Virus record (IMG/VR): IMGVR_UViG_3300005253_001427
Location: 1-37,343 of that record
Length of the DNA: 37,343 nt
Direction: 5' to 3' (one strand)
DNA from: a virus
The translations under genes were made by a program, and so were the position numbers. Shown in pieces: positions 1 through 37,343 of this stretch; position 1 is the first letter of the stretch, and every line of letters begins with the position of its first letter. The notes beneath the pieces were generated by a model. The model worked only from the letters and a program-made list of their open reading frames with translations, was not told where the DNA came from and did no database searches.

Positions 1-175
1 CACAAAAGGAAATGAGTATTCCCCGGGTATGTTTGGGGCAGATTTTTTCCCGGACGGCTTTCCGCAGAATATAAAGAGTCAGCCCCGCCGGCGCCGCTTT
101 CCCCGCCAGCACACTCGGCGCGACAGTAGCCACGCCTATCAGTTTAAGGAATTGTCTGCGTTTCATCTTCTTCAT
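1..175 (-). CDS. Tat-signal protein, 3' end off window
   Basis: A reading frame starts at 175 and is still open at the left edge, so only the first 58 residues are seen. It begins MKKMKRRQFLKLIGVATVAP, a twin-arginine signal (RRQFLK) followed by a short hydrophobic stretch and an A-P-S-V-L-A-G-K region that could be cleaved. A GAGGAAG ribosome-binding site lies 8 nt upstream of the ATG. Small Tat-motif proteins occur in other phages, but their job is unknown. The start overlaps the end of the preceding small gene by 32 nt. The mature part is too short to assign a function. Confidence 0.6.
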   Translation of the reverse strand, partial: MKKMKRRQFLKLIGVATVAPSVLAGKAAPAGLTLYILRKAVREKICPKHTRGILISFC

Positions 176-296
176 TTAAACGACTTCCTCTTTTATCGTG
201 GCGACCTAATTCATACAGCCAATTTTCCTTTTTCGGCTGTTCCTTAATTCGCCAATACTCACTTTTCAACATTTCTTCAGGTATTTCCCATCCCAT
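144..296 (-). CDS. small hydrophilic protein, coupled to cytidylyltransferase gene
   Basis: This is a 50-residue frame beginning MGWEIPEEMLKSEYWRIKEQ. Its ATG overlaps the TAA of the cytidylyltransferase gene in the arrangement TAATG, a typical sign of translational coupling. It is rich in Glu, Lys and Trp and has no membrane segment or cysteine motif. Its end overlaps the Tat-signal gene. I do not recognise the family. The coupling is the main evidence that it is translated. Confidence 0.5.
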   Translation of the reverse strand: MGWEIPEEMLKSEYWRIKEQPKKENWLYELGRHDKRGSRLNEEDETQTIP

Positions 297-913
297 TATC
301 TTACACCATCAACATAATCGCAAACAAATTCATAATCTTCTCTGGTATTGACGCTGCGGATACCAAGAGCAAGGCAGGGATAAAAGCAAGTTTTCATGTT
401 TTTTCGGATATACTGTGTAACGTGTTCTCTTTCGTCACCTGTGGCATCGAAGTTGGCCTGTTTCAATGCTTCATAACTGAATACCTCAACGTCGCTTCCT
501 TCTCCGTTAAGTTGACCTGTAGTTTCATCGGTATTATATACCAAAGAATCGTAACTATTATTATACGTATATACGCACTTATCAATTTCTTCTGGTCTTA
601 TCAATGGGCAATCGCCCGTCACCCTTACGATAACATCAGCATTTATCTGTCGCGCCGCTTCATAATATTCCCGCACAACATCTCTGCCCTCCCAGGTCGG
701 CATAAAGGCGTCAATATTCCACCTGGTGCAGAGGTCGGCTATCTTCTGGTCGGGGGTCACAACACAGACTTCATCGACCATCGTAGCCAGCAGGACTTTG
801 CGCACAACCATTTCGAGCATACTCACTCCGCTCTCGGGAGGTATCTGGAGCAAGACCTTATTCGGAAGCCTCACAGACGAAAGCCTGGCCTGGATTATTG
901 CTATACAACTAAT
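296..913 (-). CDS. SpsF/NeuA-type cytidylyltransferase with apparent ATT start
   Basis: Nucleotidyltransferase of the SpsF/KdsB/NeuA type, expected to activate a sugar acid with CTP. The conserved N-terminal signature is present only if the frame is read upstream of the first canonical start: IAIIQARLSSVRLPNKVL (family form IIQARMGSTRLPGKVL, here Asn in place of Gly). VIRVTGDCPLI, the metal-binding region of the family, is also visible. A GTG at 874 would remove the signature. Upstream to the in-frame stop there is no ATG, GTG or TTG. ATT at 911-913, 10 nt after GGAGG, gives 205 residues and is the best start. It overlaps the end of the HNH gene by 13 nt. It probably makes the CMP-sugar for the cluster at 7-14 kb. 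Confidence 0.8.
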   Translation of the reverse strand: MSCIAIIQARLSSVRLPNKVLLQIPPESGVSMLEMVVRKVLLATMVDEVCVVTPDQKIADLCTRWNIDAFMPTWEGRDVVREYYEAARQINADVIVRVTGDCPLIRPEEIDKCVYTYNNSYDSLVYNTDETTGQLNGEGSDVEVFSYEALKQANFDATGDEREHVTQYIRKNMKTCFYPCLALGIRSVNTREDYEFVCDYVDGVR

Positions 914-1473
914 GGTGAGTATTCCTCCTTCCAGTATTGCCCTGTAACTATCCTTCTCACAGTGCTATAACAAAGCCCAAATTTTTTGGCTATTTCGCTT
1001 CCTCTCTCGCCTTGTTTTGCGAGAATGCGGATTAACTTTGCATCTTCCCATGTAATCTTAGCCGTGTTTACTCTTTCACCTCTTGCTGATTTTTCTGGGC
1101 AGACGGACCTTCCATGTCTGTCGCCTCGTGCAGTTCTCTCAGGCTTAGTGTATCTCCCGTGTCTTTTACCATGAGGCCGTTTTTCTGGGTGAGTATATGC
1201 CCCATTTCTCAAACCGCTTGCCATGCGACCTTTTTTGACAGCATCCTGTGTGTTGTCTTTGTGTGTTCCAAGAAATAAATGATTTGGGCGAACACAACTT
1301 TTCACATCACAATGATGGCAAACTAACATTCCTTTTGGTATTTCACCAACAAGCTCTTTATATACTTTTCTGTGTACCGTCTCTGGGCCGTACCCTCCAT
1401 ACCCATTACTTTTTATATGGCCTGTCCATAACCAACAGGTCGATGTTTTTTCTACGTGCTCCCAAAAACTCAT
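901..1473 (-). CDS. HNH homing endonuclease
   Basis: A 190-residue free-standing endonuclease. An N-terminal CWLWTG motif is followed by an HNH core at about residues 51-70 (LVCHHCDVKSCVRPNHLFLGT, with His53/His54 and Asn64/His65). Next come three imperfect 15-residue basic repeats around residues 94-136 (T-x-PERxARGxRHG, NUMOD-like) and a C-terminal helix-turn-helix at about 143-180 (AKLIRILAK...GSEIAKKFGLCYSTVRRIV) that should bind DNA. The site GAGGGAGA lies just before the ATG. Its last codons run over the 5' end of the cytidylyltransferase gene, as expected for a mobile intron-less homing gene inserted at a gene boundary. Confidence 0.92.
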   Translation of the reverse strand: MSFWEHVEKTSTCWLWTGHIKSNGYGGYGPETVHRKVYKELVGEIPKGMLVCHHCDVKSCVRPNHLFLGTHKDNTQDAVKKGRMASGLRNGAYTHPEKRPHGKRHGRYTKPERTARGDRHGRSVCPEKSARGERVNTAKITWEDAKLIRILAKQGERGSEIAKKFGLCYSTVRRIVTGQYWKEEYSPLVV

Positions 1474-1498
1474 CTGTTCTCCCTCGTTAAATAATTTC

Positions 1499-1723
1499 TC
1501 ATTTCCTCAAATTTCTTTCAATGCCTTGAAGCGAATTCAACATTCGTTGCTGGTAATGTCGCTGTTGTGACTCTTGCATCCTCTGCTGCTCCTGCTGATT
1601 GAGTCCCTGTATGTAATTCTGCTGTTGCCGAGTCCATTGCTGGAATCGGTGTTGTTGTTCCGGGGTCATTGGTTGACACCCAACAAGAAAAAACACAACT
1701 ATCAATATTAACTTTTTCATCAT
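1499..1723 (-). CDS. small Gln-rich lipoprotein
   Basis: A 74-residue protein starting MMKKLILIVVFFLVGCQPMT: a lysine-tipped hydrophobic signal and a lipobox (LVGC) with Cys at about residue 16. The mature part is short and very rich in Gln, Arg and Glu (QQHRFQQWTRQQQ...), probably helical. The start at 1723 follows AGAGGG, and an alternative ATG is the next codon. An outer-membrane or inner-membrane lipoprotein is likely. A role in lysis (o-spanin-like) or superinfection exclusion is possible, but nothing in the sequence decides between these. Confidence 0.7.
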   Translation of the reverse strand: MMKKLILIVVFFLVGCQPMTPEQQHRFQQWTRQQQNYIQGLNQQEQQRMQESQQRHYQQRMLNSLQGIERNLRK

Positions 1724-1754
1724 ATCTGCCCTCTTGAATTTCGTTAAGATTATA

Positions 1755-2114
1755 CTACTTCGGATATACCGATACGCCACCGTCATAGGCCTGGATAGCT
1801 TTGCCCATTCTCATTCTGGCATCTTCAAGATGACGATAACAGAGCATGACGTTGGCCTTCATCTCGCTATGCTGATTTTCGCTGGTCTGTTCATTTTTGA
1901 AGTCATCGTGCTTCATTAGAGCCTTGACGGTCATTTTGTTATCCTCAAGTATTAACCTGACGAATTGACAGTCCTCTTTGAAATTCGGCGCTCTTGTTGC
2001 GTCACAATCTGTTTTTGCTGTTTCTCCTTCCGGCTGAAATACAGGGTCACTTGTCCCAAGAGTTTCTTCCAACGAGGCATCTTCTTTTGAGTTAATACTT
2101 TGTTTTTCATCCAT
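1755..2114 (-). CDS. internal-start product: Acb2/Tad1-like protein
   Basis: This is an in-frame nested start within the 251-residue gene. The sequence AAAGGAGCAAAAAATGGATG puts a strong ribosome-binding site 6 nt before Met133, exactly at the junction between the peptidase-like and the C-terminal parts. The product would be 119 residues beginning MDEKQSINSKED and ending with the LEDARM motif and GGVSVYPK. Known Acb2/Tad1 proteins are stand-alone and of similar or smaller size, which fits separate production. Whether the long form is also made cannot be told from sequence. Confidence 0.55.
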   Translation of the reverse strand: MDEKQSINSKEDASLEETLGTSDPVFQPEGETAKTDCDATRAPNFKEDCQFVRLILEDNKMTVKALMKHDDFKNEQTSENQHSEMKANVMLCYRHLEDARMRMGKAIQAYDGGVSVYPK

Positions 2115-2510
2115 TTTTTGCTCCTTTAATACTGGGTTTAGTGGAAATATCAAATCTATAGTTTCAGGCTTTATGCCTTTACATTTTCTGTTAGGGTTGT
2201 GAGCCACTTTTCCATTCAAATATATTACACAATGATTGACTCCTTTGGCGTTTTTGCCAGTGACAAGTAGAAAACAATCCTTATAGTTTGGACGGCCCAA
2301 GTCATCATCAACTTCTATAGTCAAAGAGGAGAATCCTCTCAAATTCAGCCACTTTACAAATTGCTCATACCATTCTTCTGAGTCCTCCGTCTCGTATATA
2401 TTGCAAAAATCCGGCACTTCTTCGAACTCTAATTCAAACAGAGAAGCTAAAGCTGCCTGAAAGCAATTCCCCTCTTTTTTGCCGTATCTGGTCTGAAATA
2501 CCTTTATCAT
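1755..2510 (-). CDS. papain-like peptidase domain plus Acb2/Tad1-like C-terminal domain
   Basis: A 251-residue protein with two distinct parts. Residues 1-130 look like a small phage cysteine-peptidase or transglutaminase-like fold: GNCFQAALASLF places a candidate catalytic Cys at 16, and NHCVIYLNGKVAHNPN supplies His. Residues 134-190 are acidic and low in complexity. The last 35 residues (HSEMKANVMLCYRHLEDARM, then RMGKAIQAYDGG) resemble the helical Acb2/Tad1 family, phage sponges that bind cyclic nucleotide or cyclic ADP-ribose signals of CBASS and Thoeris defences. An internal ATG at 2114 has its own perfect Shine-Dalgarno and would give the C-terminal 119 residues alone. The gene starts directly after the stop of the preceding gene. 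Confidence 0.75.
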   Translation of the reverse strand: MIKVFQTRYGKKEGNCFQAALASLFELEFEEVPDFCNIYETEDSEEWYEQFVKWLNLRGFSSLTIEVDDDLGRPNYKDCFLLVTGKNAKGVNHCVIYLNGKVAHNPNRKCKGIKPETIDLIFPLNPVLKEQKMDEKQSINSKEDASLEETLGTSDPVFQPEGETAKTDCDATRAPNFKEDCQFVRLILEDNKMTVKALMKHDDFKNEQTSENQHSEMKANVMLCYRHLEDARMRMGKAIQAYDGGVSVYPK

Positions 2511-3935
2511 TTACTCCGCTCCTCGCCTGAAGAAGCGGGCGCTGCACGAAGGGCAAGCGTCCGAGTGAGGCGGTACCCACATCTTTTGCAGCACATCCGG
2601 CGGCGGCGTTTCTTTGAAATATTTACCGAGATACTGGAGCATCCAGTTTGTGCATTGGTTGAGCCAGCTTTCGTTGACGATAACCATATCTTCACCGCAA
2701 ATGCCACATTTAATCTGCGTACACAGCCTTCGAAGCTCTTTCTGAATTGTGAGTTGCGTATAATCAGTCGTACTCTTAGGCCAGACAAACTTGAATTCGC
2801 CTTTATGTTTACAGATTATCTCCGCGGCCCTTGCGGTCGCCTTGCCGTCCATCTTACCGAAACGGCCCTGTTCCAAATCTTTGATGGTCGCAGGATTAGC
2901 ATTAGACTCTTGCTTACCGGCAAGAATCGCCTTAACAAGCTCCTCCGGGGTCTTGAAGTGTGGGGATATCTTTGATATCGAAGCGTCCGGATCAGCCCAC
3001 CAGTTGCCGGCGTCCTTGGCATTGATATCACCATACTGATAGGCAGGGATATTCAGAAGATGAGCGTTTAAGGCCATGGTAGAGCCTGCGTGGATTATTG
3101 CATCAACGTGGATATTCAGGTAGAAGCTCGTTGATTCGGTGTCCAGCGGGAGTTTAAGTTGATCACATAACTCCTGGTACGGCTTCTGCATTACGCCGGG
3201 ATGGGTCGAGATAAGAACATTCCACTTCTCTCGAAGCACAGAGATTTTCTTTATCATATCGAAGTGCCGGCCTCTTCCGGCCAAGTCCTTCTTAGCACTG
3301 TCGATATCCTCGATATGCAGGTCAGGTGCCGAATCGGCAAATCCCCATGCAGAGCAGACCAGGAGCACAGGTTTTTTGCTGTCGAAGCCATACTTCTTAT
3401 AGAATTTCTTCTTGTCCCGGTGCTTTGCGATAACGTCCTCCCGTTTGTAGGCATCGACCGTAAAGGCGCCGACATAGTGGACATTGAAGGGTACATCTCT
3501 TTTATTGAGAATCTCAGCTTCGTCCTTAGACCAGACGATTTCAGCATCAACCGTGTAGGGGTACCTGCCGTATATCTCCATGGCCCTTGTCATCCCCTCG
3601 GCTTTGTCCTGGGCAAGAATCTTTTCGAAGTCCTTCTTATCGCACGAAGGCTCTGTATGACGGCTTATGACAGCTAAACCGAATTGTTTTAAGACCATTA
3701 CCAAGTCACGGCTGTAGGGATTTCGAATAGGCGGGACAACGACCGTATCGGGTATGAAGCATTTACCATCACCGGTAATGAGCTTATTTAATTCATCAAT
3801 GATAGCGCCCCTGCCTTCTCTGAGGCATGGTCGTACCGATACTTCGTGGCCTTGCTTTTCGAGTTCCTCTTTTATCAGGGCATCGACAATCTTGTCGCGC
3901 GTGGGCGAAGCTGTTAAAATCAAAATTCTGCTCAT
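2511..3935 (-). CDS. surface carbohydrate biosynthesis protein, GT-B-like, with zinc-ribbon tail
   Basis: A 474-residue protein resembling the 'surface carbohydrate biosynthesis' group related to GT-B glycosyltransferases and polyglycerophosphate transferases. The N-terminus has a Rossmann-like strand (RILILTASPTRDK). The C-terminal half shows THPG and DAIIHAGSTMALNAHLLNIP, the sugar-nucleotide pocket pattern of GT-B enzymes. Residues from about 380 add a separate tail with CGIC and CPSC pairs that could bind zinc. In context it could transfer, or hydrolyse off UDP from, an intermediate of the acid-sugar pathway; no PseG or NeuC is otherwise seen. The exact donor and acceptor are unknown. Confidence 0.7.
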   Translation of the reverse strand: MSRILILTASPTRDKIVDALIKEELEKQGHEVSVRPCLREGRGAIIDELNKLITGDGKCFIPDTVVVPPIRNPYSRDLVMVLKQFGLAVISRHTEPSCDKKDFEKILAQDKAEGMTRAMEIYGRYPYTVDAEIVWSKDEAEILNKRDVPFNVHYVGAFTVDAYKREDVIAKHRDKKKFYKKYGFDSKKPVLLVCSAWGFADSAPDLHIEDIDSAKKDLAGRGRHFDMIKKISVLREKWNVLISTHPGVMQKPYQELCDQLKLPLDTESTSFYLNIHVDAIIHAGSTMALNAHLLNIPAYQYGDINAKDAGNWWADPDASISKISPHFKTPEELVKAILAGKQESNANPATIKDLEQGRFGKMDGKATARAAEIICKHKGEFKFVWPKSTTDYTQLTIQKELRRLCTQIKCGICGEDMVIVNESWLNQCTNWMLQYLGKYFKETPPPDVLQKMWVPPHSDACPSCSARFFRRGAE

Positions 3936-3971
3936 ATTTGCTCCTTTATCCTCAAAATTACATCAAACTCA

Positions 3972-4271
3972 TCAAACAATCTTAATGGTTGTCTTTATGT
4001 AATAAAGTGACCACATAAACACATAGCTTATTAACATACCAATTAGTGATAACGTTAGGTTTTGAAGGCGAATGCCACCTATTAGCCAAACAGCGGAAAT
4101 AGCAGGCATACCAATCCCCAACAAGAAAGCAAAAGTTTCTGGGTCACGTTGCCATTTGCCGTTTTTCTTTTTATAAATACGAACTTCGAATATGGGACCC
4201 ATAGAACTTGGGAGCGAAATATATTCTTTACCTGTATCATCTATTTCTATACGACTTCTTGGTACTTCCAT
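3972..4271 (-). CDS. two-pass membrane protein
   Basis: A 99-residue protein with a hydrophilic N-terminal 45 residues and two predicted membrane helices at about 47-66 (FAFLLGIGMPAISAVWLIGG) and 72-92. A GTG three codons upstream also opens the frame, but AGGAG sits 8 nt before the ATG at 4271, which I prefer. No family is recognised. It lies between the carbohydrate enzyme and an unknown soluble protein in the same minus-strand run. Confidence 0.6.
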   Translation of the reverse strand: MEVPRSRIEIDDTGKEYISLPSSMGPIFEVRIYKKKNGKWQRDPETFAFLLGIGMPAISAVWLIGGIRLQNLTLSLIGMLISYVFMWSLYYIKTTIKIV

Positions 4272-4285
4272 AATATTCACTCCTG

Positions 4286-4915
4286 TTATTTTCTGTTAAT
4301 GATATTAATTATTTTCTTTAAAACATCTTCCGCTTTTTTCCATACGAATGAATCTTTGAAGAATTCTTTTTGTAAATAATCCGGCAAAGACTTTTTGAAC
4401 TCTTCTAATAAGTAATCAGCATATGGGTTTTTGTCTGGATTCTTTTTTCTAAATAAAGCAGCATAATAAACAGCAAAATTGACACTTTTATAATCATGTA
4501 TTTCTGCTGCCTGATAAATAACTTGAATATCGGCGGCCACCTGTTCGAGTCCATAGCTGTGAATATATCCTGTTCCTTGTGTTCTGTTTTCAACATTTAT
4601 CCAAAAATGCTTGTCAACCATTTCATCATAACGGAGTTCGTAAACCCTTTTGCGTTTGCATATCATTACATAACAATGGGGCTTGTAAATTTTACCAAAC
4701 AAACTTTCTATTTTAATTTGTAGCCAATGAGGACAATAACATCCTCCTGGCCTTAATCCACAATATTCGTTTTTAAAATATTTATGCACTATCAATTTTA
4801 ACCCAACGAGTTTTAGTTCGTTTTCTAATTCACGGATTACTTCTGATGTGTGGTGCCATATAAGAGCATTATTTGTCTGTTCAACTGGGATATCATCTGG
4901 TTGTTCATAGCTCAT
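4286..4915 (-). CDS. unknown soluble protein
   Basis: A 209-residue protein with no family I recognise. It has a cysteine cluster CGLRPGGCYC at about residues 52-61 and later CYVMICKRKR, which could bind a metal. The C-terminal third is Lys-rich and helical. Its start overlaps the end of the upstream kinase gene in an ATGA arrangement, so the two are probably translated together. Confidence 0.65.
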   Translation of the reverse strand: MSYEQPDDIPVEQTNNALIWHHTSEVIRELENELKLVGLKLIVHKYFKNEYCGLRPGGCYCPHWLQIKIESLFGKIYKPHCYVMICKRKRVYELRYDEMVDKHFWINVENRTQGTGYIHSYGLEQVAADIQVIYQAAEIHDYKSVNFAVYYAALFRKKNPDKNPYADYLLEEFKKSLPDYLQKEFFKDSFVWKKAEDVLKKIINIINRK

Positions 4916-5370
4916 TTTATCCTCACAATTTCATCGAATTCATCTAACGTTGGCGGCTCAAAGGCACGCATCTCAGTCTCAACAAGGGTCACTAAATCCA
5001 TTTTTCTGTGTGGTTTACGTTTCCTGCGCTTCACGTACCAGTCCACAGGCTTGTGCGTAGGCATCAGAAACGCCACAAACTTATCAGCGTGCAGATTCTT
5101 CCACTTTCCCCGCCGGTCATCTGCTTTTGTCAGGTTTCCACAGTCGATAATCACATTGTATCCGGCCTGCAGGAGATTCTCGGCGGCATCGAATGTGCTC
5201 TGGGTAATCACATCGTCCATTTCGGGAAGGTATTTATATTCACCGTTAAACATCGTCCTGAATGCGTCCGGTGACACTATCCTTGTGTCGGGATGATATT
5301 TGACGTACTCCTTGGCGTAGGTGCTTTTTCCAGAGCCGGAGAATCCTATGGTCATAAATACGGTGTTCAT
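4912..5370 (-). CDS. P-loop kinase of polynucleotide kinase / zeta-toxin type
   Basis: A 152-residue AAA_33-type P-loop kinase. The Walker A motif is GFSGSGKST at residues 9-17. The VSPDAFRTMFNGEY segment after strand 2 matches the substrate-binding DxxR region of the T4 polynucleotide kinase N-terminal domain. NVIIDCGNLTKADR(R) is the Walker B and Arg-lid region, with RRGKW following. It lacks the phosphatase domain of T4 Pnk, so the expected activity is 5' phosphorylation of a nucleic acid or a small molecule. It is joined by ATGA overlaps to both neighbours. In this context a sugar or RNA-repair substrate are both possible. Confidence 0.82.
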   Translation of the reverse strand: MNTVFMTIGFSGSGKSTYAKEYVKYHPDTRIVSPDAFRTMFNGEYKYLPEMDDVITQSTFDAAENLLQAGYNVIIDCGNLTKADDRRGKWKNLHADKFVAFLMPTHKPVDWYVKRRKRKPHRKMDLVTLVETEMRAFEPPTLDEFDEIVRIK

Positions 5371-5699
5371 TCTTTAATCCCCAACTTATGAAAGGCTATC
5401 TTCCTCATGTCAGCCAAATGATTCTCAGTCTTTTTCAGAGCACCGGCACTACCACTTCCCTCGGACGGTCTCAAGCCACAGTCCCACAGGTCATCCATCA
5501 GTTTTTGTGCATTGTGCTTTTCGAGTTCCAAAAAAGGCTTGAGCGTTTGAAACCTTTTTTTTTCTCTGTCTTTCCAAGTCACCGGCTCGATATATTTCAC
5601 ATTACGGCCATAAGTCGATTTGCCAAATAGATTGATTACATCAGGGTCAAAATCTAATCCCGCTCGTATTGCGCGTATGATACTACCTTGCTCTATCAT
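5367..5699 (-). CDS. unknown phage protein
   Basis: A 110-residue basic soluble protein of no family known to me (MIEQGSIIRAIRAGLDFDPD). It is mostly helical in character and has no cysteine motif or membrane segment. It is tied to both neighbours by four-base ATGA overlaps and so belongs to one translational unit with the kinase gene. Confidence 0.6.
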   Translation of the reverse strand: MIEQGSIIRAIRAGLDFDPDVINLFGKSTYGRNVKYIEPVTWKDREKKRFQTLKPFLELEKHNAQKLMDDLWDCGLRPSEGSGSAGALKKTENHLADMRKIAFHKLGIKE

Positions 5700-5956
5700 T
5701 GCGTCTCCTCTGGGATATATCTTAATATTCCTTCTTCATCATATTTCAATTCATCAGAAAATATGTCGGCATAATAACCGTCTTTATTGTGGTCTATTCC
5801 GGCAGTGAATTTTTTCATTCTTATTGGTTTGTTTAATGATTTAGGACAACATACTGCTAAATCTTCAGCAGCAAATATCTCTACGTACTTCCGGTCATAT
5901 TTCACCGACAGTATTTTATAAGGCCGCGTATTTACAAAAACTCTTACTTCTCTCAT
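5696..5956 (-). CDS. unknown small protein
   Basis: An 86-residue protein, mixed alpha/beta in appearance (VRVFVNTRPYKILSVKYDRKYVEIFAAEDL), with an acidic C-terminus. It overlaps both neighbours by ATGA. I do not recognise it. Confidence 0.6.
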   Translation of the reverse strand: MREVRVFVNTRPYKILSVKYDRKYVEIFAAEDLAVCCPKSLNKPIRMKKFTAGIDHNKDGYYADIFSDELKYDEEGILRYIPEETQ

Positions 5957-6579
5957 TGTTCTTTCGGCCTCCTGATTTCGAGCCCGTCACCGCCCATGCT
6001 TGCGGTAGGCCCAAGGCGATAAATAGTATGCGTCATTAATCTGCACAGCCAATTCTCAATGCACCACTTTTCTATGTGGTAGTCATATCCGTAATCGTAC
6101 CTACGAGAAAACGGATGCTCGTCCCATCTAACCTTTATACCCTTACCCGTTGCGATACCACACCAGTATTGCAAACAAGCAGATTCCACTGTCCTTTCTC
6201 TCGGTGAGCCTTCGTCCATATTCAAGCCCCAAAGTTCTATTTCCTCAAACCCCAGATGTATAGCCAATGCCATTTCGTAGGCCATCGTACAAGTGAAATA
6301 TGGGATAGACCACGGATGTGCGAGTATCTTTTTCAGAGGATAAACTATACCGGTAGGCACAAGCAGAGTCTCCTCGAGGACGTAAATAGGCTTCTTGCAG
6401 TTCTTGAGGAATTCAAGCTCCCTTTCGTTTTGTACGTCCATCGGGTGCATCTCAAACATTAAATCATACCGCTCTGGCTCGAATTCATTTAGCGTCCAAA
6501 TCTCATAACTATCGTCGTCATACGGCGCCTTCTCGTGGCTTTTTCCACAACCCAAAATCACTAATTTCTTTCTTCTCAT
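5953..6579 (-). CDS. Rossmann-like phage protein of unknown function
   Basis: A 208-residue protein starting KKLVILGCGKSHEKAPYDDD, a glycine-rich first strand-loop, followed by YEIWTLNEF and RYDLMFEMHP. This order matches a widespread but uncharacterised group of phage proteins with a nucleotide-sugar-like or MptE/DUF115-like Rossmann fold. A later stretch has IELWGLNMDEG and a conserved HPW. It could act on a nucleotide-activated substrate given the neighbours, but this is only inference. ATGA overlap with the next gene downstream. Confidence 0.6.
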   Translation of the reverse strand: MRRKKLVILGCGKSHEKAPYDDDSYEIWTLNEFEPERYDLMFEMHPMDVQNERELEFLKNCKKPIYVLEETLLVPTGIVYPLKKILAHPWSIPYFTCTMAYEMALAIHLGFEEIELWGLNMDEGSPRERTVESACLQYWCGIATGKGIKVRWDEHPFSRRYDYGYDYHIEKWCIENWLCRLMTHTIYRLGPTASMGGDGLEIRRPKEQ

Positions 6580-6592
6580 ATATAGTCCTCTC

Positions 6593-6733
6593 TTAGTCCT
6601 GCTTATCCTTCAAAACCTTTTCGATACATTCGAAGCCTGCCAATAGTACAACTGCTATCAGAATAGAACCGTAATCACCTGTCGCCAAACATAAAACAAA
6701 CGCAATCATCATTACTACCGTCACAAACGCCAT
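6593..6733 (-). CDS. 46-residue membrane protein
   Basis: A small frame (MAFVTVVMMIAFVLCLATGD...) that fills the gap between two larger genes. Two hydrophobic segments at about residues 2-18 and 22-38 are followed by a charged tail (KVLKDKQD). GGAG lies 5 nt before the ATG at 6733; the ATG one codon earlier is too close to it. Function unknown. It is one of several tiny membrane proteins in this accessory block. Confidence 0.6.
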   Translation of the reverse strand: MAFVTVVMMIAFVLCLATGDYGSILIAVVLLAGFECIEKVLKDKQD

Positions 6734-6771
6734 CATTTCTCCAATATCAGCCTTAGCGTTTTAGCTTTCAT

Positions 6772-7182
6772 CTAAGTTAATAGCTTTGGCATTTCTGTTT
6801 TTTCAAGACTTGCAATATTCTCAGGCAGTCTCATAAAGTCACCTACAGTTGAGCCGTCCGGCAAGCACATTTTAGACAAAAACTGGTCTTCAAATGTTTC
6901 TCCGCCACCATCAATTTCTTCGAGTTTCATCTTCAAAGACATATAAAATATCCTCCACCTTTGGCGAATGGCCTGCTCGTATTGCCGTTCAGTCATCCTT
7001 CCGCGGTCAGGCATTGTCACATTGAATTTATACATTTTCCCTTCATGCTTGAATCCAATACCATCGCCTCGTGAGCTTCTGGCGAAGAAAAATTCTTCTA
7101 TGCCCCAATTAGTTATCAAATCTTCAATTTGAGTTTTTGATTTTGATATTGTCACTGTCGTGTTTTTCGCATACTTTGCCAT
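6772..7182 (-). CDS. conserved phage protein of unknown function
   Basis: A 136-residue protein of a type frequent in phage genomes: MAKYAKNTTVTISKSKTQIE, then RWRIFYMSLKMKLEEIDGG and FEDQFLSKMCLPDGSTVGDF. These three blocks (N-terminal 'K-T-T-V', a central arginine-rich helix, and LPDG-T-V-G) are the recurring signature of the group. Its function is not established. It sits four bases after the acyltransferase-like gene. Confidence 0.75.
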   Translation of the reverse strand: MAKYAKNTTVTISKSKTQIEDLITNWGIEEFFFARSSRGDGIGFKHEGKMYKFNVTMPDRGRMTERQYEQAIRQRWRIFYMSLKMKLEEIDGGGETFEDQFLSKMCLPDGSTVGDFMRLPENIASLEKTEMPKLLT

Positions 7183-7186
7183 ATAA

Positions 7187-7945
7187 TCATTTCTCCAAAA
7201 TCAGCCTCGTAATCGTCTGGCCTCCAAACCCACGCTTATATTTCGATATATTCACCAGCTTCAAATCCCCTGCGAATATTTGCTCGCCCATTTCCAGAAA
7301 CTTATACCCAGAGTTTTTCAGAAGTCCCATCGCCATATAAATAGCGGTATGATTATTCTCGCCGGCGGCGCTGGCGTAGTAAGCTGCCGGCTTATTACAG
7401 TAAAACATGGCCCCGGCCTTGCCGTCGGTCAGGCACAAGGGTTTCATCCGGTGCTGAATCTCCCACGTCCGATCGCTTCGCCTGGGCCCTTTTATCGTTT
7501 CGCACATTTGCCGGTATTCAGGGACTTTTACGATATTCCACACATCGGTCTTATTTACCAGGCTTTTATAAGACTTCCTCAGACCGCAATGCAGATCCTC
7601 TACGCTGCGGGTCAAATCGATTATCTGAGTGTAGTAAGGCCTGGCCGTGTGTCCGTGCCGCAGTAGAAACTGGCTTATCACCGAGAGCCTGCCGTCTATC
7701 AGGAAGTCCAGGTAAGTGATATGAGGGCATATATCGTAGAGACGCTCAATATGTAGCTTAAGGGCCTTATCGCCGCCTGTGGCTACCATGGGCCTCCAGA
7801 AACCTGATATACGATTGTCTTTGAGCCCTGCGATAACTTTACAATCATCATCGTGAAACGAGAGGTCCTCGTAAGGGCCTGACATCGCTTGCGAATATTC
7901 GACATCCAAAGAGCTGTATAAGGCTGTGTATGCGTTAAGCTTCAC
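7187..7945 (-). CDS. FemAB/GNAT-like acyltransferase
   Basis: A 252-residue protein resembling the FemAB-like N-acyltransferases found in surface-polysaccharide and acid-sugar clusters. Typical features are IIDLTRSVEDLHCGLRKSYK with SLVNK (the 'L-R-K-x-Y-K-x-x-(I/V)-N' block), AGAMFYCNKPAAYYASAAGE (acceptor and CoA side) and the C-terminal NISKYKRGFGGQ. It starts with GTG at 7945 after AAGGATG. It is likely to acylate the amino group of a sugar intermediate, as this family does next to NeuB-type synthases. The exact acyl donor is unknown. Confidence 0.72.
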   Translation of the reverse strand: MKLNAYTALYSSLDVEYSQAMSGPYEDLSFHDDDCKVIAGLKDNRISGFWRPMVATGGDKALKLHIERLYDICPHITYLDFLIDGRLSVISQFLLRHGHTARPYYTQIIDLTRSVEDLHCGLRKSYKSLVNKTDVWNIVKVPEYRQMCETIKGPRRSDRTWEIQHRMKPLCLTDGKAGAMFYCNKPAAYYASAAGENNHTAIYMAMGLLKNSGYKFLEMGEQIFAGDLKLVNISKYKRGFGGQTITRLILEK

Positions 7946-8037
7946 TTCAATTCATCCTTTTTTTTCTCGTACTTTTCGTTCATACGCCAGTGAAGGAATA
8001 AGGACTTACGTCAATTTTAGCGATTTTTTTAACTTGA

Positions 8038-8068
8038 CACCCTCATTTCTGAGCCAAAAACGAGGGTG
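8038..8068. repeat. hairpin beside the 8.1-kb palindrome
   Basis: CACCCTC at 8038-8044 pairs with GAGGGTG at 8062-8068, leaving a 17-nt loop. There is no U-run on the minus-strand side, so this is not a standard terminator for the upstream genes. With the adjacent palindrome it forms a 70-nt structured gap between the small membrane gene and the acyltransferase gene. Confidence 0.45.
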
Positions 8069-8080
8069 AAATTGTAAATC

Positions 8081-8107
8081 CTATGGGGTGAACTGTTCAC
8101 CCCATAG
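8081..8107. repeat. 27-bp perfect palindrome, copy 1
   Basis: The arms CTATGGGGTGAAC and GTTCACCCCATAG (13 bp each) surround a single T. An identical palindrome lies at 29582-29608. The flanking AATTGTAAAT is shared too, on the left here and, in inverted orientation, on the right there. The stop codon of the small membrane gene lies inside it. It could be a protein-binding site, a terminase recognition site or a 3' RNA hairpin; no U-tract follows on either strand. Confidence 0.85.
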
Positions 8108-8330
8108 ACCCCGATTCCAACTCCCCAGCCGGGATACCGAACCACAAAAACGCCAAAATCGAAGTAATTTGTCTTGACAAAATCCCATAATCCAAAATCC
8201 CCAATACTACGCCAAAAATCAGGTTCGCCGCTTGTGCTTGCGAAAGTAAACCTATTAGATTCTCTGCTTTTAATTCCCAAGGTAAATCAGAAGCCCCGAT
8301 TGCGTAGGCTAAATCTTCAAGTGCTGCCAT
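8097..8330 (-). CDS. small membrane protein
   Basis: A 77-residue frame beginning MAALEDLAYAIGASDLPWEL, with a helical N-terminus and a hydrophobic segment at about residues 36-62 (NLIFGVVLGILDYGILSRQI...). Its start overlaps the end of the GNAT gene by 14 nt and its stop falls in the 27-bp palindrome. The overlapping frame on the same strand (8029-8280) is rejected because it lacks such coupling. Confidence 0.55.
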   Translation of the reverse strand: MAALEDLAYAIGASDLPWELKAENLIGLLSQAQAANLIFGVVLGILDYGILSRQITSILAFLWFGIPAGELESGSMG

Positions 8331-8883
8331 GATTATTGAAGTCCTCCTTATCTATTGAGAAGCAAAGGCTGTCGTAATATTCTCCCTGCCAGTATTTGCG
8401 ATTAGGCAAATCTAAATAACCTGTTTTGGCAAAGCCACAATATTTTCCAGTTACTTTCTGCCAAAACTCCCATGCCGGATTACATCGGTAGCACTCCCCG
8501 AAAACCGTATGTAAATTCAAATAGTTAAACGCCTGGTCGAGGAGAAGGTCAACGGCTTTTATGCCAATACCCTGACCACGTTGCTCCTGATGGAGAATAA
8601 GGCTTATCTCACCGATGCGATTCTCCCATTGGATATTAGTGATGCCTCCCATGCCGAAAAAATAATACTCCTTAACTGTGGAGTCCTCCTTGGAGACGAC
8701 GTAAGAGTCATCGACTATCGCAAAATACCGGTGTTGGCTATTGCGATTACAGACTACGTCCCTGTAAAACGCTTCCTGTTGCTCCTCAGTCAAGGGATAG
8801 GGAGTCCTGAGCGTCTCAAGACAGTCGTTCCGCCAGATACGCACTGTCTGGCATTGGTCTAATGTGAGAGCTTCAAGTTTCAT
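8317..8883 (-). CDS. GNAT N-acetyltransferase (RimJ/PseH-like)
   Basis: A 188-residue GNAT protein. The acetyl-CoA loop is QRGQGIG at residues 101-107, preceded by the GEISLIL strand. The N-terminus (LDQCQTVRIWRNDCLETLRT) is typical of RimJ/RimL-type and PseH-type enzymes, and the C-terminal FGECYRCNPAWEFWQK matches motif B. In pseudaminic and related pathways a GNAT acetylates the amino sugar made by the aminotransferase, and the aminotransferase gene lies two genes upstream here. The start overlaps the previous gene by ATGA. Confidence 0.85.
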   Translation of the reverse strand: MKLEALTLDQCQTVRIWRNDCLETLRTPYPLTEEQQEAFYRDVVCNRNSQHRYFAIVDDSYVVSKEDSTVKEYYFFGMGGITNIQWENRIGEISLILHQEQRGQGIGIKAVDLLLDQAFNYLNLHTVFGECYRCNPAWEFWQKVTGKYCGFAKTGYLDLPNRKYWQGEYYDSLCFSIDKEDFNNHGST

Positions 8884-9191
8884 CCTGTATCCTTCGCTTT
8901 CTTCATTTCATTATGAATAAGTAATATCCCTGCAAGTTGTAGCCAATTTAACGCCTCAATTCTTTCGCCTGTAAACCAGCAGGACAAGGCAACAATAACA
9001 GCGAAAAATATGATTATATACTCAATCATTTTGCATCCTTTTTTAGCATAAATACAGAGTAAAGTTTTTTGGGGATCTACACCAAACAATTTGAACGACT
9101 TACCCCAATCACTATGACCACTTGATATTGTATAAAAAGCACAAATCAAGATACTGATAATTATATATATCGGAACTAATATCATATCCAT
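8880..9191 (-). CDS. membrane protein with nested second start
   Basis: A 103-residue protein with an N-terminal membrane helix (residues 3-22, ILVPIYIIISILICAFYTI), a loop and a second hydrophobic region at 56-92. AAGGAAGGAAGG precedes the ATG at 9191. A second in-frame ATG at 9029 has AAGGATG just upstream and begins MIEYIIIFFAVIVALSCW, which would make a 49-residue membrane protein alone. The stop overlaps the GNAT start. Function unknown. Confidence 0.6.
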   Translation of the reverse strand: MDMILVPIYIIISILICAFYTISSGHSDWGKSFKLFGVDPQKTLLCIYAKKGCKMIEYIIIFFAVIVALSCWFTGERIEALNWLQLAGILLIHNEMKKAKDTG

Positions 9192-9213
9192 AATTATTCC
9201 TTCCTTCCTTCAT

Positions 9214-10530
9214 TCACTCACACTTCTGGAAAGTCCAGTGTTTTTTGCCACACTTCTTACAGTCCGGCATAGCTTTCGTCTGTTCCGGGGCCGGGGTAGT
9301 TACTAAGCGAAGTGTCTCTTCGGCAGGGATACCTACGAGAGCATCCTGCGGTTTGTCCCAGAATTTATTGACCATCTTCATGGCCTGCCGTATAACGGAT
9401 ATTGTCTTATCGATATCGGTCAAGTCGTGAGAGTATCCCACAAATTGGGCATGACCGAAGAATATCCCCTGCTTGAGGCACTCCTGCCAAAACAGACTCT
9501 TATGAGCAGCCGTCGGGAAGATGAAGTGCGTCCTCGGAGGCAGGCCAATACACTTGATATCCTCACCCTTCATTATGGCCTGCGCGGCCTGATTAAAAGC
9601 GGTTTTCATCTTAGATCCCATTACCCAGATATGCTCGATAGCAGCCTTGTTACGCAGCACCTTGATAGTAGCTATCGCCGCCGAGATACCCAGTAGATCG
9701 CCGCCGAAGGTGCTCGATACGAAACAGTTGGATTCCAGTACCTTCATAATGTCCCTGTTACCGCCGAAGCACGCCATCGGCACACCGTTAGCCATGGCCT
9801 TGCCGAAACACGATAAATCCGGCTTTATCTTCCAGTGATTCTGCGCCGAGAGCTTTCTCGTCCTGAACCCGGTAACATTCTCATCGAGGATCATAACGGT
9901 CTTATGGACTGTGCAGAGCTTTCTGACCTCCTTGAGCCACTTCTCTACACGCCCTTCATCCTCATACACATAAGGCTCCAGTATGAAAGCGGCAGGCTTC
10001 TTCTCGACGAGCAGCTCTTCGAGCTTTCTCACGTCACCCCATTTTACAGGTGTTACATCCTGCTTGACTGAGCCGGCGTTTTTGGGAGTCGTGCAGTTGT
10101 ACCACGAATGCCAGCCATGATAACCGCAACAAAGAATAGGCTCCCGGCCAGTATATGCTCTCGCCACCCGGACGGCAGCCTGGCAGGACTCCGAGCCGGT
10201 CTTGACGAAACGCATCATCTCCATCGAGGGAAATACATCGTGCATGAGTTCTGCTAATTCAGTCTCTTTCGGGTGTGAGAGTGAGAATAGAGTGCCTTTC
10301 TTTAACTGCTCAGTAACCGCTTCAACAACGGCGGGGTAGGCATGCCCGAGTATAGTCGCACCCAGACTGCACGGATAGTCGATAAATTTTCTACCGAGGG
10401 CATCGAATATCTTAGAGCCTTTTCCGTACTCTATCCATTCCGGATAAACGTCCGCGACATGACAACAGACTCTTTTGCTCAAAGTTTGTACCCCATCAGG
10501 TATCAGTGTCGTTGTTTGTTTCCAAGTCAT
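9214..10530 (-). CDS. class III PLP aminotransferase (glutamate-1-semialdehyde aminomutase family) with C-terminal zinc-ribbon tail
   Basis: A 438-residue PLP enzyme. The cofactor-binding features are visible: FVKTGSES phosphate loop near 108-115, HGWH at 138-141, Asp216 in LDENVTGFR (usual form DEVxTGFR) and the Schiff-base Lys244 in PDLSCFGKAMANGVPMA. Relatives in flagellin-glycan and nonulosonate clusters aminate keto-sugars in place of a DegT-type PseC. After the catalytic domain a linker leads to a tail ending CKKCGKKHWTFQKC, which looks like a zinc-binding addition. It overlaps the next gene's stop by four bases. Confidence 0.88.
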   Translation of the reverse strand: MTWKQTTTLIPDGVQTLSKRVCCHVADVYPEWIEYGKGSKIFDALGRKFIDYPCSLGATILGHAYPAVVEAVTEQLKKGTLFSLSHPKETELAELMHDVFPSMEMMRFVKTGSESCQAAVRVARAYTGREPILCCGYHGWHSWYNCTTPKNAGSVKQDVTPVKWGDVRKLEELLVEKKPAAFILEPYVYEDEGRVEKWLKEVRKLCTVHKTVMILDENVTGFRTRKLSAQNHWKIKPDLSCFGKAMANGVPMACFGGNRDIMKVLESNCFVSSTFGGDLLGISAAIATIKVLRNKAAIEHIWVMGSKMKTAFNQAAQAIMKGEDIKCIGLPPRTHFIFPTAAHKSLFWQECLKQGIFFGHAQFVGYSHDLTDIDKTISVIRQAMKMVNKFWDKPQDALVGIPAEETLRLVTTPAPEQTKAMPDCKKCGKKHWTFQKCE

Positions 10531-10883
10531 TTTTTTGCCTCTTTCTCTTCTCTTAATAAAATGATTGCAAGTATCGAATACAAAGCATTGTCCATCAGTG
10601 TATCTTCGATAGATTCGTTCTTAACTTCCAAAACCCCCTGTTGCATGAATGATTCGAGCCTCGCCCACTTGTCGGTGAGTCTTACCATAACACCGGTAAA
10701 AGGCGTAATACCCATATCCCGACACTTATATAAGTTGCGGAGAGGTATCGACTTAATACCATAGTCGTGATTCTTGCTCGAATGCAGTTCCGCCATCTCG
10801 GCCAGTAACTCAAAGAAACCGGGATGCCCGTGAAAATCGGGATTGTCAAATACAGCTTTGAGATCTTCCTTGATTGTACTCAT
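10527..10883 (-). CDS. Nmad1-like (DUF1599) protein
   Basis: A 118-residue protein, start chosen at 10883 where GGAGGTG lies 6 nt upstream; the frame is open further up but would run into the reductase gene. It contains SSKNHDYG near residue 38, GVMVRLTDKWARLESF and SIEDTLMDNALYSILAI, the pattern of the nucleotide-modification-associated domain 1 proteins of phages. These occur near DNA or nucleotide modification genes, but the biochemical role is not established. Here it sits between the reductase and the aminotransferase. Confidence 0.75.
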   Translation of the reverse strand: MSTIKEDLKAVFDNPDFHGHPGFFELLAEMAELHSSKNHDYGIKSIPLRNLYKCRDMGITPFTGVMVRLTDKWARLESFMQQGVLEVKNESIEDTLMDNALYSILAIILLREEKEAKK

Positions 10884-10884
10884 A

Positions 10885-11532
10885 TCACCACCTCCTCGTA
10901 TCCAGCAATTCTTCATCGTGCCTTTCGAGATTCTTCCATCGATGGAGAAAGTCCAGATTTCTCTGTAACTGCTCAAACGAGTCCACCCCGATTATCACCT
11001 TGTCGATATACGGATTACACAGGCAGAATTTTATACATTCGCAAGGTTCTATGCCGTCCTTGAGTATCCGGCCTCGCAGGAAGATACTGCGGACGTGGAT
11101 TTCAACGTCATCTTCCTTCAACTGCTCAAAATCACTTTCGAATCTCCTGTCATAGAGTGAATAGGGTAACTGCACTATTCTTAAAGTATCATTCTCGCCA
11201 ATCTCAAGCAAATCTTCTGGCGAATATACAGACACAGAATCTAAACCAACTTCCCCAAACACTTTCATATTATGTGCCATAATTGCGTAAGGCTCGATTT
11301 CTAAGACTTCTGCGACCTCATCAACACTCTGCACCTTGATTATCTTATTGAAGTAGCTGTTGGGACGGTCGAAATCGTTGCCGTAAGCCGTTGCCATGTC
11401 TAATGTGTCGATACCTGACGTTTGGCAATAACCAAGCACTTTCGTAATGTTTTTGTCTGATAATCGGGAGCCATTATAAGGTTTATCCCAATTTGCGCAT
11501 CCTATGGCAATACGAGAGAATAAGTTAGGCAT
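10885..11532 (-). CDS. short aldo/keto reductase
   Basis: A 215-residue protein with the aldo/keto reductase opening (RIAIGCANWDKPYNG), the active-site Asp and Tyr in IDTLDMATAYGN, and an AHN motif at the place of the usual active-site His. The final IIGVDSFEQLQRNLDFL matches the NADP-binding end of the family. It is shorter than the usual 280-320 residues, so part of the barrel is reduced. AKR genes recur with PseI/SpsF/aminotransferase clusters, where they may supply or reduce a sugar precursor. Start at ATG 11532, with AAGGAG 5 nt upstream, is preferred over GTG 11538. Confidence 0.78.
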   Translation of the reverse strand: MPNLFSRIAIGCANWDKPYNGSRLSDKNITKVLGYCQTSGIDTLDMATAYGNDFDRPNSYFNKIIKVQSVDEVAEVLEIEPYAIMAHNMKVFGEVGLDSVSVYSPEDLLEIGENDTLRIVQLPYSLYDRRFESDFEQLKEDDVEIHVRSIFLRGRILKDGIEPCECIKFCLCNPYIDKVIIGVDSFEQLQRNLDFLHRWKNLERHDEELLDTRRW

Positions 11533-11534
11533 AA

Positions 11535-11924
11535 TCACTCCTTATCGTGGATAGTGCCGATGATTTCAATGTTAATGACATTGTGTTTAATTAGCATATC
11601 CCAGGCGGGTAAGCCTTTAACACAATAGGCTAAACGTTTTTCGCAAAAATAAACTTCTCCTTTGTAACGAATATCTGTGCCAAATGCTTTAATAACATTA
11701 AACGCGATTATATCGCCAACGTAACCTTCTTTTTTGTTCTTGTCTTTGAGGCCGGTCTGCTGGCCTACTGTTTCGGGGATGACTTGGACAAAAGTCAAAA
11801 CAAATGAAGCTGGTGTATGATACTTATCTGTAATTGGTATAATGTATGCAGCACCGGCTCGCTCAAAATACCATCCATAGATAAAGTCCTTATCGTCTAT
11901 TGGTAAGCCTCTGTAAGGTCTCAT
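11535..11924 (-). CDS. YopX family phage protein
   Basis: A 129-residue protein. VGQQTGLKDKNKKEGYVGDIIAF is the YopX signature (usual form Q-x-TGL-D-x-N-G-x-E-I-Y-E-GDIV). The start is the ATG at 11924, which shares its A with the TAA stop of the preceding gene (TAATG). YopX proteins are frequent in phages; their biochemical function is unknown. Confidence 0.82.
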   Translation of the reverse strand: MRPYRGLPIDDKDFIYGWYFERAGAAYIIPITDKYHTPASFVLTFVQVIPETVGQQTGLKDKNKKEGYVGDIIAFNVIKAFGTDIRYKGEVYFCEKRLAYCVKGLPAWDMLIKHNVINIEIIGTIHDKE

Positions 11925-12121
11925 TACAGCCACACTCTCGGTACTTTGACTATCTGTTTCGCTCCGCACTGAGGACACTCATGTTCATAAGTCCCCGGCT
12001 CAAGCACTATCATGCCCGGGAACTTATGCTCCGGGTGTTGACAAGGTATCGGTGGTGCGTCAACTATTTTTCGGAGTCCACTTTTTTCTTTTACCGTTAG
12101 CATTTCTTTTACCGTTAGCAT
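11924..12121 (-). CDS. small zinc-ribbon protein with duplicated N-terminus
   Basis: A 65-residue protein with PCQHPEH and ECPQCG, a likely zinc-binding CxxH/CxxC set. Its first 12 residues are the same six repeated (MLTVKE MLTVKE), produced by an exact 18-bp tandem duplication that also duplicates the ATG. AAAGGAG lies 7 nt before the first ATG. Stop and next start overlap as TAATG. Function unknown. Confidence 0.65.
   Translation of the reverse strand: MLTVKEMLTVKEKSGLRKIVDAPPIPCQHPEHKFPGMIVLEPGTYEHECPQCGAKQIVKVPRVWL
12086..12121 (-). repeat. 18-bp exact tandem duplication at gene start
   Basis: Two identical copies of ATGCTAACGGTAAAAGAA in direct succession at the start of the zinc-ribbon gene. 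The exact identity points to a recent slippage duplication. Only the outer ATG is well placed for the ribosome-binding site. Confidence 0.9.
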
Positions 12122-12143
12122 TTTAATTCTCCTTTAGAAAAAT

Positions 12144-12203
12144 AAAAGCCGGGAGTTCTGAGCGCAAATCTTAACAGTGAAAGAAGTGCCTCCCGGCTTT
12201 TTG
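12144..12203. terminator. bidirectional terminator with 35-nt loop
   Basis: AAAAGCCGGGAG (12144-12155) pairs with CTCCCGGCTTTT (12191-12202) in a 12-bp stem. Read on either strand it ends in a U-rich run, so it can terminate transcripts both ways. On the minus strand it follows the dehydratase gene, separating it from the downstream reductase and aminotransferase genes. The 35-nt loop is much longer than in a normal terminator. Confidence 0.75.
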
Positions 12204-12277
12204 ATTCATCGAAATACACTGTTGTTATTACGCTCATTACAACAGCAATATACAGCAGCCTAAAATCCTGTCAAGGA

Positions 12278-13150
12278 TTATTTTAATAATTTTTGAAATT
12301 CTTCTGAGGTGAGCCAATCGGTATTCGTATCGGAGGTATATCCATCGTCCAGTTCCTCGTGAAGTTTCTCTGATTTTTGCAGGCCGATGAATTTGAAGGT
12401 GCACTCCGGGTCGATAGCCCGGGCCACATCGGTTATCTTCATCGAAGGCAGTCTCGGGATATGAAGGGTTTCAGCCTTTTCGGCTGTAAGGTGCTTTAGT
12501 ACGGCCTTGGCCGCCTGCTCTAAGGTCATCCAGAAGCGCGTACAGTTGGGATCAGTTATCGGGAATTCATGGATCCCCTGCTCTTTGAGTTTCAGAAAAT
12601 ACTCGACTACAGAGCCGCGACTATTGACGACGTTGCCGTACCGGATGATCCGGAAGCAGGTCTTACTGTAGATATTAGCCGCCGCAAAGAGCCTTTCGGC
12701 GGTGAATTTAGTAGCTCCGTAGAGATTTCGAGGGGATGGGCTCTTGTCTGTAGAGACCAGCACAGCCCTCTTGACGTTATTTTTCATACAGGCATCGACT
12801 ATATTGGAGCTGCCTATAATATTGGTCTGGACGGCCTCCAGCGGATTCTCCTCGCACATACGGATATGCTTGAGAGCGGCGGCGTGAATGACGTAATCGA
12901 CCTTATCGCAGCACCACGACAGCCTGTCTTTGTCCCTTACGTCACCGATACGAAAACGAAGCCAGGGGACACCTTCGAACTTTTTCATCATCAAGTGCTG
13001 GTTGTACTCGTTGCGACTGTATATGATGACCTTCTTAGGAAAGCCAAATTGATAAGATGGTCTGGCCTTATTTATCTCCTCTATGAGCGCATTTCCTAAG
13101 CTGCCGCTTCCACCCGAAATGAGTAGTGTTGAATTATCGAGTGTCGCCAT
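12278..13150 (-). CDS. pseB: PseB-type UDP-sugar 4,6-dehydratase
   Basis: A 290-residue extended short-chain dehydrogenase. NAD-binding motif GGSGSLG at residues 13-19; VIHAAALKHI at 87-96; catalytic region STDKSPSPRNLYGATK at 133-148 with Thr134/Asp135/Lys136 and Tyr144/Lys148. This is the pattern of FlaA1/PseB UDP-GlcNAc 4,6-dehydratases (and of LegB-type homologues), the first step of pseudaminic and legionaminic acid synthesis. It is some 40 residues shorter than usual PseB. It overlaps the preceding cysteine-rich gene by 17 nt; a terminator lies downstream. Confidence 0.88.
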   Translation of the reverse strand: MATLDNSTLLISGGSGSLGNALIEEINKARPSYQFGFPKKVIIYSRNEYNQHLMMKKFEGVPWLRFRIGDVRDKDRLSWCCDKVDYVIHAAALKHIRMCEENPLEAVQTNIIGSSNIVDACMKNNVKRAVLVSTDKSPSPRNLYGATKFTAERLFAAANIYSKTCFRIIRYGNVVNSRGSVVEYFLKLKEQGIHEFPITDPNCTRFWMTLEQAAKAVLKHLTAEKAETLHIPRLPSMKITDVARAIDPECTFKFIGLQKSEKLHEELDDGYTSDTNTDWLTSEEFQKLLK

Positions 13151-13598
13151 AGCAAAATTTCCTTATGTCCCTTTTAAGCCTCAAAAACAGTGAATCTATA
13201 TGGTCTTTCAAGATAACGCCTCTCACAAAAAGAGTAACCGGCTTTACCTGTATCCACCTACCTGTTTTCCAGACCATACGGCTGTATTTGAATTCGCACA
13301 TATAAAACGAGTCCTGCCTGCAATCATAAGCTCTGCACTCCGCCGGCATGTCCTCCCGTTTAAGACGACATCCTGTTTCCGGATCATAAAACCCCTCTTT
13401 GAAATCATGCCTTGCCTTTAATGCCGCTTTAACATATACGTCAGGCCGTGCCTTGCCGTCCCATTCGGTCCACAAGTGCCTGTTCTCGTCCGTGAGATAC
13501 TGTTTCTTAGTCCTGTAGCAGTTATTGCAGCAGATACCGTCAATGAAGACATCGTTTACCGCTGGACAATTCAGGTCGCATTTGAAGTCTTTTGCCAT
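13134..13598 (-). CDS. cysteine-rich protein of unknown function
   Basis: A 154-residue protein with ten or so cysteines: CDLNCPAVNDVFIDGICCNNC at the N-terminus and GCRL...ECRAYDCRQ in the middle. This spacing recalls small iron or zinc-chelating domains (YkgJ-like), but I would not assign it. It lies between the synthase and dehydratase genes, overlapping both (28 and 17 nt), so it probably belongs to the sugar pathway or its carrier system. Confidence 0.65.
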   Translation of the reverse strand: MAKDFKCDLNCPAVNDVFIDGICCNNCYRTKKQYLTDENRHLWTEWDGKARPDVYVKAALKARHDFKEGFYDPETGCRLKREDMPAECRAYDCRQDSFYMCEFKYSRMVWKTGRWIQVKPVTLFVRGVILKDHIDSLFLRLKRDIRKFCYGDTR

Positions 13599-14434
13599 AC
13601 TACCCTTAGCATTTCGCCATTCATTTTTTTGCGATGATAACTCTTAGTTCGGTCGTAGTCAACCTTGCCCATTATCAACTCTGCCTGGCGGACAATATCG
13701 ACCATCGCCGCAAACTTATCTGGGAATACGGCGAAAGAAGCGTCGAGGTTATCGTCATCAAGCTTTATGTGGGTCTCTATCACGCACGCGCCGAGAGTTA
13801 CCGCCATCAGCGGCACCGACAAGGCCTGAGTATGATTACTGAGTCCGAGTTTCTTGCCGAATTTCCTCATATCTTCGAGCATAACCAGATTCATATCACT
13901 GGTCTTTGCCGGGTACTCCGATACGCAGTACAGTAGGACAACATCTTTGTACTTGAGTATCTCAAGGGCTGCGGTAATCTCCTTCTCAGTACCCCCTCCA
14001 GTACTGAGAAGAATCTTTTTAACATAAGGGTCTTTTGCTAACTCTGTCAATAATTCGACATAATTAAGCTCGAATGAAGCGATTTTGACCGTTTTTACCC
14101 CTAACTCTGCCAGAATCGGCACGGTATTAGGGTGATATACGCTAAGGATGAATTCGAGTCCCGCCGATTTAGTAGCCCTTCGAAGGTCAGGGAGCCATTC
14201 GTAAGGGATCGCTATCTCATCGTAAAGGTCGTATAGATTTCTGCCGGACCATGGGCCTTCCGTAATAACAAAAGGAGGGTCGCCACTCTTGAGGGTCATT
14301 TCTTCGGGCTTGAAAGCTGAAAACTTTACAGCATCGGCGCCGGCGGCCCGCGCCGCATCGATAAGTGCAATACAGCGAGCGTAACTCTTTCTGTGCGCTG
14401 CGCCTGTCTCGGCAATTATAAATACTTTACGCAT
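13571..14434 (-). CDS. pseI: NeuB-family nonulosonate synthase (PseI-like)
   Basis: A 287-residue TIM-barrel synthase that condenses phosphoenolpyruvate with a six-carbon sugar. IIAETGAAH (Glu9, His14) and AGADAVKFSAFKPEE match the NeuB start. GPWSGRNLYDLYDEIAIPYEW is the form typical of pseudaminic acid synthase PseI. LSNHTQALSVPLMAVTLGACVIETHI is the conserved C-terminal barrel block. The antifreeze-like SAF domain that normally completes the active site is absent (family about 340-350 residues). Start set at 14434, inside the end of the adaptor gene (8-nt overlap); the frame is open further upstream but would overlap the adaptor gene more. Confidence 0.9.
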   Translation of the reverse strand: MRKVFIIAETGAAHRKSYARCIALIDAARAAGADAVKFSAFKPEEMTLKSGDPPFVITEGPWSGRNLYDLYDEIAIPYEWLPDLRRATKSAGLEFILSVYHPNTVPILAELGVKTVKIASFELNYVELLTELAKDPYVKKILLSTGGGTEKEITAALEILKYKDVVLLYCVSEYPAKTSDMNLVMLEDMRKFGKKLGLSNHTQALSVPLMAVTLGACVIETHIKLDDDNLDASFAVFPDKFAAMVDIVRQAELIMGKVDYDRTKSYHRKKMNGEMLRVVWQKTSNAT

Positions 14435-15179
14435 TTCCCCATTCGGCAGTTTGATAGAAATTTTGCTCCCAGGCAACTGCCTGGTCCTGCATATCACGAA
14501 ACTCCTCAAGCCAGCCTATCGTCTCACCCCTGCCCGGATTCGGATTCGTCCATGCCTTCTTGGCATTAGCGATCTCAGCAGCCACCGAGGGATTGCTCAT
14601 ACCGATAGCTTTCCACGACTGCCATACCCCGTAGAGGATAATGCCCTCGTCGGCCCTGCTGATATCACTGAGTTCCGTGCTGTCGGTAGTAAAATCAGCG
14701 GCGTAGTAATCGCCGTCAAATCTGAGGTCCTTGTCCCAATACGAACTGGCGCAGTATGGGTACATCTCGATAAAGACATTACCCCTCTGTGTCCAGTAGG
14801 CAGGCTTTTCGAAATTCATATCACTGTGGGTCGGGTCCGGATGTTCTGCGTCAAACAGGTCCACAGGCTGATAAGTAAGTCTGCGGGTATCCTGACCATC
14901 GAGGTACCATACGTCTGTAATGTGAAATGGCCGATTCTTATCGGTATCATCGCCAACAGTGATATCGGCTATCGCATATTTAATGGTACCGGTCGTATCG
15001 AATGATTCGGTATTCTTAAACACATTCGAGCGCAGTAGCGGTATTCCCTCAACGATGAGCTTCTGAGCTTCATTGATACGCCTTGTGAGCCAAGTGGTAT
15101 CGATAAGGTCAGTCGTATTCGGCCTGCCGCATCGCTCTTGAATTTCATCAATTATCTCGCTACACGGAAGAGCACACAT
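14427..15179 (-). CDS. head-tail adaptor/connector protein
   Basis: A 250-residue protein of the phage adaptor type. EIIDEIQERCGRPNTTDLIDTTWLTRRINEAQ is the usual opening helix pair of head-completion adaptors, followed by a beta-rich middle and WQSWKAIGMSNPSVAAEI...WLEEFRDMQDQ helices at the end. It should dock under the portal. It is the last recognisable structural gene before the sugar genes and overlaps the synthase start by 8 nt, so the virion and sugar genes share a transcript. Confidence 0.72.
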   Translation of the reverse strand: MCALPCSEIIDEIQERCGRPNTTDLIDTTWLTRRINEAQKLIVEGIPLLRSNVFKNTESFDTTGTIKYAIADITVGDDTDKNRPFHITDVWYLDGQDTRRLTYQPVDLFDAEHPDPTHSDMNFEKPAYWTQRGNVFIEMYPYCASSYWDKDLRFDGDYYAADFTTDSTELSDISRADEGIILYGVWQSWKAIGMSNPSVAAEIANAKKAWTNPNPGRGETIGWLEEFRDMQDQAVAWEQNFYQTAEWGNA

Positions 15180-15199
15180 TAGTCACTCCTTTAATAATT

Positions 15200-15226
15200 G
15201 GCCAGGGGACCACGAGTCCCCTGGCC
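15200..15226. terminator. strong hairpin without U-tract
   Basis: GGCCAGGGGAC and GTCCCCTGGCC form an 11-bp perfect stem with a five-base loop. It lies between the duplicated virion-like gene and the adaptor gene. No long U-run follows on the minus strand (AATTATTAAAG), so it may attenuate or protect RNA ends rather than terminate fully. Confidence 0.5.
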
Positions 15227-15235
15227 GAAAGATAC

Positions 15236-15279
15236 AAGGGCTACCGAGTTGTTTTTCGAGAAGGTTCCCGTCAGCCCTT
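15236..15279. terminator. large-loop hairpin
   Basis: AAGGGCT (15236-15242) pairs with AGCCCTT (15273-15279), leaving a 30-nt loop. On the minus strand it lies just after the 107-residue gene. It precedes the 11-bp hairpin at 15200, so transcripts leaving the capsid genes meet two hairpins in a row before the adaptor gene. Confidence 0.4.
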
Positions 15280-15293
15280 TTACAGGCTAACAG

Positions 15294-15617
15294 TTACCAG
15301 CCCCAAGCGATAAGAAGACATCTGCTGTTCTCGTCATCTAACGTATCGTCTGAGGCGTCTGCTAAGCTCACTTCTAACAATGGACCGGTACATAGACTGA
15401 CATTCGTCACAAAGGACGCCGACCCGCCGGATACGCAGCCAGTAATACTGAAAGCGCACTGACCGATAAAGCCTTCTAACCCTACCAAAGTAGATGGGAT
15501 AGTGAAGCCAGAATCAACTTCATTGCTCGGGTCGATATTATGAAACTCAAGTTTCATACCGCCAGCCAGAAAGCCGATCTTCTGGCTTCCAGTGGTTATA
15601 TCATTGAAACCAGCCAT
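15294..15617 (-). CDS. virion-like protein, paralogue A2
   Basis: A 107-residue protein clearly related to its upstream neighbour: both begin MA(A)GFND-T-GSQ-IGF, share a G-K-E-I-D-S-N-V pattern, a cysteine-glycine stretch in the middle and end in WGW. Beta-rich, with no membrane segment. Tandem duplication in the head gene block suggests a decoration or cement protein, but this is inference. Confidence 0.65.
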   Translation of the reverse strand: MAGFNDITTGSQKIGFLAGGMKLEFHNIDPSNEVDSGFTIPSTLVGLEGFIGQCAFSITGCVSGGSASFVTNVSLCTGPLLEVSLADASDDTLDDENSRCLLIAWGW

Positions 15618-15635
15618 AAGAACTCCTTTCCGGAC

Positions 15636-15965
15636 TTACCAGCCCCAAACAAGATAATTCATTTTGGCTTCAGACGTCAGCGTAGCCACAGTAACATCAG
15701 CGGCACTAATACCCAGAAAAGAACCTTCACAAATCGACATATTCGTAATAGGTTTTCCCTGGCCGCCGCAAATACAGCCGGCATCAGTGCATACTGTTAC
15801 ATATCCAACCCATCCTAATAGTTTGACAAGAGTTGTAGGAATAAGATTGTTAGTGGAAGAGACGTCGTTACTGTAGTCAATGGCGCACATCTCCATCTTA
15901 ACTCCGCCCTGAGCAAAGCCGATACGCTGAGAGCCTAATGTAGCATCATTAAAACCAGCAGCCAT
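15636..15965 (-). CDS. virion-like protein, paralogue A1
   Basis: A 109-residue protein starting MAAGFNDATLGSQRIGFAQGG. It is a diverged tandem copy of the 107-residue protein downstream, and both end in WGW. A Cys-rich loop (CTDAGCICGG) is present. Each copy has its own ribosome-binding site (AGGAG). Possible capsid decoration protein, given the position between capsid and adaptor genes. Confidence 0.65.
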   Translation of the reverse strand: MAAGFNDATLGSQRIGFAQGGVKMEMCAIDYSNDVSSTNNLIPTTLVKLLGWVGYVTVCTDAGCICGGQGKPITNMSICEGSFLGISAADVTVATLTSEAKMNYLVWGW

Positions 15966-15989
15966 AGAAATTCTCCTTTCCCGGCTTAA

Positions 15990-16754
15990 TTAAGCCGCAC
16001 TGTCGCAGACCCAGCCGATTGCAAGAGCGCCGGGGTCAGAAAGCGTTACACCTGTAGTCAGGTCGTGAATATTCGACTCGTCGGCACTCATCAGCCACGC
16101 AGCCGCACCAGTGGAACACAGGAAGACAGGTCCTTTGTGAATATCTTCGTCACAGGTAAAGTCGAAGCCCTTGCCTGCACCGTCGGCCTTATTGTCGAAC
16201 ATCGTGACGTCCTTAATCGGACACACGCCACCAACCCACGCCCAGCCGTAACCGTCGCCATAGCCTTGGGTGGCTACGACAGTTCCGTCGCTATAGGTAT
16301 AGGTGGAGCAGAAAATCGCAACCGGACCGCCACTTTTACTCATGTCGTTACCCGTGATACATCTTGAGGTCACGAACCAAGGCGCTCGTGATGTGTCGGC
16401 CCATTCGGTAGTCGAGATACATAAGAGGCCCAAGCCCGATGCATGGAAGAAGTGTCCGTCACTGAAATCATACGAAATATCCATGCCGTCCTCGAAAGAG
16501 TGCAGGCACAGGTACATCATGGTGTAGTAGCCCGGATTCTCCGTGCTCTCGTGATACGCCTGACGCTTTTCGCCGATACGTGTCCTGTTGTGACCGGCCT
16601 TAGCCGCCGAGGCATTGAGAGCACGAGTGGTCTCGTCGGCAGAACTGTAGTTGTCAACAGTATTGTCCCAGCCCTTTCCGGCGGTGCCGCAACCCTTGGT
16701 CCTGTTAGGGTAAACTGCATGTGGCATAGGCACACCGGGCCAGTTGTCGTACAA
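15990..16754 (-). CDS. virion-like protein, paralogue B2, with frameshifted N-terminus
   Basis: A paralogue of the 233-residue protein upstream: both share DNWPGVP, GWDNTVDNYSS-DET-RA-NAS, YTMMYLCLHSFE-GMDIS-DFSDG, GYGDGYGWAWV-GVCP-KD and end in WVC-SAA. The best start in this frame is a TTG at 16754, which lacks a ribosome-binding site. The well-placed ATG at 16786 (preceded by AAAGGAGA) is in another frame. Adding one A to the AAAA run at 16761-16764 joins them as MATINIFQKLVLYDNWPGVP, matching MANLRLTKLILEDNWPGVP of the paralogue. So the N-terminus carries either a one-base deletion or a sequence error. Probably a surface-exposed virion protein. Confidence 0.65.
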   Translation of the reverse strand: MYDNWPGVPMPHAVYPNRTKGCGTAGKGWDNTVDNYSSADETTRALNASAAKAGHNRTRIGEKRQAYHESTENPGYYTMMYLCLHSFEDGMDISYDFSDGHFFHASGLGLLCISTTEWADTSRAPWFVTSRCITGNDMSKSGGPVAIFCSTYTYSDGTVVATQGYGDGYGWAWVGGVCPIKDVTMFDNKADGAGKGFDFTCDEDIHKGPVFLCSTGAAAWLMSADESNIHDLTTGVTLSDPGALAIGWVCDSAA

Positions 16755-16836
16755 TACGAGTTTTGAAATATATTGATTGTTGCCATTTTATTTTCTCCTT
16801 TCTTTGAGAAAATGTTAGTTATTACTTACAATTTTA

Positions 16837-17538
16837 CTAAGCTGCCGAAGCACAAACCCAGCCAACTCTTAAGGAATTCTCAGCTTGTGCCAGAAGTGCT
16901 TTAGAGCCATTCCGGCGTAAGGACACAGGTCCACATGCAAGATCGTCATCGACCTGTATCTCGACTCCTTTAAGAGAGCCGGTCTCATCATCGAATATCG
17001 TTATGTCCTTACAAGGGCAAACACCTTCAACCCAAGCCCAACCGTAGCCATCGCCATAACCTTTGGCGTTGACATCGGTTCCATCGCTGTACGTATGGGT
17101 AGAACAGAAAATCGCTACCGCACAATTTCGGGTAACGTCACTACCTGTAGTACACCGGGAAACTACAAAATATGGGCCGGTTGAAATGTCCGCCCAGACA
17201 GAACAGGATATACAACCCGTACCGGAGGGCATGTGGAACATATTACCGTCGCTGAAATCCTTAGATATATCCATGCCGGACTCAAATGAGTGCAGGCATA
17301 AATACATCATAGTATAACTCCCCTTGCAGTTGGTGTTGTCGGTATATCCACGACGTTTCTCACCAATACGTACACGGCTTTTTCCGCCGGAAGCATTAAA
17401 AGCCCGAGAAGTCTCGTCCGAGGAACTGTAGTTGTCAACAGTATTGTCCCAACCGTTAGTCGGCTTAGAATATCTCTGATCCGGAACTCCCGGCCAGTTA
17501 TCTTCTAATATTAACTTAGTAAGTCTTAAATTTGCCAT
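16837..17538 (-). CDS. virion-like protein, paralogue B1
   Basis: A 233-residue protein located directly after the major capsid gene. It is beta-rich, aromatic and Gly/Asp-rich (GYGDGYGWAWV), with about ten cysteines and no membrane segment. It has a diverged copy immediately downstream. The family is unknown to me; place in the operon and duplication suggest a head decoration or fibre protein. Confidence 0.68.
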   Translation of the reverse strand: MANLRLTKLILEDNWPGVPDQRYSKPTNGWDNTVDNYSSSDETSRAFNASGGKSRVRIGEKRRGYTDNTNCKGSYTMMYLCLHSFESGMDISKDFSDGNMFHMPSGTGCISCSVWADISTGPYFVVSRCTTGSDVTRNCAVAIFCSTHTYSDGTDVNAKGYGDGYGWAWVEGVCPCKDITIFDDETGSLKGVEIQVDDDLACGPVSLRRNGSKALLAQAENSLRVGWVCASAA

Positions 17539-17570
17539 AAAACCTTTTTACTAAGATGCCGTAATCAGTC

Positions 17571-18602
17571 TCAAGATACGGCGCTGAGCCAGATCGAACT
17601 TTTCGGCTTCCAGCAAACGAAATTTCCCTGCAACATGATCCTCGCAAGATAGAAATCGTAGCCGTTGGTCTGCTCGCCCTGCCACTTGAAGCTTGTCAGC
17701 CGCATATTCCGCTTGGTATGGATTCGAAGCTCGAAGTAGCGGAGATTAAGAATAAACAACCAGCTTCTCATCGTACTGGACCTTTGCAGATACGGTACTG
17801 ATACGATCTCATGACCGTCGTACATCATGGAGACGATACCCTGAGATTGTTTCTTGCCTCCTTTGTACATCGAATGCGCTTCCATCTCTGCGGCCAGTTT
17901 GTCGAAGAGGGTCGGACACATGACAATCATCAGATCATCCGGCGACTCCATCGAATCGGCAACGTCGGTCTCATTGATCCACTTCTTCAAGTTACCCTTA
18001 GTGAGGGTATAAGAGGTGTCCTGAGAGCTTGAGCTGATAGACTCGCTTAGTCCAGCCGGGTCGGCGCCCTGCCACTCGTCACGGGTACCTGCTGAATAAC
18101 TTCTGGCAAGATTACCGTAAGGGGTATCGTGATTGAGTGCCGAGATCAAGCTCTGCCAGTTGGACCTGTCACCGTCGGCAACTGGTGTGGCCGAGCCGTT
18201 ATTGAACATTTGTTTTTCAAACCACTTCTTCATGCCCCTGTGACCCTTCTTAACGAGATGGGTCGCCAGATTCAGAAGCTGGACAATGTTGTCACCGCCT
18301 ACATTCTCAAGCTCTTCGTCAGCGTCGTAACGCAGCGGAAGTTGTGATTTACGCCAGAGGAATCGAGGCTTATCCAAAGTCGTCTTTCTCTCATCGGTCA
18401 GCGCATCGTTGACTTCGTATGTTTGGACGAGATCGTCGATGTCCTCGGTATCGGTCAATCTCTCGACATACTTACCAGCCGAATGAGTTACCTGGCGCCT
18501 TCTTTGAAGCTCCTCTATGATCGGCGTCCGGTAATGTACCTGGTCAATGAGACCATTTACAAACAACTCACGGGTCGCCTTATCTAAATCAGTCGTACTC
18601 AT
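17571..18602 (-). CDS. major capsid protein
   Basis: A 343-residue protein following the scaffold gene, as expected for a major capsid protein. The N-terminal TTDLDKATRELFVNGLIDQV helix, the long middle region with Y-D-A-D-E-E-L-E and the late MIVMCPTLFDKLAAEMEAHS ... MYDGHEIVSVPYL block match HK97-fold capsid proteins of this type, in which an actin-like domain ends with a beta strand carrying the substrate-like phrase. GGAGACGT lies before the ATG. Confidence 0.82.
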   Translation of the reverse strand: MSTTDLDKATRELFVNGLIDQVHYRTPIIEELQRRRQVTHSAGKYVERLTDTEDIDDLVQTYEVNDALTDERKTTLDKPRFLWRKSQLPLRYDADEELENVGGDNIVQLLNLATHLVKKGHRGMKKWFEKQMFNNGSATPVADGDRSNWQSLISALNHDTPYGNLARSYSAGTRDEWQGADPAGLSESISSSSQDTSYTLTKGNLKKWINETDVADSMESPDDLMIVMCPTLFDKLAAEMEAHSMYKGGKKQSQGIVSMMYDGHEIVSVPYLQRSSTMRSWLFILNLRYFELRIHTKRNMRLTSFKWQGEQTNGYDFYLARIMLQGNFVCWKPKSSIWLSAVS

Positions 18603-18618
18603 TTAACGTCTCCTGTTC

Positions 18619-19440
18619 TCAGTCTTTTTTCAGCCAAGACTGGTCTTTGAGCATTTGAGCACGCACGTCCTCGATCTTACCGGGCTTTATACCGCCCGCT
18701 TTCTTTCCCGAGGCTCCTGCGCCCCCTTTGCCCGTGTCAACGGAAACAGAATCTTTTGTTTTCTGGCCTTTTTTGACTTGAAGATAACAGTCGGTCATAA
18801 GGTCGATGGCCTCGTCGAAGGTCTTAGGCTGTTTTCGCTGGCCCGAATCAACCAGCTCATCGGCTAATTTAATGGCCTCGTTACGGTATTTCACCGCACC
18901 GGGAACGTCAAGCTTAGCCAGGGTACTTTCAACAGTCTTGAATACCGACGCCTTCGCCTGCTCATGAGCGGTCTTAGCCTGAACATCAGCCTGCTGCTTC
19001 TCGTAGGCGTCGATCTTCTTCGACATTGCAGAGATTTCCTGCTCTTTTACGGTCAGGCGTTGGTCCATAAGCTGAATATTCTTAATCACCTTTTCGTCAG
19101 CATCATCAGGATCCATCGCTTCGATCTTCTGCGTCTCTGTCTCTTTCGCCTCTTTGATCTCAGCTATTTCAGCTGTGAGCTGATTGATCCGCGTATTAGA
19201 TTGCTCATAAGCGGAGGTAAGCGTGGAGACCTCTTCTCTGGCCCGGAGAGTGTTCTTACGCTCCTGATCGATTTGCTGCTCAGTGTACTTGGCGTCCTTG
19301 TTGTAATCGTCCTGAGTAGCTTTTTCGGCCTTCTGCTTCTCTTCTTTTTCAGCCTTCTGCTTCTCTTCTTCTTCAAGTTCAGCTTCGAGCTTTTCGTCAA
19401 ATTCACCGTTCACAATTTCGTTTTCTAATTCAGTTTCCAT
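18619..19440 (-). CDS. capsid scaffolding protein
   Basis: A 273-residue, very Glu/Lys-rich, mostly coiled-coil protein: acidic start, EEKQKAEK repeated twice (residues 25-40), heptads from 45 to 165 (TEQQIDQERKNTLRAREEVS...) and a basic C-terminus ending WLKKD, the end that usually binds the capsid protein. It lies just before the major capsid gene. The site TAGGAGA precedes the ATG. It is the first gene after the long structured leader. Confidence 0.8.
   Translation of the reverse strand: METELENEIVNGEFDEKLEAELEEEEKQKAEKEEKQKAEKATQDDYNKDAKYTEQQIDQERKNTLRAREEVSTLTSAYEQSNTRINQLTAEIAEIKEAKETETQKIEAMDPDDADEKVIKNIQLMDQRLTVKEQEISAMSKKIDAYEKQQADVQAKTAHEQAKASVFKTVESTLAKLDVPGAVKYRNEAIKLADELVDSGQRKQPKTFDEAIDLMTDCYLQVKKGQKTKDSVSVDTGKGGAGASGKKAGGIKPGKIEDVRAQMLKDQSWLKKD
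19321..19368 (-). repeat. two tandem EEKQKAEK codon repeats
   Basis: Two 24-bp units in the scaffold gene encode the same eight residues. They extend the acidic coiled-coil start and may be prone to slippage. Confidence 0.7.
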
Positions 19441-19572
19441 AATTTTTTTCTCCTATTTATGTTAGCGTTTGAGCCATAAGCTCTTTCCACATTTTCGGAA
19501 TTATTAGCCACCGTTAAAGCAGTTTACCCGGAAGGTCTTTTGCCGTAATCGGCGGTTTATACATTTCATGGG
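19441..19572 (-). promoter_or_regulatory. 3' part of the scaffold leader
   Basis: This 132-nt segment between the structured element and the scaffold ATG has no gene with a good ribosome-binding site; a 21-codon frame starting at the CCCCATGAAATG site lacks one. It can form a small hairpin GAGC/GCTC just before the TAGGAG site. Together with the structured element and promoter it makes a leader of nearly 290 nt, long for a phage capsid gene. Confidence 0.4.
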
Positions 19573-19675
19573 GCCAAAAGAAAAAGCCGTCAGTCTATCA
19601 ACTAACGGCTTCTATCCAAGCTCGTTGGGATAGCAACTAAGCAGGAGCTACCTGCCTGTGCCTGTATCTTTTGGC
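19573..19675 (-). ncRNA. multi-helix leader RNA with embedded terminator, upstream of scaffold gene
   Basis: On the minus strand GCCAAAAGA (19675-19667) pairs perfectly with UCUUUUGGC (19581-19573), closing a 103-nt element. Inside are three hairpins: GCAGG/CCUGC, CUAUCC/GGAUAG with a 10-nt loop, and AGCCGUUAG/CUGACGGCU (9 bp). The last is followed by UUUUUCUUUU, an intrinsic terminator whose U-run is also the 3' strand of the closing stem, so closing stem and terminator compete. It lies 130 nt before the scaffold start and after a TTGACA promoter. I do not recognise a known riboswitch family. Confidence 0.55.
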
Positions 19676-19731
19676 TGGCCCTAAAACATCTCCTTAATTC
19701 AATATTTCACTATATACCTCATTAAGAGTCT

Positions 19732-19760
19732 TTCTTATTTTAATCAATTACATTTGTCAA
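19732..19760 (-). promoter_or_regulatory. promoter for scaffold and capsid genes
   Basis: Consensus TTGACA at 19760-19755, a 17-bp spacer and TAAGAA at 19737-19732 on the minus strand, in an AT-rich stretch that follows the previous gene. Expected start is near 19725, upstream of the structured RNA. The -10 is only a partial match, but resembles the TAAGAT found at terS. Confidence 0.5.
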
Positions 19761-19768
19761 GATATTTT

Positions 19769-20275
19769 TTAGAAGAACCGTACCCAGGGCGTAATTCTTT
19801 TAACCTCACCAACCCCGCCTACCGTATGGAAAGTGATAGCGCCGCCTTTAGAGCCGAGGGTATCGAGTCCTACTTTGGCGAAACGGTTATTGCCCGAATC
19901 CGCTACAGTGACCTCTTTAAGATGAAATTCATCTGAGATAGTAATCGTATCCATAAAGAGTCTCGTCGTATTATCTTCATTCGTTATATCGGCAACGGCG
20001 GTACCGGCAGCGCCGGTGATATCGGCCACCTTATCGGCAATGCCATCCGTACTGATATTCCATATCTCGGCTCCGAAGGTATCGCCATCGACACATTCAC
20101 CGGAAAATATGATTTCAACACCATTGACAGCCGTATCGTATATGAAAACGTCCCGCGTAGTGATATCGGTATATCTCTGGCCCTTGGTAACGCCGTCAAA
20201 TCCTGTATCATCGACAGTAACGTCCGCCGTCCGCATTTTCTCATAACATGCCTGAATTGTGTGCATCATTGTCAT
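19769..20275 (-). CDS. virion-like protein, paralogue C2
   Basis: A 168-residue beta-rich protein (MTMMHTIQACYEKMRTADVT). It resembles the 164-residue protein encoded after the portal gene upstream: both open MT-HT-Q, share an NGVEII or NSVEII strand and a late D-T(I/M)-(T/V)I block with ADS-R-AK. Likely a virion surface component present in two versions. The start overlaps the previous gene's stop (ATGA). Confidence 0.62.
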   Translation of the reverse strand: MTMMHTIQACYEKMRTADVTVDDTGFDGVTKGQRYTDITTRDVFIYDTAVNGVEIIFSGECVDGDTFGAEIWNISTDGIADKVADITGAAGTAVADITNEDNTTRLFMDTITISDEFHLKEVTVADSGNNRFAKVGLDTLGSKGGAITFHTVGGVGEVKRITPWVRFF

Positions 20276-20802
20276 AGGTCTGCCCCTACCATATCGACAT
20301 AAAATTGACCGGTACTAAATTTAACTCTTGCAAAAACACGATGATAGCCGTGAGTAGCAAACATTATCCTTGCCCAGCTATTCGCAGGGGACGCTATTTT
20401 AATCTTACTGAGCCAGTGATTCTTAATACTTATAAAATCAACACAGTAACATAACTGGTTGTCTCTCTCGATTGTCTGTGCTCCTGTCCTGACTACTCCT
20501 GAAGCCACCTCAACGACACCATCGTCTTTTCGTGCTGCGTAAATATATATCTCGGCGGTACCTTTAACGGTCGAAGACAGTCTTATCTCGACGCCCTTCT
20601 CCTTTGGATAGACCGTCTTTGCCTTCTTGGGGATATTGGCACTCGACTTCTCATCAGGGCCTAATGGCTCCTGAGAGGCCGTTATGCGATGTATCTGCTT
20701 CCAGTGAAACTGAGTATCTTCCATATCAGGACGCACCTGCCTTCGCCGCTCCAGCCAGCGGCCTATAAATCCCTGTTTTTTTTCGAAGTTTGGCTTCCAC
20801 AT
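20272..20802 (-). CDS. unknown virion-associated protein
   Basis: A 176-residue protein with a basic N-terminus (WKPNFEKKQGFIGRWLERRR) and a beta-rich remainder (VEIRLSSTVKGTAEIYIYAA...RVKFSTGQFYVDMVGADL). Its position between fibre-like genes and its ATGA link suggest a virion protein. No family recognised. Confidence 0.58.
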   Translation of the reverse strand: MWKPNFEKKQGFIGRWLERRRQVRPDMEDTQFHWKQIHRITASQEPLGPDEKSSANIPKKAKTVYPKEKGVEIRLSSTVKGTAEIYIYAARKDDGVVEVASGVVRTGAQTIERDNQLCYCVDFISIKNHWLSKIKIASPANSWARIMFATHGYHRVFARVKFSTGQFYVDMVGADL

Positions 20803-21192
20803 TTACGCACAAGTTATCTTTTTTTTGCCCGCCGCAAAAGTAACAGTCTCTCCACCGGTAACGTCCCGGGCGGTACTCAAATCGCCGTGGACCAGCAGAT
20901 TGCCGCCGGCACTGGCGGTAGCGTCGTAAAGGCCCCAATGACTTACAGTCGAGAAATCTGAATTTGCCGCACAGAATGAAAGCGCATTGACGGTCGTTAT
21001 CGCCCCCGCCGCTGCGGCGCCCCAATCGGCAGCCAAGACAGGCTTTCTTTCGTAATCAGTATCATCAGACGGCTCCTGATTACCTGAATCATCGTCAAGT
21101 GGGTCCTGAAGTAATAAAGCTAATTGTAACGTACTTGAGCAAAGATAATCCAATATAGCATTTTCGCCATAATCACCTGCACTACCTGCCAT
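20803..21192 (-). CDS. phage fibre/decoration protein
   Basis: A 129-residue protein of a common phage type: AITTVNALSFCAANSDFSTVSH, then WGLYDATASAGGNLLVHGDLS and a GGETVTFAAGKKKITCA end. This pattern (ALTF-A...W-TVTH-G-YDA...GGNLL-HG-L...G-T-F-AG-L) is seen in small tail-fibre or head-decoration proteins. TAATG overlap with the previous gene. Confidence 0.72.
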   Translation of the reverse strand: MAGSAGDYGENAILDYLCSSTLQLALLLQDPLDDDSGNQEPSDDTDYERKPVLAADWGAAAAGAITTVNALSFCAANSDFSTVSHWGLYDATASAGGNLLVHGDLSTARDVTGGETVTFAAGKKKITCA

Positions 21193-21638
21193 TAGTAAAC
21201 TCCTTTCAGACTTCGTCTGCGGAAAACGCCCGCATCACGAAATCGTCGATATCTAAATATTTCTTCTAAAGTTATTGCAGCCGCTCCGCTCGTGGCACCG
21301 GCGAAAGTTTGTATATTTATTGCCGCCTGTCCGGCGCCGGGTCTATTCAATCTTCTCATTCCGGCAAGACTTGATGTCACAATTGACGCCTGAGCGGCGC
21401 CAGGCCGATTGAGCCGTCTGAATCCGGCTAACGATGAAATCACGATATCCGCTTGAGCAGCGCCGGGTCGATTCAATCTTCTAAATCCCGCCAGAGAAGA
21501 TATAACAATGTCTGCCTGACCGGCCGCGTTTATAACTCCCGCCGCCGCCGCTGCCTGTGCGGAACCTATATCTGCATAACTAATACCAGAGCCACTTCCG
21601 GCTTGTGCCGAACCAATATCTCTATTACTTATTGCCAT
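21192..21638 (-). CDS. repeat protein with RRLNRPGA units
   Basis: A 148-residue Ala/Gly/Arg-rich protein. Residues 41-103 are three 21-residue repeats of the form QADIVISSLAGFRRLNRPGA; the first two are identical in protein sequence, and a fourth partial unit (QAAINIQTFAG) follows. The C-terminus is basic (RYRRFRDAGVFRRRSLKGVY). The gene is coupled on both sides by TAATG. A virion or DNA-contacting role is possible; no family recognised. Confidence 0.62.
   Translation of the reverse strand: MAISNRDIGSAQAGSGSGISYADIGSAQAAAAAGVINAAGQADIVISSLAGFRRLNRPGAAQADIVISSLAGFRRLNRPGAAQASIVTSSLAGMRRLNRPGAGQAAINIQTFAGATSGAAAITLEEIFRYRRFRDAGVFRRRSLKGVY
21330..21518 (-). repeat. three 63-bp coding repeats
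   Basis: Three in-frame 63-bp units. Units 1 and 2 encode identical peptides although about 19 of 63 bases differ between them by my count; unit 3 differs at a few residues. Confidence 0.85.
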
Positions 21639-22786
21639 TATTCATTCTCCGGTTCAGGTGGATTATCGGCGGCATCGAAACTTGCCCAAAAATTATTTGT
21701 GTATTGATGGTCAAGGGCAGCACTTTGAGCATTAGAGCCTGGTAGATATGTTCCTGTAAATCCTGGAACTCCTGTAACGTGACCTAAATCACCTACGCCA
21801 TTTCCAGTAGCTGGAGCACCATCACCGCCATCGTATTCGACTAAAAAATTTGAAGCATCGTCTATATTACTGTTAAATAAGCAGTTGCGACTTATGTTCA
21901 TTTCTCCTATATCGTCGTCACATAATATCCCTATAGCACCATCAAATATAATGCTGTTAGCAATGAATGTTCGGGAGGTATTAGCATCCTGTCGGAAACA
22001 ACGCGAAGCCGCTCCATTATTAGCATCTATCGTACAACCCAAAACACAAACAGACCCTTGGTTGATTATCTGTTCTACGTTCCCGTTGTCATATACAAGG
22101 GTATTATAAATTATCACATTCCCCAACGAGTGCAAACCCTGTAAGGTGTTATTTCTTGAGATACAGGATAGTAGAAAAACGTTATTATCTAAATCTATTC
22201 CATCAGCACCATTGCCATCTAATATGCAATTCTCTAAAGCGAAGTCATTATTACCAGTTATTCCCTCGCTGCCATTACCTTTGAATCTGCAATTCTTAAA
22301 GGTCAAGATATTTGCAAGATTACTGCCAAAAAAGCCATCGCCACTGGCATTTACAACGTCAAAGTTCTTGAAGACTGTATTATAAGAAACACTTTGACCC
22401 ATCCAGATTCCATTAGTTAATTTATTTGCTCCATCATAAGCACAGTCAATAGTAACAATTCCACCATCGCCTGGCGTTGCGGCGTATCCCTCAATTACAT
22501 TAGGCATTGTAGCCCCAGGACTCCCCTGGTCAAGATAAATAACTGCACCAGCATCGCCACCCGCACCATCGTGGCCTGCGTCATCTGATTCGGCGGGATT
22601 GGGAGATGTACCGTCTGTGCCATAAGTCTCGCTCGCTTTTACATATACTTTATAATTATTAGTCCCTGCATCGGTCTTAATTGCAGCAGTCATCTTATAT
22701 AGAAACCACCAAGCGTTAGCTTCACTTGTGCCATCGTTAAGTCCTGTGGAAAGTGAATGGTCAACATATCTCGTAAGGAGTGCCAT
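21638..22786 (-). CDS. right-handed beta-helix spike
   Basis: A 382-residue protein with the regular short-strand pattern of a parallel beta-helix (pectate-lyase-like) fold from about 125 to 300: NGIWMGQSVSYNTVFKNFDV, FKNCRFKGNGSEGI, LENCILDGNGADGIDL and so on, with repeating N-G-(x)-G-I and (F/L)-x-N-C. The N-terminal 100 residues (MALLTRYVDHSLSTGLNDGT) form a separate cap seen in phage adhesins. Likely a receptor-binding or polysaccharide-degrading spike; active-site residues cannot be assigned. TAATG links it to both neighbours. Confidence 0.8.
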   Translation of the reverse strand: MALLTRYVDHSLSTGLNDGTSEANAWWFLYKMTAAIKTDAGTNNYKVYVKASETYGTDGTSPNPAESDDAGHDGAGGDAGAVIYLDQGSPGATMPNVIEGYAATPGDGGIVTIDCAYDGANKLTNGIWMGQSVSYNTVFKNFDVVNASGDGFFGSNLANILTFKNCRFKGNGSEGITGNNDFALENCILDGNGADGIDLDNNVFLLSCISRNNTLQGLHSLGNVIIYNTLVYDNGNVEQIINQGSVCVLGCTIDANNGAASRCFRQDANTSRTFIANSIIFDGAIGILCDDDIGEMNISRNCLFNSNIDDASNFLVEYDGGDGAPATGNGVGDLGHVTGVPGFTGTYLPGSNAQSAALDHQYTNNFWASFDAADNPPEPENE

Positions 22787-23178
22787 TATATAGCCTCCCT
22801 TGGAATATCTATGGGAGTCTTATAAGAATAAACCCCTTGGTAATAATGGCCGTGTATTCTGTCCACGTAATCCTTGACTTCAATTTGTTCGCCGTCTATC
22901 TCGACAAGCTCTGTATTCACAACAATCATTCTCTCAACTATTGTCGGGCCTGTGTGCTGTCCATTGGCTTTCATAATTATACTGCCAGGTGGTGGCTCGC
23001 AGTTGGTCATGTTGCAATCTATGAAAGTCCTCGGAGTATCATCATCGGGGAATATCCTATGGCCGACCTTCTGACCTAACACAGTAAGACAGTTTGAATG
23101 GCTGAAATTACAATCTTTGTATTCAGTATCAATTTCAGAAGGAACAATCTGATTTGAGAAGTTCTTGCCTTCAATCAT
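22786..23178 (-). CDS. spike-associated protein
   Basis: A 130-residue protein, start chosen at 23178 where GGAGG lies 9 nt upstream. It has DTEYKDCNFSHSNCLTVLGQ and FIDCNMTNCEPPPGSII, short beta-helix-like turns with cysteines, resembling the spike encoded next. It may be a shorter spike or chaperone. The start overlaps the previous stop by 8 nt, and its stop overlaps the spike gene start (TAATG). Confidence 0.6.
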   Translation of the reverse strand: MIEGKNFSNQIVPSEIDTEYKDCNFSHSNCLTVLGQKVGHRIFPDDDTPRTFIDCNMTNCEPPPGSIIMKANGQHTGPTIVERMIVVNTELVEIDGEQIEVKDYVDRIHGHYYQGVYSYKTPIDIPREAI

Positions 23179-23395
23179 TGACAATATCCTCCTTAAACTG
23201 CTCTGCCCATTCAGTAACCAGTAAACCTGTCTTGAGAATCTTTCTGAACAAAGGATCTTTCTGTAACCAGAGTCTTTGTTTGTCTCTTGGCAACTTTTTG
23301 AACATGGCAAATCTCGGAGCCATGAGAGTCCTGAGATTGGTCAGGCCGGTTAGGTACTGCTGATATTGGTTTGAAGTCGTGTCAATATTTGTCAT
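23171..23395 (-). CDS. small head-associated protein
   Basis: A 74-residue mostly helical protein (MTNIDTTSNQYQQYLTGLTN...RDKQRLWLQKDPLFRKI). The ATG at 23395 overlaps the previous stop (ATGA). It belongs to a run of four small genes directly after the portal. Function unknown. Confidence 0.6.
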   Translation of the reverse strand: MTNIDTTSNQYQQYLTGLTNLRTLMAPRFAMFKKLPRDKQRLWLQKDPLFRKILKTGLLVTEWAEQFKEDIVND

Positions 23396-23547
23396 AGGTT
23401 CGCGGCCCATCCTTTCTTTTTTCTCTGATGGGACGGTACCCATCCAGTTTTTCTCAGGCTGCCGTAAACGTAGGCGTTTTTACGTTCTCCTGTCAAGCCC
23501 TTACTAATCGCCCGGCCCTTCAATTCTGCTTCTAACGCTTTAGGCAT
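23392..23547 (-). CDS. 51-residue basic protein
   Basis: A small basic protein beginning MPKALEAELKGRAISKGLTG, then ERKNAYVYGSLRKTGW, a pattern seen in small phage proteins near head genes. Start at 23547 shares its A with the previous stop (TGATG). Function unknown. Confidence 0.6.
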   Translation of the reverse strand: MPKALEAELKGRAISKGLTGERKNAYVYGSLRKTGWVPSHQRKKKGWAANL

Positions 23548-23756
23548 CAGTAATCCTTCATCCCGCCTGCCCAACCCTTGACCTTGATATTATTCTCAAT
23601 GTCCCGGTCGATGATGACCATGGCCGCTGCGAAGAGTTTTTCATTGGCCTTAATCTCGAATGACCTTCTGAGGGTATCGGCGGCATTCTCGGCTTCCCAC
23701 TTATCGATCCCTTTAATCTTTTTAGGATTGTCCACCATTGCTGTTGCGTGTGCCAT
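23547..23756 (-). CDS. small conserved protein following portal
   Basis: A 69-residue helical protein starting MAHATAMVDNPKKIKGIDKW. The ATG at 23756 has GGAG 9 nt upstream; a further in-frame ATG at 23771 is less well placed. It overlaps the 3' end of the portal gene by 35 nt in another frame. Function unknown. Confidence 0.6.
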   Translation of the reverse strand: MAHATAMVDNPKKIKGIDKWEAENAADTLRRSFEIKANEKLFAAAMVIIDRDIENNIKVKGWAGGMKDY

Positions 23757-25803
23757 TTTGATTTTCTCCATTATTGGCGGCCCCGCTTTGCGCGAGCCTC
23801 TGGGTATATCTCTGGATTATCATTTGCAGACCGTCTTTCGGATCTAACTGACCTTCCTCTACGGCCTTTAGTATCTGCTCGAAGGCTATGAATTCCTGCC
23901 ATCCTGAGTGTCTGGCTAAGAGCTTCTGCCATCCGCTTATATTCAAATCCCGCAAAAACTGTGGTAGCATCGGATTAGGAGCTGCATTAGAGAGTAACTC
24001 GTAAGCCATTTTATCCTTTTCGATGCGCCTTTCTTCATCAAAGGGCAGTCCTTCGGTCGGCTCGATATCGATATCGAATTTCGCCGTCTTGGCTTGGTCA
24101 GTAATCTCGGTGGCTCCGAGTATCTGGTCCTCACCTATTATCCGGACGATACGGCCGGTCTCGTAGTAAAACTGATCCATTTCAGCGACCAAATTGATTA
24201 CCTGCAGGGCCCACTCCTCTTCGAAAATATTCTGGAGCTTGATACGGTCGTTGGCACTGATAGCCAGAAAAGACGCTTCCCTTGCCGTTGTCCTGCCGGT
24301 GGTCTTTTTACCCTGAGCTATATCCTGAAGGCCCTGAATATTCTTATATTCCTGAGTAAAGAGTTGGTACATCATCATGTGTCCGGGACTCAGCGGGGCC
24401 GGTGCGAGTACCTTAAATCGGTTAAGGCCACCCCGGGCAAGACGTATAATGGCCCCTGCCCCCCTCATAATCGCATATTTCTTCTCTGTCCGGACAGGCA
24501 TGGGAGCCAGGGCATCCACCTCGATAGCTATCCGGGGATCGCCGAATTGCTTCATATTATTAACTAAATGAGAAGCGGTAACGTTGATATGGTCCTGAGT
24601 ATGCCTGTATAGGCTGATAGCATCACTTCCCTGCCACATATGGGGCAGGAGGTAATGGGGGACAACAACAAAGGGCCATACGCTGTGAGGGTATATCTGG
24701 TCCTCCGGTTTTGGATTGAGTAAGGTATCTTTATTCCGAATGATATAACGACCACTGTTATTGGGATAGCGGGGCTCATCCCATTCGCTTTCCTGATTAG
24801 GCCAGTCATCGGCGGCGATAGGACTACCATCGGGTTTGAGATATTCACCGTTAGCACCAGTCTGTATAGAACCCGACTGCAATAATACGTCCGGGTCCAC
24901 CGGAATCGTCTCTTTTTTATGGTCCTCGGTATAATCCTTTAGATATTGCTCCGATATCCGGCAGTAACGCTTCTTATCAGCCTTCGTATCGTCGTTAGTA
25001 GGCAGGCCGCCGGTCATTGCGTGAGAGAGCACCAATTCCAGCAACTCGTTAGACTGACCGGCATTTACGCCCCTATCGATACCGCCGGTAGCACTGGTGA
25101 GGCTGTAGGCGGCGTTGGCCTGAGTACGGCCCCGGACGGGATCGCCGCCGGCGGCGCCTGATAGGGCCACCTCGTATGTTACCGACTCATCGGCAAGCTT
25201 CTTTTTGAAGTCCGGCCACAAATTCTGGGCATAAGGCAGCTCAAGGTACCTTACGGTACCACAGTCGCCGTCGTTGATATACTCATTATCAGAGGCCCAG
25301 AATTGCGAAGGGGGCCATAACCGGTGCCTTACATCACCTTCCCATCGCCTCTTCTCGGGTACCCACCTGACTTTCTGCTCCCAATATATCTTCGAGACCC
25401 GGTATCCACATAACTTACCGTCCAGTATGGCCTTTAACTGCTCTACCCGCATCCCGTTAGGATGAAGGCCCTTCTTCCATTGCCAGGCCAAGAAGCCCTG
25501 AAAAGCCTCGGCGATCTCCGTATCCGACGGCTCTGTGGGTGATACCACGTGCTTGAAGTTACGGGAGAGTTTGGCCATCTCCTGCATAATCGAAGGCCAG
25601 ATATAATTGAGTATCACCCAATCCCACTTCTTATGCTTGACCCGGCCATGCAACTGGTCGCTCAGGAAGTACCTTAGAGACCGCTGCCACATACCGACCC
25701 ACCGGTTAGTTGTAGCCATTCCGGTATCCTCACGCTCCTTAGCCAGCGTAATGATATCTGGCGGCTTTTCGTCTCTCTGGCCTGTAACTTCTTGTTCTGC
25801 CAT
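23722..25803 (-). CDS. portal protein
   Basis: A 693-residue portal, the ring through which DNA is packaged. Recognisable are the N-terminal helix with WQRSLRYFLSDQLHGRVKHK, the wing and stem region with NMKQFGDPRIAIEVDALAP, and QGLQDIAQGKKTTGRTTARE, the late helical crown typical of podovirus and siphovirus-like portals. The C-terminus ends in a low-complexity Asn/Gly-rich tail. It follows terL after a few small genes and an adhesin, and its first codon lies close to the stop of the preceding paralogue C1 gene. Confidence 0.82.
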   Translation of the reverse strand: MAEQEVTGQRDEKPPDIITLAKEREDTGMATTNRWVGMWQRSLRYFLSDQLHGRVKHKKWDWVILNYIWPSIMQEMAKLSRNFKHVVSPTEPSDTEIAEAFQGFLAWQWKKGLHPNGMRVEQLKAILDGKLCGYRVSKIYWEQKVRWVPEKRRWEGDVRHRLWPPSQFWASDNEYINDGDCGTVRYLELPYAQNLWPDFKKKLADESVTYEVALSGAAGGDPVRGRTQANAAYSLTSATGGIDRGVNAGQSNELLELVLSHAMTGGLPTNDDTKADKKRYCRISEQYLKDYTEDHKKETIPVDPDVLLQSGSIQTGANGEYLKPDGSPIAADDWPNQESEWDEPRYPNNSGRYIIRNKDTLLNPKPEDQIYPHSVWPFVVVPHYLLPHMWQGSDAISLYRHTQDHINVTASHLVNNMKQFGDPRIAIEVDALAPMPVRTEKKYAIMRGAGAIIRLARGGLNRFKVLAPAPLSPGHMMMYQLFTQEYKNIQGLQDIAQGKKTTGRTTAREASFLAISANDRIKLQNIFEEEWALQVINLVAEMDQFYYETGRIVRIIGEDQILGATEITDQAKTAKFDIDIEPTEGLPFDEERRIEKDKMAYELLSNAAPNPMLPQFLRDLNISGWQKLLARHSGWQEFIAFEQILKAVEEGQLDPKDGLQMIIQRYTQRLAQSGAANNGENQNGTRNSNGGQS

Positions 25804-25806
25804 AAG

Positions 25807-26301
25807 TTAGTATCCCGTTATCAAGGTTTTGTATATCCCGCTGATATCGTACCATTTACAGGTAATAAAGCGGTACCCGGCGTTATCGAAGGTCAGCTTA
25901 GCAATCCTGTCGGCGGCACTATCACTCACTGAAAGTGATGCGATACCCTTCTGCTCTGCGATTACCATAGTATCGATAAATAAATCGAGAGAGCTGTCGC
26001 CGTATGCCTTGCCTACCGTACAGGAGATATCGGCCATATACTCCGAGGGACCGTTCGCACGATTACCCCAGAGTTTAAAAGAGCCATTGGCGCCGTCTGT
26101 AGCGTCCCGGGGAGAGGTGGCGATAATCTCTACCGAATTAAATGCCGGGTCTATTACGTGAGTACCTCCGGCGAGGTTCTGGTCGGGCAGGTCTTTGAAA
26201 TCAAACGTCAGGCCATCTGCGGTCTGGTCGAAAACAGCCTGGTCGATAGTAGCCTCGGCTAAATCCTCATAACCGCCCTGAAATGTGTGTAATTGAGTCA
26301 T
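25807..26301 (-). CDS. virion-like protein, paralogue C1
   Basis: A 164-residue beta-rich protein (MTQLHTFQGGYEDLAEATID), related to the 168-residue product at 19769-20275 by its opening, NSVEII strand and late DTMVIAEQKGIASLSVSDSA block. It lies between the LamG adhesin and portal genes. A surface virion protein is likely; no family name. Confidence 0.62.
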   Translation of the reverse strand: MTQLHTFQGGYEDLAEATIDQAVFDQTADGLTFDFKDLPDQNLAGGTHVIDPAFNSVEIIATSPRDATDGANGSFKLWGNRANGPSEYMADISCTVGKAYGDSSLDLFIDTMVIAEQKGIASLSVSDSAADRIAKLTFDNAGYRFITCKWYDISGIYKTLITGY

Positions 26302-27014
26302 TAGTAATATCTCCTTCTGCTCCTGTGGAGTCTTGAGCTGTGGTCCAAATCTGCAAGTTTACCTATCCCCCTGCCATCAGCGTAAAGTTGTGAAACCTCA
26401 CTCTGACTGAGCGCTATATTGAAGAACATTACATTGTCGATGAGACCACTAAAAGGAAGAGCCAAACCATTACCACGTATTCCTATACATACATTGTGAG
26501 CATTGTCGATACTACCTGTTAGTGATGCACTACTGCCTCTTTCAACCCCATCTATATACAATTTTGTTGTTCCTAATTTTCGTGTAAAGCCAACGAAGTG
26601 CCAAGCATTTATTCCCACAGCTACTGCAGAAATCAGATTAACATTGTCAATATAAATTTGAAGTTTATTATCGCCCATTAGACGAAACGAAATATCATCA
26701 ATATAATTATCTTTTGAAACTATAACTTGATACGCAGAATCATCGTCAGAATTTACCCATGCAAAGACTGATATATCTCCAGTTCCAACATTGAAATCTG
26801 CGTGGTTGGCTATCTCAATATGGTCATCTGTTCCATCAAAGTCTTGTGCATTGTTTATCTTGCCTGCCACAGAATGAAATGCTGATGTTGCCGTTCCTGT
26901 TGCGTCTTTAACTACTCCATTATGATTCCCAGTCTCATCAATAATGACATCGGTAGCAAGACTATCGTTCATCTTGTACCAAGCTACCAGCGCATTAGAT
27001 AATCTACCTGCCAT
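26301..27014 (-). CDS. LamG/concanavalin-like lectin protein
   Basis: A 237-residue protein consisting mainly of one LamG-like jelly-roll: WYKMNDSLATDVIIDETGNH, DFDGTDDHIEI, ISVFAWVNSDDDSAYQVIVS, WHFVGFTRKLGTTKLYIDGV and FSGLIDNVMFFNIALSQSEV are its successive strands. These domains bind sugars in phage adhesins. The C-terminus is basic (HRSRRRYY). It shares a base with the start of the next gene. A virion surface or receptor-binding role is likely. Confidence 0.8.
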   Translation of the reverse strand: MAGRLSNALVAWYKMNDSLATDVIIDETGNHNGVVKDATGTATSAFHSVAGKINNAQDFDGTDDHIEIANHADFNVGTGDISVFAWVNSDDDSAYQVIVSKDNYIDDISFRLMGDNKLQIYIDNVNLISAVAVGINAWHFVGFTRKLGTTKLYIDGVERGSSASLTGSIDNAHNVCIGIRGNGLALPFSGLIDNVMFFNIALSQSEVSQLYADGRGIGKLADLDHSSRLHRSRRRYY

Positions 27015-27020
27015 AAGTGC

Positions 27021-27236
27021 TTATAATTCCTCAACTTTCTCATAAGAACCATCGGTAAACGTCTGGACTTCTGCTTCGTCCACATCGTCTATAAAAGGCA
27101 CCTGGTCATGCTTCAGTCGGTCAACCAGCTTAACACCGCTCTGATGGCCGGCTCTATATAAATACGCTCCACCGGCCGCACCACCAGCTAAGACCAGCAC
27201 TGTGATTAAGACCACCGCTAAAAGCTCAAAAGTCAT
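27021..27236 (-). CDS. single-pass membrane protein
   Basis: A 71-residue protein with one membrane helix at residues 4-26 (ELLAVVLITVLVLAGGAAGG) and an acidic cytoplasmic or periplasmic tail. Its start overlaps the previous stop by 4 nt (ATGA). A small inner-membrane role such as a lysis accessory is possible, but nothing specific supports it. Confidence 0.6.
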   Translation of the reverse strand: MTFELLAVVLITVLVLAGGAAGGAYLYRAGHQSGVKLVDRLKHDQVPFIDDVDEAEVQTFTDGSYEKVEEL

Positions 27237-27514
27237 TTTTTACCCGCCTGATAAATATGCTGTCTTACCTCGTTAATGATTGCCTCACCGGCCTCCTTGC
27301 TTATTGTCCTGCTATGTAACATAAGAGCAATCCCGCCGACAATATTGGCATCCTCCTCAGTCACCTCACTACAGATAGCCATACCACAGACCAAGCATGT
27401 CGTCCGACCACTGTCTATCCAAGGCCATTCAGGGATATCCTTAGACAAAATCTCTACAGTCCTGCAACTACAGGAATACTTTACAATATAATCTTTTCCT
27501 TTTTCAACTTTCAT
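27233..27514 (-). CDS. zinc-ribbon-like small protein
   Basis: A 93-residue protein with CSC near residue 15 and CLVC near residue 41, a probable metal-binding set. GAGG lies 6 nt before the ATG at 27514; a GTG at 27526 would add four residues. ATGA overlap with the next gene. Function unknown. Confidence 0.6.
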   Translation of the reverse strand: MKVEKGKDYIVKYSCSCRTVEILSKDIPEWPWIDSGRTTCLVCGMAICSEVTEEDANIVGGIALMLHSRTISKEAGEAIINEVRQHIYQAGKK

Positions 27515-27561
27515 AAGCGTCCTCACTAAATTCCTTCGTATATTTCGATAGAAACGCGGTT

Positions 27562-27756
27562 TTAAGATTCGCTTCTTTTTTCTTTCTCTTCCCTATATCT
27601 ATCACAACCAAAGGGCTTGCCTGTAATGCTTGTTACTGTCTTACAGGTAATACACGGCCTTGTACTCCATTGGTGAGGGTCAGCATATAATACCTCTATT
27701 ATCGACTCAAAGAGTACATTAACGCACATCTTCATCATTTTTTCACTCTCAGTCAT
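27562..27756 (-). CDS. small cysteine-containing protein
   Basis: A 64-residue protein with CITCK and GCDR, and a very basic end (REEKEKRSES). It follows terL after three bases. Function unknown. Confidence 0.58.
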   Translation of the reverse strand: MTESEKMMKMCVNVLFESIIEVLYADPHQWSTRPCITCKTVTSITGKPFGCDRYREEKEKRSES

Positions 27757-27759
27757 CTT

Positions 27760-29511
27760 CTACTCTGTAAACATCAAATCCTCGTCTTCATCCTCATCTA
27801 AAGTATCAAATGCACCAATACGAGCCAAACTGTCAAGACCACCATCCATCTGACCACCCTTAATCTCGTTACCCTCATCAGTATATTCAGGTAACTCCTT
27901 ACCATAACTCTTCGGACATACCAAGTCTCCCTGGATAGCCAAAGCCAAACCAAACATCAAATCGTCATGCCGGCCACTCATGTGCACAGGCTTACCCTTC
28001 TTGTCGTATATAAAGACCTTCATCTGGTCTAATATCTCCTGAAACTGTACCAAAACAGCCTCGCTGCGGATAACTCCTATCATATCATTGACCAAATAAT
28101 GCCGCGTAACAGGGGTGGTCCTAAACCCCATATCCTCGGTCTCCTGTGGAACTATCTGAAACTCCTTATTACGCCTGTGATAAATGTAAGGGTAACTGTA
28201 CTCATTCAATATCTCCAATACCATCATACCCATAGGGATCTCAGGTACCACCCATGCCATGTTATAATGCCTGCACGCACCCAATACCTGTAATCCTAAC
28301 TCCTTCTGACTCATCTGACAGTGCAATATGGCCTTTACGGCACGCTTGCCAGACTTTCTGCCCATTACAACCACACCGTCAAAATCACGCTCACTCTTAA
28401 CATCCTTCTCGTCTGTTAATTTGTGCTCCCGAGTATCCACACCTATAACATGCTCCTCAGCACCAGCAAAATCCAGTATCTGCCACCCGTAACGACCACC
28501 CGCATTAGGTATGAAATCTCCAGTCTTATGATCAAATAAACCAAACTTCATGTCAGTACGTATGAAACGAGACTGATAATTAATGATACCCTGTGTAAAG
28601 ACGGGACTGCCAGATGATTGAAATGCCTCCTGCCATGTAGCCGGATACTCCTGCTTAAATAAACGAATGTCCCCCTGACACTTATTCTCTATCGCCCAAG
28701 AACGCCAGTATAACTGAGAATCGGAGAGTTGGTGCGTGTGCTGAAGGACCCTTTCTTCTTCCGATGGGACCCATCCGGAGGGGGGCGTCCGACTGTACGC
28801 CTTAAAGATGAACCAGGGAAGGAAGATAGGTATGTACCCGTCGAGGCTGCCTGTTGCCTTGTACCGCTCGACGGCCTTGACGTACATATCATAGAAGGCT
28901 CCGCCTGTGCCGTTAGCGGTACTCTCGATAATGATGGCCGTCTCTGGGTCGTCTGGCACTTCCTGTGCGGCCCCGCCGAACTGCTCCTTAGCTTTCTTCC
29001 AGAAGGCAAACTCGGTAATATGCAGATAGTGCGTAAGCCCTCCCCTGCCCAACACTTCCGTCCCTGCTGTCTGACAGAGGTACTCGCTGCGGTGTGGTGA
29101 GGAGTACACGATTTCCTTCTTACTACTCCATTTGGTCTTCCTGCGTGTGTCCTGGGGGATTTCGTCCTGAAAGAGCCTAACCATCTTATAAACCTTGTCT
29201 GTTGCCTCGGCATCGGCAGAGCAGACGGTCGCAAACCTATTCTCCCGCTTATTGATTTCTCGGAAGAAACGAGCCGAGACGTATGTTGAGACGCCTTCTC
29301 GGCGGGCTTTGAGGACAATCGCTCTCATTGGCAGGCCGGCGGCCCTTTGACGCTCCAGTATGCTGTGAACGAGCTGTTGTGGCCTGTTGAGGTTGAGATA
29401 CTCCAGCTTTCCCTGCATGGTCACAATCTTGAGGTTGTGCCGGGCGAATTTAGGGAAACTCATCGAGTCCACGACCTCAGCCATTTGGTATGTTTTTGCC
29501 TTATTTTTCAT
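27760..29511 (-). CDS. terL: terminase large subunit
   Basis: A 583-residue packaging motor. The ATPase domain has a Walker A-like KARREGVST at 68-76, Walker B with Glu in YLHITEFAFW near 162-171, and the coupling motif IIESTANGTGG near 194-204. The nuclease domain has VIGVDTRE near 354, DFDGVVV, and a late HDDLMFGLALA metal site. The gene's base composition changes sharply near 28.70 kb, between ATPase and nuclease halves. The palindrome copy 2 lies between its start and terS. Confidence 0.93.
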   Translation of the reverse strand: MKNKAKTYQMAEVVDSMSFPKFARHNLKIVTMQGKLEYLNLNRPQQLVHSILERQRAAGLPMRAIVLKARREGVSTYVSARFFREINKRENRFATVCSADAEATDKVYKMVRLFQDEIPQDTRRKTKWSSKKEIVYSSPHRSEYLCQTAGTEVLGRGGLTHYLHITEFAFWKKAKEQFGGAAQEVPDDPETAIIIESTANGTGGAFYDMYVKAVERYKATGSLDGYIPIFLPWFIFKAYSRTPPSGWVPSEEERVLQHTHQLSDSQLYWRSWAIENKCQGDIRLFKQEYPATWQEAFQSSGSPVFTQGIINYQSRFIRTDMKFGLFDHKTGDFIPNAGGRYGWQILDFAGAEEHVIGVDTREHKLTDEKDVKSERDFDGVVVMGRKSGKRAVKAILHCQMSQKELGLQVLGACRHYNMAWVVPEIPMGMMVLEILNEYSYPYIYHRRNKEFQIVPQETEDMGFRTTPVTRHYLVNDMIGVIRSEAVLVQFQEILDQMKVFIYDKKGKPVHMSGRHDDLMFGLALAIQGDLVCPKSYGKELPEYTDEGNEIKGGQMDGGLDSLARIGAFDTLDEDEDEDLMFTE

Positions 29512-29581
29512 CCAAATCTGCTTGACCAGTTTTTGCCTTATTTTTCTTGTAAATCTTCGTTTTTAGGCTTAGAACCGCTTT

Positions 29582-29608
29582 CTATGGGGTGAACTGTTCA
29601 CCCCATAG
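29582..29608. repeat. 27-bp perfect palindrome, copy 2
   Basis: Identical in both 13-bp arms to the palindrome at 8081-8107, here in the gap between the terS stop and the terL start. AATTTACAATT follows directly, the inverted version of the AATTGTAAAT that precedes copy 1. The site near the terminase genes makes a packaging or terminase-binding signal one option; a 3' hairpin or an operator are others. Confidence 0.85.
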
Positions 29609-29618
29609 AAATTTACAA

Positions 29619-30161
29619 TTACGTCGCAATTGCCAAGTCAGTTTCTTCCTTCGGTAACACCTCATCCACCATCAAAGCCTTGACCTCGGCATCAGTCAAT
29701 TCACGTTTGAGAATGACAGCTTTGACTTCCACTGACTGCTTAGGCTTGCCCTGCCAGCGGTCGAGTAGCTCCTTGAGAGCGACAATCCGATTCTTATATG
29801 TTGGTTTTCCCTCGGATTCTTTGAACGCGATTGAGACAAGCTCATTAATAGCGTCAACCACAGTTTTCCCCGCTTTTTTTGCAGAATCAGCTCTTAAATG
29901 GTCAAGATAACCCTTAACCATAGGCTTACTTAGTAGTTGCGTTGCGTACACTTGTGCTGATGCACCACGTTGCGTAGAGCCTGCTTTTATGATAGCTTGC
30001 GTCTGGTTTGGCTCCGGCATAGAGACGAGTATCTCACAGTATCTCTGTTGCAGGATTGTAAGGCCTTCGAATGCTTCTGGGAGTTTTCGCAGCTTTGGTT
30101 TAGCTTTCCTTGTACCTTCTCGAATGGCTTTAATCTTAGATGTTAGCGTTTGCGCTGTCAA
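29619..30161 (-). CDS. terS: terminase small subunit
   Basis: A 180-residue terminase_2-type small subunit that selects the packaging start on DNA. TILQQRYCEILVSMPEPNQTQAIIKAGST is the usual N-terminal helix-turn-helix, followed by AQVYATQLLSKPMVKGYLDHL and a C-terminal oligomerisation region rich in charged residues (WQGKPKQSVEVKA). The frame opens with TTG at 30161, since an in-frame TAA lies two codons upstream and no ATG appears until residue 48. No clear ribosome-binding site precedes the TTG. Confidence 0.85.
   Translation of the reverse strand: MTAQTLTSKIKAIREGTRKAKPKLRKLPEAFEGLTILQQRYCEILVSMPEPNQTQAIIKAGSTQRGASAQVYATQLLSKPMVKGYLDHLRADSAKKAGKTVVDAINELVSIAFKESEGKPTYKNRIVALKELLDRWQGKPKQSVEVKAVILKRELTDAEVKALMVDEVLPKEETDLAIAT
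30133..30161 (-). promoter_or_regulatory. promoter-like sequence at terS start
   Basis: On the minus strand TTGACA (30161-30156), a 17-bp spacer and TAAGAT (30138-30133) make a good sigma70-like promoter. Its -35 is also the TTG start codon of terS, so either it is fortuitous or it drives a downstream start. Low certainty. Confidence 0.35.
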
Positions 30162-30184
30162 GTATTAAATGTTAAAAATGTGTT

Positions 30185-30215
30185 GGCCTGTTGTGGAGGC
30201 CGCTTTATTTATTAT
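30185..30215 (+). terminator. weak hairpin between divergent gene blocks
   Basis: GGCCT and AGGCC form a short stem with a seven-base loop, followed by GCTTTATTTATTATTTTTT on the plus strand. It lies between divergent terS and the plus-strand genes. It may stop stray transcripts; the rest of the 155-nt gap shows no clear promoter for the plus-strand gene. Confidence 0.3.
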
Positions 30216-30317
30216 TTTTTAAGTTAAGTGGCCTTACATACTAACCGATGGAGCTTTTGTTGTGATTATCAACCTGAACTGTTTTAGGAGATTACGGGAG
30301 AAAGAGAGGATTTAATT

Positions 30318-30608
30318 ATGAGCTTTTTTCTACCAAAGACTGTTGAAGGCGTGCGCAGGCAGAAAGAACGTTTTATGCTTCATTGGACAACCGCAACCAA
30401 CCCACAGATGAAGCAGGTTTATGAGCAGGCCATTAATGGCTGTGACCGGCTGACTGCTCGCATCATAGCTAAGAGCAAACGCAGGCTCGGACTGTTGTTG
30501 ATCCTGCTTTGCCTGAGCCTGGTGCAAGGCTGCCAAACTGTCAAGGGCGTAACTGGTGACGCAGGCTGGATACTCACTGAACTGAGTGACAACATCAGTA
30601 CAAAATGA
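30318..30608 (+). CDS. entericidin-like lipoprotein with N-terminal extension
   Basis: A 96-residue protein. Residues 60-72 (LLLILLCLSLVQGC) form a lipobox-type signal ending in Cys72, followed by QTVKGVTGDAGW, close to the entericidin pattern (GCNTVKG). An unusual 58-residue basic helix precedes the signal (MSFFLPKTVEGVRRQKERFM), so either the protein is anchored as a signal-anchor or a shorter form is made. AGAGGA lies before the ATG. The stop overlaps the start of a 32-residue membrane protein (ATGA), recalling a lysis pair. Confidence 0.65.
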   Translation: MSFFLPKTVEGVRRQKERFMLHWTTATNPQMKQVYEQAINGCDRLTARIIAKSKRRLGLLLILLCLSLVQGCQTVKGVTGDAGWILTELSDNISTK

Positions 30609-30703
30609 CAAACCGGGCACGGAGGCCCATTCTTCTCTTTTGCCTCATTGATATTTTAATTATTTTTTACATTGTTTCTGGGTTGGTATGGCTGATTCTG
30701 TAA
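30605..30703 (+). CDS. 32-residue membrane protein coupled to lipoprotein
   Basis: A short frame (MTNRARRPILLFCLIDILII...) with an Arg-rich start and one long hydrophobic helix to the end. Its ATG overlaps the lipoprotein stop (ATGA). The composition suits a tiny holin, pinholin or regulatory peptide. It could also be a chance frame, but its hydrophobicity and coupling argue otherwise. Confidence 0.5.
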   Translation: MTNRARRPILLFCLIDILIIFYIVSGLVWLIL

Positions 30704-30732
30704 GTTTTTCTCACTATATCAATATATTTCTA

Positions 30733-30761
30733 TTGACAAAGCGTAAGTGAGCCGATACTAT
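30733..30761 (+). promoter_or_regulatory. promoter with flanking inverted repeat
   Basis: TTGACA (30733-30738), 17-bp spacer, TACTAT (30756-30761). CTCACT at 30710-30715 and AGTGAG at 30746-30751 form a perfect inverted repeat around the -35 and could bind a repressor. It drives the two small genes that follow. Confidence 0.6.
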
Positions 30762-30799
30762 TTACATAAATCAATTAACTTTACTGAAGGGACTAAGAA

Positions 30800-30919
30800 A
30801 TGATTAACACACCAAAGCAAATCAAAGAACTCAAGCGTAAAATGGCTATGTATCGCCGGTGCTCACAAGGCAAGCCTGTCAACTGTGATAAATGTATCGG
30901 TTGCAGTAGTAAACGTTAA
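30800..30919 (+). CDS. 39-residue zinc-knuckle-like peptide
   Basis: A small basic protein with CDKCIGC near the end (MINTPKQIKELKRKMAMYRR...). The leader CTGAAGGGACTAA (30784-30796) contains the ribosome-binding site GAAGGGA. A 13-nt exact complement to this leader lies in the terminator loop at 31233-31245 of the same unit. Function unknown. Confidence 0.6.
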   Translation: MINTPKQIKELKRKMAMYRRCSQGKPVNCDKCIGCSSKR

Positions 30920-30949
30920 CCAACACACTTTAACTGAAGGGATGACAAA

Positions 30950-31120
30950 ATGAAAAACGCAAGAATCGAAGAATGTCCTGAATACAAAAATACAGGATAT
31001 GGAATTGTGGGAATACAAAAAGAGAAAGAAAAGTGCCCTGACTCTTGCTGTTATGGCACAAGCCGAGAAAATTGTACACTTGGCAAAGAAGCAGCCTCGG
31101 AATGTAAGAGTCCGAGCTAA
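30950..31120 (+). CDS. 56-residue cysteine-rich peptide
   Basis: A small protein with CPDSCCY and CTLG, six cysteines in all, possibly metal-binding. Its leader CTGAAGGGATGACAAA resembles that of the preceding gene, so both ribosome-binding sites share the nonamer CTGAAGGGA. Two hairpins follow. Function unknown. Confidence 0.6.
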   Translation: MKNARIEECPEYKNTGYGIVGIQKEKEKCPDSCCYGTSRENCTLGKEAASECKSPS

Positions 31121-31126
31121 TTTCCC

Positions 31127-31169
31127 AGCCCTTACAGCGTTAGACCGGCTGCGACTGTCGGCAAGGGCT
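31127..31169 (+). terminator. large-loop hairpin after small genes
   Basis: AGCCCTT (31127-31133) pairs with AAGGGCT (31163-31169) with a 29-nt loop that contains a smaller CCG/CGG pairing. Few U residues follow. It may act with the strong terminator just downstream. Confidence 0.4.
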
Positions 31170-31206
31170 TTATGTTAAATCTGAATGGACTATATATTGA
31201 AAACCT

Positions 31207-31265
31207 GCCCGCTTGCCGGCTCCGCACCGAAGTTAGTCCCTTCAGGCTGGCAAGCGGGCTTTTTT
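31207..31265 (+). terminator. strong terminator whose loop is complementary to the upstream leader
   Basis: GCCCGCTTGCC (31207-31217) and GGCAAGCGGGC (31249-31259) form an 11-bp stem with six U residues after it. The 31-nt loop contains TTAGTCCCTTCAG (31233-31245), an exact reverse complement of the leader at 30784-30796, and of nine bases of the second leader. The loop is not predicted to pair internally, so it is available to base-pair. Confidence 0.8.
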
Positions 31266-31279
31266 AGGAGATTAGAACA

Positions 31280-31519
31280 ATGGCAAAGAGAACCAGCATT
31301 TTAGATAAAATTTATCGTTATGGCGGGGAACTGTGGAGGCTTGGCGATATAATCATAGACCTTCAGAATATAATGCCAAATCAAAAATGCGTAGATAGGT
31401 ATTTGCAAGGTCTATTTTTCACTCAAGATAGAATTACAATAAACACAGAAAGGAACTTGAAAAATGAAAACGAAAGAACAATACGAGCAAGAATTGGCAG
31501 AATACCAAACAACAATTAA
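31280..31519 (+). CDS. small unknown protein
   Basis: A 79-residue protein (MAKRTSILDKIYRYGGELWR) with TAGGAG upstream of its ATG. Its last 56 bases overlap the start of the following coiled-coil gene in another frame. It is basic at the end. Function unknown. Confidence 0.55.
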   Translation: MAKRTSILDKIYRYGGELWRLGDIIIDLQNIMPNQKCVDRYLQGLFFTQDRITINTERNLKNENERTIRARIGRIPNNN

Positions 31520-31655
31520 ACGAATATCAACAGAGCGAAAACAAATAAGCATAGCTCTAAAATTAAAAGGTATTCTTGGCGAGGAAATTGCTCCCATTGC
31601 TTACGTATTAGCTGAGATTGAAAGATTACAAAAGAAAAATGAAAGCCGTAATTAG
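31464..31655 (+). CDS. small coiled-coil protein
   Basis: A 63-residue charged helical protein (MKTKEQYEQELAEYQTTIKR). AAAGGA precedes its ATG. It overlaps genes on both sides. Function unknown. Confidence 0.58.
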   Translation: MKTKEQYEQELAEYQTTIKRISTERKQISIALKLKGILGEEIAPIAYVLAEIERLQKKNESRN

Positions 31656-31812
31656 ATTTATTATGTGCGATTGGCTTAATCAGCACTATTATGAGACAAC
31701 AACATATAAACGTTGGTTATCTACTGGTGAAAACTGGGTTTGTTGCCGATGTGGCAAAGCTGTTAAATCAGTAAAAGAATTAAAGGGAACAAAAGGCAAA
31801 TTGAAGTTCTAA
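31639..31812 (+). CDS. small protein with CCRC motif
   Basis: A 57-residue basic protein (MKAVIRFIMCDWLNQHYYET) with VCCRCGKAV, a probable zinc knuckle. I place its start at 31639, which overlaps the previous gene. The ribosome-binding site is weak. Function unknown. Confidence 0.5.
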   Translation: MKAVIRFIMCDWLNQHYYETTTYKRWLSTGENWVCCRCGKAVKSVKELKGTKGKLKF

Positions 31813-31864
31813 CAGCCGGCACCAACCTTTAACCCTCAACAGAGTTTAGTAAGGAGAAAGAAAG

Positions 31865-32032
31865 ATGAGTACAGAATTACAACAAGCTATTGATAATCTT
31901 CAGAAAGCAAATGACTCTTATACGAAAGAGTCCAAAGGCAAAGATGATAATGATTTGTACGTTAAAATAGTTGGCCCAGCTTGGCGTAAATACCTCGCAG
32001 TGGGTGGTAGCCGAACAATGATAAATTTATAA
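31865..32032 (+). CDS. 55-residue unknown protein
   Basis: A small acidic-helical protein (MSTELQQAIDNLQKANDSYT) with AAGGAGAAAG before the ATG. The sequence after its stop (AACAGCCGGCAC) is the same as that after the previous gene's stop, and then forms a GGAGCG/CGCTCC hairpin. Function unknown. Confidence 0.58.
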   Translation: MSTELQQAIDNLQKANDSYTKESKGKDDNDLYVKIVGPAWRKYLAVGGSRTMINL

Positions 32033-32111
32033 CAGCCGGCACTGGAGCGCACGACAACGCTCCGGCGTATGCTGTTGAAACTGTTAGGGATTTTAGTTAG
32101 GAGTGAAGACT

Positions 32112-32483
32112 ATGTTAAAGCCAACAACTTCCCCTTGGGGTGCAGTGCAGTCCACTGATGTTTTAGCTGATGGGATTGTTTCAGTCAGTACCGCAAGTCA
32201 CGGCGGCATCAAGCTGGACGCTGACCGCCAAGCCGCTATGCCTGAAGGCTGGAGTAAAGATGGCGGCTGGTATGAAGAAGACTGCAACTGGTGCTTGCCG
32301 TTCATTATCTTCCAAGCTGACATACTGGCTCACGGTGATGAATGTGCTGTCCGCTCCATTAAGAACAGCAGGCACGTTGAGATACTCCAAGACTGGCATC
32401 CAGACCTGTACGAGGAATATTTCAACACTAAATTGAAGGAAGGCGAGTCATATATTCGCACACACCCACTCAATAAAACCTAA
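32112..32483 (+). CDS. DUF7007-type phage protein
   Basis: A 123-residue protein: SPWGAVQSTDVLADGIVSVS, then TASHGGIKL, and GWYEEDCNWCLPFIIFQADI with DWHPDLYEEYF at the end. This set of blocks identifies the DUF7007 group of phage and plasmid proteins, whose function is unknown. Start ATG at 32112 with AGGAG 8 nt before it; a GTG at 32103 would extend it by three residues. Confidence 0.78.
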   Translation: MLKPTTSPWGAVQSTDVLADGIVSVSTASHGGIKLDADRQAAMPEGWSKDGGWYEEDCNWCLPFIIFQADILAHGDECAVRSIKNSRHVEILQDWHPDLYEEYFNTKLKEGESYIRTHPLNKT

Positions 32484-32502
32484 ACTGAAAGGAGCTATGA
32501 AG

Positions 32503-32823
32503 ATGAGTTACACGAAAGGACATTGGGCTGTATCAAATTCGGGCGGGAAAGTTATTGTCGGCGGGATGAAACACCCCACTACAATAGCAACACTTGAAAC
32601 AGTACCGCTGAAAATCAGTCCAGAGATTGAGGCTAATGCAAGGCTAATCGCCGCTGCTCCATATTTATATGAGACAGCTAAAGAGTTCACCGCTGGTTGG
32701 GAACACTTCTGTAAGTGCATTACCTGGAAAGACTCCAACTTAGACGCAGAAGCAATTCGGTTTATGAATGAAGTTCCAGCTAAGATTGCAACGGGTATTG
32801 TCAAGGCTGTAAAGGGAGTCTGA
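32503..32823 (+). CDS. conserved phage protein (ANARLIAAAP motif)
   Basis: A 106-residue protein of a frequent phage type: MSYTKGHWAVSNSGGKVIVG, then EIEANARLIAAAPYLYETAK. The GHW start and E-x-x-ANARLIAAAPxLYE block are its signature; function is unknown. ATG 32503 is preferred over 32497 by spacing to AAAGGAG. Its stop overlaps the next start (TGATG). Confidence 0.72.
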   Translation: MSYTKGHWAVSNSGGKVIVGGMKHPTTIATLETVPLKISPEIEANARLIAAAPYLYETAKEFTAGWEHFCKCITWKDSNLDAEAIRFMNEVPAKIATGIVKAVKGV

Positions 32824-33038
32824 TGAGACAACGAGACCCTGAGCGTATCATCAAGCTGTACAACTGGCTGTGGCGTAGAGCCGTCAAGAGCAAGCTCCCG
32901 CCATTTAACCAGCTCCAGCCCGACACCTTAACTGGACGTTGCATCGCACTGTTAATACCTCAAATAATACCAATCGACCAGGCTATGAAATCCCGTGCGT
33001 ATCGGGATGCTGTCACGGTAATTATTCACTCAAACTAA
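32823..33038 (+). CDS. small basic protein
   Basis: A 71-residue basic protein (MRQRDPERIIKLYNWLWRRA) with TGATG overlap with the previous gene. No family recognised. Confidence 0.6.
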   Translation: MRQRDPERIIKLYNWLWRRAVKSKLPPFNQLQPDTLTGRCIALLIPQIIPIDQAMKSRAYRDAVTVIIHSN

Positions 33039-33050
33039 AGGAGAATGACA

Positions 33051-33434
33051 ATGGAAATCACAGACGAAAACCGCAAAGACGTAGCCAAGTATCTGGCTGA
33101 CTATGTAGTCGAAGAAGTAGATAGGTCGCTGAAGATTGAGGGTTTCGGTCCCTGGGACACAGGCAATATGGAGCATTGGATTGAGCAAGGACTCAATGCT
33201 TATGAATCCATCAATCAACCCAGTCAGTATGCAATCTCTCGCTCGATAGAGGGCATCAGTCTAAACGGCCAAGAGTTTTTGCTCAGCGATAACAAGGATG
33301 TGAGGCTGTTCGACAGCATCGCAGAGGCAAAAGAACACGCACACTCGGTAGGCATCACAGATGAAGACTTTGATAACGTCACTTGTAATATCTGCGAGTA
33401 CCTGCCAGAGACCGGCGACTATGTAATTGTTTAG
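33051..33434 (+). CDS. unknown acidic phage protein
   Basis: A 127-residue acidic protein: MEITDENRKDVAKYLADYVV, a middle with GISLNGQEFLLSDNKDVRLF, and a C-terminal ITDEDFDNVTCNICEYLPET. ATG 33051 is 7 nt from AAAGGAG; the in-frame ATG at 33045 is too close. Function unknown. Confidence 0.62.
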   Translation: MEITDENRKDVAKYLADYVVEEVDRSLKIEGFGPWDTGNMEHWIEQGLNAYESINQPSQYAISRSIEGISLNGQEFLLSDNKDVRLFDSIAEAKEHAHSVGITDEDFDNVTCNICEYLPETGDYVIV

Positions 33435-33450
33435 TTAGGTAGTCATTACT

Positions 33451-33503
33451 CCGCACCGCTCGTAAGGTACAGGCTCTCGCCGAGCAAGTGTTGGGCGGTG
33501 CGG
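33451..33503 (+). terminator. long hairpin with inner stem, no U-tract
   Basis: CCGCACCGC (33451-33459) pairs with GCGGTGCGG (33495-33503). The 35-nt interior holds a smaller GCTC/GAGC hairpin. No U-run follows. A processing or attenuation site between two genes is possible. Confidence 0.45.
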
Positions 33504-33534
33504 GGATAACGATTAACTATTTGAAAGGAAAGAA

Positions 33535-33663
33535 ATGGACGAATACTACGAGAAAAAAGCCAAAGCCAACGATGAACTGATTGCCTGTTGGTGTTGGCTG
33601 TGCGCGGCTCTGGCAGTTGTTGCTGTTGGCGTGGCTGTGGTGAAATGGATAATCTCATTTTGA
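33535..33663 (+). CDS. 42-residue membrane protein
   Basis: A small frame too short for usual calls: MDEYYEKKAKANDELIACWC followed by a hydrophobic helix (LCAALAVVAVGVAVVKWIISF). GAAAGGAAAG precedes the ATG. Immediately upstream of a cell-wall protein gene, so a holin-like role is possible but unproven. Confidence 0.55.
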   Translation: MDEYYEKKAKANDELIACWCWLCAALAVVAVGVAVVKWIISF

Positions 33664-33674
33664 AAGGCTCTATT

Positions 33675-34088
33675 ATGAAAACAGCATTTACAGCCATAGT
33701 TGGTCTTTTGATAGTAATTCTTATCGGCTATTGGTGTCAACAAGCCCACCAGAAGCCGACTAACAGCCCTGTAGAGCAGACGCCTACAGTGACTATCCTT
33801 ATGAATGTTAGCGCTTATTGTCCTTGCGAGCGATGTTGTGGTGATTTCGCAGATGGGATAACGGCGTCCGGAGTGCCTGCTGAGGGCTACGTCATAGCTG
33901 CACCCCGTCAATATGCCTTCGGAACGCTTATGACCGTTCCTGGCTATGCTGACGGTCGCCCTGTGAAGGTCCTCGACAGAGGCGGCGCCATCAAAGGAAA
34001 CCGGCTCGACGTGTTCTTCGCCACTCATCAAGAGGCCCTGAATTGGGGACGTCAATATTTGAAAGTCGAGGTAATTCATGGAATGTAA
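33675..34088 (+). CDS. membrane-anchored 3D-domain cell-wall protein
   Basis: A 137-residue protein with an N-terminal membrane anchor (AIVGLLIVILIGYWC) and a 3D domain (double-psi beta-barrel, MltA/YuiC type): AYCPCERCCGDFADGITASG, FGTLMTVPG and VKVLDRGGAIKGNRLDVFF, with Asp101 and Asp112 as two of the aspartates that name the domain. Such domains cleave peptidoglycan glycan strands. It could be the lytic enzyme of the phage or a virion muralytic factor. It starts after a tiny membrane protein, which is suggestive of a lysis module. Confidence 0.78.
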   Translation: MKTAFTAIVGLLIVILIGYWCQQAHQKPTNSPVEQTPTVTILMNVSAYCPCERCCGDFADGITASGVPAEGYVIAAPRQYAFGTLMTVPGYADGRPVKVLDRGGAIKGNRLDVFFATHQEALNWGRQYLKVEVIHGM

Positions 34089-34263
34089 GAAGTGTAAACA
34101 CAAAAACGACTGTGTGAACGTAGGGGAGTTCAAAAGGGGTGCTTGCCTGCAATACGAGCCTAAGGGCCAAATTAAAGGCACGAGGACTGCCTGTGCTGGA
34201 CGAACGGAAGACCGGGGACAACCTAACATCCCCCGGAAACGTAGTTTATGGAACAAATACTGA
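34078..34263 (+). CDS. small zinc-binding-like protein
   Basis: A 61-residue basic protein with CKKCKHKNDC and a later C, typical of small phage zinc ribbons (MECKKCKHKNDCVNVGEFKR). It overlaps the previous gene by 11 nt. Function unknown. Confidence 0.58.
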   Translation: MECKKCKHKNDCVNVGEFKRGACLQYEPKGQIKGTRTACAGRTEDRGQPNIPRKRSLWNKY

Positions 34264-34276
34264 AAGGAGTATGACT

Positions 34277-34900
34277 ATGAAGGTAGGAACAATCTGTAAG
34301 TTAAAAGTGAACTGTCTGAATAACAAGGCAGGCACGCTGGGCGTGGTCTTTAACGATTACGGTGATGGCTTCCAGGCGATATTTGAGAACGGCAGCTATG
34401 ATGGATTCTCAACCACAAGGGACCTGCCTTCACAAACGCGTTCAGTAGCCCAAATCGAAGCAGACTATTTTCTTGAGGAGGTCGGCTTCGAGGAATCGTT
34501 GGCTGCCTATCAATTCAAGAACGTGAATCAAGTCTTTGTGGATTACATTCACCGTGTATTCGACATCGCCTGGAGTGAGGGGTGGAAAAAAACTGCAATC
34601 CTAAGCGAACACAAGTTTGGAACGGAACAGTTAGCAGGGTATTTAGACAAAAACTATCCACCAGAGTATGAGAAATGTGAAGTTTATGGAGATGGCCATG
34701 CGCCGCCTTTCCTCGTATTCGATAGGGAACATTCGGATGGTGGCAGGACAGTTTGTACGCTTTCACGAGCTATGGACTATGTGGACTTCTCTCATTTTGA
34801 ATACGCCAGGCCCGACTTGGGCAAAAGTATTATGCCACGTTGGATTCAAGCTGACATAACAATATATCCACGATATGTAGTTTTTCGCAAAAACCTATAA
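34277..34900 (+). CDS. conserved phage protein of unknown function
   Basis: A 207-residue protein. The N-terminal MKVGTICKLKVNCLNNKAGT, then LGVVFNDYGDGFQAIFENGS and DYFLEEVGFEESLAAYQFKN form a block found in other phages. The C-terminal part (DGHAPPFLVFDREHSDGG) is less clear. ATG 34277 is 7 nt after AAAGGAG; an earlier in-frame ATG at 34271 is too close. Function unknown. Confidence 0.68.
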   Translation: MKVGTICKLKVNCLNNKAGTLGVVFNDYGDGFQAIFENGSYDGFSTTRDLPSQTRSVAQIEADYFLEEVGFEESLAAYQFKNVNQVFVDYIHRVFDIAWSEGWKKTAILSEHKFGTEQLAGYLDKNYPPEYEKCEVYGDGHAPPFLVFDREHSDGGRTVCTLSRAMDYVDFSHFEYARPDLGKSIMPRWIQADITIYPRYVVFRKNL

Positions 34901-34917
34901 AGAAAGTGAGGTATCAA

Positions 34918-35175
34918 ATGTACCTGGGACAAATATCAGCCGCCGATGAACCGGAGGCAAAGAAAAGATTGGATATATTAGTTGATTGGAAAGAGACAAA
35001 TCTGGCTTCTGAAAAAGACCTTGTTATTCGACAGGCTGTAAGGTCGGTTTGGATAGCAGAGGTATTTTATGAGGGCCGAGTTGGCCTTCGCGTCATAAAC
35101 CTCTCGTTGCCGCTGCATTTACAAACTTACCAATTAGGACAGCACATAGCTGAATTAAGACCAGATGACAAATAA
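34918..35175 (+). CDS. unknown small protein
   Basis: An 85-residue protein (MYLGQISAADEPEAKKRLDI) with a beta-rich second half. Its end overlaps the start of the DNA methyltransferase by 11 nt. GTGAGG precedes the ATG. No family recognised. Confidence 0.58.
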   Translation: MYLGQISAADEPEAKKRLDILVDWKETNLASEKDLVIRQAVRSVWIAEVFYEGRVGLRVINLSLPLHLQTYQLGQHIAELRPDDK

Positions 35176-35983
35176 GCGAAAGCGTAAACTTAAAGCAATC
35201 GACCTGTTCGCCGGAGCCGGTGGATTCTCCCTGGGGTTGCAACAGGCTGGCATCGATGTAGTGGCAGCCGTTGAAATCAACAATGCGTGCTGTGATACAT
35301 TGGCAAGGAATAAGGCAACGGCGTTTCCGAAGATGAAAATAATCCAGGCCGATATTTGTACGTTGAGCGGAGAATACATTTTGGTCCAGGTTGGCCTGAA
35401 AAAAGGCCAGCTTGATATGCTTGTGGGCGGACCGCCCTGCCAGGGTTTCACTTATGCCAGTTCACGGCGTTCACCTAACGACCCCCGCTCAAAGATGATG
35501 TGGCAGTTTATCCGGATGGTGAAGGAAATGCAGCCACGGTATTTTGTTATCGAGAACGTCCGGGGTATGTTGAGCTTCAAGGATTTCTTTCGGGATGTGC
35601 TGAAACGCCTTGAGAAGTGCGGATATGTAGTGAGGTTCAATCTGCTGGACTGTGCCAGCTATGGAGTGCCGCAGCGAAGACACAGGGTAATGATAGATGG
35701 CGCACGCTCCGACCTGAATATTATTCCTGTCTATCCTCCACCTACGCACTTCTCTCCAGAGCAGCTGGGCAAAAAAAAGAAAGCCGGCAACAACTCTATC
35801 CCCCCTGCACTTGTTGCTGAGAAGTGTTTTGCAACACACGGCTTTGACCGCAAAGAGGTCGATGATGTGTGGTGGAATAATAAGTTGGGAATTATGATGA
35901 ACAAAAAGACAGCCTCCGAAAGAGTCAACCAGGCTATCGATGAAATATTAGCTGAAGCGTTACGAGCAGTAATGGAGAAATGA
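35165..35983 (+). CDS. C5 cytosine DNA methyltransferase, truncated C-terminal part
   Basis: A 272-residue Dcm-type enzyme. Motif I DLFAGAGGFSLG at 13-24, motif IV GGPPCQGF with catalytic Cys92, motif VI IENVRG at 129-134 and motif VIII QRRHRVM at 170-176 are all present. After motif VIII the sequence leaves the family: no target-recognition domain of usual size, no motif IX, and a Lys/Glu-rich end. Typical enzymes have 310-420 residues. It may protect phage DNA from restriction, or be partly inactive; the specificity cannot be guessed. A Lar-like gene follows closely. Confidence 0.85.
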   Translation: MTNKRKRKLKAIDLFAGAGGFSLGLQQAGIDVVAAVEINNACCDTLARNKATAFPKMKIIQADICTLSGEYILVQVGLKKGQLDMLVGGPPCQGFTYASSRRSPNDPRSKMMWQFIRMVKEMQPRYFVIENVRGMLSFKDFFRDVLKRLEKCGYVVRFNLLDCASYGVPQRRHRVMIDGARSDLNIIPVYPPPTHFSPEQLGKKKKAGNNSIPPALVAEKCFATHGFDRKEVDDVWWNNKLGIMMNKKTASERVNQAIDEILAEALRAVMEK

Positions 35984-36198
35984 TTATGACAAGTAAAGCT
36001 CAATCAATGTCTTCTATAGATGCGGCTAATCGTAGAAGAAAAGACGTTAAAAGATTATGCACTAACGAAATGCCGACACACAAAGAAGCTTCTGCGATTA
36101 TGAAGCAATTACGCGTAAATCCAGAAGTTTGTGATAATTGCAAAATCAAACCCTGCACTTATGGTCAGTATGTATTTGGCAAGAAAGGCGGTGAATGA
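35980..36198 (+). CDS. small basic protein with CDNC motif
   Basis: A 72-residue protein (MIMTSKAQSMSSIDAANRRR) with CDNCKIKPC near the end, a likely zinc site. Start overlaps the methyltransferase stop (ATGA). Function unknown. Confidence 0.6.
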   Translation: MIMTSKAQSMSSIDAANRRRKDVKRLCTNEMPTHKEASAIMKQLRVNPEVCDNCKIKPCTYGQYVFGKKGGE

Positions 36199-36199
36199 T

Positions 36200-36385
36200 A
36201 TGGAACACACAGGATTAGTGCGAGGGCACCACACTTTCGATAAGGAGTGTACGGTATGCCGTCTGCAAGCCGAGAACAAGAAGCTGAGAGAAGCGTTGGA
36301 GAAGATAGTAAGTTATCGCAAATGGCTGAAAATGAGTGGCGGAATGGATATTCATAAAATAGCAGAGCAAGCTCTGAAAGGTTGA
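36200..36385 (+). CDS. small coiled-coil protein
   Basis: A 61-residue protein (MEHTGLVRGHHTFDKECTVC) with CTVCRLQAENKKLREALEKI, a Cys pair followed by a leucine-rich coiled coil. Common form among phage accessory genes. Function unknown. Confidence 0.6.
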   Translation: MEHTGLVRGHHTFDKECTVCRLQAENKKLREALEKIVSYRKWLKMSGGMDIHKIAEQALKG

Positions 36386-36388
36386 AAA

Positions 36389-36667
36389 ATGTGTAATGAT
36401 GGACGAAGAGTTTTGCCGTGCCCGTTTTGTGGTGGACCAGCAAAGGTGCATAAGCAATTCGATGGCTTCCGAAAAGTAAGAGGCTACTATATATCCTGCA
36501 ACAAAAAGGGCTGTCCGATATTTGCTTCTACGAGAGTCAAGAGTGATAAGGCAGCAGTCATAGATGAATGGAATGCTCGGATAAGCCCATCTGTTTCTAC
36601 ATTGAAGTACATCACAGAGCTAAGAGAAGAAATCAAAGATTTGAAGGCAAAGCTATCCAAGCCCTGA
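36389..36667 (+). CDS. Lar-family antirestriction-like protein
   Basis: A 92-residue protein with CPFCGG and SCNKKGC, then AAVIDEWNAR, the zinc-ribbon and W-N signature of the Lar (restriction alleviation) family, plus a C-terminal coiled coil (ITELREEIKDLKAKL). Lar of the Rac prophage reduces type I restriction, by modifying how the host enzyme acts. Next to the methyltransferase gene it fits a counter-restriction set. Confidence 0.78.
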   Translation: MCNDGRRVLPCPFCGGPAKVHKQFDGFRKVRGYYISCNKKGCPIFASTRVKSDKAAVIDEWNARISPSVSTLKYITELREEIKDLKAKLSKP

Positions 36668-36681
36668 AAGGAGAATAAATA

Positions 36682-36930
36682 ATGGCAATTGTAAAAAAAT
36701 GGGTGGAAGTGGAGGATGAATGTTTGGGGCCAACCAAGACCAACGCACATTGGGAGATGTATTTATTTATACATTTGTGCGTTGAATATAGTCGCAAAAC
36801 AAAGCATGGTCTTCAAAAATTCATTCGGCGAAGTAGAACACTTAAAACAATTGAGGGTAAATTCAAGAAGAACGTACTATCACAACTTGAGGATTATTTT
36901 GCTCAATCCAATGTATTTTTATTGCCCTGA
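36682..36930 (+). CDS. unknown small protein
   Basis: An 82-residue protein (MAIVKKWVEVEDECLGPTKT) with AAAGGAG before its ATG. Basic middle, no clear domain. It ends at a convergent boundary with the membrane gene. Confidence 0.6.
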   Translation: MAIVKKWVEVEDECLGPTKTNAHWEMYLFIHLCVEYSRKTKHGLQKFIRRSRTLKTIEGKFKKNVLSQLEDYFAQSNVFLLP

Positions 36931-36934
36931 AAGG

Positions 36935-37324
36935 CTAAGGCCGCCGAGGGAGCTTGAGTTCCCTGCCTAATAATCCTTTCGCCACTATCCGGTATTGCTC
37001 AGCGTCATAAAGCAACTTCTCTATCAGACTGTTATTCAACATCCGCTGAGCTGACACAGCAGTAGCTATTTCTTTAGCTTTTTCTTCTGTGAATTTCTTA
37101 TCAATACGCCCCCACTTAAACCATCCTACGATAGCAAGAACGAAGAAGATAGCGTCCCTCACCACAAGGCTCCAGATTCCCGCGTGGACGTGGATTCCCC
37201 CAGTAAGGCCGTTTGATACCAACCACAGCAGATAACACAGCCTGAGACGCCTGTTGTTCGTTATAACCCCCGCTACTGCGAAGGTTGTGGCAATTATTCC
37301 TATGATTTCATTTATTTGTATCAT
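36935..37324 (-). CDS. PnuC-like membrane protein
   Basis: A 129-residue protein with three membrane helices in its first 70 residues (IIGIIATTFAVAGVITNNRR, then RLCYLLWLVSNGLTG and VVRDAIFFVLAIVGWFKWGR). The final GWFKWGR matches PnuC-type and related small transporters, which occur in phages. The last 50 residues are a charged tail. GAGGTG lies ahead of the ATG. A transport role is only an inference. Confidence 0.7.
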   Translation of the reverse strand: MIQINEIIGIIATTFAVAGVITNNRRLRLCYLLWLVSNGLTGGIHVHAGIWSLVVRDAIFFVLAIVGWFKWGRIDKKFTEEKAKEIATAVSAQRMLNNSLIEKLLYDAEQYRIVAKGLLGRELKLPRRP

Positions 37325-37343
37325 CTGTTCACCTCATAAATAA

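Follow-up and report, generated by a model that had tools for sequence, protein, structure and literature searches.

The window analysed, IMGVR_UViG_3300005253_001427 positions 1 to 37,343 (the whole 37,343-nucleotide stretch, a linear fragment from an uncultured virus), carries a phage-borne cassette of sugar enzymes that belongs to the core of its lineage and sits at a single junction between virion genes. This cassette probably serves to build, activate and transfer a nonulosonic (sialic-like) acid. Profile searches of the open reading frames bore out an earlier note that had placed the enzymes on the capsid-gene strand: the PseI/NeuB synthase, PseB dehydratase, aldo/keto reductase (AKR), class III aminotransferase, GNAT, FemAB-like, GT-B and SpsF genes all lie on the minus strand, the same as the terL, portal, capsid and adaptor-like genes. 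The interval given for the block, 7187-14434, holds the synthase to FemAB-like genes, but the GT-B and SpsF genes fall outside it, and the block is broken up by small unrelated genes (154 aa, 147 aa, DUF1599, 103 aa, 136 aa, polynucleotide kinase and HNH). The relevant features are as follows.

14427..15179, minus strand: adaptor-like (head-tail) gene, directly upstream of the cassette; the gene end is the insertion site
13571..14434, minus strand: NeuB/PseI-type nonulosonic acid synthase of 287 aa, made up of the catalytic barrel alone
13134..13598, minus strand: Cys-rich 154-aa protein, beside NeuB in several relatives
12278..13150, minus strand: PseB-type UDP-GlcNAc 4,6-dehydratase (TIGR03589 E 3.8e-95; PF02719 E 2.6e-74)
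10885..11538, minus strand: short AKR, 217 aa, weak assignment
9214..10530, minus strand: class III PLP aminotransferase, sugar-cluster GSA-aminotransferase type (PF00202 E 7.7e-46; NF004856 E 2.4e-81)
8317..8883, minus strand: GNAT N-acetyltransferase (PF13302 E 4e-12)
7187..7945, minus strand: FemAB/GNAT-like acyltransferase (TIGR04421 E 1.5e-5, weak)
5953..6579, minus strand: Maf/GT42-sialyltransferase-like 208-aa protein (predicted fold, AlphaFold pLDDT 80)
2511..3935, minus strand: GT-B enzyme with a C-terminal CxxC/CPxC motif (NF046086 E 1.9e-16; AlphaFold GT-B fold)
296..913, minus strand: SpsF-type cytidylyltransferase, a CTP transferase (PF02348 E 2.4e-19; IIQARLSSVRLPNKVL motif intact)

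The start of the synthase gene was confirmed to overlap the adaptor-like gene, by 8 bp (ATGCGTAA, 14427-14434). The adaptor-like product had no Pfam or PHROG match, so the label is inferred from its position, directly before NeuB, and from its conservation in the lineage (35-51%). Relatives were gathered by a capsid-protein search (at least 53% capsid identity) and counted if they extended past the adaptor-like gene. The synthase followed this gene directly in 15/15 of them, with the same gene order as far as each contig reached. The order adaptor-NeuB-PseB-AKR-aminotransferase-GNAT-Fem-GTB-SpsF was fixed in about a dozen contigs, with portal, scaffold and capsid genes upstream; such repetition indicates that the gene set did not come together by chance. 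In the sister contig L224 (42% capsid identity) the cassette is missing and the adaptor-like gene (6212-6910) is immediately followed by another virion gene (6910-7755). Distances for NeuB, PseB, the aminotransferase and SpsF tracked those of the capsid and adaptor proteins (Mantel r 0.69-0.92), and the GC content of the enzyme genes matched that of the virion genes. That the block stems from host chromosome next to a prophage, or from faulty assembly, could be argued from the occurrence of all these families in bacteria as well. This reading is contradicted by the 15 relatives with the cassette at the same junction, the cassette-free sister and the matching GC, and is very improbable.

The synthase matched the NeuB catalytic domain above its cut-off (PF03102, E 3e-58). 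Its best family was TIGR03586 (PseI; E 1.6e-70), where 237.9 bits fell below the curated cut-off of 340 bits, so that by rule it is not a PseI equivalog; phmmer matched it to the PseI structure 8h2c (E 2e-47). The metal and PEP residues are kept (E9, K37, K117, H201, E220 and H222). The protein ends after the barrel, and no motif of the C-terminal SAF (antifreeze-like) domain was present in it or in 10 lineage relatives. The bacterial synthase 6ncs, whose structure is solved, is comparably short (290 aa), and the missing SAF domain is therefore compatible with synthase function; for a NeuB without SAF, the substrate is not readable from the family. The neighbouring Cys-rich protein had relatives at 26-33% in loci L013, L014, L020, L021 and L026.

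The dehydratase matched the UDP-GlcNAc C6 dehydratase 2gn4 by phmmer (E 4e-75) and scored 318.6 bits, below the curated PseB equivalog cut-off of TIGR03589 (407.75). The catalytic triad T-x9-M/Y-x3-K, given as the rule for inverting 4,6-dehydratases (PMC7439481), was found in the window as STDKSPSPRNLYGATK (T-x9-Y-x3-K) and is kept in the aligned lineage members. Judged by profile scores, PseI and PseB are the nearest families of these two enzymes by wide margins. The AKR on its own reached E 0.013 to PF00248; tblastn linked it to a cellular AKR of 284 aa (E 3e-8), and its relative in L026 matched PF00248 at 9e-5. The window protein has candidate catalytic D, Y, K and H residues, the His being replaced by R in L014 and L020. 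The AKR is the cassette gene most readily lost, found in neither L018 nor L222, which suggests an accessory step.

In the class III aminotransferase Lys244 and Asp216 are kept, and the lineage enzymes form a single clade (support 100). Many matches to it in phage collections were short or unannotated records resembling host DNA, and plasmid matches in Neorhizobium, Qingshengfaniella and Natronosalvus had no annotated synthase nearby. The Sinorhizobium rkp-3 Pse locus was discarded as a model for this enzyme: RkpM is orthologous to PseC (PMC7591256), and the class III gene in the vicinity is part of another cluster. The GNAT matched TIGR03585 (PseH) weakly (E 0.002), and a PseH-like role is proposed for it. 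The FemAB-like protein has an FKxGFGG motif that is invariant across the lineage alignment.

By family match and motif, SpsF is the candidate CMP-sugar synthetase of the cassette, with a nonulosonic acid as its putative substrate. No ATG, GTG or TTG start retains the N-terminal motif, and the ATT at 913-911, behind AAGGAGG, is thus the likely start. For the GT-B enzyme, NF046086 and TIGR04396 were matched by 11/11 lineage members (best 5e-25). A structure search of its AlphaFold model fitted UDP-GlcNAc 2-epimerases and TagF/TarL transferases alike; its sequence families favour a glycosyltransferase over a 2-epimerase, and its profile matched no solved structure by sequence. The 5953-6579 protein, found in the cassette of only three lineage members, had a profile match to CstII (E 0.006). 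Its model gave a VIA Z of 11.3 to Maf 5mu5 and 10-11 to CstI/CstII (9.8-10.8 for the Cst and Pasteurella enzymes together); HPPK and thiamine pyrophosphokinase came next at Z 8.4-9.7, which makes the lead of Maf/GT42 modest. The predicted fold is that of the GT42/Maf group, marking the protein as a candidate CMP-nonulosonate transferase. In those enzymes where active-site residues were checked (synthase, dehydratase, aminotransferase and SpsF), the key residues proved intact; their loss on alignment, named beforehand as one ground for rejection, was not seen.

The earlier note had suggested that these genes together could make and activate an acidic nine-carbon sugar. A nonulosonic-acid-type cassette in the virion block is indeed present; the canonical Pse set is incomplete, since tblastn with four DegT queries and three PseG-type queries matched neither a DegT-type PseC nor a PseG UDP-sugar hydrolase in the window or the lineage loci, and it is not evident that the cassette could produce and activate the sugar unaided. 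When viral contigs were scanned with a single NeuB, TerL or aminotransferase protein, no match resulted, and profile alignments were required. A profile-guided scan of IMG/VR returned 446 viral loci that carry a relative of NeuB, so that the note's view of how seldom phages have this much of such a pathway is only partly borne out; the full set of eight genes, GT-B included, nevertheless looks lineage-specific. The 69 other viral loci with both NeuB and PseB comprised 18 with the class III aminotransferase only, 27 with DegT only, 7 with both and 17 with neither. The two aminotransferases thus tend to exclude each other (Fisher p 0.012, in a test that ignores relatedness), and the class III enzyme may replace PseC. 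It may instead perform a different, additional step, as cellular clusters with AKR, SpsF and the class III aminotransferase carry PseC and usually PseG too. A marine-phage review lists pseI (PMC6359870), and the part of the literature on phage-encoded nonulosonic acid synthesis that was covered contained no report of this cassette.

Based on these assignments, the PseB-type dehydratase would convert UDP-GlcNAc to a UDP-4-keto-6-deoxy sugar, which the class III aminotransferase would aminate at C4 instead of PseC. The GNAT, perhaps with the FemAB-like protein, would then acylate the amino groups. Removal of UDP is the gap in the pathway and might fall to a host PseG or possibly to the GT-B enzyme. 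The SAF-less synthase would condense the hexose with PEP, SpsF would make the CMP-sugar, and transfer would be carried out by the GT-B enzyme and, in some members, also by the Maf/GT42-like protein. The virion, the adhesins and the host surface, all named in the note as possible targets, are alike compatible with these data as acceptors. Hydrophobic stretches were looked for, and the conserved cassette enzymes had no strongly hydrophobic, transmembrane-like segment; with the cassette lying amid virion genes, the likeliest acceptor would be a virion protein in the cytoplasm. At its fullest, this reading has virions wearing a nonulosonic acid of their own making, produced by a compact route free of PseC and PseG, with the class III aminotransferase standing in for PseC and the phage GT-B attaching the sugar in the cytoplasm; this full form is put forward tentatively and is less likely than not.

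Two other readings were weighed. The cassette could alter the host surface (capsule, O-antigen or flagellin), for instance to block superinfection, relying on a host flippase and host glycan acceptors. Enzymes of prophages are documented to modify capsules, in Acinetobacter also by acting on pseudaminic acid (PMC12053666, PMC6586298). Proteins of the Maf/GT42-like kind and of the family of the GT-B enzyme, which resembles glycosyltransferases of surface glycans, are typically associated with such glycans. Against this, the cassette lies inside the virion block and is co-inherited with the capsid, its conserved genes include no flippase, polymerase or membrane glycosyltransferase, and no integrase was identified in the record, which is partial. 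Modification of the host surface is accordingly rated as rather unlikely. The product may also be another, related sugar acid, or the cassette may branch off a host pathway, in which case the host would supply PseC and PseG and the phage would change or enlarge the pool. The absence of both genes from the lineage, the presence of PseG in only 2/69 viral NeuB+PseB loci and a Methylomagnum cluster containing transketolase and HAD genes, which is not a Pse pathway and yet has a class III aminotransferase and a SAF-less NeuB, speak for it. The wide margins that set PseB and PseI apart as closest families, and the fact that the phage brings a synthase, a dehydratase and genes for activation and transfer of its own, weigh on the other side, and we regard this reading too as doubtful.

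Phage sugar genes are usually regarded as scattered extras, whereas here an eight-gene cassette occupies one fixed virion-gene junction. That junction, the cassette's presence in all long-enough relatives, its co-evolution with the capsid and a sister lineage without it point to selection acting on the cassette within the life cycle of the phage itself. The cassette-free sister lineage offers a natural with/without comparison. It thereby becomes testable whether phages make sialic-like acids and carry them on their own surface, and whether their route is shorter than that of bacteria. Among viruses of similar size, so complete a sugar pathway would be unusual.

The PseB and PseI families, together with an acetyltransferase and a CTP transferase, are common to the cassette and the canonical CMP-pseudaminic acid pathway (PseB, PseC, PseH, PseG, PseI, PseF). 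The phage differs in lacking a DegT-type PseC and PseG, in having SpsF for PseF and in its SAF-less synthase. With the B. subtilis sps pathway, in which SpsF acts in legionaminic acid synthesis (PMC7439481), it shares a UDP-linked dehydratase with the T-x9-M/Y-x3-K triad, an SpsE-type synthase and SpsF; SpsC (DegT) and SpsG are missing, and a class III aminotransferase and an AKR are present. Pseudosulfitobacter plasmid pSMR1-1 clusters pseB, pseC, AKR, GNAT, an SpsF-aminotransferase fusion (35% to the phage SpsF in its SpsF half), pseG and pseI. Enzymes of the phage set also cluster in the nonulosonic-acid locus of Legionella Sg6 (PMC3694923), and that of Vibrio B9-25K2 has an SpsF-AKR fusion (PMC7371886). 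Close to PseB-type and PseI/NeuB genes, each of the three has an AKR together with either SpsF or a different CMP transferase, and the plasmid and Legionella clusters also share the class III aminotransferase with the phage; unlike it, all three carry a DegT/PseC aminotransferase and PseG too. In the marine virus AG-345-L05 (Kyanoviridae), a glycan island likewise has a SAF-less NeuB and SpsF-like and GT42-like genes close together. Its aminotransferase is of the DegT type, the stretch read showed neither PseB nor a class III aminotransferase, and the genome is larger, of cyanophage type, with a photosystem gene. By description, not by sequence, the phage GT-B is likened to GtfS of Tannerella forsythia, a GT-B enzyme of ~450 aa beside pse genes that has been shown to transfer pseudaminic acid (PMC6120980, PMC6388019); the phage enzyme matches the NCBIfam BFO_1060 family.

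To establish the setting of the sugar genes, the linear 37,343 bp IMG/VR virus record was inspected along its minus strand, where the virion genes are followed directly by the cassette enzymes. Features on this strand include:

30161 down to 14427, minus strand: small terminase, large terminase, portal, scaffold-like, major capsid and adaptor-like genes, then the cassette enzymes
13571-14434, minus strand: NeuB/PseI synthase, for which PseI was the top curated model (237.9 bits, below the equivalog cut-off)
12278-13150, minus strand: PseB, with the T-x9-Y-x3-K triad present
5953-6579, minus strand: 208-aa protein whose predicted fold is nearest to the Maf flagellin glycosyltransferase and GT42 sialyltransferases (Z 10-11)

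The earlier note had placed the enzymes on the strand of the capsid genes with the synthase start overlapping the adaptor gene, and both points were borne out: the cassette follows the virion genes on the minus strand, and the NeuB start shares 8 bp with the adaptor-like gene. In GC content the cassette enzymes (0.43-0.51) resemble the virion genes (0.45-0.55); several small genes lying between the enzymes are AT-richer. The best terminase relative among annotated phages, from Roseobacter phage CRP-7, was only 28% identical, and the lineage of the window is therefore poorly known. Directly after the capsid gene lie two paralogous proteins (16837-17538 and 15990-16754), of which relatives have between one and three copies; these could possibly be decoration proteins and also sugar acceptors. 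The opposite-strand arm carries a C5-type DNA methyltransferase (35165-35983, plus strand; phrog_116, E 4e-58).

Taken together, the sequence data give good support to a predicted cassette for nonulosonic-acid-type synthesis and transfer that belongs to the core gene set of an uncultured phage lineage, within whose virion block it lies. Profile scans returned 28 viral loci with relatives of the class III aminotransferase (AT), and in about 12 of these (L012-L022 and L026) the capsid and adaptor-like genes were followed by NeuB, PseB, aldo/keto reductase (AKR), AT, GNAT, the FemAB-like protein, GT-B and SpsF, the order being judged as far as each locus extends. The capsid protein was also used as the query, so that contigs were not selected on the cassette, and 26 contigs were found. 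NeuB came directly after the adaptor-like gene in all 15 contigs that had a capsid identity of at least 53% and reached past the adaptor-like gene, with the remaining cassette genes in order up to the end of each contig. Some of the 15 resemble repeat assemblies (L212-L214 and L215/L216), leaving approximately 12 that are distinct. The sister contig L224 (capsid 42%) has no cassette, and its adaptor-like gene directly adjoins the following virion gene at 6910. Within the lineage, the aminotransferases form a single clade, and the distances between members for NeuB, PseB, AT and SpsF correlated with the capsid and adaptor distances (r 0.69-0.92). The AKR distances exhibited no such correlation, and the AKR gene was missing in some members.

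The synthesis enzymes were then compared with characterised proteins and models. In an alignment of NeuB/PseI with 8h2c, a PseI of solved structure (E 2e-47), the residues for metal and PEP are retained. Neither the NeuB of the window nor any of the 10 relatives inspected from the lineage has a SAF domain; the bacterial synthase 6ncs, whose structure is solved, is about as short at 290 aa. The AT is of the type annotated as glutamate-1-semialdehyde aminotransferase and keeps the lysine. The AKR is short and gave a weak match on its own, yet it could be aligned with a cellular AKR. SpsF has the full nucleotide-binding motif provided that an ATT start is allowed, no ATG, GTG or TTG start in the window covering the N-terminal motif. 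The apparent ATT start (913-911) is preceded by AAGGAGG and overlaps the end of an HNH gene. PHROGs gave no match to NeuB, SpsF or AKR at E 0.01.

Neither the window nor the lineage loci yielded a gene of the PseC or PseG type. Cellular clusters with AKR, SpsF and a class III AT also contained PseC, and most contained PseG. Among the best 80 of 446 viral NeuB loci (L120-L199), most had PseB, and the 69 with both NeuB and PseB, other than the lineage's own loci, were scored for the class III AT and for a DegT aminotransferase, the type to which PseC belongs. The AT alone was present in 18, DegT alone in 27, both in seven and neither in 17 (Fisher p 0.012, uncorrected for relatedness). Since the two are mostly separate, viruses may use the class III enzyme in place of PseC. 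PseG was seen in two of the 69, and within the best 80 loci the viral nonulosonic acid sets look systematically hydrolase-free.

For the transfer step, two candidates were considered. The GT-B enzyme is common to the lineage, and 11 of 11 members matched NCBIfam glycosyltransferase and surface-carbohydrate models, the match of the window's own protein being below cut-off. Its predicted structure has a GT-B fold (pLDDT 77), and in the structure search UDP-GlcNAc 2-epimerases (Z up to 20.1) were tied with TarL/TagF-type transferases (Z up to 19.1). Only three members of the lineage have the 208-aa protein in their cassette, and relatives of this protein lie near NeuB in six other phage contigs (L125, L132, L137, L143, L146 and L178). 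Also within the block is a polynucleotide-kinase-like P-loop protein (4912-5370; phrog_505, E 1.5e-19); in the lineage locus L026 a 56% relative occupies a comparable position, immediately ahead of the GT-B gene.

An unannotated glycan island was also observed in a marine Kyanoviridae virus (L007, 8430-13816; MH319754.1, an unannotated record), near a psbA-like gene, comprising an SpsF-like protein, a DegT aminotransferase, a SAF-less NeuB and a GT42-like protein.

NeuB is common in viruses, with 446 loci, and pseI was listed earlier for marine phages (PMC6359870); this class of finding is therefore already known. As far as could be found, the fixed cassette, its PseC-free composition and the existence of a cassette-free sister are new.
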